From the NCBI GenBank assembly GCA_026225235.1, contig JAMFSK010000200.1, positions 62,001 through 126,000 of the forward strand: 64,000 nucleotides of DNA. The letters are read 5' to 3'. This DNA is from Burkholderiales bacterium (GTDB lineage Bacteria > Pseudomonadota > Gammaproteobacteria > Burkholderiales > Burkholderiaceae). Position numbers and translations under genes: made by a program. Within the stretch, counting starts at the first letter, position 1. Every line of letters starts with the position of its first letter. A model generated the notes under the pieces. That model was given only the letters and a program-made list of their open reading frames with translations, was not told where the DNA came from and searched no databases. Shown here one piece after another: positions 1 through 64,000 of the stretch.

Positions 1-183
1 CTCGGGCGGCCCGAGCCGCATCGGAAACAAGACTCCTTTGAGGGCCTCGACAATCTGCTTGAGCGCTTCGCGCGACGGCAGATCGCGGCCACCGGGCTCG
101 AGCAGTCTGCGCTGGCTTTCTCGCCATTGGCGCCGAACCGCGCGCAACGACTGAACGATATCGTCCACTTCGAATACAGACAT
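1..183 (-). CDS. serine O-acetyltransferase, N-terminal part (truncated by window edge)
   Basis: Reverse-strand reading from ATG at 183: MSVFEVDDIVQSLRAVRRQWRESQRRLLEPGGRDLPSREALKQIVEALKGVLFPMRLGPPE..., resembles N-terminus of EpsC/SrpH-type serine acetyltransferases; open to window edge. Confidence 0.65.
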   Translation of the reverse strand, partial: MSVFEVDDIVQSLRAVRRQWRESQRRLLEPGGRDLPSREALKQIVEALKGVLFPMRLGPPE

Positions 184-214
184 GTGCGAGATTTCCCTAG
201 GGAACGGACGGCGG

Positions 215-682
215 TTATTGTTGAATCCAGGGCAAATCATAAGAACGCCAGCCGCCGTCACGGCCGCGCTGCTGCTGCTCATCGAGATCGCCCTCAAAAC
301 CTTCGAGGACGTTAAATATCTGAGTAAATCCCGCCTTTGCAGCGGCCTCGGCCGCGAGCGCCGACCGATTCCCGCTACGGCACAAGAGCAGCACCACCGC
401 GTCTTTACCGGTCTTGGCCTCGAGCTCGCGCGTGAAACGCGGGTTGCGCGTCAAGCTGGTGCCCGTGGCCCAGGGCACATGCACACTTTCGGGAACATAA
501 CCGACAAACACCCGTTCTTCGTTCGTCCGGACGTCGACGAGCACCGCTTCGCCGGCCTCGACGAGAGCCCAGGCTTGCCGGGGCGAAATGCCGCCTGCAT
601 ACGCCAGTCCGGCTGAGCGCCCCACTGCGCGTGCCGCTTCGAGTGCTTCCTGAGTAGTGCTGGTTTGAGTTGCTACCGTCAT
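215..682 (-). CDS. rhodanese-like domain protein
   Basis: 155 aa; AVLVDVRTNEERVFVGYVPESVHVPW ... VVLLLCRSGNRSALAA active-site CRSGNRS loop. Confidence 0.9.
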   Translation of the reverse strand: MTVATQTSTTQEALEAARAVGRSAGLAYAGGISPRQAWALVEAGEAVLVDVRTNEERVFVGYVPESVHVPWATGTSLTRNPRFTRELEAKTGKDAVVLLLCRSGNRSALAAEAAAKAGFTQIFNVLEGFEGDLDEQQQRGRDGGWRSYDLPWIQQ

Positions 683-868
683 CTATATCTCCACACGGAT
701 CTTTGTCTATCGCGCGTTCAGGGACGCGGCGAACCACAACTTCAGTGTCCAGGGCAACCGCCTATAGCCACCAACGTCACTATGAAAGACCCCGGCGCAC
801 GAGAGAACCAAGAAAACGTCATTTCCTAAGAGCAAATACAGCGATAGCCCGTCGCGTGGGCATTCGAG

Positions 869-1780
869 TCACTGCGCCGCCGTAAGGCCAGCGTCACCGC
901 GAGCACGCGGTTCGAACGCGAGCACGTCGCCGAGAACACGGTTCACCGTGGCGGGCTTCTCGAGCATGATCTGGTGGCCGCAATCCGGAAGTTCGATAAA
1001 CGTACCGAACGTCAGCGCCTCAGCCAGCGCACGCGCGCCCGCCGGCGGCGTCAGTGCATCGCTGTCTCCTGACACCAGAACGATTGGCAACGCCAAGTCT
1101 GCAAGTCGGTCGGCCTCTGCCCATAACGCGTCGCGCATCACGGCCTGCATGATCGCCATCGTGTTCCTGGCCGCCGTGCGCTCTTCGAAAGCCACCAGCA
1201 GCGGGTCAGCCAGCGGGTGCCACGCGAGCCGGCGAAAACGTCGCGCAAAGAACGGTTTGAGCAGCGACACAATCCACGTCGGCCACTCGAGCACGCCGCC
1301 TCGCGGCGGCCGCGTCAGCTGAGTGCCTAGCAACAGCGCGGCGGCCACCTCTTCGAGTCGGCCCAGCGCAGCCAGTTGCTGCAGTAGCCGCAGCGTGCTG
1401 CCCGTACCCATCGAATGACCCACGAGCACGTTGCGCGCGCCCTTGTAGCGCTCGAGGATCGCGAGATAGTCGAGCAGTGTCTGTTCGCCGTGGTACGGCG
1501 AGTCGGCACCGCCGACGGCCGGGCGCGGACTTGCTCCGTGCCCGAGAAAATCCCACGCCACGGCGCTGTAGCCCGCTTCGACGACGGCCTGCCATTGATA
1601 GCGCCACTGGTTCTTGTTTCCCCCGCCTCCATGGGCGAAGAAAACCACGGTGTCGTGGTGTGCGGCCTCAGACGGCGCCGCATGGTGGGCGACGTCGAGA
1701 ATACGGCCCGCACGGACCTCGATCGGTTCACCTTTAACGAGCGCTTGCGTCAGCAGGCCCGGATCTGCATTTTCACGCAT
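869..1780 (-). CDS. alpha/beta hydrolase
   Basis: 303 aa; FFAHGGGGNKNQWRYQ, VGHSMGTGS nucleophile elbow, C-terminal DCGHQIMLEKP. Confidence 0.88.
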   Translation of the reverse strand: MRENADPGLLTQALVKGEPIEVRAGRILDVAHHAAPSEAAHHDTVVFFAHGGGGNKNQWRYQWQAVVEAGYSAVAWDFLGHGASPRPAVGGADSPYHGEQTLLDYLAILERYKGARNVLVGHSMGTGSTLRLLQQLAALGRLEEVAAALLLGTQLTRPPRGGVLEWPTWIVSLLKPFFARRFRRLAWHPLADPLLVAFEERTAARNTMAIMQAVMRDALWAEADRLADLALPIVLVSGDSDALTPPAGARALAEALTFGTFIELPDCGHQIMLEKPATVNRVLGDVLAFEPRARGDAGLTAAQ

Positions 1781-1815
1781 GGCGTGCTCCTGTCATTCAA
1801 GCGGGTTTTAACGTG

Positions 1816-3489
1816 TCAAACACATTCCACGATGGCGGGTGAGCTCAGCACTGGCGCACGCCGCCCTGGCGATGCTTCGATCAGTTGACGCGTATAAGGA
1901 TGCCGCGGGGCCTCGAAGACCTGCGCGACCTCGCCGATCTCGACGATTCGACCGGCCCGCATGACGGCAATGCGGTCGCAGATCTGTGCCGCGATGCGCA
2001 AGTCGTGAGTGATGAAGATCAGCGACAGTCCCATGCGCTGCTGCACCTCATGCAGCAGCTCTATCACCTGGGCCTGCACCGACACATCGAGGCCCGATAC
2101 CGCCTCGTCGGCGACGAGAATCTTAGGTTCGAGCGCAAGCGCCCGTGCAAGACTGATCCGTTGCCGCTGCCCGCCCGAAAACTGATGCGGATAACGATCG
2201 GCGGCGGCGGCCGACAAGCCGACCAGCGCCAGCAATTCGAGGGCACGCCGATGCGCGTCGGCGCGCGGCAGGCCCTGCGCGATCGGTCCTGAAGCGACGA
2301 TCGCCCCTACCTTCTGCCGGCCGTTGAGCGACGCGAACGGATCCTGGAACACCATCTGGATATGGTGCCGCAGGGGCCGCAACTGGCGCTCAGTCAGAGC
2401 GGTGATGTCCACCTGCTCGAACACGATGCGGCCGGCATTGAGATGACCCAGTCGCAATAGCGCGCGGGCCAGGGTCGACTTGCCCGAGCCCGACTCACCG
2501 ACAATGCCCAGCGTCTCGCCTCGATGCAGCGAGAAGCTCACATCGTCGAGCGCGGGCACGACCGCGCGCCGCCGCCATGGGGAAAATTCCGCCGGTCGAC
2601 GTGCGGGATAGTGTTTATGCAAGTGCTCGACCTTGAGCAGAGGTGTGTCGTCACGAGAGGCCGCGCGGCTCGCGAAACGCCCATGCGGCACGGCGTCGAG
2701 CAACTGCTGCGTGTAAGGGTGGCATGGCGCGTTCAGCACCTGACGGGCCTCCCCACACTCGACGAGCACGCCATGTTCGAGGACCGCAACTCGATCGGCG
2801 ATTTCCGCGACGACGCCGAAGTCATGGGTGATGAACAACACCCCCATCTGCCGAGCGCGCTGGACTTGTGCAATCAGGTCGAGGATCTTTGCCTGTGTCG
2901 TGACATCTAGCGCGGTCGTCGGTTCGTCCGCGATCAACAACGCGGGCTCCAGTGCCAGCGCGATGGCTATTAGCACACGTTGGCGCTGGCCACCCGAGAG
3001 TGTCGACGGATAAGCGTGGCGCAGAACAAGAGGCTCGGGGAGACCCACCAGCCCGAGCAATTCGATGACACGCGCCGCGCGTGCCGCACGCGCTCGCCGT
3101 CCGCTGAGCACGTGGTGCACCTGCAGCGTTTCTTCGATCTGGCGGCCGATGCTCATCAGCGGATTCAGCGCGGACAGGGGCTCCTGGAAGATCATCGAGA
3201 TGTCGCTTCCCCGCAGCGCGCGCATCTGCTCGGCACTGCGGCTGCCGAGGTCGTTGCCTTCAAACAGGATGCGCCCCCCTGCGCGGTGAACGCCGGCGGA
3301 GAGCAGACCGGTGATCGCGTGGGCCAGCATCGACTTGCCAGACCCCGATTCACCGACGACACACATGACTTCACCGCGCCTGACCTGTAGGGACACCTCG
3401 CGTAACGCGTGAGTCCGATCCGCACCCGGCGGCAAGGCGATCGTGAGATGCTCGATGCTCAATAGCGGCGCGCTTGCGGTCCCCGTCAT
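1816..3489 (-). CDS. peptide/glutathione-type ABC transporter, fused double ATP-binding protein
   Basis: Two NBDs in one ORF ([12 protein letters not shown]...[12 protein letters not shown] and [12 protein letters not shown]...[12 protein letters not shown]). ORF track start at 3885 is upstream-extended; ATG at 3489 overlaps the stop of the upstream permease gene. Confidence 0.9.
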
Positions 3490-4331
3490 CCCACTCTCCG
3501 CAGCGACTGTTCCGAGACGGAGAGCGCCCGGCGAAGGCCTTCGCCGACCAGGTTGATCGCCAGTACTGTCACGAGGATCGCCAGGCCCGGCCATACGCTG
3601 AGCCACCACGCGTCGCGGATCACATTGCGCGCGGCCCCGATCATGAAGCCCCAGCTCATCTGGGCCGGATCGCCCAGACCTAGAAATGAGAGGGCCGACT
3701 CGGTCAGGATGGCACTCGCCACCATCAGGGAACCCAATACGGCGATCGGCGCCAGTGCGTGCGGCAATATCTGCGTGCAGACAATCGTCAGAGGTCGCTG
3801 ACCCACCACACGAGCGGCTAGCACGAACTCGCGCTCGCGAAGGCTCAGAAACTCGCCGCGCACCAGGCGTGCAATCGCGGGCCACGATGCCACCGCGATC
3901 GCAATCACGGTGGATTCGAGCGAAGCCCCGAGCACTGCGGCGATCACTACTGCCAGAGCGAACTGTGGCACAGTCTGAAACAGTTCAGCCACACGCATGA
4001 GCGCGTCGTCGACCCAGCCACCGCACCAGCCTGAGAGTGCACCGATCGAGACACCGATCAGAAGCGTTGCCATCGTGGCGGCGATCCCGACTGAGAGCGA
4101 TACACGCGTGCTCCACACGAGCCCCGTCAGGATGTCCCGACCCAGCATGTCGGTGCCTAGCGGATGGTGTGCCACGGTCAAGGGCTTGAGCAGCGGATCG
4201 CCGACCATATCCCAGGGCGATGCGCCGAACCATGGCGCCGCTATGGCCGCGACAATCATCGCGCCAAGCAAGAGCGCCCCCACTATGATCCTGGGCGAGC
4301 GCAGCAATCCCTGCTCCGGTGTGCCCCTCAT
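3486..4331 (-). CDS. ABC transporter permease (DppC/GsiD-like)
   Basis: 281 aa; HPLGTDMLGRDILTGLVWSTRVSLSVG typical of DppC family, downstream of DppB-like gene. Confidence 0.88.
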   Translation of the reverse strand: MRGTPEQGLLRSPRIIVGALLLGAMIVAAIAAPWFGASPWDMVGDPLLKPLTVAHHPLGTDMLGRDILTGLVWSTRVSLSVGIAATMATLLIGVSIGALSGWCGGWVDDALMRVAELFQTVPQFALAVVIAAVLGASLESTVIAIAVASWPAIARLVRGEFLSLREREFVLAARVVGQRPLTIVCTQILPHALAPIAVLGSLMVASAILTESALSFLGLGDPAQMSWGFMIGAARNVIRDAWWLSVWPGLAILVTVLAINLVGEGLRRALSVSEQSLRRVG

Positions 4332-5329
4332 GCAAGTGCCCCACTGCCGACGCGAGGATCGACTAGCCGATACATCAGATCTGTCAACAGATTGAAGAGC
4401 ACCACCAGCGCCGAGACCAAGGCGAGGATACCGAGCAGCACGGGATAGTCACGCTGCAGCAGCGCGTCGAACATCAGACTGCCAAGCCCAGGCCATGAAA
4501 ACACGGTCTCGGTAATCAGTGCGCCGCCCGCGAGTTGGCCAAGCTGAATACCGCCGAACGTGACGATCGGCAGCAGCGCGTTACGCAGGACATGAACCCA
4601 CAGGATCCTCGTCTCGGAGACGCCCTTTGCGCGTCCGGTCTTGACGAAGTCCAGGCCCATGGCGTCAAGCACCGCGGCACGCGTCAACTGCACATAGACG
4701 GCACCATAAACTGCACCGAGCGACAGCGCGGGGAGTGCCAGGTGAGCACCGATATCGGCCAGCCGCCGCAGGCCCTGATAACCGGCGCCGACCGTTTCCA
4801 TGCCGAACGAAGGCAGCCAGTCGAGCACAACTGAAAATACGATCATCAGCATCAGCGAAAGCCAGAAGAGCGGCGTGGCATAGACGAGCAGCGACGCGCC
4901 GCCGACCAGCCGGGCGAGCCAGCGATATCGCCGCCGTGCGGCCGTCTCGCCATATGCACCTAGCAGGCCCACAAGTACCCCCCCGACGATCGATACTAGG
5001 AACGCGGCCGACATCAGGAGCAGGGTCGCAGGCAACCGCTCGAACACGAGAGACAGCACCGATTCCTGATTGTGATATGAGAAGCCGAAGTCGAGGTGCG
5101 CCAGGCGACCGAGATAGGTCAGGAACTGCCCGCCCAGCGAATGGTTCAATCCCAGCGTCTCGCGCAGATGCGCGACATACGCGGCATCTCCCGAGCCGGT
5201 GTCGCCCGCCAGCACGAGAGCCGGGTCGCCCGGTGCGAGGCGGATCAGAAAGAAGTTCGCCACCACCACCGCGATCACCATGAGCAATGCCTTGGCAAGC
5301 TTCGCAAAAACCTGCAGCAGGATGCCCAT
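4328..5329 (-). CDS. ABC transporter permease (DppB/GsiC-like)
   Basis: 333 aa; ANFFLIRLAPGDPALVLAG..., TETVFSWPGLGSLMFDALLQRDYPVLLG. Confidence 0.9.
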   Translation of the reverse strand: MGILLQVFAKLAKALLMVIAVVVANFFLIRLAPGDPALVLAGDTGSGDAAYVAHLRETLGLNHSLGGQFLTYLGRLAHLDFGFSYHNQESVLSLVFERLPATLLLMSAAFLVSIVGGVLVGLLGAYGETAARRRYRWLARLVGGASLLVYATPLFWLSLMLMIVFSVVLDWLPSFGMETVGAGYQGLRRLADIGAHLALPALSLGAVYGAVYVQLTRAAVLDAMGLDFVKTGRAKGVSETRILWVHVLRNALLPIVTFGGIQLGQLAGGALITETVFSWPGLGSLMFDALLQRDYPVLLGILALVSALVVLFNLLTDLMYRLVDPRVGSGALA

Positions 5330-5332
5330 GGC

Positions 5333-6988
5333 CTAGCCGATCCAGGTGTCGTCGAGGCTGTCGTTCAGACTCGTCGCCGTACGCAGCAGGTTATGCACGT
5401 TGTGCCGGTAGAGCGTCGGGTTGACCATCTCGAACACATTGGTGATGGCTGCGTCGTTGGCGAGAATCGTCTGGAGCTCGTCATAGCGCGCTTTGCGCGT
5501 CGCCGCGTCCGTAGACTGTTCTGCCGCATCCCACAGGGCATCGGCCTTGGGGTTGGCATAGCCTTCAACATTGCCGAACGGCGAGCCCTTCGAGATCCCG
5601 TCTGCCCGATACAGCGACGCGATGCTGAACGCAGGGTCACCGTTCTGGAACAGAAAGTTGTAGCTCAAGTCGAAGTCCCAGTCCGCGACGTGGGCATACC
5701 AGCTGGCGGCGTCGGTGGTCTGCACCTTGATCTTGAAGCCCACCTGAGCGAGCGCCTGCTGGGTGTATTCTGCAACGCGCTCCCATGCGCCACCTTTTTC
5801 GCCGTTGATCAGAGTCAGCACTGACTGACCGACATCGACGCCCGATTGCCGGATCAACGCGCGAGCTTTCTCTGGATCGTAGGGAAACTGTGGTGTGTTC
5901 GCATCGTAGAACGGGTTGCTTGAAATGAACGGGCCGCTCGCCACCTTGCCAAAACCAAAGAAGATGTGGTCGACGATGAACTGACGGTTCAGCGCGTGGA
6001 GGACGGCCTGACGCACCAGCACGTTGCTGAATGGCGGCTTGCGCTGGTTGAGTTCGAGGAACGCCATGCCCGAAAACAACTCCCAGCCACTCGTCGTGTA
6101 GTCGACACCCGGCAACTTGGAGAGCCGCTTGACATCGGAGTAGTCGACATCCCCCGCACGCAGTGCATGGATATGTCCCTGTTCGAAGGCGATCGCTCGC
6201 GATGAAGCGTCCGGAATTACGTTGAACACGATCCCGTCGAGATGGGGCAGGCCCTTTCGCCAATAGTCCGGGTTGCGCTCGAGTCGGATGAACGCGCCGT
6301 GCTTCCATTCCTTGAAGACGAAGGGACCCGTGCCGACCGGATGCTGGTTGACCGGATTGGTCCGCACGTCCTGCCCTGCATACAGATGCCGAGGCAGAAT
6401 CGGCAGCAAGCCACTTCCCAGCAGATCCAGCAAACCTGCATAAGGCTTCTTCAGGCGAACATCCACTTGCGCGTCACCATTGGCCCGGATCGACTCGACA
6501 TATTCGTCGAACACGATCTTGACACGCGGCATCGTCTGCGGTGCGATTTCATTCAGAGTGAAGACGACATCCTTCGCGCCGAAGGGCTGGCCGTCGTGCC
6601 AGCGCACATCGCGGCGCAAACTGAAGGTGTAATGCAGGCCGTCCGCAGAGGGCGTCCACTGCGTTGCTAGCACGGGGATCGGCTGGATCTGCGAGTCGAA
6701 GCTCAACAGACCCTGGAATATCTTTCCGCCGACGTATTGCGACGAAACATGGGGCGTCAGTGCGTGGACCAGCGACGGAGGTTCGGGTTGAGCGACCAAA
6801 ATCAGCGTACCGCCCTGCCGGGCATTCTCAGTGTCGCCGCCCGCGTTCGGCGTGATAGCGGCACGTACGGGTCCCGCAAGTTCAACGGCAACGACCCCGA
6901 GCGCAGCGGCCATCAACGTGCGTCGCCTGGTTGACTCAGGGGCATTCCCGGGTGTGATCGGGTTCGAGGTGTGTTGTGGATCGATCAT
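5333..6988 (-). CDS. ABC transporter substrate-binding protein, family 5 (peptide/nickel type; possibly the TIGR04028/KPN_01854 family)
   Basis: 551 aa; twin-arginine-like leader STRRRTLMAAALG; RWHDGQPFGAKDVVFTLN; HPVGTGPFVFKEW. Confidence 0.85.
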   Translation of the reverse strand: MIDPQHTSNPITPGNAPESTRRRTLMAAALGVVAVELAGPVRAAITPNAGGDTENARQGGTLILVAQPEPPSLVHALTPHVSSQYVGGKIFQGLLSFDSQIQPIPVLATQWTPSADGLHYTFSLRRDVRWHDGQPFGAKDVVFTLNEIAPQTMPRVKIVFDEYVESIRANGDAQVDVRLKKPYAGLLDLLGSGLLPILPRHLYAGQDVRTNPVNQHPVGTGPFVFKEWKHGAFIRLERNPDYWRKGLPHLDGIVFNVIPDASSRAIAFEQGHIHALRAGDVDYSDVKRLSKLPGVDYTTSGWELFSGMAFLELNQRKPPFSNVLVRQAVLHALNRQFIVDHIFFGFGKVASGPFISSNPFYDANTPQFPYDPEKARALIRQSGVDVGQSVLTLINGEKGGAWERVAEYTQQALAQVGFKIKVQTTDAASWYAHVADWDFDLSYNFLFQNGDPAFSIASLYRADGISKGSPFGNVEGYANPKADALWDAAEQSTDAATRKARYDELQTILANDAAITNVFEMVNPTLYRHNVHNLLRTATSLNDSLDDTWIG

Positions 6989-8241
6989 CAGATATATCCG
7001 TGACGCGGCGGGTTGACCTGGTTGAGAACATAGTTACCCACGACGTGATATTTCCAGCGGACCGGGTCGTGTAGCGTGTGCGTCCGGGCGTTGCGCCAGT
7101 GTCGGTCGAGGTTGTATTCACTGAGCACCGAGCGTGTTCCCGACAACTCGAAGAGTTTGTTGGTCGCCTGCAGCACGAGTTCCGTGCTTAGTACCTTGGC
7201 CGCAGCCACCTCCACCGAGGCGAGGGCTACCTGTTCGTCGTCGAGCGTCGGCGGCAGTCCTTCGAGTCGATTCGCCACCTTCTCGAGCAATGCCTCAGTG
7301 GCAAGCAACCGGATCTGCAAGTCGCCCACGTCGCGGATCACGTACGGATCGTCGGAAGCCCGCGCGATTCCGCTATCGGCCCACGGACGGCTGCGCGTCG
7401 TGACGAATTCAATGGTGTCGGCTAGCGCTGCACGCGCGATGCCCGTATCGATCTGAGCGTGCAGATATTGCGAAATCGGCCCCGCCAGCGTTGGCCGCTC
7501 GAATGCGCTCTGGATGGATACGACATGTTGGGGGTCGACTTCGACCTCCTCGAGTGTCAAGGTACCGCTCGCGGTCGTGCGCTGGCCGAACCCGCTCCAG
7601 TCGTCGGTGATATGCAGCCCGGGCTGCCGGCGCTCGACGAACACCTGCACGTAGCGTCCGTCGTCGTCTACCGCGAGCACGGCAATCCAGTCGGCGAACA
7701 AGGCGCCGGTGCTATAGAACTTCTGCCCGTTCAGACGCAGCTTGCCCCCTTGCAGCGTCAGACGCGTAGCGCTCTCGAGCGCAGTCTTGGTGTTGCGCTC
7801 GGCCGCAGCGTGGCCAATACGCTTGCCAGCCAGCGCTGCATCGAAGAACTTGCGACGCTGTGCCTCGCTACCGGCCAGCCGGACGATATCGAGCGCGTGA
7901 AAGTGATTCTTCGGCAACTGCCCGACCGAAGGGTCCGCCTGCGCGACGATCTTGACCACCTCGCCCAACGTCGTCAGCGCGACTTGCGCACCGCCGTAAG
8001 CCCGGGGAACCGTAATCCCCCACAAGCCGCTACCGGAAAAGAGATCCAGTTCCGCAAGCGGCAGTCGACGCTCGCGGTCACGTGTCGAGGCCTCTCGCAC
8101 GATTTCGGCCGCAAGCCGCTGAGCCGTCTCTATCGCGTGCGCATCGTCATGGATGCGGTCTGCCGGCGGGCGCGCAGCGACTGCGTCGTCGCTGATACCG
8201 CGCAACGGTGTATCGGGGGGCGTGGCAATGCTCATGGACAT
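6988..8241 (-). CDS. SfnB-family sulfur-acquisition oxidoreductase (DszC/acyl-CoA-dehydrogenase-like flavoprotein)
   Basis: GLWGITVPRAYGGAQV..., GQKFYSTGALFADWI, RHWRNARTHTLHDPVRWKYHVVGNYVLN. Internal start MSMSIATPP at 8241 preceded by GAGG, preferred over 8292. Confidence 0.85.
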   Translation of the reverse strand: MSMSIATPPDTPLRGISDDAVAARPPADRIHDDAHAIETAQRLAAEIVREASTRDRERRLPLAELDLFSGSGLWGITVPRAYGGAQVALTTLGEVVKIVAQADPSVGQLPKNHFHALDIVRLAGSEAQRRKFFDAALAGKRIGHAAAERNTKTALESATRLTLQGGKLRLNGQKFYSTGALFADWIAVLAVDDDGRYVQVFVERRQPGLHITDDWSGFGQRTTASGTLTLEEVEVDPQHVVSIQSAFERPTLAGPISQYLHAQIDTGIARAALADTIEFVTTRSRPWADSGIARASDDPYVIRDVGDLQIRLLATEALLEKVANRLEGLPPTLDDEQVALASVEVAAAKVLSTELVLQATNKLFELSGTRSVLSEYNLDRHWRNARTHTLHDPVRWKYHVVGNYVLNQVNPPRHGYI

Positions 8242-8269
8242 CCTCAGTGGAAAAGCGCAGGTCCCTTTT

Positions 8270-8285
8270 AGCAAGACCTGCGCCA
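8270..8285 (-). promoter_or_regulatory. sigma-54 (-24/-12) promoter candidate for the sfnB-like/ABC operon
   Basis: Minus strand TGGCGCAGGTCTTGCT; GG-N10-GC spacing; about 29 nt upstream of ATG 8241. Confidence 0.65.
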
Positions 8286-8520
8286 GGCACAAAGGCCCGA
8301 CTTTTCAGTCACTTGAAGCTGGCGTCCCGGGGAGCGCAACGCTGCTTTCGGCGCGACATGCTGCAAACCCAGCAGATCCGCGCCCGGCCCGCTCATCCCA
8401 ACAACCCCGTGCTGGTTTTCCAGCAAAGCGGTTCGATGCATCGCCGGGGATCCAACACGTATGTCGCCATTTTCCCGCGCTGCTCCGGTGCACCCCTTGC
8501 GCCACAAGCGTAACTCATGC

Positions 8521-8536
8521 TGGCACACATGTTGCA
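8521..8536 (+). promoter_or_regulatory. sigma-54 (-24/-12) promoter candidate for the TonB-receptor/LLM operon
   Basis: TGGCACACATGTTGCA, near-consensus TGGCACG-N4-TTGCW with GG-N10-GC. Confidence 0.8.
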
Positions 8537-8652
8537 AATCGGAGCCCGTCTTCAGGCAACCGCCCACTACCGCACAGCAGTGCGGCCGACGCATCGTCGT
8601 TCCAACACGGCAAGCGCGGCACGTTCAAAAATCATAGCCATCAGGGGATTCA

Positions 8653-10962
8653 ATGAAATACACACGACTAGGTGCTTCCATCAGCGCGTCCGCGTTCCTG
8701 GCGTTCCCACTTGCGTTGTATGCCCAGCAGACCCCTTCTGCGTCTTCGGGAGCTGAAGTCCCCGTCGGCCAGGACGCGACCCAGCCACGCGACCCCGGCG
8801 ACAAGACTCAGGCCCCTCAGAAAGCCAAGCTCCGCGATGTTGTCGTGACCGCGGAGCGCAGCGAGCAATCCGCGCAGGATGTCGGCGCATCGATTTCGGT
8901 TCTGGGCGGCGACAGCCTCAAGGAACTCGACATCAACAATGTGAACGATATCCAGCACGCCACACCCAGCGTCGAAGTCGAGCCGGCTTTCGGCGGCGGC
9001 CAACCGCAGTTCCGCATTCGAGGTGTGGGTTTTATCGATTACACCTCGAACAACGCCTCCACCGTCGGCATCAACATCGACGACGTGGCCTACGCGCTGC
9101 CGATCCAGACCCAAGGCCAGATTTTTGATATCGACCGGGTCGAGGTACTCCGAGGACCGCAAGGGACGCTCTATGGGCGCAACACCACGGGGGGCACCAT
9201 CAACTTCATCACCAACCAACCCACGCGCGACTTCGAGGCAGGCATTTCCGCGGAATACGGTTCGCACAACCTGTTTAACACTGACGGTTACATATCCGGC
9301 CCGATCAGCGATACCGTGCGAGGTCGTTTCGCCTTCACCACTTCAGATTTCGGCGCCTGGCAAACCAACCGCGACACCGGCCAGTCCCTGGGCAACAACG
9401 ATAAGGCGGCCCTGCGCGGGCAACTGGATTGGGATCTCACGCCCGACTTCAAGCTGCATCTGAGCGCCCATGGCGGTTACGACAAATCCGACGACGAAGG
9501 CCTGTACCTCTTCCAACCGTACACGTCGGCCAAGACCGGCCAGGTCATTCCCGCCGATACCAATCACTCGCTGACGGCCTGGAATCTGAACCCCGCGTTT
9601 GCACGGGTGACGGGATTGTCAGCGGACGCTAAGCCAGGACGCGACAACGACAACGCGGGCGTGGATATCACCGCGACCTGGAATCTCGGTCTGGTGCAAC
9701 TCACCAGCATCACGGCGTACAACTACCTTCATCGACGCGAATATCAGGATTGGGATGCCACGTCGTATCACGATTCGGACGAATACTTCGACGACACGGT
9801 CAACGAGTTCACCCAGGAGCTCCGTGTCAGTTCCAACACTGCCTCGCGGCTTCGCTGGGTGGCGGGAGCCTTCTACTCTCACGACAATCTCGATGAGAAG
9901 TTCTATTCCGACTTCAGCGATCGACTCGGCTTTATCGCGCTCACGAAGTACAGTCAGGAAGTCAACACCCTCGGCGTATTCGGTCAGGCAACCTACGACA
10001 TCACGAGCCGTCTGCGTGGCATCGTCGGGATTCGCCAGGAGCATGAGAGCCGCGATCTGAACGACTTCGAATCCGGCACCCTGAGTCCGGGCTTCACGCC
10101 GTTCGCAGGCTTCACAGCCGGCGCCGCCAATCAGTCTCTGACTTCGAACGGTACATCGGGCAAGCTCGGACTGGAATTCGACCTCACCCCCGCCACCCTG
10201 CTCTACGCGACCATCAGCCGGGGCTACAAGTCCGGCGGCTTTACCGCTCACAACACGGCGAACTCCAACGCGCTTGCCCCGTTCAAACCTGAATCGCTGA
10301 CGGCCTATGAAATCGGCTTCAAGAGCGACCTCACCGATACGCTGCGATTCAACACCTCGGCATTCCACTACGACTATCGCGATCAGCAAGTACTCTCGGC
10401 AGTCTTCGACTCGACCTCACAGTCCTTGATCGGCACCTTCGTCAACGCCCCGAAATCGCGGATTGACGGCTTTGAGAGCGAGCTCGAGTGGCAGCCCATC
10501 GACGGGCTCGATATCACTCAGTATGTCGGCTACAAGGAAGGCAAGTACAACGCGCCCTTCGTCACCTACAACACCCAGGCATCGGTGGCCGCCGGCGCCA
10601 ACGTCTACTCCGACTATAACGGCACCGCGCTGAGCTTTCCTCGTTTGAGTTATGGCGGCCAGATCGCCTATAGCTTCCTCGCGCACGGTTACAAGGTCCG
10701 GGCAGAAACGAACTACAGCTATCGCGACACCTACTCCCAACTCCTGCTGCTCGGCCCGGGCTATACGGTCGATTCCTATTGGCTCGTCAATGCGAGCGTA
10801 TCTGTGGCGCCCCCGGGCAAGCACTGGAAGTTCACTTTCTGGGTCGACAACCTGCTCAATCGCCAATACGACCTGACGAAAAACTTCTTCTTGCCAGGGA
10901 CCAGCGTCGCTGCAGCGGGCGAACCCCGCACGCTCGGTCTGCGGGTGGCATACACGTATTGA
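8653..10962 (+). CDS. TonB-dependent receptor
   Basis: 769 aa; signal peptide; plug DVVVTAERSEQSAQDVGASISVL, VEVLRGPQGTLYGRNTTGGTINFIT; C-terminal aromatic LRVAYTY. Confidence 0.95.
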   Translation: MKYTRLGASISASAFLAFPLALYAQQTPSASSGAEVPVGQDATQPRDPGDKTQAPQKAKLRDVVVTAERSEQSAQDVGASISVLGGDSLKELDINNVNDIQHATPSVEVEPAFGGGQPQFRIRGVGFIDYTSNNASTVGINIDDVAYALPIQTQGQIFDIDRVEVLRGPQGTLYGRNTTGGTINFITNQPTRDFEAGISAEYGSHNLFNTDGYISGPISDTVRGRFAFTTSDFGAWQTNRDTGQSLGNNDKAALRGQLDWDLTPDFKLHLSAHGGYDKSDDEGLYLFQPYTSAKTGQVIPADTNHSLTAWNLNPAFARVTGLSADAKPGRDNDNAGVDITATWNLGLVQLTSITAYNYLHRREYQDWDATSYHDSDEYFDDTVNEFTQELRVSSNTASRLRWVAGAFYSHDNLDEKFYSDFSDRLGFIALTKYSQEVNTLGVFGQATYDITSRLRGIVGIRQEHESRDLNDFESGTLSPGFTPFAGFTAGAANQSLTSNGTSGKLGLEFDLTPATLLYATISRGYKSGGFTAHNTANSNALAPFKPESLTAYEIGFKSDLTDTLRFNTSAFHYDYRDQQVLSAVFDSTSQSLIGTFVNAPKSRIDGFESELEWQPIDGLDITQYVGYKEGKYNAPFVTYNTQASVAAGANVYSDYNGTALSFPRLSYGGQIAYSFLAHGYKVRAETNYSYRDTYSQLLLLGPGYTVDSYWLVNASVSVAPPGKHWKFTFWVDNLLNRQYDLTKNFFLPGTSVAAAGEPRTLGLRVAYTY

Positions 10963-10992
10963 TCTTTGAGTGCTCACAAGGAGAGGCGTCCC

Positions 10993-12408
10993 ATGAGTTC
11001 ACGCACTGACAGACTCAAACTCAACGCGATGCTCAACGGCAGTGGCAGTCATGTAGTCGGCTGGCGGCATCCGCTCGCGCACGCAGGCGGTAACCGTGAT
11101 TTTGCCCACTATCGACAGATGGCCCAGACTGCCGAGCGCGGCAGGTTCGACGCGTTGTTCATCGCCGATGTCGTGGCCACTCAAGGCAGCCATATCGACT
11201 CGCTGAGACGGAGTGCGAAGGCAGAAACGTTCGAACCACTGACGCTGCTATCCGCTCTGGCAGCGGTCACCACGCACATCGGATTGATCGCGACGGCGAC
11301 CACGACTTACAACGAGCCGTATCACATTGCCCGCAAGTTTGCCTCGCTGGATCATTTAAGCAGTGGCCGTGCCGGATGGAATCTTGTCACCTCGGTCGTC
11401 CCCGACGAGTCATGGAACTTCGGTTTCGAACATCATCTCGATCACGCCTCACGCTATGAGCGGGCCGAAGAGTTTTACCGGGTCGTCGCGGGGCTATGGG
11501 ACAGCTGGGAAGATGACGCATTCGTCGAAGACAAGGCAAGCGGACTCTTCTTCGACCCGGACAAGCTGCATGTGCTGAACCATCGGGGCAAGCATTTCTC
11601 GGTGCGCGGTCCGCTCAATGTGGCCCGCACTCCGCAGGGCCATCCCGTGCTCGTGCAGGCCGGTTCTTCCGGAGCGGGTCGCGACCTTGCCGCACGCTAT
11701 GCGGAACTAATCTTCACCGCGCAGCACAATCTCTCCGATGCACAGGCGTTCTATCGTGACGTCAAAGACCGAATGGAAGACTATGGTCGCTCACCCGATC
11801 ATCTGAAAATCTTGCCGGGTCTGACGCCCATCGTGGGAGCAAGCGAGGCCGAGGCGCGTACCAAACTACAGGCACTTCAGGATCTGATCGACCCCGTCCT
11901 CGGCTTGCGCCTGCTGGCCGACAACGCGGGCGACTTCGACTTGTCAGCGTATCCGCTTGACGGGCCGTTGCCGGAACTGCCTGCCACCAATCGAAGCAAA
12001 AGTCGGCAGCAGCTGATCGTCGATCTCGCGCGTAAAGAAAACCTGACCATCCGCCAGCTCTATCAGCGGTTCGCCAGCGCGGGCGCAGTCACGGGCACGG
12101 CCCAAACCATCGCCGATCACATCGAAGAATGGTTTCACGGGCACGGCGCCGACGGATTCAACCTGACGTTCCCCTGGTTACCCGGCGCGCTCGATGATTT
12201 TGTCAACCTTGTGGTCCCGGAGCTGCAACGCCGCGGATTGTTCCGAACCGAGTACGAAGGACCCACTCTCAGACATCAATTGGGCTTGCCACGTCCCGCG
12301 TTCAAAAGGGCGAGCTCATCCGTGCGGGGTGACCTCATCGGCACTGCCGAAGACCCGACGGCGACGCACCGGCCACCGGCTGCACTTGAGTCGCAGGTCC
12401 AGTCATGA
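10993..12408 (+). CDS. LLM-class flavin-dependent monooxygenase, NtaA/SnaA/DszA family
   Basis: NAMLNGSGSHVVGWRHPLAHAGGNRDFAHY...EPYHIARKFASLDHLSSGRAGWNLVTS...ADGFNLTFPWLPGALDDFVNLVVPELQRRGLFRTEYEG. Start at MSSRTDRL after GAGAGG. Confidence 0.92.
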   Translation: MSSRTDRLKLNAMLNGSGSHVVGWRHPLAHAGGNRDFAHYRQMAQTAERGRFDALFIADVVATQGSHIDSLRRSAKAETFEPLTLLSALAAVTTHIGLIATATTTYNEPYHIARKFASLDHLSSGRAGWNLVTSVVPDESWNFGFEHHLDHASRYERAEEFYRVVAGLWDSWEDDAFVEDKASGLFFDPDKLHVLNHRGKHFSVRGPLNVARTPQGHPVLVQAGSSGAGRDLAARYAELIFTAQHNLSDAQAFYRDVKDRMEDYGRSPDHLKILPGLTPIVGASEAEARTKLQALQDLIDPVLGLRLLADNAGDFDLSAYPLDGPLPELPATNRSKSRQQLIVDLARKENLTIRQLYQRFASAGAVTGTAQTIADHIEEWFHGHGADGFNLTFPWLPGALDDFVNLVVPELQRRGLFRTEYEGPTLRHQLGLPRPAFKRASSSVRGDLIGTAEDPTATHRPPAALESQVQS

Positions 12409-13385
12409 GTGGCCGCCTTCGGCTGGGCGTCCTGACGCGAGTCTATCGGCCCGATCGGTCGCCCGACGTGCTTCACGAGACACTGGCGCTCTTCGAAGCC
12501 GCGGAAGCACTCGGTTTCGACAGTGCATGGGTTGCTCAACACCACTTCGGCACCGAGTCAGGGCGCCTGCCCTCTCCGCTGGTCCTGCTGGCCGCGGCCG
12601 CGCAGCGCACGCGCCGTATTCGCCTGGGCACGGGGGTGATCGTGCTTCCGCTGGAACACCCGTTACGGCTCGCCGAAGACGCGGTGGTGCTCGACGCATT
12701 GTCGGACGGACGACTCGAACTGGGTCTCGGCGCGGGCTTCGATCCCCGGGTGTTCGAGGCATTCGGTCAGGATATCGAGCAACGGCACGCCCAGCAGGCG
12801 GCGTCGATGCGCGCGCTTCAATGCGCGCTGAGCGGCGAGCTCCTCACTGTGCAAGGGGCGACGCTGCAGCCCCCAGGCAGCGCGTTGCGCCAACGGCTCT
12901 GGCAAGCCACCAGCTACGCGCAGTCGGCCGCGGAAAATGGCAACGGATTGATCATCGCCCGCACTCGTGCGGGTCAGCTCACCGAGGCAGACCTTGCCGC
13001 GCGTTATCGGCAATCGTGGAGCCATGCACATCCGTACAGAATTGCGCTCGTGCGTGCCATCGTGCCGGGTGAAGATCCGGTGGCGGTACGGACGGCCATT
13101 GGCCCCGATATTCGACGTTATATCGAACGCATGGCGACTCTCACCGGCACAGCGACGCCGGTCGAGACCGACCTGGGTGCCGCACTGGCGCAGCTAGGTG
13201 TGTTGCATGGCACTCCCGACCAGATCGTCGAAGCCCTGCAGAACGACGCGGCGCTGCCTTACGCGACCGATCTAATTGTCCAGGTCCAGACCGAGAGCAC
13301 ATCGCTCGACGACGCCATCCGCCGTCTTGAGTACGTCGCAACGGCAGTCGCACCTGCGCTCGACGCTTCAGCCTTGCATCGTTGA
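12405..13385 (+). CDS. LLM-class flavin-dependent oxidoreductase (luciferase-like)
   Basis: 326 aa; GFDSAWVAQHHFGTESGRLPSPLVLLAAAAQRTRRIRLGTGVIVLPLEHPLRLAEDAVVLDALSDGRLELGLGAGF; ATGA overlap with upstream gene. Confidence 0.9.
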   Translation: MSGRLRLGVLTRVYRPDRSPDVLHETLALFEAAEALGFDSAWVAQHHFGTESGRLPSPLVLLAAAAQRTRRIRLGTGVIVLPLEHPLRLAEDAVVLDALSDGRLELGLGAGFDPRVFEAFGQDIEQRHAQQAASMRALQCALSGELLTVQGATLQPPGSALRQRLWQATSYAQSAAENGNGLIIARTRAGQLTEADLAARYRQSWSHAHPYRIALVRAIVPGEDPVAVRTAIGPDIRRYIERMATLTGTATPVETDLGAALAQLGVLHGTPDQIVEALQNDAALPYATDLIVQVQTESTSLDDAIRRLEYVATAVAPALDASALHR

Positions 13386-13419
13386 TCTCCCCAGTGACCC
13401 GTCAATCCGGAACGCCGAC

Positions 13420-14490
13420 ATGTCCCGAACCGCCACGCCCTTGCCGCTCCGCCGCCCCTTCAAACTCGGGTTCCTGACCCATGTACACGGCAGGGGTGAC
13501 CCACGCACGGTCTATACCGAGCTAATCGAGCTATTTGTGGCCGCCGAGCAACTGGGCTACGACGGAGGCTGGGTCGCACAACATCACCTGCAAGAAGAAT
13601 TCGGCCGACTTCCCTCCCCACTCGTATTGCTTGCCGCCGTCGCCGAGCGAACGCGACATATCGAGCTCGGAACCGGTGTCATCACGCTACCGATGGAGGA
13701 TCCGCTCCGTCTCGCGGAGGACGTGGCCGTGCTCGACGCGCTCGCGCGCGGCAGACTTCAACTGGGCCTCGGCAGCGGGGGCGCCAATCTCGACGCCTTT
13801 GAGGCGTTTGGTCTCGATGTCGAACAACGTCAGACACAGTTCGCGTCCAGGCTCGACATTCTGCAGCGCGCGCTCGGCGGTCAACCGGTCCTCCGCGCAG
13901 GCAGCGCCGGATCGCTGGCGGAGTTGACGCTTCAGCCCGCCGCCTCAGGGCTCTTCAGCCGACTCTGGCACTCCCATTCGTCGATCGATGGTGCGCAATT
14001 CGCCGCTTCACAAGGCAACGGGCTCCTGCTCGGCACGGCAGTCCACGATCCTCTGACCGTCCAGCGACCGCTGGCCGAGGCCTATCTCGACGCCTGGCAG
14101 GCCGCTCCTGCCCGACCTGCGCATGGACCCCGCCTCGGCATCGTGCGGGCCGTGTTCCCGGCTCGCGACAAGCAGACATCGCTCGCCGAAATCGCCCCCG
14201 ACGTCTTGCGACACGCCGACTGGCTCGCGCGAACGGGCCATGGCGACGCTCGCACCTTGACTCCCGCGCAAATCGTCCAACTGCTGAATGTTCACCATGG
14301 TCACCCCGATGAGATCATCGAGACCCTCCTCGCCGATCCGGCATTGCTCGGATTCGCCGACTACTTTATTCCGGTGGTGCAGTCCGAGCGTTCAACGCTC
14401 GACCAGACCTTGCGCCGAATGAGGGTCGTCGCAGAAGTCATCGCACCGGCGCTTGGCTGGCAAGCGGCGACCTCCCCGGCCCTCGCGTGA
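13420..14490 (+). CDS. LLM-class flavin-dependent oxidoreductase, paralog of preceding gene
   Basis: GYDGGWVAQHHLQEEFGRLPSPLVLLAAVAERTRHIELGTGVITLPMEDPLRLAEDVAVLDALARGRLQLGLGSG; start MSRTATPLPL. Confidence 0.9.
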   Translation: MSRTATPLPLRRPFKLGFLTHVHGRGDPRTVYTELIELFVAAEQLGYDGGWVAQHHLQEEFGRLPSPLVLLAAVAERTRHIELGTGVITLPMEDPLRLAEDVAVLDALARGRLQLGLGSGGANLDAFEAFGLDVEQRQTQFASRLDILQRALGGQPVLRAGSAGSLAELTLQPAASGLFSRLWHSHSSIDGAQFAASQGNGLLLGTAVHDPLTVQRPLAEAYLDAWQAAPARPAHGPRLGIVRAVFPARDKQTSLAEIAPDVLRHADWLARTGHGDARTLTPAQIVQLLNVHHGHPDEIIETLLADPALLGFADYFIPVVQSERSTLDQTLRRMRVVAEVIAPALGWQAATSPALA

Positions 14491-15260
14491 ACTGTCAGAC
14501 GAAGGTCAGGCCGCCCCGGCAGATCTTGCGTCTGGGCTTCACGAACGAGTCGGCAATCGCTCGCCATCGGGGCGTGCGCGAGTGGATGACGTTGGCAAGC
14601 GCCGCGTTGGACGCAGGCTTCGATACCTTGTGGATCCCGAGCGATCCGGACGATCCGGATCCCTGGATGGTGGCCGCCACCCTGCTCACGGATCTGTCGG
14701 ACGTGTCGCAGCTGGGCCTGATGGTGTCACTGCGCGCCAGCACGATCCTGCCCGTCGCGGCCGCTCATCTCGCTCAAAGCCTCCAGTCGCTAAGTGGTGG
14801 ACGGGTCTCCTTGCAGATGACCTCCGATCACCCTTTCGACGACCGCCACGACCACCTGAATCTGGATCAACGGCTAGCTCGACGCGCCGAGTTTCTCGCC
14901 ATTTTCGATGCGCTCTGGCGCGATCCCGCTCCGCTGCACTACCGTGGCACCTATTTCCAGGTCGAGAACGGACAACTGCCCGATCTGAACGCGCGGCAGC
15001 CTGCCTTCTTTTGGGAGGCAGGTACCGAGCCATCGTGCCCCGACGGTGCGCATCCTTGCGCGGGATTGCTGGAGCCATTCGATCCTGGCGAGTTTGCCCG
15101 GCAAACCATTGAACACGCCTATCAGGTTCTCGGAGAGCCGATGCCGCATTCCCCATCCCTCTTCTATGCTGCGCGCGTTTCGCGCGGCATAGCGCTTGCC
15201 CCGCCAGCCGGCTCCACCGAGGGCAGGTCCCATCCCGATACCGGGGAGTCGCAAGCATGA
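14487..15260 (+). CDS. short LLM-class flavin monooxygenase-like protein
   Basis: 257 aa from GTG; LWIPSDPDDPDPWMVAATLLTDLSDVSQLGLMVSLRASTILPVAAAHLAQSLQSLSGGRVSLQM; GTGA overlap with upstream stop. Confidence 0.7.
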   Translation: MNCQTKVRPPRQILRLGFTNESAIARHRGVREWMTLASAALDAGFDTLWIPSDPDDPDPWMVAATLLTDLSDVSQLGLMVSLRASTILPVAAAHLAQSLQSLSGGRVSLQMTSDHPFDDRHDHLNLDQRLARRAEFLAIFDALWRDPAPLHYRGTYFQVENGQLPDLNARQPAFFWEAGTEPSCPDGAHPCAGLLEPFDPGEFARQTIEHAYQVLGEPMPHSPSLFYAARVSRGIALAPPAGSTEGRSHPDTGESQA

Positions 15261-16363
15261 TCGAGTTCGACTGGTTTCTTCCCACCAATGGCGATGGCCC
15301 CCACCTGGCGAACAGCGGCCTGCCTCGTCCTGCTGCCTTCATGCAGGACTTCCGGCCGGCTACGCCCGCCTACCTGCGGCGCGTCGCCGAGACTGCCGAG
15401 TCATCGGGATTTGACGGCTTGCTTGTCCCCACCGCCGCCGGCTTCGAAGATCCATGGCTGGTCAGTGCGATGCTCGCGAACGCCACGACTCGGATCCAGT
15501 TTCTGGTGACTTTCAGACCCGGGCTCGAGCAGCCAAGCTACCTCGCGCAAAAGGCCGTGACCCTCCAGCAGATCTGCAACAACCGGCTGAAGCTTTTTGC
15601 CGCGACCGGCTCCAGCGCCCACGAGCAACGGGCACTAGGCGACTTTCTCGCGCATGACGATCGCTATCGCCGCACAGCTGAGTGCCTCCGCTTGTTGCGC
15701 CAACTCTGGGCCGGCGGAGAATATGCTTTCTCGGGCCGCCACTACTCATTGAGTCCGTACCACCGCGGCTATCCGCTCGATACCCCGCCGCCGCTGTATG
15801 TCGGCGGCGCGTCGACGCTTGCCGAGCAGGTCGCATCGAGCCAGGCCGATACCTATTTGCTGTGGGCGGAGCCGCCCGGCATGGTCCGCGAGCGGGTCAA
15901 TCGGCTGCGTACTTTGGCCCGCGTATTCGGGCGATCGATCCATTTTGGGCTGCGCGTCCATATCATCGCCCGCGAGACCGAGCATGCCGCATGGGAACGT
16001 GCCGATGAGTTGCTCAGCGAAATCCAGGGGCAGGCGATCTCCGACGCGCAACGGCATATCGCCACCTACGAGTCGGTCGGACAACAACGGCAAACAAGCC
16101 TGAACTCGGGCGAACTGCGCGGCCTTCGCGAACTCGAAGTGTCTCCGAATCTCTGGGCCGGTGTGGGTTTGATTCGCGGCGGCGCCGGCACCGCGCTGGT
16201 CGGCAGCTACGACCAGGTCGCCGCGCGCATTCACGAATACCACGTGCTCGGTGTCGATGCGTTCCTGCTGTCGTCATACCCGCACCTGGAAGAATCGATC
16301 CGTGTGGGAGAGCATGTGCTTTCTCGCGTGCGAGCCATCAAACGGCGGGCGGCTGCGCACTGA
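15257..16363 (+). CDS. LLM-class flavin monooxygenase, alkanesulfonate monooxygenase (SsuD)-like
   Basis: 368 aa; IEFDWFLPTNGDG..., PWLVSAMLANATTRIQFLVTFRPGLEQPSYLAQKAVTLQQICNNRLKLFAATGSS. Confidence 0.88.
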   Translation: MIEFDWFLPTNGDGPHLANSGLPRPAAFMQDFRPATPAYLRRVAETAESSGFDGLLVPTAAGFEDPWLVSAMLANATTRIQFLVTFRPGLEQPSYLAQKAVTLQQICNNRLKLFAATGSSAHEQRALGDFLAHDDRYRRTAECLRLLRQLWAGGEYAFSGRHYSLSPYHRGYPLDTPPPLYVGGASTLAEQVASSQADTYLLWAEPPGMVRERVNRLRTLARVFGRSIHFGLRVHIIARETEHAAWERADELLSEIQGQAISDAQRHIATYESVGQQRQTSLNSGELRGLRELEVSPNLWAGVGLIRGGAGTALVGSYDQVAARIHEYHVLGVDAFLLSSYPHLEESIRVGEHVLSRVRAIKRRAAAH

Positions 16364-16399
16364 GCGCCTCAGATTACCACCCCAGCCCGGACGTCGCTG

Positions 16400-17500
16400 T
16401 CATTGCTCGCCGAGATCGTCGAGCGCGGCTTCGGCGCGACCTTCCTGAAGCAGCCCGTGGCGTGCCAGCAAGGTCCGGACCGTATTGCGCGTGATACCCA
16501 GGAGTGCCGCCGTGCGGACCTGACTAAAACGACAGTAGGCATAGGCCTCGCACACGACGAGCTGCTCGACATCACGCAAGAGGCTCTCCCCGGGCGAGCG
16601 AAATAGACGTAGCACTCCCTCCTTGATCTCGTCCTGCGGCAGACCCTTGTCGTCATGCGCAGGCTGCATGTAGCCGGCAAGCGCTTCTGAAAACTTCAGA
16701 TGTTCCGGACGAATCAGATTGCCGTTCGACACCAACAACGCCAGATGGATGACGTTCTCGAGCTCGCGAATATTGCCGGGCCAGGGATAGGCCTGAAGCG
16801 CCTGTACCGCCGCCTCGGACAACATTGGCTGGGCCCGCTTGAGCTGTGCGCAATAGCGGCCGCGAAAGTGCTCCGCGAGCAGTAGCACATCCTGAGGTCG
16901 CTCTCGCAAGGGTGGCAGCCGCACACTGGCAAGATTGATCCGATAGAACAAGTCCATCCGGAAATTGCCTGCCAGGACGGCCTGTTCGAGATCGACATTG
17001 GTCGCCGCCACGACGCGCACGTCGACGGGCTTGGCGCGATTCGCACCGACACGCGTCACCTCACCCTCCTGCAACACGCGTAACAGTTTCGCTTGCAAGG
17101 CTGGCGCGAGATCGCCGATCTCATCGAGAAACAGCGTACCGCCGTGGGCCTCCTCAAAGTAACCCGCCCGACGCAAATTCGCCCCGGTAAACGAGCCCGC
17201 TTCGTGACCGAACAACTCGCTCTCGGCCAGTTGCGGATTGATGGCCCCGCAGTTCACCGCGATAAACGCACCGGTGCGTCCACTCACATGGTGAATATGA
17301 CGCGCCGCCAGCTCCTTGCCGGTGCCCGTTTCGCCAAGAATCAGGACGGGTGCGTTGCTCGGCCCCACCTGTTCGATGAAACGCAGGATCGCAAGCGATT
17401 TCGGATCGGCGAACACCAGCGCTTTGGCGCGGATCGACAGAGCTCGATTCTCGCTGTCCGGAAGCGATATCAATTGCGGAGGTTCGGAGTGGCTGCTCAT
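16400..17500 (-). CDS. sigma-54-dependent Fis-family transcriptional activator (SfnR-like, no N-terminal sensory domain)
   Basis: [54 protein letters not shown]-terminal HTH AALLGITRNTVRTLLARHGLL; start MSSHSEPP preferred. Confidence 0.92.
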   Translation of the reverse strand: MSSHSEPPQLISLPDSENRALSIRAKALVFADPKSLAILRFIEQVGPSNAPVLILGETGTGKELAARHIHHVSGRTGAFIAVNCGAINPQLAESELFGHEAGSFTGANLRRAGYFEEAHGGTLFLDEIGDLAPALQAKLLRVLQEGEVTRVGANRAKPVDVRVVAATNVDLEQAVLAGNFRMDLFYRINLASVRLPPLRERPQDVLLLAEHFRGRYCAQLKRAQPMLSEAAVQALQAYPWPGNIRELENVIHLALLVSNGNLIRPEHLKFSEALAGYMQPAHDDKGLPQDEIKEGVLRLFRSPGESLLRDVEQLVVCEAYAYCRFSQVRTAALLGITRNTVRTLLARHGLLQEGRAEAALDDLGEQ

Positions 17501-17783
17501 GATCGAAACGCCAGCGAGGAGATGGCCAGACATATGCCGGAGGGGAGGGACTTGAGCATAATCAAATCACCCGGTGACTCCGAACGAAGAAATCCTGTAA
17601 AGCTTTCCCCAGCGCCATCGATAGCGATCCCACGCCTGGGCACATCGCTTCCATGAAACGGACGTACTCTCGAACACGTCTGCCCGGCTTCTCGCCCTCC
17701 CCTTGCGCGTTTCCATTTTCCACAAAGACGGATATCGATTCTCCAAATCAATATTGGAGTTCTCCCCCACAGGATTTTTATAC

Positions 17784-17810
17784 TTGGCACTCTAGGTTTT
17801 CGAGTGCCAG
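17784..17810 (+). promoter_or_regulatory. CIRCE-like HrcA operator upstream of groES
   Basis: TTGGCACTC-N9-GAGTGCCAG; consensus TTAGCACTC-N9-GAGTGCTAA, exact N9 spacing, 8-bp perfect inner arms. Confidence 0.88.
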
Positions 17811-17873
17811 CGGCATCACCGTGGCACCGCGAACCTCGATCCCCTACTGCATCCTTGTCAACGGAACACTGCA

Positions 17874-18161
17874 ATGAGCCTGCGCCCACTTCACGATCGC
17901 GTGATCGTCAAACGCATCGAACAGGAAACCAAGACCTCCTCGGGCATCGTGCTGCCTGAGAGTGCCGCCGAGAAGCCAGACCAGGGCGAAGTCCTCGCCG
18001 TCGGACCGGGCAAGCGCGACACGGATGGCCGACGCATCGAGCCCGACCTCAAGGTCGGCGAGCGCGTGCTGTTCGGCAAGTACGCCGGCCAAACCGTCAA
18101 GGTGGACGGCGACGAACTGCTCGTGTTGCGCGAAGAAGACGTTGTCGCCGTGGTCGGTTAA
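17874..18161 (+). CDS. groES: co-chaperonin GroES
   Basis: 95 aa; [48 protein letters not shown]. Confidence 0.97.
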
Positions 18162-19826
<1,665 letters not shown>

Positions 19827-19853
19827 CATCCGTGCTCGCGTAGAAGAGCTGGA

Positions 19854-19870
19854 CCGGCGCTTGGCGCCGG
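19854..19870 (+). terminator. stem-loop downstream of groEL
   Basis: CCGGCGC-TTG-GCGCCGG perfect stem; no clear T-tract. Confidence 0.4.
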
Positions 19871-19918
19871 CTCCCTCTCGAAAAGCAATACATCTTCTTA
19901 CTAAGTTTGGGATTTTCT

Positions 19919-20122
19919 ATGGCAACTGGCACAGTCAAATGGTTTAACGACGCAAAGGGTTTCGGATTTATCACGCCAGACGACGGGGGCGAGGATCTGT
20001 TTGCGCACTTTTCCGAAATAAAAGCGGATGGATTCAAGAGCCTGCAGGAAAACCAGCGTGTAGACTTTGAAGTAAAACAAGGCCCAAAGGGTAAGCAGGC
20101 GTCGAATATAAAGCCTGCATAA
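19919..20122 (+). CDS. cold-shock protein (CspA family)
   Basis: [34 protein letters not shown]... Confidence 0.96.
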
Positions 20123-20141
20123 CACGCCACAATCAACCCCG

Positions 20142-20168
20142 TGCTTCCCGGAAAACTTCCGGGAAGCA
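20142..20168 (+). terminator. perfect 12-bp stem-loop after csp gene
   Basis: TGCTTCCCGGAA-AAC-TTCCGGGAAGCA, 20 nt after the stop codon. Confidence 0.6.
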
Positions 20169-20334
20169 AACCAGTCGTTCGGCGTGAGTACCGCGTCCCT
20201 CACGCGGCATCGCTCAGAATTTTAATTGTCCTACGACCCCAGCGGACGCGGATCAAAACCCAACACCGTCGAGTTTAGGAAATGGCACCGGCACAGTGGT
20301 CCCAAGACGCGTACGCAATCACGTTTTGGCAAAT

Positions 20335-20619
20335 CTAGCCCACCTCTGACCTGCGGCTTGCTGACCGGTTATCGATCCGGCGAACAATGTCCGTATGGTA
20401 CGTACGAGGCGCTTTTGCATCGACATTCTCGGCTAGGCCGGCTAACGTCTGCGCAGCGAATACGTCGGTCATGAGTTTCTGGGCTTCGAGCATCACCGCG
20501 TGAATGGAACAGACGCCTTGCGTCGCCCACCGGAGCGGCTGTCCTTCGAACACAGCGCAGTTTGCGCGGATTTCCCGGCAATCGAATAGCGGCTTCGCTC
20601 CATCCACCGCGACCATCAC
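20335..20619 (-). CDS. hypothetical protein, uncertain
   Basis: 94 aa ORF with plausible composition (CREIRANCAVFEGQPLRWATQGVCSIHAVMLEAQKLMTDVFAAQTLAGL); no family recognised. Confidence 0.3.
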   Translation of the reverse strand: MMVAVDGAKPLFDCREIRANCAVFEGQPLRWATQGVCSIHAVMLEAQKLMTDVFAAQTLAGLAENVDAKAPRTYHTDIVRRIDNRSASRRSEVG

Positions 20620-20739
20620 ATCCAGCAGTCAGATCAAGATGATCGGTAGCGAGGCGAAGGCGCTCAAACGAACGATCTGCGAAGAATGGATCTATCCGCC
20701 GGTCGCTGACAGGTATGCGGCATTTGCAGCCGCCGACCC

Positions 20740-20765
20740 CGCCTTAAGCGTCGTCGCTTAAGGCG
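20740..20765. repeat. perfect inverted repeat
   Basis: CGCCTTAAGCG-TCGT-CGCTTAAGGCG. Confidence 0.7.
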
Positions 20766-21077
20766 TGGCCCACACGACGCGGCGAGGCGACGTCCTACGT
20801 ACACGGCTATCCAGGATCTAAGGATGCACACAGCTCCCTGCGACCTCGAACAAAGCAATGCTTTGGCGCTGTTACTTGCGCCATAGAAAGGGACGCCTTC
20901 TTTAAGCACCGCTAGTGATGGGCCAAGCGCTCAGTCGCCGGGCCCATTGGCATACCGAGGATTTCCCCGCTCGGGAATAAGCTTCCAACGAATGAATCTT
21001 TTCCCTTCTGCCAACGGGTGCTTATAGTCGGTCCGGATCCTCCGCGCATCCAGCCGGAGGTATCGTTCACGCGCACT

Positions 21078-22019
21078 ATGCATCCGAACCTTGAAAAAAT
21101 CGTTCATTGGGTGCTCGCGGGCCTTGAGCTCAAGAGCACCCTGTTCCACGTCGGTCAATATTGCGGCGGATGGCAAGCATCGACTGTGGGATTCGAACGT
21201 GCAAGTTTCCATGTCGTGTTGCACGGGGAATGCTGGCTACACCTGCCCGATGACCAGCGCAGCGTACGGCTCCACGAGGGCGATGCGGTGTTCCTGCTGC
21301 GTGACCTGCCGCATTGCCTGTCCCCCGACCCCACCCGGCCGGCGGCAGGTCAACCCGTCGAGCGTCACGGCAGCATGCAGCCGCTGGATACCTCGATTGC
21401 CGGCAGTGTGGGGCTTGCCTGTGGGTTCTTCGAGTTCCAATCGACGCTCGGCAATCTGATCCTCTCGCTTTTGCCCGACTATCTCGTGGTGAAGCGGGAC
21501 GACCCTGCGCTCGGGGGCGCGCATGTGATCTTTGACCTGATCCGGGCGGAGGCACAGAAGGCCTCGGCAGAGTCATCGCCATTAATCTCGCGGCTTACCG
21601 AGCTCCTCTTCTTCTATGCGCTGCGCGAAGTGGCAGTGCGCGACGGTGCCGCCTGCAGTCTATGGTCGCTGATGCGCGGCAAAGAATTCTCCCAGCTCGT
21701 GACCGCGATCATCGAGGCGCCGGGCGAAACGTGGTCAGCAGACACGATGGCAAGCTACGCTCATATGTCGCGTGCGCGATTCTTCAAGCGCTTCGTCGAA
21801 GTCAGCGGGCAGCCACCCGCGCAATTCGTCGCCGCCGTCCGCATGAAAGTAGCCGCGGAATTACTGCGTGCAGGCTGGAGCATTCCTCGCGCGAGCGAAG
21901 AAGTGGGTTACCTGTCCGAATCCGCCTTCGCTCAGGCCTTTAAGCGTATGACCGGTGAACAACCTGGTGCCTACCGCCGGATGCATCTCGTAACAGACGC
22001 CCAGCTCGCTGACGCCTGA
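21078..22019 (+). CDS. AraC-family transcriptional regulator with cupin-type N-terminal domain
   Basis: N-terminal HVVLHGECWLHLPDDQRSVRLHEGDAVFLLRDLPH; C-terminal ELLRAGWSIPRASEEVGYLSESAFAQAFKRMTGEQPGAYRR. Confidence 0.92.
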   Translation: MHPNLEKIVHWVLAGLELKSTLFHVGQYCGGWQASTVGFERASFHVVLHGECWLHLPDDQRSVRLHEGDAVFLLRDLPHCLSPDPTRPAAGQPVERHGSMQPLDTSIAGSVGLACGFFEFQSTLGNLILSLLPDYLVVKRDDPALGGAHVIFDLIRAEAQKASAESSPLISRLTELLFFYALREVAVRDGAACSLWSLMRGKEFSQLVTAIIEAPGETWSADTMASYAHMSRARFFKRFVEVSGQPPAQFVAAVRMKVAAELLRAGWSIPRASEEVGYLSESAFAQAFKRMTGEQPGAYRRMHLVTDAQLADA

Positions 22020-22199
22020 TTCAGCGCACGCATACGCATACGCGTCACAAGGTCGATGAAACCGGACTTCCTCGTGTGTGCTCTATCCGACTTCGCGAGA
22101 CGAAACAGCAGGGATTGCAGACGCTCCCGCATTGCATGCAGACAGACGCCCCATCGACAATAGCCGCATTGAGAATTCGTCGTCGAACAAGGAAAGTCC

Positions 22200-22766
22200 A
22201 TGAGCCGCCTGCCCCTTCATACCTTCGAAAGCGCCCCCGAAGCGAGTCGTCCATTTGTCGAGAAAGCCCAGGCGAATAACGGCTTTCTTCCGAACCTCGT
22301 CGCCTCCCTGGCCAACGCGCCCACCGCACTCGAGACTTATCTCACGGTCGCGGCCATCAACGGCCGTAGCGGCCTGACGCTTGCGGAACGCGAAATCGTG
22401 CAGATCACGGCCGCCGGCATCCATGGGTGCGGTTTCTGTGTGGCTGGTCATACGGCCGTGGCGCTCAAGAAAGCACAGATCGACGCTGACTCGGTCGAGC
22501 AAGCGCGCACGCAGCAACCGATCGGGAATCCAAAGCTCGACGCTGTGGCCCGTTTCACGCGCGAGGTCATCGCCACGCGCGGTGCAGTCAGCGATGCACA
22601 GTTGGCCACGTTTCGTGCGGCCGGCTACACTGAGGCGAATGCGCTCGAGGTCATACTGGGCGTGAGCCTCGCGACGCTGTGCAACTTCGCAAACAACTTG
22701 TCGCAAAACGAGTTGAACCCCGAACTCGCAGCGTATCGATGGACGCCGGCCGCGCAACCCGCATGA
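22200..22766 (+). CDS. carboxymuconolactone decarboxylase/AhpD-like protein
   Basis: 188 aa; EREIVQITAAGIHGCGFCVAGHTAVALK with CxxC. Confidence 0.9.
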   Translation: MSRLPLHTFESAPEASRPFVEKAQANNGFLPNLVASLANAPTALETYLTVAAINGRSGLTLAEREIVQITAAGIHGCGFCVAGHTAVALKKAQIDADSVEQARTQQPIGNPKLDAVARFTREVIATRGAVSDAQLATFRAAGYTEANALEVILGVSLATLCNFANNLSQNELNPELAAYRWTPAAQPA

Positions 22767-23866
22767 GTGCCTTCATCCGTCTGCCGATACGATCAATCGA
22801 GCGTAGTCTGCTGGACTGGCTCGATGCTCACGCGACCGCTCTCGACGAAGGACAAGCCGAGCCGACAGACGTGCTGCCGCGACTCGCCGACGCGGGGCTG
22901 TTCAAGCTCGGTGTCCCGATCGCGCACGGCGGTGTGGGCGGTACAAGCCTCGACGCAGTCGCAGCGATCGCTACGATTGCCGAGCATTCGCTGACGGCGG
23001 CATTTGTTTTCTGGGGACACCGCACCTTTATCGAATATTTGCTCGAGAGTCCGAACGCGAGCCTGCGCGAGCGCTGGCTCGCACCATTGCTGGCTGGCAA
23101 GCATGCAGGTGCAACGGGGTTGTCGAATGCGATGAAATACCTGGGTGGCATCGAGCCACTCCAGATGGGCGCTCATCGCGCGCCTGACGGATGGATCCTC
23201 GAAGGCCAGCTCCCCTGGGTGACCAATCTGCGCAAGGAAGGCTTTATCGTCGCCGCCGCAGTCGATCATGCGGACCGGTCGAGTCCTTCTATTTTTGCGA
23301 TTCCCCACGATGCGCAGGGCGTCGCACGCAGTGCGGATCTTGATCTCATAGCGCTGCGTTCGAGCAATACCGCCGCCATCAGTGTCGAAGAGACCTGGCT
23401 GTCGTCGGACTGGGAGATCGATCCCGACGCACTCAGTTTCTTGTCGCGTGTAAGGCCTGCTTTCCTGGCCATGCAGTGCGCCCTCTCGATAGGGCTCGCG
23501 CGCCGCAGCCTCAGCGAATCGCTGCTTGCGGCCGAAACGCTGGGCGCCGAGATCGATGCGCTCGATCATCGGTTACAGAAAGCCGTCCATCTTCTCTCTG
23601 AAGGGCTGTCCTCGGGCCTGTTTCGTTCGCGTCCGGCTCCCCTCTTCGAAATCCGCATTGAACTCGCAGCAATCGCATGCGCGGCGGTGAATCTCGAGAT
23701 CCAGACAAGTGGCGGTCGGGGCTATCTGCGCGACGCGGGCGGCGCGTCCCGGCGCGGTGACGTGGCACGCCGCTGGCGCGAGGCGGCGTTCATCCCCGTC
23801 GTGACGCCGAGCCTGACTCAACTGAAGAGTCAGCTCGCGAAACACGCCGGCAGCAACGCGGCATGA
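22763..23866 (+). CDS. acyl-CoA dehydrogenase-family flavoprotein (monooxygenase-like)
   Basis: LADAGLFKLGVPIAHGGVGGTSLDAVAAIATIAEHSLTAAFVFWGHRTFIEYLL...; ATGA overlap with upstream CMD gene. Confidence 0.82.
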   Translation: MSAFIRLPIRSIERSLLDWLDAHATALDEGQAEPTDVLPRLADAGLFKLGVPIAHGGVGGTSLDAVAAIATIAEHSLTAAFVFWGHRTFIEYLLESPNASLRERWLAPLLAGKHAGATGLSNAMKYLGGIEPLQMGAHRAPDGWILEGQLPWVTNLRKEGFIVAAAVDHADRSSPSIFAIPHDAQGVARSADLDLIALRSSNTAAISVEETWLSSDWEIDPDALSFLSRVRPAFLAMQCALSIGLARRSLSESLLAAETLGAEIDALDHRLQKAVHLLSEGLSSGLFRSRPAPLFEIRIELAAIACAAVNLEIQTSGGRGYLRDAGGASRRGDVARRWREAAFIPVVTPSLTQLKSQLAKHAGSNAA

Positions 23867-24738
23867 AAGGGGCCGCGCATCCGCAAGCCGGTTCGACGCC
23901 GCGGCTTGACGCGCGTTCGATCACGCTGACTTATCGACAGTGTGTGACAAGCGAACGCACCGTTCTCGACGCGCTTGACCTGGTCGTTCAGCCCGGTGAA
24001 CTCGTCTCGATTCTCGGCCCTAGCGGCTCAGGGAAATCGAGCTTGTTGCGCATCCTGGCGGGGCTTTTGACACCCACTGCGGGCGACGTGCAGGTCGAAG
24101 GCATTCCGCTTAGAAGTCCCCGTGCCGATGTCGCGCTCGCATTCCAGGATCCACGGCTGTTGCCCTGGCTGTCGGTCGAACGCAATGTCGCGTTCGGACT
24201 CGGCTTCAGGCATCAGCAACGTCTTTCGCGCCTCGAGCGACGCGAGCGGGTGGATGCGGCCCTCACGGAGGTCGGTCTCGCCAATGGACGGCATCTGATG
24301 CCATCCCAACTCTCGGGCGGCATGGCGCAGCGCGTGGCACTTGCTCGCTGTCTGTCACGACGGCCGCGGGTGTTGTTGCTAGACGAGCCTTTCGGTGCGC
24401 TCGACGAAGTCACCCGCGCTGACATGCAGCAACTGCTTCTCAAGGTTGTCCGCGATACGGGGGCTGCGACGGTACTCGTGACCCATGATATCGACGAAGC
24501 CTTGCAGATTTCCGACCGCGTCGTGCTGCTTGGCACGAACGGCAAGCTGGCGGGTGAGTGGTCGATCGACCTCCCTCATCCGCGAGAGAACGCGCTGGAT
24601 GCGATGGCAGAGCTGCGCGTCTCCATTCTGCGCACGCTGCAGACATCGGTACGTTCCGGCCAACCCGCCATTCGGGGCGATGCCCTTCGCGATCGGCTGG
24701 TCCAGGAGAGTGCCGCTTCGTCTCGCTCCTTGCCCTGA
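23863..24738 (+). CDS. ABC transporter ATP-binding protein (SsuB/TauB-like)
   Basis: ILGPSGSGKSSLLRILAGLLTPTAGDV..., LSGGMAQRVALARCLSRRPRVLLLDEPFGALDEVTR. Confidence 0.93.
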   Translation: MKGAAHPQAGSTPRLDARSITLTYRQCVTSERTVLDALDLVVQPGELVSILGPSGSGKSSLLRILAGLLTPTAGDVQVEGIPLRSPRADVALAFQDPRLLPWLSVERNVAFGLGFRHQQRLSRLERRERVDAALTEVGLANGRHLMPSQLSGGMAQRVALARCLSRRPRVLLLDEPFGALDEVTRADMQQLLLKVVRDTGAATVLVTHDIDEALQISDRVVLLGTNGKLAGEWSIDLPHPRENALDAMAELRVSILRTLQTSVRSGQPAIRGDALRDRLVQESAASSRSLP

Positions 24739-24805
24739 AGGCTGCCGGTGCATCGGCCCACGATTTCCTTGCTATCCCACCACTGACCTTAGATCCGAGA
24801 CTGAC

Positions 24806-25996
24806 ATGTGCCAGGTTCCCATGACACGCCGCGAATGGCTCAAGCTTGCAGCACTTCTGACGGCCGGGGGCGCCGCGCCGTTGCTCACCAGCCTGAGCGC
24901 GCGCGCCGCGGCCGAGCCTGACGCGCCCGTGCGCATCGGTTATTTGCCCATTACCGACGCCGCCCCACTGCTCGTCGCGCATAACAACGGCTACTTCGAG
25001 CAAGCCGGTGTCGCAGTCGAAAAGCCGACCCTGCTGCGCAGTTGGGCGCAACTCGTCGAGGCCTTTCTGTCGGGACAGGTCAATGTCGTCCATCTGCTTT
25101 CGCCCCTCGCGGTCTGGGCGCGCTACGGCGGCCAGGCGCCCGCGAAAGTGGTGGCCTGGAACCATGTCAATGGTTCGGCCCTGACCGTTACCCCCGATAT
25201 CGCCTCGGTTCGCGACCTGGGAGGCAAGGTCGTCGCCGTCCCCTTCTGGTATTCGATTCACAACGTGGTCTTGCAAGACATGCTCCGCTCCGCGGGGCTC
25301 ACGCCGGTGATCCGACAGACCGGCGGGATTGCGCCGAACGAAGTCAACCTGATCGTGATGGCGCCCTCGGATATGCCGCCGGCGCTCGCGGCCCGTCAGA
25401 TCGCCGGATTTATCGTCGCCGAACCGTTCAACGCTGCGGTGGAGGCACTCAACGTCGGAAAAATTCTGCGCTTCACCGGCGACGTCTGGAAGAGCCATGC
25501 TTGCTGCACCGTCTTCATGCACGAGCAGGACCTTCAGACCCGTCCCGACTGGTCGCAAAAGGTCGTCGATGCCATCGTGCGCGCCCAGCTCTGGAGCCGT
25601 ACGCATCCGGAAGAGGTTGCCCGACTGCTCTCGCGCGACGGGCCGAACCGCTATACCCCTCACGCGAGCCAGGTGCTGACGCGTGTGCTCGCACCGACCG
25701 CGTCGGAAGAAGGCCGTTATCTCGCTGACGGCGCGGTTCGTCATGCCGACTGGAACCAGAAGCGCATCGACTTCCAGCCGTTCCCCTATCCCAGTTACAC
25801 AGAGGAGCTGGTACGGCGCCTGAAGGCGACCAAAGTCGAGGGCAATGCGCAGTTTCTCGCGAGTCTCGATCCAGCCCATGCCGCGCGGGATCTGGTCGAC
25901 GATCGCTTCGTGCGCAAGAGTATTGCGGCCGTCGGCGGCTTCCGCGCGTTCGGCCAGCCGGAGCGCTTCGAGCGAGAGGAACTAATCGATGTCTGA
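24806..25996 (+). CDS. ABC transporter substrate-binding protein (SsuA/NrtA-like), Tat-like leader
   Basis: MTRREWLKLAALLTAGGAAPLL...; IGYLPITDAAPLLVAHNNGYFEQAGV. Start at MCQVPMTRREW; ORF-track start 24485 overlaps the ATPase gene. Confidence 0.9.
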   Translation: MCQVPMTRREWLKLAALLTAGGAAPLLTSLSARAAAEPDAPVRIGYLPITDAAPLLVAHNNGYFEQAGVAVEKPTLLRSWAQLVEAFLSGQVNVVHLLSPLAVWARYGGQAPAKVVAWNHVNGSALTVTPDIASVRDLGGKVVAVPFWYSIHNVVLQDMLRSAGLTPVIRQTGGIAPNEVNLIVMAPSDMPPALAARQIAGFIVAEPFNAAVEALNVGKILRFTGDVWKSHACCTVFMHEQDLQTRPDWSQKVVDAIVRAQLWSRTHPEEVARLLSRDGPNRYTPHASQVLTRVLAPTASEEGRYLADGAVRHADWNQKRIDFQPFPYPSYTEELVRRLKATKVEGNAQFLASLDPAHAARDLVDDRFVRKSIAAVGGFRAFGQPERFEREELIDV

Positions 25997-26846
25997 ACCG
26001 ATATCGGCGCGAAGGGGCGCACCGTCTCGCGCAACCGCTATCGCTGCGGGCCATTCGACCCGCCCCGTTGCGCAACGACTTCGTGCTCATGCAGAGGCAT
26101 CACATGTACCGACGGCTTTGCTGGGCCTTCTCGGACTTGTGGCGACATTCGGGCTCTGGTGGCTGGGGCTTCATTTGTTGACGGCTCCCGGCAGCCTTCA
26201 GCGACAGTTCACACCCGACGCGGCACTGGCCGCGCTGCCATCGCTGATCAGCGACGGCCATCTGATCGGACAGGCCGTCGTCAGTCTGCGGCGCGTGGCA
26301 ATCGGCATCGGCTGGGCTCTCTTGATCGGGGTGCCGCTGGGATTTCTGGTCGGCCGCATGCGCTGGCTCGACGCAACGCTCGCGCCAACCTTCCAGTTCC
26401 TCCGAATGGTCTCGCCGCTCTCGTGGATGCCCATTGCCGTGATGTCGCTCGGGATCGGTGAACGCTCCGTATGCTTCTTGCTGGCATTTGCAGCCGTCTG
26501 GCCCCTACTCATGAATACGGCCGCCGGGGTCGCACAACTCGACGCGCGCTGGCTCGAACTCGGCGAAAGCCTCGCTGCGACCCGCACGGAGATCATCGTG
26601 CATATCTTTATCCCCGGGATCGCCTCACATGTGCTGACCGGCCTGCGCCTCGCACTTGGGGTCGTGTGGATCGTCCTCGTACCGGCGGAAATGCTCGGCG
26701 TAAGCGCGGGCCTGGGCTACCTGATCCTGGATACCCGTGACCGTCTCGCCTACTCGGAGCTGACGGCGGTGATCCTGACCATCGGTGCGATCGGTTTCGC
26801 GCTCGATTCGCTGATACGCCTCGTCTATCGCAAATTCGCGGCTTGA
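25989..26846 (+). CDS. ABC transporter permease (SsuC/TauC-like)
   Basis: 285 aa; LRMVSPLSWMPIAVMSLGIGERSVCFLLAFAAVWPLLMNTAAGV. Confidence 0.92.
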   Translation: MSEPISARRGAPSRATAIAAGHSTRPVAQRLRAHAEASHVPTALLGLLGLVATFGLWWLGLHLLTAPGSLQRQFTPDAALAALPSLISDGHLIGQAVVSLRRVAIGIGWALLIGVPLGFLVGRMRWLDATLAPTFQFLRMVSPLSWMPIAVMSLGIGERSVCFLLAFAAVWPLLMNTAAGVAQLDARWLELGESLAATRTEIIVHIFIPGIASHVLTGLRLALGVVWIVLVPAEMLGVSAGLGYLILDTRDRLAYSELTAVILTIGAIGFALDSLIRLVYRKFAA

Positions 26847-26961
26847 TATTGCGCGAGCGTGCGGATTTGCTTGTTCCAATTGCTTCTTTCCCCTATGCGG
26901 CCGGCTTGGTTACCCTTGCAACGTGCTCTCAATGACATTGCAAAACCGAGGTGGAATTACT

Positions 26962-27177
26962 ATGCGTTACAAGGGGTATGAACTCGCACCCGCTGCCCAA
27001 CCGCTCGCAAGCGGCCTGTTTGCGGCCAATCTCGTGATCCAGGAAGAGGCCTCGCCCCGTGCGCGCGCCTTTGTTTTCGACGCGCTCGACTACTTCTTCG
27101 AGTCCGAGCTCGCCATTGCCTATGCGGCGCGCTGGGGCCGGATGTGGATCGACGACCATCGTCGCCCGGGCGCCTGA
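26962..27177 (+). CDS. small conserved hypothetical protein (possibly CV_2116-domain type)
   Basis: MRYKGYELAPAAQPLASGLFAANLVIQEEASPRARAFVFDALDYFFESELAIAYAARWGRMWIDDHRRPGA; family recall is tentative. Confidence 0.65.
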   Translation: MRYKGYELAPAAQPLASGLFAANLVIQEEASPRARAFVFDALDYFFESELAIAYAARWGRMWIDDHRRPGA

Positions 27178-27228
27178 AAGGTCATTGACGATCATCCTCC
27201 CGCACCCCTTCCTGGCGCCGGTCAGACA

Positions 27229-27849
27229 CTACTTTCCGGTCAGGCCAAAGAATTCATATCGCGCGAGTTGATCGGCCAGATCCTGCACCTCGATCGACGG
27301 TTGATGCGCCAGATCATGTCCGTGACCGAACAACCACCATCCGATCGTGCCCTCGATGGTGTGATAGACAAAGGCGGCACGCACATCCACCTTGTCGAGA
27401 TCGCGCAACATACCCAGCGTCACCGCCTGTTCGATATTGCGACGTAGCGACTCATAGAGCGCCGCGCGCACGCCCGAGATCGCCGTATCGATCACCGGGT
27501 CCGCGCCGTAACCCTTGGCGAGCAAGAGCGCCATGAAATAGCGGCTCTCGCTAGCAAACGTCAACAAATCGATGAGCCACGCGCGGGTGTTGGCCAACAT
27601 GTCCTCAGTCGACGCGACGTGCGCGCGGTAACCGCGGTCGATTGCCGCGACCATGGCATGCTGGCCCGACTCGAACAGCTCGCGGGTCATGTCGAGTTTG
27701 CTTTTGAAGTGCCAGTAGAACGTCGCCTGCGCACAACCGCTCTCGCGCACGATGTCCGACACCTTGGTCAGGTGATAGCCTTTCGTGGCGAATAGCCTGA
27801 GGGCACATTCGAGAATGACGTCCCGCGTATCCTTGATCTCTTTGCTCAA
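27229..27849 (-). CDS. TetR-family transcriptional regulator
   Basis: TRDVILECALRLFATKGYHLTKVSDIVRESGCAQATFYWHFKSKLDM; likely TTG start at 27849 preceded by GGAGAG; ORF-track extension to 28074 overlaps the HD gene. Confidence 0.88.
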   Translation of the reverse strand: MSKEIKDTRDVILECALRLFATKGYHLTKVSDIVRESGCAQATFYWHFKSKLDMTRELFESGQHAMVAAIDRGYRAHVASTEDMLANTRAWLIDLLTFASESRYFMALLLAKGYGADPVIDTAISGVRAALYESLRRNIEQAVTLGMLRDLDKVDVRAAFVYHTIEGTIGWWLFGHGHDLAHQPSIEVQDLADQLARYEFFGLTGK

Positions 27850-27883
27850 AGTGCTCTCTCCGGGGTGGGCACGCTGCGGGGCA

Positions 27884-28534
27884 TCAGTCAGGAAACGGCG
27901 ACGCCGCAATCCGTTCGACGACGTTGACCGTCTTGAATCCATGCACGCACAAGCGTCCGATATCCGACAACACGTTGCCAAACGCAGTATGCGGCTTTCT
28001 TTCCGCGACGCCGACCAGCGCCTGCAACATGGCTTTTTTATAGCCGAACCGGGGCAACGCAAGATTGACGGCATCGACTACGTCGCGGCCGATTTCGTCG
28101 ATATAGGCGCCGCCGTCCACCGAGGTGCCAAGATGCACGAGTGCAATGTCGGGCTCCTTGTAGCCCGTGATACCGAAAGAAGAATGCAGGGCCACCGCGT
28201 CCCAAACGAGTTGGGCGCGGGCAGGCGTCTCGTGGTGCGCTTCCATGAACTCCCGGGCCGCGAAGGCACCGTCGACCTCGAAGCGTCGATCAGGCGTCTC
28301 GTATTGCTCGGTCAGCCCCAGATCGTGAAGGACCGCGCCCACGTAGACCAGTTCGGCATCAAACTTCAGCTTGCGTCGTTCGGCCAGGAGGGCCGCGAAT
28401 ACATACGTGCGCATCACATGATTGAAGAGAAACGTATCCGACGCTTCGTAAGCGATGGCCGTGGCTTCTCGGGTCAGCACGCTATCCGGCAATACAATGC
28501 CGGCGATCTCTTTGGGGACAAGCTGAACAGTCAT
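27884..28534 (-). CDS. HD-domain hydrolase (cyanamide-hydratase-like)
   Basis: NHVMRTYVFAALLAERRKLKFDAELVYVGAVLHDLGLTEQYETPDRRFEVDGAFAAREF... Confidence 0.82.
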   Translation of the reverse strand: MTVQLVPKEIAGIVLPDSVLTREATAIAYEASDTFLFNHVMRTYVFAALLAERRKLKFDAELVYVGAVLHDLGLTEQYETPDRRFEVDGAFAAREFMEAHHETPARAQLVWDAVALHSSFGITGYKEPDIALVHLGTSVDGGAYIDEIGRDVVDAVNLALPRFGYKKAMLQALVGVAERKPHTAFGNVLSDIGRLCVHGFKTVNVVERIAASPFPD

Positions 28535-28557
28535 CAAAAGGCTTCCTGGTAGGAGCG

Positions 28558-29280
28558 TTAAAGAAGAGGCGCCGCGTGGCTCCACGCCACGAGCGCGTCA
28601 CGCGCGAGCAGACGTTCGACCCGGCCAGCATGCATGAGCGCCGCACGGTCGCATAGATGGGCGATCACATTGGGGTCGTGACTGACGAGCAATACAGTTA
28701 TCCGATGGGCCGTCTTAAGCGTCGCGAGCAGATTGAGAATCTCGGCCTGCACGGACATGTCGAGCGCCGATGTCGGTTCATCGAGCAGAAGCAGGCGCGG
28801 ACGCAACAACAAGGCCCGCGCAATGGCGACCCGCTGCCGTTGGCCACCCGACATTTGATGGGGATACCGTGCGGCCATGGTGCGTGGCAGGCCGACCTCG
28901 TCCAGTGCCTCGAAGATCCGGGTCTCGACATGAGCGACCCCATTCACCCGCAACGGTTCACCAAGTGCCCGGCCAACGGTATGGCGTGGGTGCAGCGACG
29001 CAAAGGGATCCTGAAACACCATCTGGACCTCGCGCCGCAAATCCCCCCTGAAGCGCTTGCCCGACACGAGTTCATGATCGAAGACGCGAATCCGGCCATG
29101 CCATTCGCGCTGTACGCCTGCCAGCACGCGGAGCAACGTCGACTTACCGCAGCCCGATGGGCCTATCAGACCGAAAGTCTCTCCCTCGCCGATGCGCAAA
29201 TTGAGTCCGTCGAGAACGGCCTGCCGGCGACCGCGTTGTTCAAACGTGACCTGTAACTGTCCGATGTCAATGTCGTTCAT
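28558..29280 (-). CDS. peptide-type ABC transporter ATP-binding protein (DppF/NikE-like)
   Basis: [66 protein letters not shown]. Confidence 0.9.
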   Translation of the reverse strand: MNDIDIGQLQVTFEQRGRRQAVLDGLNLRIGEGETFGLIGPSGCGKSTLLRVLAGVQREWHGRIRVFDHELVSGKRFRGDLRREVQMVFQDPFASLHPRHTVGRALGEPLRVNGVAHVETRIFEALDEVGLPRTMAARYPHQMSGGQRQRVAIARALLLRPRLLLLDEPTSALDMSVQAEILNLLATLKTAHRITVLLVSHDPNVIAHLCDRAALMHAGRVERLLARDALVAWSHAAPLL

Positions 29281-30125
29281 TGCGATGATGCCTCCATCGG
29301 ACGACTGCGATCCAGCACGGGAAGCATCGTGCCGTAGGTCGCCGCACTCGGACGACAGGCCCACAACGTTCGAGTGTAGGGATGAGAGGCGCGATCGAGT
29401 TCACTGGCCTTGCGAGCATCGACGATCCGGCCCTGGAACATCACAAGCGCGCGATCGCAATAGCGTGCGACTTGCTGCAGATCGTGACTGATCAGCAGCA
29501 AGCCCATACGACGTGTCTCGACCAGATTCGTGATCAGATCGAGCACCTGATCGCGCAGCACAGCATCAAGCGCTGAAGTCGGCTCGTCGGCAATCAGCAA
29601 GCGCGGTCCATTGACCAGCATGGTCGCAAGCATGACCCGCTGGCCCATGCCGCCCGACAGATGCCGCGGATATGCATGCCGCAGGCGATGCGGCTCCGGA
29701 AGTCCAACCGCTTCCATGATGTCGAGCACGCGGTCGCGCCGCTCCGCAGAACCGAGCTTCTGATGCAAGCGCAAGGACTCGTCGATCTGGGCCCCCACGC
29801 TCAACACGGGATTCAACGCATGACGGGGGTCCTGTAGGACCATCGCCATACCCGTGCCACGTAGCGGCCGCCATTGGCGCGGTGTGAGCTCACGCAGGTC
29901 GCGCCCGGCGAATTCCATCCGAGAGGCCTGCATCACCAGCGGTGCGCGCAGGAGGCCCATCAATGCACGTGCTGTCAGCGATTTGCCAGAACCGGACTCA
30001 CCGACGAGTCCGAGCCGTTCCGTGCCAAGCTCGAATGAGAGATCGTCGACAAGAATCTTCGCGTCCGGTCGCGCCGATGTGCGCACGCAGAGGCCTTCGA
30101 CCGAGAGAAGCGGCGCCTCATTCAT
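29277..30125 (-). CDS. peptide-type ABC transporter ATP-binding protein (DppD/NikD-like)
   Basis: [70 protein letters not shown]. Confidence 0.9.
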   Translation of the reverse strand: MNEAPLLSVEGLCVRTSARPDAKILVDDLSFELGTERLGLVGESGSGKSLTARALMGLLRAPLVMQASRMEFAGRDLRELTPRQWRPLRGTGMAMVLQDPRHALNPVLSVGAQIDESLRLHQKLGSAERRDRVLDIMEAVGLPEPHRLRHAYPRHLSGGMGQRVMLATMLVNGPRLLIADEPTSALDAVLRDQVLDLITNLVETRRMGLLLISHDLQQVARYCDRALVMFQGRIVDARKASELDRASHPYTRTLWACRPSAATYGTMLPVLDRSRPMEASSQ

Positions 30126-30981
30126 GATGAGGATCCGCCAGATCGCGCAGGCCGTCGGCCAGTATGTTGAAAGCAAGGCTCACGACAAGGATCGCGCACC
30201 CAGGGATCGCAGCCAGCCACCATTGGTCGAAAATGACCTTGCTGCCTTCCGCAACCATCGTGCCCCACTCCGCTGTGGGCGGACGAACGCCAAGCCCGAG
30301 AAAACCAAGTCCGGCCGCAGCCAGAATGATCGATGCGAGGTCGAGTGAAACCCGCACCTGAGCAGCAGGCAAACATGAAGGCAAAACGTGACCCCAGAGC
30401 AACCGGACGCCGACGATGCCCTGCATTTCCGCGGCGGCCAGGTAGTCGCTGCGCCGGAGCATGAGGGTTTCGGCGCGCGCCAGCCGTGCGTAGGCAGGCC
30501 ATCCCGTCAGCATCAAGGCTAGTGCCCCGTTGAGCAACCCGGGCCCGAGGAGGCCCACAAAGGCGAGCGCAAGGACCAGCCGCGGAAACGCCATCACGAT
30601 GTCGGTGAGCCCCATGAACATACGCTCGACCCAACCACCGAAGTAACCCGAAACGATCCCGACCGCGAGTCCCGCCGGCACTGTCACCAGGGCCACCGCA
30701 GCCGCAAAGCCCAGCGTCGGACGCCCCCCGAAGATCAGCCGCGACAGCACATCCCGGCCCAACCCGTCGGTGCCGAGCAGATGAGCCGCCGAAGGGCGCA
30801 GCAGACGATGGCCGATATCCTGCGCAAGCGGGTCGTACGGCGCGAGCCACGGCGCTGCAATCACAGCGAGCACAACCAGCAAGAGAACGACGAGCGCGAC
30901 CGCTGCAGCAGGAGCGCGGACAGCGGCACCGACGAACACGGAGCGCAACCCCGCCATTTCAGGTTGGATCAGATCGCTCAT
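30118..30981 (-). CDS. ABC transporter permease (DppC-like)
   Basis: LLGTDGLGRDVLSRLIFGGRPTLGFA; start MSDLIQPEM. Confidence 0.9.
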   Translation of the reverse strand: MSDLIQPEMAGLRSVFVGAAVRAPAAAVALVVLLLVVLAVIAAPWLAPYDPLAQDIGHRLLRPSAAHLLGTDGLGRDVLSRLIFGGRPTLGFAAAVALVTVPAGLAVGIVSGYFGGWVERMFMGLTDIVMAFPRLVLALAFVGLLGPGLLNGALALMLTGWPAYARLARAETLMLRRSDYLAAAEMQGIVGVRLLWGHVLPSCLPAAQVRVSLDLASIILAAAGLGFLGLGVRPPTAEWGTMVAEGSKVIFDQWWLAAIPGCAILVVSLAFNILADGLRDLADPHHE

Positions 30982-32045
30982 GAAAGTCTCGGGTCGAAGG
31001 TACGGACCAGCAAATCGGTGACACCATTGACAAAGACAAAGCACGTCCCGATCACGAGGGTCCCACCCAGAATCGCAGGCGTATCGGCAGCAAACAACGC
31101 CGTGGTCAAATAGCGGCCCAGTCCAGGCCACGCAAAGACCGTTTCGGTCAGCACCGCACCCTCGAGCAAACCTGCATAGCTTAGGCCCAGTACCGTCAGC
31201 AGCAGCCCCGCGACATTGGGCAAGACATGGCGGAGCAGCACGCGGCCCTCGCCGGCTCCCTTGGCACGTGCAAGCGTCACATACTCCTTGTTCAGCTCCC
31301 CGAGCATGGCGGCACGCGTGAGGCGTGCGACGTTACCGAGCGCGTTATAAGCAAGCACAAGAACAGGCAGGACCAGATGCGACACTGCGCTGGCGAACGC
31401 GCCCGGTTCACCACTACGCCATGCATCGAGTAGCACCAGCCCGCTCGGCATATCGATCGTGTACGCGAACGCATCGCCTATCCGTCCCGGGCCGCCGGTC
31501 CAGTGCAAACGCGCATAGAAAAGACAAAGCGCAAGCAGCCCCAGCCAGAAAACAGGCACCGAGTTGCCAAAGAGTGAGAGGATCCGAATCATCTGATCGA
31601 CCACACCTCGTGGCCGCCACGCACCGAGCATGCCAAGCGCGATCCCCACCACCGCGCTGACGACCATGGCGAGCGTCGCGAGCTCCAGAGTGGCGGGAAA
31701 TACCCGGATCAGGTCCTCACGCACGGGTTGGCCCGTCGAACGCGAGATGCCAAGATCGCCGTGTGCCAGTCGAAAGACATAGCCCGCAAACTGTTGTGGA
31801 AGCGAGGCATCAAGCCCGAGCGCATGGCGGGTGCTTGCATAGGAACTGGCGCTTGCATGGTCGCCCAGCATCTGGAGCACAGGATCAACAGGCGAAAGCG
31901 ACGACAGCGCGAACGTGGCGACGAGCAGGCCCACCATCACGAATGCAAGCGAGAGCATCCCACGCACAAGCCCGCGCAGCGAGCGCGCCACGCGTCGACC
32001 CGACCGCTCGTCTATGGCTTCGATCGAAAAAGAGGGTTCAGTCAA
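30978..32045 (-). CDS. ABC transporter permease (DppB-like)
   Basis: LSSLSPVDPVLQMLGDHAS..., LTETVFAWPGLGRYLTTALFAADTPAILGG. Confidence 0.9.
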   Translation of the reverse strand: MTEPSFSIEAIDERSGRRVARSLRGLVRGMLSLAFVMVGLLVATFALSSLSPVDPVLQMLGDHASASSYASTRHALGLDASLPQQFAGYVFRLAHGDLGISRSTGQPVREDLIRVFPATLELATLAMVVSAVVGIALGMLGAWRPRGVVDQMIRILSLFGNSVPVFWLGLLALCLFYARLHWTGGPGRIGDAFAYTIDMPSGLVLLDAWRSGEPGAFASAVSHLVLPVLVLAYNALGNVARLTRAAMLGELNKEYVTLARAKGAGEGRVLLRHVLPNVAGLLLTVLGLSYAGLLEGAVLTETVFAWPGLGRYLTTALFAADTPAILGGTLVIGTCFVFVNGVTDLLVRTFDPRLS

Positions 32046-32054
32046 AGTGTTGAG

Positions 32055-33632
32055 TCATTTAGTGACGCGGTCGTAATACACCATGTCGGCGTCAAGCCCC
32101 TGCCGATAGCCGTGCAGATTGGACCGTATGACGACTTCATTGCGTGCCTGCAGCGCAATCACGAACGGTGAGCTTTGTTGGATTTGCGCCTGAATCGCCA
32201 GGTAACGCGCGCTGCGCGTCGCCGGGTCGGTGTCCTCGACGGCCTGCTGGGTCAGCGCGCTAAGTTCGGGAATCCGCCATCCTGCACGCCAGGCCAGCGT
32301 CGCCGTGCCATCTTCCCGGTTCAATGCAAAAGCACTCGCCGTCGAATTCGCGTCGAAGTAATCCGGGATCCAGTACAACCATGCCGCCTGTTCCTGACGC
32401 GCCCGAATCCGAGCATAGACCTCGCTGGCGGTGCCGGGCAGAATCTGCACGCGTATCCCGGCTGCGCCAAACGTGGCCTGCAGCGACTGCGCGATATCCT
32501 GGAACGGCGGCTGGTTAAAGACATCCAGTGTCAGCGTCACGCCGTGGTCAAGGCCTGCACGTTTGAGAATGGCCTTCGCCCGTGCCACGTCCAGGTGATA
32601 CGGAGTCGTACCCAGTGCACCCGGAAAGCCATTTGCCAGGAAGGCCTGATGCACGATGAACTCGCCCTTGAGCAACTGATTGGCCAAGCCGTCGTAGTCG
32701 ACCAGCCAGCGCGCCGCCTCCCAAAAGGCAGGGTTCGACAAGACGGGGTTGTCCTTGTTGGCGGCATTGAGCAACAGATAGTGAACCGTCGCCGACGGCA
32801 ATCGAAGGATCGTGAGTTCCGGTTTGCCCTCAAGCGCGGCAATCTGATCGGGACCCAGATCGCGAGCGATGTCGGCATCGCCGACCTCGACGAGCAGGCG
32901 ACGCGTGGCTGCATCGGCAACGTTCTTGATCACAATCGTCTTTAACCACGGCGCATCGCCCGGCGAACTGGGATTCGCATCGAGCACGAGGGCCTCATGC
33001 GCGATATAGCGTCGAATGGTGAACGGTCCGCTTCCCGCCGAATGACTGCGGAGCCAACCATTTCCAGCATCGCCCGATACCGCGCGCGCTTCGACCTCGG
33101 TTTGGTCGACGATCGAGGCAACCGGCGCCGTCAACACATTGAGCGCAAACGCAGGCCCGACCTGCTTGGGCCAACTCAGGCGCACGTGATGCTCGTCGAC
33201 CTTTTCAACCGAAGCGCCGACGTTTGCCTTAGTCCAGCCGAGTTCGTTGAGAATAAAGGCCGGCGCGCGATTGAGCGTAACGGCACGTCGCAGCGAATAC
33301 ACCACGTCCTCGGGCCGCACGGGACGACCACTCGCGAACGTCGCACCGGGACGCAAGGCGAAGGTGAGCGAGCGTCCGTCGCCCCCCGCCACCCAGCTTG
33401 TCGCCAAGGTCGCGCTGAGCCGGGTTGGAGTATCCGGATCGGGTTGTACCAGTCGCTGATACAGACTGGTGAAGGCCTGCACGCTGGACAGTTCGAAGCC
33501 TTCGGCCGGGTCGAGACTCACAATGTCGTCGAGCGACTGCGCAACCACGAGAATCCGTGACGGGGCGGCGGCATGCGCAGTCGTGCTGGCGGTCAGCGCC
33601 GCCAGCAGGGTGAGGACAAGACGACGCAGCAT
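32055..33632 (-). CDS. ABC transporter substrate-binding protein, family 5 (peptide type)
   Basis: MLRRLVLTLLAALTASTTAHAA leader; TFALRPGATFASGRPVRPEDVVYSLRRAV. Confidence 0.9.
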   Translation of the reverse strand: MLRRLVLTLLAALTASTTAHAAAPSRILVVAQSLDDIVSLDPAEGFELSSVQAFTSLYQRLVQPDPDTPTRLSATLATSWVAGGDGRSLTFALRPGATFASGRPVRPEDVVYSLRRAVTLNRAPAFILNELGWTKANVGASVEKVDEHHVRLSWPKQVGPAFALNVLTAPVASIVDQTEVEARAVSGDAGNGWLRSHSAGSGPFTIRRYIAHEALVLDANPSSPGDAPWLKTIVIKNVADAATRRLLVEVGDADIARDLGPDQIAALEGKPELTILRLPSATVHYLLLNAANKDNPVLSNPAFWEAARWLVDYDGLANQLLKGEFIVHQAFLANGFPGALGTTPYHLDVARAKAILKRAGLDHGVTLTLDVFNQPPFQDIAQSLQATFGAAGIRVQILPGTASEVYARIRARQEQAAWLYWIPDYFDANSTASAFALNREDGTATLAWRAGWRIPELSALTQQAVEDTDPATRSARYLAIQAQIQQSSPFVIALQARNEVVIRSNLHGYRQGLDADMVYYDRVTK

Positions 33633-33633
33633 G

Positions 33634-36369
33634 CTAGAAACGATACGTTGCACCGACTTCCGCGTAGCGGCCCTCATCTGTGTAGAGCGACGGATCATAC
33701 GGCGTTGCCGTCGGGAATTCCTGCCACAAAGGATCGAACGGCGGTGCGCGATTGAACAGGTTATTCACCGTCGCGTAGATCGTCCAGTTCTTGAAGCCGT
33801 TATAAGCAACCACAAGATTGAACTGGCTGTACGACGCGGTACTACCCGGGCCGGCTTCCTGCGTGAGCGTGTAAGGACCCGTGTACAAATAGGTCAGCGT
33901 GGTGTTGAACTTGTCGTAGGCCCAGCTCACGCTGGTGTTGCCCTTCCAGCGCGGAAAGCTGGCACCGAACGGCGTGTCGATCGCTTCATCGTTGCCGGCG
34001 AAGTCGACCGTGGCGCCCTTGCTTTCTTGTTTGAAGTGCCAGACATAAGCCCAGTCGCCTGCGAGCGTGAACGTTCCGAGTGCGGTCGGCAACGACTTGC
34101 GGAAGTTGAACTCGAAGCCGTCCGTCGTCAGGGTGTTCAGGTTCTCGTAGCCGATATTCACGTAGGCGATCGTGCCGTTGGCGTTGCGCACCACGACGCT
34201 CGGGTCGTTTTCATTGACTAGCGTCTGCATATTGGCCGTGCCGATCACGTTCTTGACGACAATCTTGTACCAGTCGAAACCGAAGTCGGTTCTGCTATCG
34301 GGCGACAGTTCGAAACCCAGGTTGTAGTTCTGTGTGCGTTCGGGTTGCAAGGCCGGGTTACCGCGTGTCAAGACCGGGTAGGCAGCACCCTGCGGGTTGG
34401 CCGGATTGTAGGTCGGTGAATACGGGTCGACCGCCTGCTGGATGCCCGAGGAAGTCGACTGCGAGTTCTCGGCCAGGGTCGGCGCGCGGAAGCCTCTGCT
34501 ATACGACGCGTAGGTCGTCAGCATGGATATCGGCTGGAAGCGCAGCGCAAACCGCGGCGAGAACGCGCCGCCGAAATCGCTGTAGTGATCGTAGCGACCC
34601 GACTGACTGAATGACAGTGTCGAGAGCAGCGGCACATCGACCTGATAGTAAAGCGCCGCTACGTTGCGCTGACCGTCGATCGACTGAAGACCATAAGGCA
34701 CCGCGAGCCCGGCAGCCTGTTGGGCGTATTCGCTGAGCGTGTCGCTCTCGTGAAGGAATTGCGCACCTACCCCTAGGCCGACATCCCCTGCCGGCAGGTG
34801 GAACAGATTCGCGGTCGAGGCAGACACATCGACGGTATCGAGCTTTGAAATTGCCTCGTTCTCATCGCTCGCGTACAGTCCCGAAAGACCGTTTGGGGTA
34901 GCGGCCGGGTTCGCGAAGTCGAATACGCCGTTGTTGATGATGTTCGTCAACGCGGCGACGTTCAGGATGCCGGAATCGGTATTGTCGACGGTGCTTTGCG
35001 AGTGGCTAAATGAAGCGGTCCAGTCCCAATCTCCAAACGACGGTGTCGTGAACGACCCCTTAACGCCCGTCGCCGCGCGATAAAAACTCGAGGTCGTCCG
35101 CAACGTCTCCGGCTGGCCAAGAAACGTGTAGGTCAACGGCGTTGCAACCCCATACGGGTTATAGATGTTGCTTGCCGGAACAATATTCGAAACCTGTGTG
35201 ATGCCGCCGGTCGTCGGGTCATAGGCCTCGGTGCCGTCGGTAATGCCTGCATAGCCTTGCTTGGTCTCTGTCGTGTTGCGGCTTCCCCATAGGTCGACAA
35301 AGGCTTCAGTCGTGTCAGAGATCTTGAACGCTGCGTGAATCTTCGCGTTAAGACGTTCCTCGTAGGGATGCAACGACATACCGTCAGCCGTGTTCACCCC
35401 GCAGGCATTGCCGCTCGAGGGGCCACCCAGCAGGGAGCTGCCGTTCACCACGCTGCCGCCCGGCGGGCACGGGCTGAGCGCCGCGCCGCCATTCCCTACC
35501 CCATTGGGTTCCCAATAGTCGGCCCCCTTGGTCAACAGGCCGTATTGGCGATTGGTATAGTCCTGCCCTTGAGTATCGGAACGGTCTGCGAGGGTATAGC
35601 CGTTTTGCTGGAAGAAGCTCGCGCCCGCCGTGACGTTGAACCGATCCGTATTGAGATCGCCGAAACCACCCGTCACATTGAATTTCTTGGTTGCTTCGCC
35701 GCCGCTGGTCGCATCGCCATAGCCACCGCTGAGCTCGAGTCCCTTGAAGTTCTTCTTCGTAATGATGTTGACAACACCCGCCACAGCATCGGAGCCATAT
35801 TCCGACACCGCTCCGGTCTTCACGATTTCGATCCGCTCGATCATGTTGAGCGGGATCGTATTGAGGTCGACAAAACTGTCGGTGCCGTTCGAGGGAAAGG
35901 CGTAAGGTGCAACACGCTGTCCGTCGACCAGCACCAGCGTGTACTTTTCGCTCAGGCCGCGCATCGCAATGCCGGCGCCCCCCGTTGCGCCGTAGGCGAA
36001 GTTGTCGCCCCAGCTGCTCGCGGAGTTGACCGTGGACTGGCGCAAGAAGTCAGCGACCGTGGTCGCCCCGCTCGCGGCGATCTCGCTGGCGGTGATGGAC
36101 TGGACCTGGTTATAGCCGATCTTGTCGGAACTCTTGATGAGCGATCCGGTGACGACGACCGTGGGCAATTTTGCACTCAATGTGCCCGTGTCCGACACAT
36201 TTTCCCCGGAGGCCGGCACCGCCGCCGAGCCTTCGCCGCTCGATGTCGCCCCACCGCCAGGAGCCACGGGGGGCGTTTGGGCGTGCGCGGTCGCAAGCAG
36301 TGCGGCCGACAACACCATCGGCGGACCGACAAATTTCTTGACGGCGCGTGCGGTCAACGTTCTTTTCAT
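33634..36369 (-). CDS. TonB-dependent receptor
   Basis: MKRTLTARAVKKFVGPPMVLSAALLATAHAQ; plug IERIEIVKTGAVSEYGSDAVAGVVNIITKKNFKGLEL; C-terminal VGATYRF. Confidence 0.95.
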   Translation of the reverse strand: MKRTLTARAVKKFVGPPMVLSAALLATAHAQTPPVAPGGGATSSGEGSAAVPASGENVSDTGTLSAKLPTVVVTGSLIKSSDKIGYNQVQSITASEIAASGATTVADFLRQSTVNSASSWGDNFAYGATGGAGIAMRGLSEKYTLVLVDGQRVAPYAFPSNGTDSFVDLNTIPLNMIERIEIVKTGAVSEYGSDAVAGVVNIITKKNFKGLELSGGYGDATSGGEATKKFNVTGGFGDLNTDRFNVTAGASFFQQNGYTLADRSDTQGQDYTNRQYGLLTKGADYWEPNGVGNGGAALSPCPPGGSVVNGSSLLGGPSSGNACGVNTADGMSLHPYEERLNAKIHAAFKISDTTEAFVDLWGSRNTTETKQGYAGITDGTEAYDPTTGGITQVSNIVPASNIYNPYGVATPLTYTFLGQPETLRTTSSFYRAATGVKGSFTTPSFGDWDWTASFSHSQSTVDNTDSGILNVAALTNIINNGVFDFANPAATPNGLSGLYASDENEAISKLDTVDVSASTANLFHLPAGDVGLGVGAQFLHESDTLSEYAQQAAGLAVPYGLQSIDGQRNVAALYYQVDVPLLSTLSFSQSGRYDHYSDFGGAFSPRFALRFQPISMLTTYASYSRGFRAPTLAENSQSTSSGIQQAVDPYSPTYNPANPQGAAYPVLTRGNPALQPERTQNYNLGFELSPDSRTDFGFDWYKIVVKNVIGTANMQTLVNENDPSVVVRNANGTIAYVNIGYENLNTLTTDGFEFNFRKSLPTALGTFTLAGDWAYVWHFKQESKGATVDFAGNDEAIDTPFGASFPRWKGNTSVSWAYDKFNTTLTYLYTGPYTLTQEAGPGSTASYSQFNLVVAYNGFKNWTIYATVNNLFNRAPPFDPLWQEFPTATPYDPSLYTDEGRYAEVGATYRF

Positions 36370-36408
36370 TGGAAACCTTCTCACGGTTTTATTGTTTGCC
36401 CTACCCCA

Positions 36409-36422
36409 ACTGACTGGTCAGT
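36409..36422. promoter_or_regulatory. palindromic operator candidate (TetR-type)
   Basis: ACTGAC-TG-GTCAGT, 40 bp upstream of the TonB receptor start, overlapping second palindrome GACTG-GT-CAGTC. Confidence 0.55.
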
Positions 36423-36669
36423 CGTTTTAAGAATTCTGGCTTTTCGCGGCAGATTTCGACAAACAATAAAAAGAGATTTGGTTATCGTTTGCGGGGCATT
36501 TGCATCGAAAGAATGGTTGGTTAGGCCTGCGGGAGTGGGTCGCTATATTCGGGACCCCGTCATCCGGCGCCGATCGCGTCGCTGATGCGAGCGGGTCTCC
36601 CGGACATCCTGGCAGACCAGCCCATCGGAAGCATGACCTGACAACGAGAACGTGAAAACGACACCCCGT

Positions 36670-37461
36670 ATGAAAAACACTCTCACACTGCTGGCCGGCG
36701 CATTGCTGATCTCCGTGATGGCGACTTCCCCCGCCTCCGCCGAGGAAATCCTGTCCGTCGCCGCGAGTCCCACGCCTCACGCGGAAATCCTCGAACACAT
36801 CAAGCCTCAACTGAAGAAGGAAGGCGTCGATCTTCAGATCCACGTCTTCACCGACTATGTTCAGCCGAATCTTCAGGTTGAAGAAAAGCGCATCGACGTC
36901 AACTATTTCCAGCATCAGCCCTACCTCGACGCGTTCAACAAGAGCCACCACACGCATTTGGTAGCGGTCGCCCCGGTTCACGTCGAGCCGTTCGGTGCGT
37001 ATTCGCGCAAGGTCAAGTCGGCCGCAGCGTTGCGCGATGGCGCGGTCGTGGCGATCCCGAACGATCCGTCCAACGTCGGTCGCGCCTTGCTGCTATTGCA
37101 AAAGAACGGCCTGATCAAGCTCAAGGACCCGACCAATATTCTCGAAACGCCGCGCGATATCGTCGACAATCCCAAGCACCTTGAAATCAAGGAGCTCGAA
37201 GCCGCGACACTGCCGCGTGTTCTCGACCAGGTTGACCTCGCCCTGATCAATACCAACTACGCACTCGACGCCCATCTCGTGCCGACGCGCGATGCCCTGT
37301 TCATCGAGGACGCGCATTCGCCGTACGCGAACCTGATCGTTGCCCGCGCCGACAACGCCAACAGCGACGCGGTCAAGAAGCTTGTGGCCGCACTCCAGAC
37401 TCAGGACGTGCGCGACTTTATCGACCAGAAATATCAAGGTGCGGTAGTGCCGGCGTTCTGA
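36670..37461 (+). CDS. MetQ/NlpA-family ABC transporter substrate-binding protein
   Basis: PHAEILEHIKPQLKKEGVDLQIHVFTDYVQPNLQVEEKRIDVNYFQHQPYLDAFNK. Confidence 0.93.
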   Translation: MKNTLTLLAGALLISVMATSPASAEEILSVAASPTPHAEILEHIKPQLKKEGVDLQIHVFTDYVQPNLQVEEKRIDVNYFQHQPYLDAFNKSHHTHLVAVAPVHVEPFGAYSRKVKSAAALRDGAVVAIPNDPSNVGRALLLLQKNGLIKLKDPTNILETPRDIVDNPKHLEIKELEAATLPRVLDQVDLALINTNYALDAHLVPTRDALFIEDAHSPYANLIVARADNANSDAVKKLVAALQTQDVRDFIDQKYQGAVVPAF

Positions 37462-37491
37462 GCACGATCTTCAAAAGAACTGGACGCTATT

Positions 37492-38166
37492 GTGTTTCCG
37501 AATGTCGACTGGCCGGAGATCGGCCATGCTGGGATTGAGACCCTCCAGATGCTGGGGGGGTCGCTTTTTTTCACCGTCGCGCTAGGTTTGCCGTTGGGCC
37601 TCGCGCTGTACATGACGCTGCCGGGTAGTCTCTATGCCTCGCGCCGGCTGTATGGCGCGCTGTCGTTCGGCGTGAACGTGCTGCGGTCGCTGCCCTTCAT
37701 CATTCTTCTGATCGTGATGATTCCGTTGACCCTCGCGCTGACGGGCACGTCGATCGGCGTCGCGGGCGCGATTCCGCCGCTGGTCGTCGGCGCGGCACCG
37801 TTCTTCGGCCGGCTCGTCGAGAACGTGCTGCGAGAGATCGACCGCGATCAGATCGAGGCGGCCCAGACATTGGGCGCGACCACGGCGCAAATTGTGTGGC
37901 GCATCATTCTCCCCGAGTCCTTGCCCGGATTGATTGGCGCCTCGACCGTGACTGCCGTTGCGCTGGTTTCGTACACGGCGATGTCCGGGGTAATCGGAGG
38001 GGGTGGACTGGGTGACCTTGCGGTTCGCTACGGCTACCAGCGCTTCGAAACGGATGTGATGGTCGTGACTGTCCTGATGCTGCTGGTTCTGGTCTACGCG
38101 CTACAAGCCCTGGGCGACAAGCTGGTTCAGGTGCTTTCTCGGCGCACGTCGAAGATCAGCCACTAG
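37492..38166 (+). CDS. MetI-like ABC transporter permease
   Basis: 224 aa from GTG; LRSLPFIILLIVMIPLTLALTGTSIG, SYTAMSGVIGGGGLGDLAVRYGYQRFETDVM. Confidence 0.93.
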   Translation: MFPNVDWPEIGHAGIETLQMLGGSLFFTVALGLPLGLALYMTLPGSLYASRRLYGALSFGVNVLRSLPFIILLIVMIPLTLALTGTSIGVAGAIPPLVVGAAPFFGRLVENVLREIDRDQIEAAQTLGATTAQIVWRIILPESLPGLIGASTVTAVALVSYTAMSGVIGGGGLGDLAVRYGYQRFETDVMVVTVLMLLVLVYALQALGDKLVQVLSRRTSKISH

Positions 38167-38220
38167 GGAGGAACGACCTGTCTGCTGCGTGCGACGCTTC
38201 ACAGTTTCCGGAGCACGCAA

Positions 38221-38266
38221 GCGCTGCCGCCCCGCATCACAGCGCGCCGTGTCGGGGCGGCAGCGC
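38221..38266. terminator. strong bidirectional stem-loop between convergent metI-like and sfnB-like genes
   Basis: GCGCTGCCGCCCCG-N18-CGGGGCGGCAGCGC, perfect 14-bp arms; right arm lies inside the 3' coding end of the minus-strand gene. Confidence 0.6.
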
Positions 38267-39493
38267 GTCGTTCAAATAGAAGTTGCCGATGGCATGGTAT
38301 TTCCAGCGCACGGGATCGTGCAGCGTATGCGTGCGGGCATTTCGCCAAAAGCGGTCGAAGCCGAGGTCATCGAGCGTGGCGCTCGTACCGCTGAGTTCAA
38401 AAAGTTTGTTACCGGCCTTCAGTGAAGCGGTGGTCGTCAACGCCCGGGCCTCTGCGACTGCAATCGATGCGGCCGCAACGCTATGCTCATCCGGGTGGCG
38501 CTGCGCAGCGTCGACCAGGCGCCCCGCCCTGCGCACCAAAGCTTCAGCCGCACGCAACCGTACCGCAATGTCCCCGGTCTGATGGATCGTCAACGGATCA
38601 TCGGCGGCACGTGAGACTCGCGCATCGATCCAGGGACGCGCACTGTCGCGCACGAAGTCGAGCATGGCCGCAAAAGCACTCCTGCCCAGACCGAGGTCGA
38701 TCGCCGCGTGCATGATCTGGGCTACCGGTCCGATCGTGGTCGGTCGCTCGAACGATGTCAGGAACGGCACGATCCAGTCGGTTTCGACATACACATTGTC
38801 AAACGAAACTGAACCACTTCCCGTTACCCTTTGCCCGAAGCCATCCCAGTCGTCGGTGACAACCACCCCATCGGAATGGCGCGGCACGAAAGCCAGATAA
38901 GTGACGTCTCGACCGTCCTCTTCCGTGACGACGAGCGTGGGAATCCAGTGAGCATATAAGGCCCCCGTGCAATAGAACTTCTTCCCCGTGATCCGAAAGC
39001 CATCGCCTTCGCGAACCAAACGTGTTCGTCGCTTGAAGTCCTTGTTGCCGATCTCCGCGAGCGCGTTGCCAAAACGCTCGCCCGCAAGCACCCGATCGTA
39101 AAAGAAACGTTTTTGCGTTTCGGAAGCCCCGACACGGAGGACTTCGAGCGCATAAAAGTGATTCTGTGGAATCTGCCCGAGCGAGCCGTCGGCCGCAGCG
39201 ATGATGGCGATAACTTCGGCGAGTGTGCCGTTTGACACACCCGGGCCACCGTATTCCTGCGGAACGGTGATGCCCCACAAACCACTCGCGCTGAACGCGT
39301 CGAGTTCCGACCAGGGCAAACGGCGTTCACGATCGCGTATCGCCGCTTGCGGCGCGAATTGCACGGCCAGCAAACGCGCCACGTGCAACGCTTGCGCGTC
39401 GTCGTGAATCAGCGCCGCAGGCACGGCAGCAGATGCCGGTCCGGGATGACCGACCACGCCTGGTTCTTGATCAATAGACGATAAGGCAGACAT
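38237..39493 (-). CDS. SfnB-family/DszC-like flavin oxidoreductase
   Basis: SGLWGITVPQEYGGPGVSNGTLAEVIAIIAAADGSLGQIPQNHFYALEVLR; FWRNARTHTLHDPVRWKYHAIGNFYLN. Confidence 0.87.
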   Translation of the reverse strand: MSALSSIDQEPGVVGHPGPASAAVPAALIHDDAQALHVARLLAVQFAPQAAIRDRERRLPWSELDAFSASGLWGITVPQEYGGPGVSNGTLAEVIAIIAAADGSLGQIPQNHFYALEVLRVGASETQKRFFYDRVLAGERFGNALAEIGNKDFKRRTRLVREGDGFRITGKKFYCTGALYAHWIPTLVVTEEDGRDVTYLAFVPRHSDGVVVTDDWDGFGQRVTGSGSVSFDNVYVETDWIVPFLTSFERPTTIGPVAQIMHAAIDLGLGRSAFAAMLDFVRDSARPWIDARVSRAADDPLTIHQTGDIAVRLRAAEALVRRAGRLVDAAQRHPDEHSVAAASIAVAEARALTTTASLKAGNKLFELSGTSATLDDLGFDRFWRNARTHTLHDPVRWKYHAIGNFYLNDALPPRHGAL

Positions 39494-39494
39494 C

Positions 39495-40757
39495 TCAATT
39501 CCAGGAATGGCGCGTCGGCAGCACGTGGTTGAGCAGATAGTTGCCGATCAAATGAAGTTTCCATCGGGCCGGGTCATGCAGCGTGTGCACACGCGCATTG
39601 CGCCAGTGCCGGTCGAGGTTGTGCGCCGCACGAGTCGAAGCAGAGCCCGATAGTTCGAACAGCTTTTCCGCGGCCTCGAGTGCGATCGCGGTGGTCAACA
39701 CTTTTGCTTCCGCGACCGCGACTGACGCACGCGCACTGGCTTCGGCGTCGATCGGTTGCCTGGCGATTTGATCGAGGGTTTGGCCAGCTTCCAGCAAGAC
39801 CTCGTGCGCCGCATGCAGATCGACCTGCAAGCGCCCGATATCTCCGATGATGTAGGGGTCCTGCGTGGCATCCTCAAGGCCGGAATCCAGCCAGGGTCTC
39901 GCATATTGTCGAACGAATGCAATCGTGTCCGTCAGCGCAGCTTGCGCGATGCCCTGGTCGATTGCTGCCTGGATCAATTGTGAAGTTGGCCCAAACAGGC
40001 CTGGACGATCTCCGAGTGCCCAGAGCGGCAACACGTCGTGCGTCTCAACCCAAACGTTGTCGAACACGACGCTACCGCTCGCTGTCGTGCGTTGCCCGAA
40101 TGAAGACCAGTCATCGATCACTGTCACCCCTTCAGCATCGAACGGGACCCATATCTGCACGGGGCGGTCCAGATGATCGAGCGCGCGGCAAGGAATGCGA
40201 TGGGCGAACAGTGCACCGGTGGAGTAGTAGCGCCGTCCACTCAGGCGCAAGCCATCCGGTGAATCGATCACTCGGGTGGTGCCCTGGAGGATGGTCTGAC
40301 TCTCGCTCGAACGGCGTTCCGGCCCGGCGTTGCCAAGGCGACCGCCCGCAAGGACTTCCCTGTAAAAGCGGTCCTTCTGCGCATCGGTGCCAATTTCTCT
40401 TAGCACACCGAGGACGCCAAAGTGGTTTTGCGGAATCTGGCCTAGCGCCGGATCCGCTTCGCAGAGAATGACGAAGACCTCCGCCAGCGTCGCGTACGAG
40501 ACATCGGCACCGCCGAATTCACGCGGTACGGTAATCCCGCCGAGGCCGCTTTCCGACCAGCTCTCCAGTTGCTCCCAAGGCAGGGTTCGCGTTCGATCAC
40601 GCTCGGACGCTTCGCGAGCGAAAGACTCGGCGAGCGCCCGGGCGGAGTTCAACGCGTCAGCATCGTCCTTGATTCGATGGACGCGGCCGGGCTTCGGCCA
40701 CCGTGGCGTGCGGGCCGCAGTCAGGCGGCCCTCAGAATTGTCGTGAATCGTGCTCAT
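39495..40757 (-). CDS. SfnB-family/DszC-like flavin oxidoreductase (paralog)
   Basis: SGLGGITVPREFGGADVSYATLAEVFVILCEADPALGQIPQNHF; RHWRNARVHTLHDPARWKLHLIGNYLLN; start MSTIHDNSEGR. Confidence 0.87.
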   Translation of the reverse strand: MSTIHDNSEGRLTAARTPRWPKPGRVHRIKDDADALNSARALAESFAREASERDRTRTLPWEQLESWSESGLGGITVPREFGGADVSYATLAEVFVILCEADPALGQIPQNHFGVLGVLREIGTDAQKDRFYREVLAGGRLGNAGPERRSSESQTILQGTTRVIDSPDGLRLSGRRYYSTGALFAHRIPCRALDHLDRPVQIWVPFDAEGVTVIDDWSSFGQRTTASGSVVFDNVWVETHDVLPLWALGDRPGLFGPTSQLIQAAIDQGIAQAALTDTIAFVRQYARPWLDSGLEDATQDPYIIGDIGRLQVDLHAAHEVLLEAGQTLDQIARQPIDAEASARASVAVAEAKVLTTAIALEAAEKLFELSGSASTRAAHNLDRHWRNARVHTLHDPARWKLHLIGNYLLNHVLPTRHSWN

Positions 40758-40894
40758 GCGAGATTGCAGCACAAGCCTCGTGGAATCCCAAAGCACGATT
40801 AAGACGTTGCTTATCACGCTGGCTACTTAGGCCACCCGTGCCGGGTCAGCCCGTTATGCGATTCGACAGGCTGCTTGCGACGTTTGATGGCGAC

Positions 40895-41491
40895 TCAGTC
40901 CTCGAATCCAAACCGTCCTTCGGCGACAAACTGCGCAATGGGCTTGCGTTGGTTGGGCTGCTCGCGCTCCTGCAACTCGGCCGACAACTCCGCGCGATCG
41001 GCTTGCTTGCCGATGGCCACCACCACCTCGACCCGATAGCCGTCGGGTACATTCAATACGGCTTTGGCCTGCACCCGATCGAACCCGCCAATCGCATGCG
41101 TCCGCCACCCCGAATGCTCCGCCTGGAAGGCAAGGCTTGCCCAGGCTGCGCCTGCATCGAGCGAGTGACTGTACAGCGGGGTCGCCTCACTCGCATCGGG
41201 ACGCACATGAGTCGTCTTCGATAGCAGCACGATAAGCACCGATGCCTTGCGCGCCCACGCCTGGTTCCTTTCGTTTAGCAAGCCGACAAATGCTGGCCAG
41301 CTGCTAGAGTCCTTCTTCGAATACACGAATCGCCACGGCTGGGAATTATTGGCCGAGGGCGCCCACCGCGCGGCCTCGAACAGGGCATGCAGCGTCCGGT
41401 CGTCGATGGCCTCTCCGGTCAACGCACGAGGAGACCAGCGGCTGGTGAAGATCGGCGAGATTTCGTGATCGGCAGTACGGGCGTGGGTCAT
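40895..41491 (-). CDS. nitroreductase-family protein
   Basis: 198 aa; FTSRWSPRALTGEAIDDRTLHALFEAARWAPSANNSQPWRFVY. Confidence 0.92.
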   Translation of the reverse strand: MTHARTADHEISPIFTSRWSPRALTGEAIDDRTLHALFEAARWAPSANNSQPWRFVYSKKDSSSWPAFVGLLNERNQAWARKASVLIVLLSKTTHVRPDASEATPLYSHSLDAGAAWASLAFQAEHSGWRTHAIGGFDRVQAKAVLNVPDGYRVEVVVAIGKQADRAELSAELQEREQPNQRKPIAQFVAEGRFGFED

Positions 41492-41493
41492 AG

Positions 41494-42828
41494 CTACAAG
41501 ACAGATTGAGTAAGTGGATTGGCGGGACGGTCGAGACCGAGGTTCTCGCGATATGTGCGGCCCTCATATTCCTTGCGGAAAATGCCGCGTCGCTGCAACT
41601 CCGGCACAACGAGTCGCGTGAAATCCTCGAAGCCTCCTGGCAGATACGGAGGGACAATGTTGAAGCCATCCGCACCGCGTTCGACAAACCATTGTTCCAT
41701 CGTGTCGGCTACCGTTTTCACCGAACCGATGGCTTGCAGATGCCCACGCGCCACCCGGAAGCGCAGCACCAGTTGCCGGATCGACAGGTCTTCCCGGCGC
41801 GCCAGCTCGAGTTGCTGCTGAAAACGCCCCTTGCCATTCTCGGGCGCCTGATAGGGTAGATCAGGCAAGGGGCCGTCGACCGGATAGCCTGACAGGTCAA
41901 AGCCGCCGAATTCGACGTTGCTAACGTCGACAAGCTCTTGTAGCTCATTGAAGCGGTCCTGTGCTTCTTGATCGGACTCGGCGACAACGACCGACAGTCC
42001 CGGCGTGATCTTCAACTGATCTTCGTCGCGGCCGTACTTTGCCATCCTGCCTTTGACGTCGGCATAGAATTGCTGGGCAACGCTCAGCGAAGTCGCCGAG
42101 CAGTAGCTCATCTCGGCAATCCGTGCGGCAAACTCGCGCCCGCTCTCCGAGTTGCCGGCTTGCACGATGACGGGATAGCCCTGGATTGGCCGCGGAAAAT
42201 CGAGCAGCCCTTCAGTCGAAACGTGCTCGCCCTCGAACCTTAGCGGATGCGATCGACGTGGATCATAAAAGACGCCCTGCTCACGATCAGGATGATCAAA
42301 TGCGTCGTCATCCCAGGTGTCCCAGAGTGCCTTAGCGACATCGACGAATTCGGCCGCGCGCGCATACCGCTCGTCGTGCGAGCGTGGCGTCTTGATACCG
42401 AAGTTCCGCGCGGTATGTTCCGAGAACGACGACACGACATTCCAGCCAGCACGACCCCCGCTGATATGGTCCAACGAGGAGAACTTGCGTGCCACGTTGT
42501 ACGGCTCGTCGTAATTCACATTGACCGTCGCGACCAGACCGATATGTCTTGTCGACATCGCGATGGCCGACAGCAGCGTAAAAGGTTCGAACTGATAGCT
42601 CATGCCGCTGCGGCCGGTCTGCGACGTGATCTCGCCCGATCTGCCGATGAAGTCGGCGACGAAAAAGGTGTCGAATTTCGCAGCCTCAGCTCGCTTTGCC
42701 GCATCGATCCACCAGTTCAGATCCGGGCGGCCCGTGCCCACCGAACTCGGATGCCGCCACGCGGCGAGATGATGGCCGAATCGCTGAAAGAAAACATTTA
42801 GAACCAACTGGCGGTTCCTGGTACCCAT
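41494..42828 (-). CDS. LLM-class flavin monooxygenase, NtaA/SnaA/DszA family
   Basis: HHLAAWRHPSSVGTGRPDLNWWIDAAKRAEAAKFDTFFVADF...EPYNVARKFSSLDHISGGRAGWNVVSSFSEHTARNFG. Confidence 0.93.
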   Translation of the reverse strand: MGTRNRQLVLNVFFQRFGHHLAAWRHPSSVGTGRPDLNWWIDAAKRAEAAKFDTFFVADFIGRSGEITSQTGRSGMSYQFEPFTLLSAIAMSTRHIGLVATVNVNYDEPYNVARKFSSLDHISGGRAGWNVVSSFSEHTARNFGIKTPRSHDERYARAAEFVDVAKALWDTWDDDAFDHPDREQGVFYDPRRSHPLRFEGEHVSTEGLLDFPRPIQGYPVIVQAGNSESGREFAARIAEMSYCSATSLSVAQQFYADVKGRMAKYGRDEDQLKITPGLSVVVAESDQEAQDRFNELQELVDVSNVEFGGFDLSGYPVDGPLPDLPYQAPENGKGRFQQQLELARREDLSIRQLVLRFRVARGHLQAIGSVKTVADTMEQWFVERGADGFNIVPPYLPGGFEDFTRLVVPELQRRGIFRKEYEGRTYRENLGLDRPANPLTQSVL

Positions 42829-42909
42829 AAGTGCAATCGCTCCAGTTTTACTTTAAGGCAGAGGGCTCGGGCCTCGTCGGGGTTCTGCGGCCTTCGAGCA
42901 GCCCGATGT

Positions 42910-43581
42910 TCATGCCACAGCGTATTGAGACGCCCGCTCCAGCAGCCCCGTTCTTTTCCATTGAAGTTCGATCGCACCCGGCGTATAGGTTTGCGCGCCC
43001 CCGATCTGTGCGGCGATGGCCTGGAACCGCGCGGCTTCCTCAATCAGGAGAATGAGCTCGGCGGTCTTGACGATACCGGTGCCCCAGAAGTTCGCTCCAC
43101 CGTTCGACTCAAGCAAGGCGGGCGGAGGAGCCAGGTCCGGCCGGGCATCGAGCCTTTCTCGCACGACTTCCAGCGGGCTGCGGGTGCGTTCGAGATGGTT
43201 CGGAATTTCGCGGGCGAGCAGATGACGCTGCGCGGCCACATACAGAATCGGAAACGGCTTGTGCGCCAGTGACCAGGCGGCAAGATACGGTGTGTGCGCG
43301 TGAATCAGGGTGTCGGCCTCGAGCCGCGACTCGTTGAGCAGCGATTCCTTCTGGTCCGAAAAGCGCGTGATCTTGACGCGCGGGGTTTTGTCGCGCTCCC
43401 AAGGCTGCGCAAAGCGCACGCTCAGCAGTTTGTCCTGCCCAGGGATCCGGTGCGAAATCTGGAAGATCAGGCTTGCCGACAAGGTGCTGGAGTCACGCAA
43501 AAATTCGAATGCGTGAATCGCATCGCTTTTGGCGGTGTCAACGTAGAGTGCCAGTTCTTCATCGATAGTCGATTGCGACAT
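42910..43581 (-). CDS. class II aldolase/adducin-like protein, divergent
   Basis: TLIHAHTPYLAAWSLAHKPFPILYVAAQRHLLAREIP...LLESNGGANFWGTGIVKTAELILLIEEAARFQAIA; paralog of 51032..51724. Confidence 0.7.
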   Translation of the reverse strand: MSQSTIDEELALYVDTAKSDAIHAFEFLRDSSTLSASLIFQISHRIPGQDKLLSVRFAQPWERDKTPRVKITRFSDQKESLLNESRLEADTLIHAHTPYLAAWSLAHKPFPILYVAAQRHLLAREIPNHLERTRSPLEVVRERLDARPDLAPPPALLESNGGANFWGTGIVKTAELILLIEEAARFQAIAAQIGGAQTYTPGAIELQWKRTGLLERASQYAVA

Positions 43582-44465
43582 TATTGCCAGGTTCCGTTTG
43601 TGAAAGAGGAAGTGCCACCCGGAAGCGGCGCCGTCGAGCCCTGATGTTCTTCGCCAGGACTCAGAAAATGCGCGAGCAACTCCGCTCGCAACGCGCCATA
43701 CCGCAGATCCTCGCGCCGACGCGGTCGGGAGAGGTCCACGCTGGCGATACGATTGATTCGCCCAGGCTGACTATCGAGTACGACGACACGGTCTGCGAGA
43801 TAAACTGCTTCGTCGATGTCATGCGTCACCATGACAATCGTGGTTCGATCCTGTTGCCACAGGCGCAGAAGCTCGCGCTGCATCTTGAGCCGCGTGAGGG
43901 CGTCGAGCGCACCGAAGGGTTCATCGAGCAGGAGCACGTCCGGGCGACCCACCAGCGCGCGCGCGATCGCCGCTCGTTGCGACATGCCACCCGAGACCTG
44001 CTGCGGATAGGCATTCTGGTACTCGCTCAGACCCACCCGCTCAAGCTGAGCGATCGCCCGCGCGCGCCGCTCATGCGGCGACGCTACGGAGCGCGTCAGG
44101 GCCAGCTCGACGTTTTCGCTCAGGGTGAGCCATGGATACAGCCTGTGATCCTGAAACACGAGGGAACAACTGCCGCGGGTACCGCGCACCGGAGCGTCGT
44201 CTTGCGACACGTCCCCTTCATAGTCGGTGTCGAGCCCCGCGAGCAGTCTCAGCAAAGTCGATTTGCCGCAGCCACTCGCCCCCACCACCGCGACGAACTC
44301 TCCTGGCGCAATGCTCAGGTCGATGCGTTCGAGCGCCGTAACGAGACGACCGTCCAGCGTGAAGCGCTTGCTTACGCCTCGCAAATCAAGTTGCCCCTTT
44401 TGAACAGGGGCCTGCGACTCCAGCGCTGGCGCAAACACGAGACCTCTCTCTACGATGCCGTTCAT
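43581..44465 (-). CDS. ABC transporter ATP-binding protein (SsuB/TauB-like)
   Basis: VVGASGCGKSTLLRLLAGLDTDYEGDV..., VSGGMSQRAAIARALVGRPDVLLLDEPFGALDALTRLKMQ; start MNGIVERG preferred. Confidence 0.9.
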   Translation of the reverse strand: MNGIVERGLVFAPALESQAPVQKGQLDLRGVSKRFTLDGRLVTALERIDLSIAPGEFVAVVGASGCGKSTLLRLLAGLDTDYEGDVSQDDAPVRGTRGSCSLVFQDHRLYPWLTLSENVELALTRSVASPHERRARAIAQLERVGLSEYQNAYPQQVSGGMSQRAAIARALVGRPDVLLLDEPFGALDALTRLKMQRELLRLWQQDRTTIVMVTHDIDEAVYLADRVVVLDSQPGRINRIASVDLSRPRRREDLRYGALRAELLAHFLSPGEEHQGSTAPLPGGTSSFTNGTWQ

Positions 44466-44466
44466 G

Positions 44467-44877
44467 TCAGCCGCCATTCGCGGTAAGCACCGAGAGCTTC
44501 GACACCCCCGCACGCTCGATTGCGGCCATCGCCTTAGCCACCGTCCCGTAGGGAACGCCCTCATCGGCCTGCAAGCTCAGCGGCAGGTCCTTGTTGGCGG
44601 CGACCCGCGCACGCAGCTCGGGCTCGAGCAAAGCAAGCGGCAGTTCACGCTTGTCGACGAAAATCCGGCCTTGCGCGTCGACACTGACCGTCACCGCCTT
44701 GACTTGCGGGGGTGGCGCCGTGGTCGCGGTTTTTGGCAGATTCACATGCACCGCATTGTTCAGCAGCGGCGCGGTGACGATAAAGGTAACCAGCAACACG
44801 AGCATCACATCGACCAGCGGCGTGATGTTGATTTCGCTGAGGACTTCGTCACCGTCAGAGGAGCTCGAGAAGGCCAT
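44467..44877 (-). CDS. exbD: biopolymer transport protein ExbD/TolR family
   Basis: EVLSEINITPLVDVMLVLLVTFIVTAPLLNNAVHVNLP. Confidence 0.95.
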   Translation of the reverse strand: MAFSSSSDGDEVLSEINITPLVDVMLVLLVTFIVTAPLLNNAVHVNLPKTATTAPPPQVKAVTVSVDAQGRIFVDKRELPLALLEPELRARVAANKDLPLSLQADEGVPYGTVAKAMAAIERAGVSKLSVLTANGG

Positions 44878-45641
44878 TATGCGAATGCCTTGTCGGTGGA
44901 TTTGGCGCGGTTGCCGCCAGCCGTTGACGATGCGCCGCCGTCGGGTGCGCGCGAGATCGAGGCCGGCGCCGCGATCCGGAAGCCACTGCGCTGCGTGAGG
45001 TTGATCAGGTCTGTCGCGTAGTTGTCCAGTTCGGCGTTGACCACCTTGAGCCGCCGCAGAAAGAAGTTATAGGCGAGCACGGCGGGCACCGCGACCGCAA
45101 TGCCGACCCCCGTCGCTACGAGGGCTTCGCCAATGGGGCCGGCGACGACGTCGATACTCGCCGACGCACTATGGGTGATCGCGGTCAACGCATGAATGAT
45201 GCCGAATACCGTGCCGAACAAGCCGACGAATGGCGCGGTGCTGCCGATCGAGGCCAGGACCGCGAGCCCGCTCTCGAGCGAGCGCCGCTCTTTCTGAATT
45301 TGCTGGCGCAGGTGGCGTTCCAGCAACTCCTGCCGGTCCCAGCTGTGTTCGAGATCGTGCGTCCCCGCCTGTGTCGCCGGGGAACCCGAGAACGGTTCGG
45401 CCAGCGCGCTGAAGCCCGCCTGCGCAAGACGCGCTTTCGGTCCGGGTTGCGCTTCGCGCAGCGCGGCTGCCGCGCTCAGATCCGGTGCGCCCCAGAATTT
45501 TCGGCTAAAGGCACGGTCGCGTCGCGATACGTAAGCATGCTGAATGCCCTTGATGACAATCAGCGCCCACGTGACGATGGAGAAGACGGCGAGCGTCCAG
45601 AGTGCGCCCTGGACAATATAGGTAGTCGAAAAGTCGTTCAT
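44877..45641 (-). CDS. exbB: MotA/TolQ/ExbB proton channel family protein
   Basis: LAVLASIGSTAPFVGLFGTVFGIIHALTAIT...GPIGEALVATGVGIAVAVPAVLAYNFFLRR. Confidence 0.95.
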   Translation of the reverse strand: MNDFSTTYIVQGALWTLAVFSIVTWALIVIKGIQHAYVSRRDRAFSRKFWGAPDLSAAAALREAQPGPKARLAQAGFSALAEPFSGSPATQAGTHDLEHSWDRQELLERHLRQQIQKERRSLESGLAVLASIGSTAPFVGLFGTVFGIIHALTAITHSASASIDVVAGPIGEALVATGVGIAVAVPAVLAYNFFLRRLKVVNAELDNYATDLINLTQRSGFRIAAPASISRAPDGGASSTAGGNRAKSTDKAFA

Positions 45642-45671
45642 TGCAACCTCTGCTTGCGGGTCGGCTGAATA

Positions 45672-46472
45672 TCAGCCAAGTTTGAAATCGATTGGAACCG
45701 AGACCCAACCTTCGATCGGTGTCGAGCCCCGGCGCGCGGGAACAAAGGTCCAGCTGCTGACGGCCTTGAGCGCCGCTTCGTCGAGCATCTTGCGACCGCT
45801 GCTGGCCGTCACGCTGACGTTGTCGGGATGACCGTCTGCGAGCACATGGACCTTGAGTACGACGTGCCCTTCCCACCCCTGGTCTTGCGCGACGCTCGGA
45901 TACACAGGCGCCGGATTGTGCAGATAGTCGGCGTCACCGCTCGCCTCCGTCACAACGGGCTCTTTCACTGCCGGCGCGGGTGGCGCGGGTGGCGCCGGGG
46001 CCGCAAGTGCTACGGCGTCGGGCGTCGGAGCGGCTTGTGTTACCGGCGCTGTTACAGGTGCCGGCGATGGTCGAGCAGCAACGAGATGCCTGACCGGCTC
46101 GCTGCGGGGCTTCGCCGGAGGCTCGGCTTTCTGGGGCAGCGGTTTCGGCGGCGTCACGGTTTCGGGCAAAGGCTTGGGCGGCGTGACCTCGATATTCAGT
46201 TGAACCGGGGGTCTTACCTGCGTCGACGTATCGGAAGATTTCCGATGCGCCAGCTCCCAGGCGAGGCCCGCATGCAAGGCGACCATCAGCAAGGTCACCG
46301 CACCGACCAAGCGCCAGTCGGACCGCGCCGGATCAGCGAGTCGCGGCACCTTGAGAGGCACAGCAGGTACCGCGCGCGGACTTGGCGCGGCACTCGGTCG
46401 CCCCAGCGAGCGACGTTGCGCCACGCGTAGGGCGCTGCCGGAATCGCCTCGGCCAAAGGTCAATGTGCTCAT
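45672..46472 (-). CDS. tonB: TonB-family energy transducer
   Basis: Pro/Lys-rich spacer PPKPLPETVTPPKPLPQKAEPPAKPRSEPV; C-terminal YPSVAQDQGWEGHVVLKVHVLADGHPDNVSVTASSGRKMLDEAALKAVSSWTFVPAR. Confidence 0.95.
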   Translation of the reverse strand: MSTLTFGRGDSGSALRVAQRRSLGRPSAAPSPRAVPAVPLKVPRLADPARSDWRLVGAVTLLMVALHAGLAWELAHRKSSDTSTQVRPPVQLNIEVTPPKPLPETVTPPKPLPQKAEPPAKPRSEPVRHLVAARPSPAPVTAPVTQAAPTPDAVALAAPAPPAPPAPAVKEPVVTEASGDADYLHNPAPVYPSVAQDQGWEGHVVLKVHVLADGHPDNVSVTASSGRKMLDEAALKAVSSWTFVPARRGSTPIEGWVSVPIDFKLG

Positions 46473-46571
46473 GGATAGATCCTTTCGACCAGTCGGACAG
46501 GATGGTTAAAAGAAAAGAGAAAGCCGTCACCCCGCACAGGGCGAAGACGAACGGTCACGGGGAACGCTAAG

Positions 46572-46587
46572 AGCAGGTTCCATGCCA
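46572..46587 (-). promoter_or_regulatory. sigma-54 promoter candidate for tonB-exbBD/monooxygenase operon
   Basis: Minus strand TGGCATGGAACCTGCT; GG-N10-GC; 100 nt upstream of tonB ATG. Confidence 0.6.
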
Positions 46588-46843
46588 TTTGCGTCGCACT
46601 GCGGCATAAACGGTGCGGCACAGGCGAGCAGACAGGCCCGCGGGCACTCACCCTGCGGAAACGGCAACAGGCACCGGGCCGCCGGTTGTTGAGAGCACAG
46701 CATCATCTGCCTCGACACTGTTGCTGAATCATCAGACACCCGTGCGTTCCCCCTTCGCGTGACAGCATGCGCACGTCACGATGAAGCGTCCCGGCCCGTG
46801 CGGAAGGTTACGCAGCGCCTCGTCTACACAAGGACAAGCGCGC

Positions 46844-46859
46844 TGGCTTGAAGCTTGCT
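46844..46859 (+). promoter_or_regulatory. sigma-54 promoter candidate for DszB-like/SsuC-like operon
   Basis: TGGCTTGAAGCTTGCT; GG-N10-GC; 33 nt upstream of start 46892. Confidence 0.65.
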
Positions 46860-46891
46860 CTAACGTGCCACTCGAACTTCCGATTGCTTCC

Positions 46892-47920
46892 ATGACCGAC
46901 CTACGCGCCAACGACTCGCCCACACGACTCACCTACGCCCGCTCCCCTGTCCCGACACCGCTCGGTATTGCGATCCATCTCGGTTGGCTCAATGGCGAAT
47001 GGTCGGAAAGCGGCGTCACGATCAAGTCGGCGCAGCGAGACACCCCGCTCGCCGAAAGGGTGTCGCAAGACGAATATCGGCTTGGGCATTCGTTCTTCCA
47101 GGGCGGCAGCATTCCTGCGATGTGGGCGCGCTCACGCGGCGCCGACACGCGCGTGATCGGACTGTCCTGGATTGACGAAACCCAGCAGATCCTGGCCCTT
47201 TCATCGTCGGGCATTCGTAACGTCAAGGCGCTCCGCGGTCGCCGGCTCGGTCTGCCACGCCGGCGCAGCGATACCGTCGACGTCAATCGCGCCACGGCAC
47301 TGCGGGGCTTTCTCAGTGCACTGGGCACCGAGGGACTCACCGGGAACGATATCGAGTTCGTAGACGTTGACGCTCATGCTGTAGCCAACTCGACGCCTTA
47401 CCTGCGCGATATCGAAGCGTTGCGGGCCGGGACAGTCGATGCCATCTACGTCAAAGGCGCACACGGCGTGATCGCCGCACGCAGCACCGACTTCCGATGT
47501 GTGATCGATCTCGGCTTTCACCCCGATCCGATGGTACGAAACAACAATGGCACGCCCCGTCCGCTCACGGTCAACGGTGCGGTGCTCGATAACTTTCCCG
47601 ACATCGTCGACGGTTTTCTGCGACTGGTCTCCGATGCGGGCGAATGGGCACGTACGCATCGGCGCGAAGCGCTCGAGTTCGTCAGCCGGGAAGCCGGTGC
47701 CCCTGTGGATGCGGTGCAAGAGGCTTACGGCGACCAACTGCATCTGCGGCTTGGCATCGACCTCGCGCCCGAGTCGATCGGCGCGCTCGATGCGTTCAGG
47801 TTGTTTCTCCTCGACCATCGGTTTTTGCCAAACGCGTTCGGTATTCGCGACTGGATTCATCCGGATCCCCTCGCGCGACTGGACCTTCATCGCATTGCCG
47901 GCAATGTCCTTCGTGCCTGA
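46892..47920 (+). CDS. DszB-like (2'-hydroxybiphenyl-2-sulfinate desulfinase family) protein, paralog 1; could be auto-annotated as ABC substrate-binding protein
   Basis: RLTYARSPVPTPLGIAIHLGWL...QGGSIPAMWARSRGADTRVIGLSWIDE...LRGRRLGLPRR...; C-terminal YGDQLHLRLGIDLAPESIGALDAFRLFLLDHRFLPNAFGIRDWIHPDPL; no signal peptide. Confidence 0.72.
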   Translation: MTDLRANDSPTRLTYARSPVPTPLGIAIHLGWLNGEWSESGVTIKSAQRDTPLAERVSQDEYRLGHSFFQGGSIPAMWARSRGADTRVIGLSWIDETQQILALSSSGIRNVKALRGRRLGLPRRRSDTVDVNRATALRGFLSALGTEGLTGNDIEFVDVDAHAVANSTPYLRDIEALRAGTVDAIYVKGAHGVIAARSTDFRCVIDLGFHPDPMVRNNNGTPRPLTVNGAVLDNFPDIVDGFLRLVSDAGEWARTHRREALEFVSREAGAPVDAVQEAYGDQLHLRLGIDLAPESIGALDAFRLFLLDHRFLPNAFGIRDWIHPDPLARLDLHRIAGNVLRA

Positions 47921-47959
47921 CGATTCCTTCCCTCTCGCCAGATCGGAGCAATCGCCCGA

Positions 47960-48787
47960 ATGAGTTCCACTCACTCCATCAATCATGTATCGACCGGCAG
48001 TCTCCCTTCGGTACGAGTCACACGCACCGCGTCCCACCGGGTACTGAAGCGGTCGGCGTCGCTGATCTCGCCCCTACTTCTATTGGCGCTATGGGCATGC
48101 GTCGCCCATGCGGGCTGGTTTCCGCCGCAAATCCTGGTGTCGCCGCTCAAAGTCTGGCGAGCATTCGAGAGCACGCTCGCCTCGGGCGAATTGCAGAGCA
48201 ATCTCTCGATCAGCTTGCTTCGCCTGCTTGAAGGTTTCGCCGCAGGTGCGGCGGCCGGCATCCCGTTCGGCATTGCGCTAGCACGCTCGCCCCGCGTCGA
48301 GGCTTATTGCGGATGGACCTTCGCCGCCTTACGTCAGATGCCGACGCTCGTGATGATTCCGATGCTCGTGCTGATCCTCGGGGTCGACGAATCGCTGAAG
48401 ATCGTGATTGTCGCCAAGGCGACCTTCTTCCCCGTCGCACTCGCCGCTTGCCAGGCGGTCCGCGCGCTGCCGGCTTCTCAACTTGAAGTCGCCCGGCTGC
48501 TTCAGTTGCGTGGGTGGGTACTCTACCGCCGCGTCCTGCTGCCCGCTGTCGCGCCCGACATCGTCACAGGAACGCGGATCGCGCTCAGCCGCTCCTGGAT
48601 GGTGCTCGTATCGGCCGAACTGCTCGCCGCCGATAGCGGCATCGGTGAAATGATGGAACTCGCGCGCCAGTCGCTGCAGATCGATACGGTGATGGTCTGC
48701 GTCTTTGCCACGGGTCTGGTCGGTTTCGCCCTCGATCAGGGCCTGCGTGCCATTGAACGCGGCTCGCGTCGCTGGCAACGAACATGA
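47960..48787 (+). CDS. ABC transporter permease (SsuC-like)
   Basis: LRQMPTLVMIPMLVLILGVDESLKIVIVAKATFFPVALAACQAVRALP. Confidence 0.92.
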   Translation: MSSTHSINHVSTGSLPSVRVTRTASHRVLKRSASLISPLLLLALWACVAHAGWFPPQILVSPLKVWRAFESTLASGELQSNLSISLLRLLEGFAAGAAAGIPFGIALARSPRVEAYCGWTFAALRQMPTLVMIPMLVLILGVDESLKIVIVAKATFFPVALAACQAVRALPASQLEVARLLQLRGWVLYRRVLLPAVAPDIVTGTRIALSRSWMVLVSAELLAADSGIGEMMELARQSLQIDTVMVCVFATGLVGFALDQGLRAIERGSRRWQRT

Positions 48788-48797
48788 AGGAGCAAGC

Positions 48798-49592
48798 ATG
48801 ACCCATCCACTGACCGCCCGACCCGAGCGTCTGGCGCCCTCGGGCCTACGCCATTGGCAAGGGCTTCTGCTACCCGCATGCCTGCTGCTTCTCTGGGAGT
48901 GGGCTTCGCATCGCGACGCGGCACATGCCTACGCGTTCACCCCGCTTGAAACAGTCGGCGTGACATTGTGGGAGCAGTTGCGCGGAGCGGATTTATGGGT
49001 GAACCTCGAAGCGAGCCTTGCACGTACGCTCGCAGGCTTCGCCGCCGGCGTGGCGACCGGCGTCGCCTGCGGCGGAATAATGGCGATGTCGCGGCCAGCA
49101 AAAACTGCGATCGCGCCCCTCTATCATCTGTTGCGTCAAGTCCCGCTACTCGGTCTGATCCCGCTGATCAGCCTCTGGTTCGGCAACGGACAACTCGCAA
49201 AGATCGTGGTGGTGGCGCTCGCCAGCTTTTATCCGGTCGTCTTGAATACGTTCGAAGGATTGAGCGGAATCGACCGGCGTCATCTGGAAGTCGCAGACCT
49301 GTTGCAGCTCAGTCGCTGGCGACGCTTCACTCGCGTGCTCCTGCCGATTGCGCTACCGTCGGTCATGACCGGCATACTGCAGGCTCTCCCGTTCGCGTGG
49401 ATCACGGCAGTCGCCAGCGAGCTGTTGTTCACCGCGGGATCGGGTCTGGGCGGAATGATGCTCAATGCACAGGCCGGCGCACGCATGGATGTGATCCTGA
49501 TCGCGATTCTGGCCGTGACGCTGTTGGGTTCGCTGATGAATGCCGCCTGCGTCCGCCTCGGTCGCTACTTCACGCGATGGCAACTGAGCTAG
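48798..49592 (+). CDS. ABC transporter permease (SsuC-like), second subunit
   Basis: LRQVPLLGLIPLISLWFGNGQLAKIVVVALASFYPVVLNTFEGLSGIDRRHLEVADLL; start MTHPLTARPERL after AAGGAG. Confidence 0.92.
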   Translation: MTHPLTARPERLAPSGLRHWQGLLLPACLLLLWEWASHRDAAHAYAFTPLETVGVTLWEQLRGADLWVNLEASLARTLAGFAAGVATGVACGGIMAMSRPAKTAIAPLYHLLRQVPLLGLIPLISLWFGNGQLAKIVVVALASFYPVVLNTFEGLSGIDRRHLEVADLLQLSRWRRFTRVLLPIALPSVMTGILQALPFAWITAVASELLFTAGSGLGGMMLNAQAGARMDVILIAILAVTLLGSLMNAACVRLGRYFTRWQLS

Positions 49593-50689
49593 ACGCCCGG
49601 GACTGAAACGCGCGGGGCGCACTCCGTGGCCGGCTCGGTGCCACCCGCGCCCAGCAATCCCAACTGAATGAGCCGCGCATGCACGACGTTGCGGTTCAGT
49701 CCGACAATGCGCGCCGTCTGCACCTGGTTGCCTCTGGCCTGCGCATAGGCAATCCGGTAGAGCCGCTCTTCAATATGTTCGAGCAGATGTGGCGTACCGG
49801 CACGCACGAGTTCTTCGATCGCTTCGTCGAGTTTGTCCACCGTGGCGGCACCCTGCTTGCCCGGCATCGCGAGCATAGGTGCGGACACCGTCAGGCGAAG
49901 ATCCGACGCGCCGATATGCGGTTTTGAATTCACCAGCAGCGCGTGGTGAATCACGTTCTCGAGTTCCCTTATATTGCCCGGCCATGGATGCGCGCGCAGT
50001 CGTTGCAGCGCGTCGTCATCGAGCGTCGGCACGGCTATGCCGAGACGTGCCGAGTATGTCTCGATGAATTGGCGTGCAAGCGGTTCGATATCGTCGGTCC
50101 GCTCGCGCAGGGGCAGGATGTGCAACGGTGCGACATTGAGCCGATAGTACAAGTCCTCGCGAAATCGGCCTGCGCGAACTGCCGCAGCCAAATCGACGTT
50201 CGACGCTGCAATCACGCGTACGTCGACATGCACCGGATGCCGCGCGCCCAGGCGAACGACCTCGCGTTCCTGCAGCACACGCAATAGCTTGATCTGGATG
50301 CGGGGGGCCAGGTCGCCGATCTCGTCGAGCAAGAGCGTGCCGCCGTGCGCGGCTTCAAACCATCCTGCGCGCGAGTCGATCGCACCGCTGAATGCGCCGC
50401 GCTCATGACCGAATAATTCACTTTCGATCAAGGTTTCCGAGAACGCCCCGCAGTTCACTGCGATAAACGGCTGGCTGCGCCGGTCACTGAATTCATGTAC
50501 CAGCCGCGCGATGCGCTCCTTGCCCGTTCCGCTCTCGCCGGAAATCAAGGTGGTCGCGTCGCTCGGAGCGATCAATTGCAGGCGCTCGTACAGCAACAAC
50601 GACTTGCGATCGACAAACGCGCAAGCACCTGCGATCTGCCTTGTCGCAGGGGTGGAACGAATCGAATCCGAAGGACGAACGAAGGACAT
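49589..50689 (-). CDS. sigma-54-dependent Fis-family transcriptional activator (SfnR-like)
   Basis: LISGESGTGKERIARLVHEFSDR, FGHERGAFSGAIDSRAGWFEAAHGGTLLLDEIGDLAP, HTH TARIVGLNRNVVHARLIQLGLL. Confidence 0.92.
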   Translation of the reverse strand: MSFVRPSDSIRSTPATRQIAGACAFVDRKSLLLYERLQLIAPSDATTLISGESGTGKERIARLVHEFSDRRSQPFIAVNCGAFSETLIESELFGHERGAFSGAIDSRAGWFEAAHGGTLLLDEIGDLAPRIQIKLLRVLQEREVVRLGARHPVHVDVRVIAASNVDLAAAVRAGRFREDLYYRLNVAPLHILPLRERTDDIEPLARQFIETYSARLGIAVPTLDDDALQRLRAHPWPGNIRELENVIHHALLVNSKPHIGASDLRLTVSAPMLAMPGKQGAATVDKLDEAIEELVRAGTPHLLEHIEERLYRIAYAQARGNQVQTARIVGLNRNVVHARLIQLGLLGAGGTEPATECAPRVSVPGV

Positions 50690-50939
50690 GAACGCTAAGA
50701 CGCCGGCCGCAAGGAGTGAGTGTCAGTCACGCTATCACGTCGTCACTGCAATCGTAACGAAGCGAACCCGCTATCGATATTCGCCGCAATCGGAAAGCGT
50801 GGGGCCGGCGTTCGCCCGGAAGCGTCGCTGTTTCGCTTCCAACACCAGCCGGTCGCATTGCGCAGATATCACCAGCATGGGAAGCCGGCCTTGCCCGACC
50901 CACGCAGGAACAGCATGGAACCGCCGAACCCGGCGCCAT

Positions 50940-50955
50940 TGGCATGGAAGGTGCT
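50940..50955 (+). promoter_or_regulatory. sigma-54 promoter candidate for class II aldolase-like/SsuA/exporter operon
   Basis: TGGCATGGAAGGTGCT; GG-N10-GC; 77 nt upstream of start 51032. Confidence 0.5.
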
Positions 50956-51031
50956 CTTGATGGCCCGGCCTTCGACATGCGTCAGTGTCCGGATGCCGCA
51001 GCCCCACCCTCACTCGAAAAAAAGGAATCCC

Positions 51032-51724
51032 ATGTCGACCGATACGACCCATAGCCCACAACTCGCTGCGCATATCACCTCCTTCGTCCAGCAAGCGCGG
51101 CGCGATTTCGACAAGGCTGCCCGGATTCTGAAGGAGACCGGCACGCTATCCGCGACCAACACATTCCAGGCCTATGCACGCGTGCCGGGCGAGGCGCTGG
51201 TCGTCTCGCTCCACGCAGCAAGCCCGTGGGCCGACGATCAACAGGTCAAGCCGGTCGTGGCCGGTTTCGATGGGAAGGTATTGTTCGGCGACGCGAAGGG
51301 AGGGGGTCACGGTCAGCGCTACGCTGATGTGTTTCGCGAGCAACCCGAGGTCAGCGTGGTGATCCACGTTCACGGCCCCTACCTGGGCGCATGGGCCAGC
51401 TCGCACCGTACGCTGCCGATCCAGTATGCGCCGGCACAGCGCTTCACCCTCGCACGCGAGATCCCGATCTATATCGACCGCCGAGCGGGAGAGCCTGCGT
51501 TCATTAACGAGCAGATTCGCCGCGACCCGAACATTCCGGCGATCCTCGAGGCCAACGGGGGTTCGACGTTCTGGGGCAAGGACATCATCGAGGTGTCGAA
51601 GTACATTCTGATCCTTGAGGAAGGCGCCCGCTTCCAGGCACTGGCGGAACCCCTCGGCGGATCGAAAGCGTTCGGACCGGGGGTGATCGAACAACAATGG
51701 CGCATGACCGGTCTCGCCGCCTAG
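51032..51724 (+). CDS. class II aldolase/adducin-like protein, divergent
   Basis: VVIHVHGPYLGAWASSHRTLPIQYAPAQRFTLAREIPIYIDRRAG...ILEANGGSTFWGKDIIEVSKYILILEEGARFQALA; start MSTDTTHS after AAAGGAAT. Confidence 0.75.
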   Translation: MSTDTTHSPQLAAHITSFVQQARRDFDKAARILKETGTLSATNTFQAYARVPGEALVVSLHAASPWADDQQVKPVVAGFDGKVLFGDAKGGGHGQRYADVFREQPEVSVVIHVHGPYLGAWASSHRTLPIQYAPAQRFTLAREIPIYIDRRAGEPAFINEQIRRDPNIPAILEANGGSTFWGKDIIEVSKYILILEEGARFQALAEPLGGSKAFGPGVIEQQWRMTGLAA

Positions 51725-51774
51725 TCGTTCGACCGCTTCTCCCTGCCCTCTGACGCACACCTTTCCGCGACGCT

Positions 51775-52893
51775 ATGCTCCTTATCCGCTCCTTGCTTTC
51801 TCATGTTTTCCGCGCGAGCCGCCCAGCGCTGATCACCTCTCTTGCTCTGGGCTCGCTGTACACCCATGCGGCGAACGCATCGACTGACGATGCGAAAACC
51901 GTCCGTATCGCCGTCATCGCGAGTTTTGAGGCTGGAAAACCGACCTTCAACGGCGCTTCAGAGATCGTGCGGCGCGACGGCTGGCTTGAAAGCGAATTGA
52001 AGAAGCGCGGCGTCGCGCTCGACTATGTGACGGTGTCGACCTCCGCCGTGGCCACGCAGGTCAACGAAGCGCTCGCCAACCGAGGGGTCGACTTCGCGGC
52101 GTATGGTGACCTTCCCTCGATCGTCGTCAACGCGGAAGGCATCAAGACGCGGATCATCGTTCCAGGGGGTGCAGGGATGAACACCTACCTGATTGTGCCG
52201 GCCGACTCGCAGGCCAAATCACTGCGTGACCTGATCGGCAAGCGCGTCGCCATCAATCGCGGACGCCCGTGGGAATATCAGTTTCGCAAGCTGGTCGACC
52301 AGAATGGGTTGAAGTTCTCCGACTTCCACATCATCAATCTGAATCCGCAAGCCGGGGCCGCCGCGATTGCCGCAGGACAGGTCGATGCTGAATTTACGCT
52401 GAGCGAGTCGTTCACGCTCGAAGACAAAAAACTCGCGAAGATTGTCTGGTCGAGCCGTGATGAGCCGGCAGACTGGCGCATGCGAGCGGAGTTATGGGGC
52501 ACGGACGATTTCGTCTCGCACAACCCCGAGCTGACCCAACTTGTCGCCACCGCCTTCGTCAAGGCGCAGTACTGGATCTCGCAGACGGCGAACCAGAACG
52601 ACTTCTACAAGGTTGCGGCGCGTGCTGGGGTCCCGGAAAGCTCAGTGCGCCGCCAGTACGCCGATGACAGCGTCGCGTGGAAAGATCAGTGGTCACCCCT
52701 CTTCTCGGCCGGATTGGAACAACACTACGTCGCCGAAGCGCAATACGCGAAACAAACCGAGATCATTTCAACGCCCGTCAACGTGTCGACGTTCTTCGAC
52801 ACCCGGTTTGTCGATGCCGCACTGAAACAATTAAACCTGACCACATACTGGACGGCACCGGCGGCGTCTGTGGCGGCAGCCGCGGCGCGATGA
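51775..52893 (+). CDS. ABC transporter substrate-binding protein (SsuA-like)
   Basis: 372 aa; leader LITSLALGSLYTHAANAS; GVDFAAYGDLPSIVVNAEGIKTRIIVPGGAGMNTYLIVPADSQAKSLRDLIGKRVAINRGRPWEYQF. Confidence 0.9.
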   Translation: MLLIRSLLSHVFRASRPALITSLALGSLYTHAANASTDDAKTVRIAVIASFEAGKPTFNGASEIVRRDGWLESELKKRGVALDYVTVSTSAVATQVNEALANRGVDFAAYGDLPSIVVNAEGIKTRIIVPGGAGMNTYLIVPADSQAKSLRDLIGKRVAINRGRPWEYQFRKLVDQNGLKFSDFHIINLNPQAGAAAIAAGQVDAEFTLSESFTLEDKKLAKIVWSSRDEPADWRMRAELWGTDDFVSHNPELTQLVATAFVKAQYWISQTANQNDFYKVAARAGVPESSVRRQYADDSVAWKDQWSPLFSAGLEQHYVAEAQYAKQTEIISTPVNVSTFFDTRFVDAALKQLNLTTYWTAPAASVAAAAAR

Positions 52894-54692
52894 ATCGGTA
52901 CCCGAAGCAGAATGCAGCGTGGCTCGTCAAGGCTCCCCTGCTGCGCTGTCTGGCGATCTACGCGCAGATGCCCTGGCGTTTCACGCTGACCGCCGTGTTG
53001 TTCGCGTTCGCCAATATTGGTGTGGCCTGGCAGCAATGGCTGATCGGGCGAGCACTCAATGACGTGAATCGCGGGCACGTCGTGGTTCGGTTGCCCGACG
53101 GTTCGCTCGACTACCATCGCGCCATGTTCTGGCTGACGCTGCTGGTGGGCATCGCATCGCTGCGCGCACTCATTCAGTATCTTGCAGGCGTGATGTCGAT
53201 GATCGTCGGGCAGGAACTGCTGTTCAAGATCCGCGAACGAATCCTGGTCCAGATACAGCGGCTGGATCTCGGCTACCACCGACGCCACGGCATGGGTGAA
53301 CTCGTCACCCGTACCACCCGCGATGCGGACAAGGTTCGCGATGCGTTGATCAACTTCTGGCGGCAGATATTCGAAACGACGCTGCTGGTTCTGGCATCGA
53401 TCGGCATGTTGTATTGGTATTCGCCCTGGCTCGGCATCGTGCCCCTGGTGCTGACGCTGACGGGGCTTGCGATCCTGATGACGCATATGGAACATCTGGT
53501 CGAACTCGACCGGGCGGTCGGCTCCGCGTATGACAAGGTCAATCAGAACCTGACCGAAGGCGTTAACGGAGTGCGCGTGATCAAGGCGTTCAGCCTGGAG
53601 TCAGCTCGTATTGCCAGTTTCGAAACCCAGATCGCCGGCTTTAGCGGCGCGTCGCGGGACGCGATTGCGTATGCGGCACGCCGCATTCCGCTACCCCAGT
53701 GCATCGTTGCGTTGAGCCACGTCTGGGTGCTCGCCTACGGCGCCACGCTGATCGGACAAGGACAGCTCACCATCGGCGGACTGGTCGCCTCCTTGCTGCT
53801 CGCCAACACCCTCGTCCTCCGCGTTGAAGGCATCGGACGCGTCATGCAGATTTTTGCCGATGCCCGCGCATCGGCACAGCGGATCTGGAACTTGCTCGAC
53901 GCAGAGCCGCAATTTGAATCCGGGACTGTGGCACTCCCCCAGGGACCTTTGGGCGTGCGCCTGCAGAACGTGAATGTCACCACGCCCGAAGGAGGCAATG
54001 ACATTCTTGGCGACATCAGTTTCGCCATCGAACCGGGGGAAATCGTCGCCCTGGTCGGCACGACAGGCTCGGGGAAAAGCACGCTGCTGGGGCTGCTGCC
54101 TCGCCTTGCCCACGCGCACGCCGGTTCGGTATCGGTCGGCTCAGCCGAGCAGGGATGGTTCAGTGTCGACTCGCTCGATACGAGCGCGTTGCGCGAACGC
54201 GTGCACGTCGTGCCTCAGGAGAGCTTCCTGTTCTCCGACACACTCGCCGCGAACCTGCGCCTCGGAGCGCCTGATGCAAGCGACACCACCTTGCGCGCAG
54301 CCTTGAAGATGGCTTGCGCGGAAGACATCCTCGACGGCCTGCGCGAGGGTTTTGCCACGCGCCTGGGCGATCGGGGCATGACGCTGTCCGGCGGCCAGCG
54401 ACAGCGGCTGTGCCTCGCGCGCGCGTTGCTCGCAAGGCCTGCGGTGCTCGGCCTCGATGACGCCACCAGCGCACTCGATGCCACCACGGAACGCACGGTG
54501 CTGCAGAACATCCGACAGTTACGCGCGAGCGCCGGCGAGGCCATTACCGTGCTGATTGTCTCGAGCAAGCTCTCTACCATTCTGTTGGCCGACCGCGTGC
54601 TGTTGCTCGCCGCCGGCCGTATTGCCGCACAAGGCACTCACGCGGAACTCGCCTCGCGCGAGCCCGCCTATCGCGATCTGATGGGAATCTGA
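52890..54692 (+). CDS. heterodimeric-type ABC exporter, subunit A (degenerate ATPase motifs)
   Basis: TMD + NBD; Walker [42 protein letters not shown], switch region VSSKLSTI; ATG overlaps upstream stop. Confidence 0.9.
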   Translation: MNRYPKQNAAWLVKAPLLRCLAIYAQMPWRFTLTAVLFAFANIGVAWQQWLIGRALNDVNRGHVVVRLPDGSLDYHRAMFWLTLLVGIASLRALIQYLAGVMSMIVGQELLFKIRERILVQIQRLDLGYHRRHGMGELVTRTTRDADKVRDALINFWRQIFETTLLVLASIGMLYWYSPWLGIVPLVLTLTGLAILMTHMEHLVELDRAVGSAYDKVNQNLTEGVNGVRVIKAFSLESARIASFETQIAGFSGASRDAIAYAARRIPLPQCIVALSHVWVLAYGATLIGQGQLTIGGLVASLLLANTLVLRVEGIGRVMQIFADARASAQRIWNLLDAEPQFESGTVALPQGPLGVRLQNVNVTTPEGGNDILGDISFAIEPGEIVALVGTTGSGKSTLLGLLPRLAHAHAGSVSVGSAEQGWFSVDSLDTSALRERVHVVPQESFLFSDTLAANLRLGAPDASDTTLRAALKMACAEDILDGLREGFATRLGDRGMTLSGGQRQRLCLARALLARPAVLGLDDATSALDATTERTVLQNIRQLRASAGEAITVLIVSSKLSTILLADRVLLLAAGRIAAQGTHAELASREPAYRDLMGI

Positions 54693-56561
54693 ATGACCAG
54701 CATGCGTGGCAAGACGGCACTGTCCGACATTGAACTCGAAGAGCATCTGGCGCAACAGGCACTAAACCGGAGCATGCTGGTGCGCATGATGCCGCTGCTC
54801 GGACCCGCGTGGCGGCTGATCGCCGCCGTATCGGGAATCGAACTCCTCCTCGTGGCGACTGTGTTCCTGCGGCCGATACTCATTGGCATTGTGATCGATC
54901 GTGGCTTCATTCACGATGCCCCTCACTGGACCATGCTGCCATCGGTGATCACCGGTTGTTGCGCGGCGCTTGCGGCAAGCTGGGCCGCGCGCTTCGCCCT
55001 GGGAGGCCTGTCGCAGTATCTGGCAGGGAAGGCTGCGATTCGTGTTCTCAATGGGCTGCGCGTGCGCGTCTTTGCCCATGTGCAGAGTCTGAGCATTGCC
55101 TACTTTGACCGTACCAAGGCCGGCCGCATCATTTCACGCGCCGATCGCGACGTCGACACGCTCGAACCCCTGCTGATCCAGGGGCCCCCGGAACTGCTAT
55201 CTGCTTTGTTGCGATGTGTGGTGGCCGGCGTGCTGCTGTGGCGGATCGCCCCTAGCCTGCTGGCGAGTCTGATTGCGACCGTGCCGATCCTGTTCGCTGC
55301 AACGGCGATCTTCAAGCGGATTTCGCACCGCAACTGGACACGGGTAGCCGAATGCCGAAGCCGCTTCACCGCCCATCTCGTCGAAACGGTAGCGGGCGTG
55401 CGAATGCTGCAACAGACCGTGCGCGAATCGGACAACCTGACGCTCTACCGGGGCTTGCTGCGCGAGTTCAATCAGGCGCTGATCGGAGGCAGTATCCGCT
55501 CCAACTGGTTCGCGCCCTTCACCTCTGTGTTGACGACCACGGGCATGGCACTCTTGCTGGTGATCGGCGCCCGCGGTCTCACGCTGCACGAAATCACCAT
55601 CGGTCAACTTGCACAGAGTCTGTTCTACGTATTTCTGTTTCTCGGGCCCTTGCAGGAATTGACGGACCTTTTCGAGCGATATGCGAACGGAAGTGCCTGT
55701 GCGCAGCGCATTTTTCTGATGCTCGATACGCCTGCGCAAATCGTCGACGCCGACGATGCCTTCGACCTTCCCGCTTTACGCGGAGAAGTGAGATTTCGAG
55801 ACGTACATTTTAGCTATGACGATCGCAATCGGCGCCCCGTGATCAATGGACTCGATCTGCACATCGCCGCGGGCGAAGTGCTCGCCATCGTGGGACCGAC
55901 CGGCCACGGCAAGAGCACACTCGTCCAGCTGCTCACGCGCTTCTACGATGTGGCGAATGGCGCCGTCGAGATCGATGGCGTGGACATCCGCTCGGTGACC
56001 CAGCGCAGCCTGCGACAACACGTCGGCGTGGTGCTGCAGGACAATGTGCTATTCGGCGGCACGATTCTCGACAACCTGAGACTCGCCCAGCCCGAGGCCT
56101 CCGACGCAGAGCTCATCGGCGCCGCCCGGGCATTGGGGGCCGACGAAATCCTCGAAAGCCTTCCGCATGGCTATGACACAGAAGTCGGGCCGCTGGGTGC
56201 GGACCTGAGCCACGGGCAACGGCAACTGGTCTGTCTGGTACGGGCCTATCTGGCCAATCCTCGGGTACTGGTGCTGGACGAGGCCACCTCAGCTGTCGAC
56301 GTCCATACCGAACGACGTATCCAGCGCGCGTTACGGACGCTTTGCAGAGGTCGCACGGCCATCATCATCGCTCACCGGCTTGCGACCATCCGGGACGCGA
56401 GCCGCATCGCGGTCATCCGGCAAGGACAGGTCGCGGAGATCGGTTCACATCATGAATTGTTGTTGCGACCCGGCGGCCTCTATGCGGCCCTCTATCAGGC
56501 GTATGAAGAAAGTGCCTTGGCCGACGAGAACTTCAGCGTGGTCGCCGAAGCGTGGTCCTGA
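54693..56561 (+). CDS. heterodimeric-type ABC exporter, subunit B
   Basis: TMD + NBD; Walker A GPTGHGKST, signature LSHGQ, VLVLDEATSAVD, IIAHRLATI. Confidence 0.92.
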   Translation: MTSMRGKTALSDIELEEHLAQQALNRSMLVRMMPLLGPAWRLIAAVSGIELLLVATVFLRPILIGIVIDRGFIHDAPHWTMLPSVITGCCAALAASWAARFALGGLSQYLAGKAAIRVLNGLRVRVFAHVQSLSIAYFDRTKAGRIISRADRDVDTLEPLLIQGPPELLSALLRCVVAGVLLWRIAPSLLASLIATVPILFAATAIFKRISHRNWTRVAECRSRFTAHLVETVAGVRMLQQTVRESDNLTLYRGLLREFNQALIGGSIRSNWFAPFTSVLTTTGMALLLVIGARGLTLHEITIGQLAQSLFYVFLFLGPLQELTDLFERYANGSACAQRIFLMLDTPAQIVDADDAFDLPALRGEVRFRDVHFSYDDRNRRPVINGLDLHIAAGEVLAIVGPTGHGKSTLVQLLTRFYDVANGAVEIDGVDIRSVTQRSLRQHVGVVLQDNVLFGGTILDNLRLAQPEASDAELIGAARALGADEILESLPHGYDTEVGPLGADLSHGQRQLVCLVRAYLANPRVLVLDEATSAVDVHTERRIQRALRTLCRGRTAIIIAHRLATIRDASRIAVIRQGQVAEIGSHHELLLRPGGLYAALYQAYEESALADENFSVVAEAWS

Positions 56562-56618
56562 TCGGCGAACGAGGCAGATCGTCTGTCTCACCTTCGGGTG
56601 GCAGGCGCGCGCCGGTGG

Positions 56619-57710
56619 CTAGTGAAAGAGCGTTCGCGCGGGCGCCGCAATGCGTTGCCCGCCAATCATTGTCGGCCGCTGACGCATGACATCCGACAGC
56701 GGTCCCGGTTCTACCCATCGCTCCAACTCGAAATCGTTGGCCAGGAAACCTTCCCTGAGCAGAAAGCCCTTAAAAGCGCCCAGGCCTTCAATCGATCTCG
56801 GCTCCAGCGCCAGCCGCAGATTCTGATGCACATTGTGGCCATAGGCGTAGCGAATCCAGTGCCGCGTCCACCCCGTCTCGCGACCGATCATCTCGACGGC
56901 CCGGGCGGGATTATCCGCTGCCCATTCTCCCGCCGCCACGACGCGTTCGAGCAATAGCCGCACGAGGTCCGGGCGGTTGTCGAGCAAGCGCTGGTTCACG
57001 GTCAGAGGACGTGGCGTGCCATTGCCGATCCGCATCATGGGGTCCGCATGAAATCCGATATTGGCAATCATCTTCGCGCCGATCAGATGGGCGGTCTCCG
57101 CGCCGCGCACATCTTTCAAGTACACGACGTCGACCAGGCCCGTGCTCAGCGCGCTGGCTTCGCTCGCATACGTGTGCCGGCCGCGCCGCGCGATATCGAC
57201 CGAACGGACCACGTCGTCGCGAATCGTCGTCGGCATCGCGTGGTCAGGGATATCGACCCACTCGACTTCGTGACGGCCAATCCCCTCGGCATCCAACATC
57301 GCAGTGATAGCGCGCAGTGCGGCGGCACGGTTGTGATCGATGGTCGTCGTGTGTCGGGGCAGACCGATACGCCGTCCGCGCAAGTCGCGCGGCGTCTCGA
57401 TGCGAGCTGTCGGTAGCGCGGCAAGGGCCTGAAATTCATCGGTCCATGTGAGACCAAGCACGCGAGTCGGCTGACCGATTGCGCGCCCGAACAGCGCGGG
57501 CACGCTGCCGCCCTGGCGCAACGAATCAGGGAGGTCCATCTGCCCGTGCAGCGAAGGCTGTCGCGGATCGCGACCGTCTTCGAGCAAGGAATGCAATTCA
57601 ATGTCAGCCGCGCGAGCCACATCTCGCAGCCAGCCGAGATGCCAGGCAATAGACAGGGGGGTGGGAACAGGAGGTCTGACGCACCAGACGATTTCAGGAT
57701 CAGCGGCCAT
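56619..57710 (-). CDS. DszB-like (desulfinase family) protein, paralog 2
   Basis: EIVWCVRPPVPTPLSIAWHLGWL...SLHGQMDLPDSLRQGGSVPALFGRAIGQPTRVLGLTW...; C-terminal YGHNVHQNLRLALEPRSIEGLGAFKGFLLREGFLANDFELERWVEPGPL; start MAADPEIVW preferred. Confidence 0.72.
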   Translation of the reverse strand: MAADPEIVWCVRPPVPTPLSIAWHLGWLRDVARAADIELHSLLEDGRDPRQPSLHGQMDLPDSLRQGGSVPALFGRAIGQPTRVLGLTWTDEFQALAALPTARIETPRDLRGRRIGLPRHTTTIDHNRAAALRAITAMLDAEGIGRHEVEWVDIPDHAMPTTIRDDVVRSVDIARRGRHTYASEASALSTGLVDVVYLKDVRGAETAHLIGAKMIANIGFHADPMMRIGNGTPRPLTVNQRLLDNRPDLVRLLLERVVAAGEWAADNPARAVEMIGRETGWTRHWIRYAYGHNVHQNLRLALEPRSIEGLGAFKGFLLREGFLANDFELERWVEPGPLSDVMRQRPTMIGGQRIAAPARTLFH

Positions 57711-57759
57711 CGGGCGCCTCACGTAACGGGAATGCGCAAGATCAATACGGAAACAAGAA

Positions 57760-57789
57760 GAGAGTTTCGCCGTAACCGGCAAAACTCTC
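57760..57789 (-). terminator. intercistronic stem-loop between TonB receptor and DszB-like gene
   Basis: Plus strand GAGAGTTT-C-GCCG-TAAC-CGGC-A-AAACTCTC; on minus strand followed by TTCTTGTTTCC. Confidence 0.5.
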
Positions 57790-57814
57790 CCGAGCAAAAA
57801 CGACCTCGCCAACC

Positions 57815-60325
57815 CTACCAGCGGAACGTCCCGCTCACGCCGACATAGCGTGGCTCGCCAAGTGCGGTCGGATCGGAACCGTTGGCCGCAACCTGACTCA
57901 GGATGACATACGACTTGTTCAGGACATTGTTGGCATAGACCGAAATGTCATACTTCTTGTTCGGCGACGTGTAGGTCGCACTCACGTTGCCAAGTGTATA
58001 GCCACCCTCGCGCTGAAGCGGATCATTCTGCACGACAGCGTTATAGAAGATCGAGCTGCGATAGCTCCAGTCGGTGCTGAACAGCACGCTTCCACCGACG
58101 GCTTCCGGCAAGGGCACCCGATAGTCGACCCCCACGGTGATCGATGTATGCGGCGTCCGATAGAACGAGTTGCCGCTTGCGTTCACGACCTTCGTACCCT
58201 GATAGGTCACGAAGTTCGTATAGTGCGCGTTAAGAAAGCCCAGGCCCGTCCACAAGCGAAGGTTCTCTGTGGGCAGCGCCTGCAGTTCAAATTCGATGCC
58301 CTGGACCCTGCCGTTCGCCGCATTCTGCGTGGTGCTGGTGGTCTGGTTCGGCAATCCCGCCGGGTTCGGGGTCTGCACGTTCAATTGCAGGTTCTTCATT
58401 TGATAGTCGAAGACTGCGGTATTGAAAATGAGCCGTCTGTCCAGCCATGCCGTTTTAAGCCCGAGCTCGTAGTCCGTCAGCGTTTCCGGCTGCACTTCGG
58501 GAATGACAGGCTTTCCTCCGGGCACGGCAATGCTCGGGTTGAAGCCGCCCGATCGAAAGCCGGTCGCAAAACGTGCATAGACAAGCGCGTCCTTGCTTAG
58601 CTTGAACTGCGGCGTCAAATCGAAAGTGGTCTGGCTCCAGGAGTCATTCGCCGACAACGACGTGCTGCTGATTGCGGGAGATCCCGGAGCCGGCGATACG
58701 GCCGACAACGGCCACCATGTACCCGGGTTGTTGAATACCACCGAACCGGCGGCCCCGCTGGCGATCCGGGATTCCTCCACCGACTTCGTCTCGCGGGTGT
58801 AACGAACCCCGCCGGTCAATGAAGCGCGGTCCGTGATGTTAAACGTCGCGCTGCCAAACAACGCATTGCTCTGGTCGGCCTGATGGAGCGGCTGGCTCAG
58901 ATAGGCGGTACTTTTCGTCGGTGCGATCGTTGCCGACACAGCCTGATAGTCCAGGCTCGAGTCGAAGAACATATAGCCGACGAGCCAGTTGAACCGGTCC
59001 GTCTGCGGAGATGCGAGACGCAATTCCTGCGAGATTTGCCGGAAGTCCGACTGCGAATACGTCCCGCTCTGGTTCGGTACGCGCGGAGAAGGCGCCGTGC
59101 CAGGTTGCTGCACTATGTCGTCGTGCGCCGTCTCGATCGCCGAGATCGACGTGAGCTTCAAGCGGTCGAACTGGTAGTTCAACGTCACGCTTGCACCCGC
59201 GGTGTCGTTCGTCACCTGGCTATAGCCGGAATAGAACGAATCACCGATCTGCGGGCTTATCCCGTAGGAAGGCACGAAGCCATAGTTGTCCGCGCCACCC
59301 GGATTGATACCGATCGGATAGCTCGGTGAGGCAGTGCCGCTGTAGCGCGCAAAGTGCGCGTTGACCAGGGCCGTGAAATTGTCCGACAGCACCGCCAGCA
59401 GCTGAATACGGCCGCCGCAATCGGAGTAGTCCGGCTGGCTGCCTCCCGTAAAGTTATTGTGCGCGTACCCACTTGTCTCGTCGCAACGAAACGAGACACG
59501 CCCGGCCAGCGCGTCGTCCTTGATGGGACCCCCGACCGCCGCTTCGACCGTTCGCGTGCCGTAGTTGCCGATGCCAAGTTTGGCGTAGCCGTCGTAGTCG
59601 AACGTCGGCTTTTGCGAGATGAAGTTGATAGCCCCGCCGGTCGTGTTTTTGCCCCAGAGGGTTCCCTGCGGTCCCCGCAGCACTTCGACGCGCTGCTGGT
59701 CATAGATCGGGAATACCTGGCTTGAGGCAAGCGCGATAAACACATCGTCCTGGTAGATACCAATCGGCCCTTCAAGGTTCACTGAGGGGTCGTTCGAGCC
59801 GATACCCCGCAGGAACCAACGCGGCTTCGAGGTCAACCCACCACTGGACTGTGCCGAGAAGTTCGGCACCAGCCGTGCGATGTCGTTCGAATTGTGGATG
59901 TTGGCGTTTTGAAGGTAGTCGCCACTGATGGCCGTGATCGCTACTGGGACGTCCTGAATCTTCTGCTCGCGTCGCTGTGCCGTGACGGTCACTGCGCCCA
60001 ACTGTTTAGGCGCAGCATCGGCCTTTTTCGACGCGACGGTCGATTTGCCCGTTGTCTTCGGCGTCGTTGACGAACTGGTCGCACCAGTACCCGGTTGAAG
60101 CGCATCACCCGATGTCACCGCGACCTCGGGAGCCGCGTTGCCCGTGACTGTCGCCGAAGATTGCGCCTGGCTCAGCATCGGAAACGCGAGCATCGCCGCA
60201 AACCATGCACTGCGCGTGAGACGTAAGCCGTGCACGTGGCCTTGACGCGATCGGGTTGTTTTCTTTGCTTTACGAGGGGGGACTGACGGTTGATGAAGAT
60301 GATCGACTTGCACTGGCTTCCCCAT
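57815..60325 (-). CDS. TonB-dependent receptor
   Basis: AVTVTAQRREQKIQDVPVAITAISGDYLQN..., RVEVLRGPQGTLWGKNTTGGAINFIS; C-terminal VGVSGTFRW; start MGKPVQVDHL preferred over 60586. Confidence 0.95.
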   Translation of the reverse strand: MGKPVQVDHLHQPSVPPRKAKKTTRSRQGHVHGLRLTRSAWFAAMLAFPMLSQAQSSATVTGNAAPEVAVTSGDALQPGTGATSSSTTPKTTGKSTVASKKADAAPKQLGAVTVTAQRREQKIQDVPVAITAISGDYLQNANIHNSNDIARLVPNFSAQSSGGLTSKPRWFLRGIGSNDPSVNLEGPIGIYQDDVFIALASSQVFPIYDQQRVEVLRGPQGTLWGKNTTGGAINFISQKPTFDYDGYAKLGIGNYGTRTVEAAVGGPIKDDALAGRVSFRCDETSGYAHNNFTGGSQPDYSDCGGRIQLLAVLSDNFTALVNAHFARYSGTASPSYPIGINPGGADNYGFVPSYGISPQIGDSFYSGYSQVTNDTAGASVTLNYQFDRLKLTSISAIETAHDDIVQQPGTAPSPRVPNQSGTYSQSDFRQISQELRLASPQTDRFNWLVGYMFFDSSLDYQAVSATIAPTKSTAYLSQPLHQADQSNALFGSATFNITDRASLTGGVRYTRETKSVEESRIASGAAGSVVFNNPGTWWPLSAVSPAPGSPAISSTSLSANDSWSQTTFDLTPQFKLSKDALVYARFATGFRSGGFNPSIAVPGGKPVIPEVQPETLTDYELGLKTAWLDRRLIFNTAVFDYQMKNLQLNVQTPNPAGLPNQTTSTTQNAANGRVQGIEFELQALPTENLRLWTGLGFLNAHYTNFVTYQGTKVVNASGNSFYRTPHTSITVGVDYRVPLPEAVGGSVLFSTDWSYRSSIFYNAVVQNDPLQREGGYTLGNVSATYTSPNKKYDISVYANNVLNKSYVILSQVAANGSDPTALGEPRYVGVSGTFRW

Positions 60326-60372
60326 GGATTTTTCGTTGCCGAAGCTGTTATGTACTGAGCGGGGTGCTAGAT

Positions 60373-60388
60373 AGCAGCAACTATGCCA
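60373..60388 (-). promoter_or_regulatory. sigma-54 promoter candidate for third TonB receptor/DszB-like unit
   Basis: Minus strand TGGCATAGTTGCTGCT; GG-N10-GC; 48 nt upstream of start 60325. Confidence 0.55.
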
Positions 60389-60695
60389 ATTGCCGTTCAA
60401 TCGGGGAGTCAGCCAATGGGGCCAAGGATTCCAGCACACGTAGCAGTCGTGTCGCTTGGGATTCGCTTCGGATACGCAGGCGGCCTTCTGCTCCGAACCC
60501 AACAGTCCAGTGCGGGAATCGGCGCAGACGCGGATACACAGTCGCCTTCCACACCGAGGTTTGCTGCGTATTGCACACACACACATATCGAACGCACATC
60601 AACTTGGTTGTCCTGCGGGAGCGCAGCCCCTAGATTCGGGTGTTCATGCATTTCATTCGCCCGCCCCGTGCGGTCGGCTGCCAAGGAAACAACAC

Positions 60696-61874
60696 GTGAC
60701 ACTCGACTCCCAGCCTCCCACCACCCTGCTTGCGCTTGACGACGCTCAGCCGCTGTCAATCCGGGCCAAGGCGATGGTCTTCGCCGATCCCGCCTCTCGC
60801 GCGCTGCTTGACTATCTCGAACGGATGGCGCCCAGCGATGTGCCGGTTTTGGTCAATGGCGAAACGGGCACCGGGAAGGAACTCGTCGCGCGCCATGTGC
60901 ATCGTTTAAGCAAGCGAGCCGGCCCTTTCCTCGCTGTGAATTGCGGCGCGATCACTGAGCAGCTTGCAGAGAGCGAATTGTTCGGTCACGAAGCAGGTGC
61001 GTTCACGGGCGCGGTCGGACGCCGTCAGGGATGGTTCGAGGCGGCGGATGGCGGCACTCTCTTTCTGGACGAAATTGGTGATCTGCCGCTTCCCTTGCAA
61101 GTCAAGTTGCTGCGTGTACTGCAGGAACGTGAAGTCGTGCGGCTCGGCTCGCGCAAGCCGATCCCGATCGATGTCCGACTGGTCGCGGCGACCAATGTCG
61201 ACTTGAATCATGCGGTGCATGCGGGTCGCTTCCGGCTCGATCTGCTTTACCGATTGAACATTGCTCAGGTCCGGTTGCCGCCGCTGCGCGAGCGACCCGG
61301 CGATATCGAACCGCTCGCGGAGCATTTTCTCAAGCAGTACACGCAGCGACTGGGCCGCGCGCCTGTCCGCCTATCCGCGGGTGCGCGTGCGACGCTGAAG
61401 CGCTATCCATGGCCGGGGAACATCCGCGAGCTAGAAAACGCGATTCATTTTGCGCTGCTCGTTGCCGATGGGTCCGATCTCGAGCCCGAACATTTGAGTA
61501 TGGCGGGCAGCTGGAATGAGCATGCGTGGGACAGTACCTGGAGCGATGATGCTGCGGCGCCCGGGGCACACGCGCAGATGAACGGAACCCCGCTCGCCAT
61601 CATTGGCAAGCAACTCGAGCGCTTGCTCGATGCACCGCCTTCCGACCTGTTCAACGAACTGGATTCGCTCATTGTCCGGACGGCGTTCCGCGCGAGTGGC
61701 GAAAATCAGGTACGCGCGGCAGCGCTGCTTGGCGTCACGCGCAATGTCATCAGAACGATGCTGCGCCGCCATGGCTTGCTGGGTGCTGCCGATGGCGAAT
61801 CGACACCTCGCGATAACCCGGCGCAAGTCCCCGATGCAAGCGACGATCATCGGCCAGCATCACCGAACGACTGA
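60696..61874 (+). CDS. sigma-54-dependent Fis-family transcriptional activator (SfnR-like)
   Basis: [56 protein letters not shown] start with AAGGAAAC upstream; Fis [24 protein letters not shown]. Confidence 0.92.
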
Positions 61875-62096
61875 GCTGTTGATTCTGCGGACTCGACCCG
61901 TCTTCACCCATACAGGAAAGTGCCGACCGCCATCCTCTCGGCGACGACGATCACGATGACGAAGACGGACCAAGGTCGCGCGAGCTGCTCGCCCCATGGT
62001 GTTTTTCGCACACCCACCGTTACAGCCCTTCCTTCAATTGTTGAACTCGCAGCACTTCAAGCGTGAGGCATCCCGCGCGGCAACGCTTTGAAGCGA

Positions 62097-62112
62097 TGGC
62101 ATGGACGTTGCA
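62097..62112 (+). promoter_or_regulatory. sigma-54 promoter candidate for SsuD-like/DszB-like unit
   Basis: TGGCATGGACGTTGCA; GG-N10-GC; 55 nt upstream of start 62167. Confidence 0.75.
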
Positions 62113-62166
62113 TTAACGATCTCGTCAAGCGGAAGCAAATCGCTGACATCTCTGACGAGGAGTGCA

Positions 62167-63345
62167 ATGAGTACGGAATTTTTCTGGCGGCTACCGCTGG
62201 GTAGCGACGGGCCCTATCTGGCTTCCGATAAAAACACGCGCGGTCCGCAGCCCTGGAAGCCAGGCAATATCGCGCCGGGCCGGCTACCCGACGGCACAGC
62301 CGATGGCTTTACCTATATCGACTACATCGCGCAGGTCGCGAAGGCTGCCGAGATTGCCGGATTCGAAGGCGCGTTGCTGCCGACGGGTCCTGAACCCTGG
62401 ATCGCCGCAGCAGCCCTTGCACGCGAGACACGGCGGATCAAGTTCCTGATTGCGTTTCAAGCGACCTGGACTTTGCCCGCCTACGCTGCGCAACAGGCGG
62501 CCATCCTTCAGAGCCTCTCGCACGATCGTCTCGAGTGGAACATCATCACGGGCGGCGTACCCGCACAGCAACGTGCGAACGGCGACTTCCTCGAGCATGA
62601 CCTCCGCTACAAACGCACTGGTGAATTTCTCGACATCGTGCAAGGACTCTGGGAGAACGAGCGGTTCTCCTACGAGGGTGACGTCTACAAAATCGAGAAT
62701 GGCGCGCTGCATCCGGCGTTGCGCCGGGAACGTCGTCCGGGCGTGTATTTCTCAGGCTTCTCGGAGCCCGCGCTCGAGGTAGCCGCCCGCCACGCGGATG
62801 TCTATCTGAATTGGGCGGAACCGGTCGAGAAACTGAAGCCGCATATTGAACGCGTGCGCGAGTTGGCCGCGAAACAGGGCCGCACGATCCGTTTCGGCAT
62901 TCGTATCGACCTCATCGCGCGCGAAACCGAAGAGACCGCATGGGCCGAGGCGCGACGTCAGTACACGTTCATCGACGAGAAGACCGCCGCGTTCCTCAAA
63001 CGAATCAACGGCGGCTCCGATTCCGTCGGAGCCGCACGCCAGACGGCGTACCACGCACAGGCCCAGCGCTTCGAAGACCTTATTCTCGGCCCCAACCTGT
63101 GGGCCGGCTTCGGCCTCGCCAAACCGGGACCCGCCGTCGGTCTGGTCGGCAACTATCAGAACGTCGCTGAGCGACTGGCCGAGTTTCGCGACTCGGGTAT
63201 CTCGACGTTCATCCTCGCAGGCAGTCCTCACCTCGAAGAAGCGCTACGGATCGGCCAGGAAGTCCTGCCGCTCGTGCGCCTTCAGCCCGCGCATACGACA
63301 GCGCCGCAGGTCGCCCCCCAGGCGGCGGCGGTGCCCCTGTCCTGA
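62167..63345 (+). CDS. LLM-class flavin monooxygenase, alkanesulfonate monooxygenase (SsuD)-like
   Basis: MSTEFFWRLPLGSDGPYLASDKNTRGPQPWKPGN...IKFLIAFQATWTLPAYAAQQAAILQSLSHDRLEWNIITGGVPAQQRANGDFLEHDLRYKRTGEFL. Confidence 0.92.
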   Translation: MSTEFFWRLPLGSDGPYLASDKNTRGPQPWKPGNIAPGRLPDGTADGFTYIDYIAQVAKAAEIAGFEGALLPTGPEPWIAAAALARETRRIKFLIAFQATWTLPAYAAQQAAILQSLSHDRLEWNIITGGVPAQQRANGDFLEHDLRYKRTGEFLDIVQGLWENERFSYEGDVYKIENGALHPALRRERRPGVYFSGFSEPALEVAARHADVYLNWAEPVEKLKPHIERVRELAAKQGRTIRFGIRIDLIARETEETAWAEARRQYTFIDEKTAAFLKRINGGSDSVGAARQTAYHAQAQRFEDLILGPNLWAGFGLAKPGPAVGLVGNYQNVAERLAEFRDSGISTFILAGSPHLEEALRIGQEVLPLVRLQPAHTTAPQVAPQAAAVPLS

Positions 63346-63396
63346 CAGGCGAGCGGCGTTGCAACACACCCTCGTCATACTTCACTGGAGAATTTC

Positions 63397-64000
63397 ATGA
63401 GCGAACCGCTCGACACCCTGTGGTACACCCGCTGCCCCGTTCCGACGGGTCTTGGCATCGCCTTCCAGCGCGGCTGGCTCGAGGCGGGTTTTGCTGAACA
63501 GAACACCCAGCTCAAGTCGCTGCGCGAATCGGACGACCGGTCCGTACGGGAATCGCATTTCGATCACACCTTGCAGAACTCCGTCCGCCACGGCGGCAAC
63601 ATCCCTGCCATCTGGGCGCGTTCGGTCGGCCGCGAGACACGCGTAATCGGTCTGTCGTGGGCCGACGAGATTCAGTTGATCCTGACGCTCCCCGAATCCG
63701 GGATCAAGACCGTGCGCGATCTCAAGGGCCGCAAGTTCGGCTTGCCGAAACGCGAGAACGTACAGATCGATTTCACCCGCGCTCAAGCCTTGCGCGGACT
63801 CGAGAACGCACTGAAGCTCGAGGGCCTGGAAGTGAGCGACGTTGAACTCGTCGACTTCACGATCGATGCCACCTTCAGCGACGAACCGGCGAAACGCGTA
63901 GCGGGTACGCAATTGTTTGCGGGCCGCAACAGCGGCAATCGCAACACCGAGCTCGTGGCGCTGTTGCGTGGCGAAGCGGATGCGATCTTCCTCAAAGGCG
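63397..64000 (+). CDS. DszB-like (desulfinase family) protein, paralog 3, truncated by window edge
   Basis: MSEPLDTLWYTRCPVPTGLGIAFQRGWLEAG...ESHFDHTLQNSVRHGGNIPAIWARSVGRETRVIGLSWADE...; no stop before window end. Confidence 0.75.
   Translation, partial: MSEPLDTLWYTRCPVPTGLGIAFQRGWLEAGFAEQNTQLKSLRESDDRSVRESHFDHTLQNSVRHGGNIPAIWARSVGRETRVIGLSWADEIQLILTLPESGIKTVRDLKGRKFGLPKRENVQIDFTRAQALRGLENALKLEGLEVSDVELVDFTIDATFSDEPAKRVAGTQLFAGRNSGNRNTELVALLRGEADAIFLKG

Follow-up and report, generated by a model that had tools for sequence, protein, structure and literature searches.

The question raised by this locus is whether a gene of a kind normally annotated in databases as an ABC substrate-binding protein, a naming practice that the preliminary description of this DNA had noted and that was borne out, encodes a sulfinate desulfinase related to DszB of Rhodococcus. 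The window, meaning the whole stretch of 64,000 nucleotides that was analysed (G000:C71:62001-126000), ends within the gene, so that the reading frame at 63397-64000 of the forward strand, which is real, is open at the window end and truncated. The full gene, which the preliminary description had proposed to obtain from flanking sequence, was recovered from the contig beyond this point and encodes 355 amino acids (L012:5397-6464). In window coordinates, the features on which the argument first depends are these:

62170-63345, forward strand: SsuD-like FMNH2-dependent monooxygenase, of a non-canonical subgroup (without the Cys54 loop, and with D for H228 and K for R297)
63397-64000, forward strand: DszB-like gene of the Cys type, of which the window contains the first 201 of 355 codons; its end is at contig position 126464 (G000:C71:126464)
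63433-63435, forward strand: codon (TGC) of Cys13, equivalent to DszB C27 and the only Cys of the protein
63556-63558, forward strand: codon of His54, equivalent to DszB H60
63586-63588, forward strand: codon of Arg64, equivalent to DszB R70 in the RXGG motif

The alignment to DszB had originally been made by eye. A phmmer search of the truncated frame against all PDB sequences bears it out, with DszB (2de2) as the top match (E=2.8e-5), LWYTRCPVPT of the frame being set against LTYSNCPVPN of DszB and SHFDHTLQNSVRHGG against VHFTYDQPAYTRFGG. C13, H54 and R64 are paired with C27, H60 and R70, and G67 is the equivalent of G73; together with G66, these are the Cys, His, Arg and Gly-Gly that had been proposed to occupy the DszB positions. 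In the same PDB alignment, the deposited C27S mutant (2de3) has Ser at the place of C27. Identity to DszB is only about 27%. The profile alignment that had been called for, made with 16 members of the family, matches DszB at E=7.7e-37, with profile positions 10-351 corresponding to DszB residues 19-362, and an alignment of 67 sequences (A2) matches it by hhalign at E=5.7e-28, the DszB query sequence being copied from the HMMER output of the profile search. The similarity is thus well beyond chance. SsuA comes next in the same profile search at E=3.5e-4, DszB scoring more than 30 orders better. A structural comparison gave the same answer: an AlphaFold model (pLDDT 94) of the Paraburkholderia lycopersici ortholog, which is 83% identical, has DszB entries as its top PDB matches in Foldseek (E=2.5e-20, TM 0.75), with SsuA structures second (E=1.2e-15). 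By fold and descent the protein belongs to the DszB family and is closer to it than to SsuA-type proteins, and the aligned catalytic residues place it there as well. The position of DszB itself in the tree is unsure because its branch is very long.

The case for catalysis begins with conservation. Cys, His and Arg are kept in all 80 aligned orthologs (at least 64% identical; the best-scoring loci, Pseudomonas-rich and not independent of one another), and these three residues lay outside the ortholog search pattern, which included GG and so biases the count for the latter. Across the 80, 114 positions are invariant, of which 46 are identical in DszB too, C13, H54, F55, R64, G66 and G67 among them. 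DszB draws its proton from C27 and relies on the H60-S25 dyad to stabilise the transition state, and its R70 is located in an RXGG motif; the C27S mutant is inactive, and H60Q is down about 17-fold (PMC6100217). The residues of the published cluster model (PMC6100217) are covered here by C13, H54, R64 and G67, with T11 in place of S25, a conservative change, and the dyad accordingly has its counterparts in H54, present in 80/80 orthologs, and T11. The biphenyl pocket of DszB (Y63, Q65 and the W155 segment) is not conserved: H57 and L59 stand where DszB has Y63 and Q65, and the W155 segment lies in an insertion that the present family does not have. Because this segment differs, the substrate is probably something other than HBPS, and the residues give no support to classing the protein as an HBPS desulfinase, that is, as DszB proper.

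The gene that precedes it had been described as coding for an SsuD-like monooxygenase, and its match to E. coli SsuD (1m41, E=5e-73) confirms this; its end is separated from the DszB-like gene by 51 bp. Canonical SsuD releases sulfite straight from sulfonates, and SsuD homologs normally need no desulfinase. The pairing with an FMNH2 monooxygenase, which the preliminary description had picked out at this one locus, proves to be conserved, 53/78 loci having a luciferase-like monooxygenase gene immediately upstream and in the same orientation (44 SsuD-like and 9 DszA/NtaA-like; 2 of the 80 loci had too little upstream sequence and were left out of the count). A dsz operon on a mycobacterial plasmid has the same monooxygenase-desulfinase order. 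The SsuD-like partners are a distinct subgroup with altered SsuD active-site positions: 45/45 lack the Cys54 loop and have Asp for H228, R297 is Lys in 43/45 and Y331 has become Asn or Ser, while W196 and R226 are retained. SsuD with Lys at this Arg loses catalytic efficiency about 30-fold (PMC8234197). The partner in the window scores below the SsuD cut-off TIGR03565 (307.5 vs 518.2 bits) and has changed canonical residues, and is not an SsuD equivalog; it also falls below the NCBIfam SfnG cut-off. Because it lies below these cut-offs and its active-site residues are changed, it is unlikely to be an alkanesulfonate monooxygenase of the ordinary kind.

The explanation that we favour, and consider fairly probable, is that the gene product is a DszB-family desulfinase that is cytosolic, needs no cofactor and depends on a cysteine, and that acts in sulfur scavenging on a sulfinate other than HBPS that is supplied by its monooxygenase partner. 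The sulfinate would be formed when the SsuD-like FMNH2 monooxygenase breaks a C-S bond in a sulfone or a related compound. It would be held by Arg64 and the Gly-Gly backbone, and Cys13, tuned by His54 and Thr11 as the equivalents of the H60-S25 dyad, would give a proton to the carbon that bears the SO2 group; the SO2 or sulfite so released would then be assimilated. Against this reading stand the low identity to DszB, the altered pocket, the sulfite release typical of SsuD and the existence of Cys-less members that are under selection. The same protein might instead be an enzyme that shares the DszB fold, the cytosolic location and the need for Cys but has a different C-S chemistry or substrate, for example a sulfonate, a sulfone or a monooxygenase intermediate, and not a free sulfinate. 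The unfamiliar pocket segment and a partner nearer to SsuD than to DszA would be in keeping with such an enzyme, as would Thi5, which is among the fold matches and is a case of the same fold with other chemistry. It is nevertheless unlikely, given that R70, G73, H60 and C27, the residues with which DszB handles its sulfinate, are all retained.

Whether the protein could serve in uptake depends on where it resides and on what the rest of the island encodes, of which the relevant features are listed here:

38237-39493, reverse strand: SfnB family sulfur acquisition oxidoreductase, above the NCBIfam cut-off
39495-40817, reverse strand: second SfnB family oxidoreductase, above the NCBIfam cut-off
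41494-42828, reverse strand: NtaA/DmoA family FMN-dependent monooxygenase (DszA superfamily)
43581-44564, reverse strand: ABC importer ATPase
46781-47920, forward strand: Ser-type DszB-like paralog (S/Q/F), in which not only the Cys but also the His and Arg have been lost
47960-49592, forward strand: two ABC permease genes (47960-48787 and 48705-49592), sulfonate-type importer, assigned by eye and from relatives beside annotated ssu genes elsewhere
51775-52893, forward strand: SsuA-family binding protein; its sequence, read by eye, begins with a leader
52890-56561, forward strand: two ABC half-transporters (ABC_membrane and ABC_tran)
56619-57812, reverse strand: Pro-type DszB-like paralog (Pro for the Cys), Arg of RXGG retained
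57815-60586, reverse strand: TonB-dependent receptor, divergent from the activator gene

In 57/69 orthologs the LWYTRC motif begins 7 residues after the nearest Met on its upstream side, and because this conserved start leaves no space before the motif there is no signal peptide, as had been claimed; the protein is predicted to be cytosolic. This bears directly on the proposal that it is an SsuA-type sulfonate- or sulfinate-binding protein feeding an ABC importer, with a likeness to DszB that reflects the shared fold only. The proposal draws on a Pfam NMT1 match and a sub-threshold NCBIfam SsuA_fam match, on the ABC permease and ATPase genes that are common nearby and on SsuA structures being the next best folds. 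An exported binding protein, however, is at odds with a start that has no room for a signal peptide, and DszB is far ahead of SsuA in the profile search. Moreover, alongside its DszB-like proteins the island encodes a separate, secreted-type protein of the SsuA family, which the 67-sequence alignment matches by hhalign at E=1e-8, against 5.7e-28 for DszB, and in which the Cys and RXGG have no counterpart. On a Sphingobium plasmid, where the ortholog is annotated as 'soxB monooxygenase', an annotated ssuA likewise sits with permease and ATPase genes. We regard an SsuA-type role as quite unlikely.

On the desulfinase reading, a sulfone-type compound would be imported through the island's TonB receptor and ABC transporters. 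SfnB-family proteins above the NCBIfam cut-off are found in the genome as well as in the island. The half-transporter pair at 52890-56561 lies beside the TonB receptor gene, an arrangement that recurs near orthologs; pairs of ABC half-transporters laid out with a TonB receptor are known in siderophore uptake. Class II aldolase/adducin-like genes are present at 42910-43581 and 51023-51724, with relatives in 54/67 DszB-like loci, and a chaperonin-like gene at 18183-19826, of GroEL type judging from the N-terminal sequence only, lies inside the sulfur island.

DszB-like genes are present in multiple copies. The contig carries six, which read C/H/R in three cases and then S/Y/R, S/Q/F and P/H/R. 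One of the Cys paralogs (C71:36917-38008) is preceded by an SfnB/DszC-like gene and an SfnG-like monooxygenase gene, the three running in one direction at G000:C71:33199-38008 (L009:13199-18008) as a DszC-DszA-DszB-like set. A different arrangement is seen in Pseudomonas, where a tandem DszB-like paralog lies directly downstream of the Cys copy (45/80 loci, L049-L128; for example L056:11141-12193) and reads Ser-His-Arg in 45/45. With Ser at the Cys position this twin resembles the inactive C27S mutant of DszB, and its codon, AGC or AGT, is a single base change from the Cys codons TGC and TGT. Median dN/dS is about 0.21 for the Ser copies, which are thus maintained genes under purifying selection, and 0.29 for the neighbouring Cys copies. 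The Ser clade has changes at five positions that are near-fixed in the Cys orthologs (R12H, C13S, W27R, S53A and E193D). Mapping Ser or Cys onto the tree requires at least four changes, so the cysteine has probably been lost repeatedly in the family, and the persistence of several Cys-less members under selection argues that the fold has some Cys-independent role. Tandem Cys/Ser pairs amount to a natural experiment on the need for the catalytic cysteine. It is very improbable that the protein is itself a non-catalytic chaperone or carrier for a labile monooxygenase product, in which case the Cys and Ser versions would be two binding partners, since the Cys clade keeps its Cys (the only one in the query) in 80/80 where Ser would suffice for binding, even though Ser paralogs are stably retained beside the Cys copies and C27S DszB binds HBPS without turnover (PMC6100217).

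Two further features concern the control of the pair:

60456-61874, forward strand: sigma-54-dependent activator with an AAA+ domain and little N-terminal sequence (SfnR-like layout); the true start is probably downstream of 60456
62097-62112, forward strand: sigma-54 (-24/-12) promoter, TGGCATGGACGTTGCA, a motif match

The promoter sequence is an exact instance of TGGCAYRN4TTGCW, of which the window contains 2 against 0.03 expected. The other, at 8521-8536, is ahead of TonB receptor and NtaA/DmoA monooxygenase genes (8653-12408). Among 39 orthologous SsuD-DszB operons, an exact match occurs within 400 bp upstream in 22 and in 0 of the shuffles, and in 16 of the 17 other operons the motif is nearly matched, at about -63 to -87. 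A known precedent is SfnR, a CysB-regulated sigma-54 activator for dimethylsulfone use according to titles cited in PMC13352529. By analogy, the pair may be under sulfur control, and would be turned on in sulfur starvation by the SfnR-like activator acting at the sigma-54 promoter.

The points of the preliminary description that stood, on profile, fold, conservation and synteny, are kinship to DszB, the residues, the leaderless start and the monooxygenase pairing. The gene is no lone oddity, an idea ruled out by the 80 close orthologs. Matches at E<=1e-15 were found in 48/399 sampled genomes of the taxonomic family, and two other species of the genus both lack a member at that threshold. In 369 genomes sampled evenly across the class, E<=1e-60 was reached in the present genome only, which points to a patchy rather than a universal family. 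Close orthologs are found mainly in Pseudomonas, Oxalobacteraceae, sphingomonads, Zoogloeaceae and Methylococcaceae; the family is widespread but patchy, and mainly proteobacterial. A search of the openly licensed literature turned up neither a characterised member of this subfamily among proteobacterial DszB homologs nor activity, expression or structure data on the subfamily, which is weak evidence of absence, and the 'cysteine sulfinate desulfinase' of Burkholderia papers is unrelated.

The main known sources of DszB are a few fuel-desulfurising strains, and desulfination by DszB is the rate-limiting step of biodesulfurisation (PMC6100217). A bolder proposal, which we put forward tentatively and hold to be unlikely, is that a large overlooked proteobacterial branch of DszB serves sulfur scavenging under sigma-54 control, passing from an SsuD-like monooxygenase through a sulfinate to a Cys desulfinase, with the Pseudomonas C27S twin as a sulfinate-holding, sensing or partner subunit. 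A branch of DszB whose catalytic site is conserved would in itself offer many new enzymes to test from common soil and plant-associated proteobacteria, would indicate natural sulfinates as a soil sulfur source and would put right many genes now annotated as 'ABC substrate-binding protein', a large set. The retained catalytic residues and the conserved unit behind a monooxygenase suggest a C-S cleavage route for sulfur scavenging well outside the known fuel-desulfurising bacteria.

Set beside known systems, the protein most resembles Rhodococcus DszB (PDB 2de2, 2de3 and 2de4), with which it shares the fold, the equivalents of C27, H60, R70 and G73, a hydroxyl residue at S25, the absence of a signal peptide and a gene directly behind that of a luciferase-like FMNH2 monooxygenase. 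It differs in its low identity, in the lack of conservation of Y63, Q65 and the W155 segment, in a partner that is mostly SsuD-like rather than DszA, in the sigma-54 promoter and in the frequent tandem Ser paralog. In bdsABC of Gordonia terrae C-6, which acts in benzothiophene desulfurisation and has low similarity to dsz (PMC3868597), the desulfinase gene is likewise in an operon with monooxygenase genes, although that system is actinobacterial and is likened here by description, not sequence. SsuA, the aliphatic sulfonate binding protein, has the same periplasmic binding-protein fold; unlike the present family, it is secreted and is a much weaker sequence match, and the island's own member of its family lacks the Cys and RXGG. 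The partner is like SsuD/MsuD and SfnG in retaining W196 and R226 of the SsuD sulfonate site, and unlike them in its deleted Cys54 loop, in its changes at H228 (to D), R297 (to K) and Y331 (to N/S) and in scoring below the SsuD and SfnG cut-offs. The sfn/msu dimethylsulfone system of Pseudomonas, with SfnR (PMC8234197), offers a parallel in its SfnB-family proteins, its sigma-54 activator and its sulfone-to-sulfinate logic. There, however, MsuC oxidises the sulfinate to a sulfonate that MsuD cleaves, and no desulfinase is described (PMC8234197).
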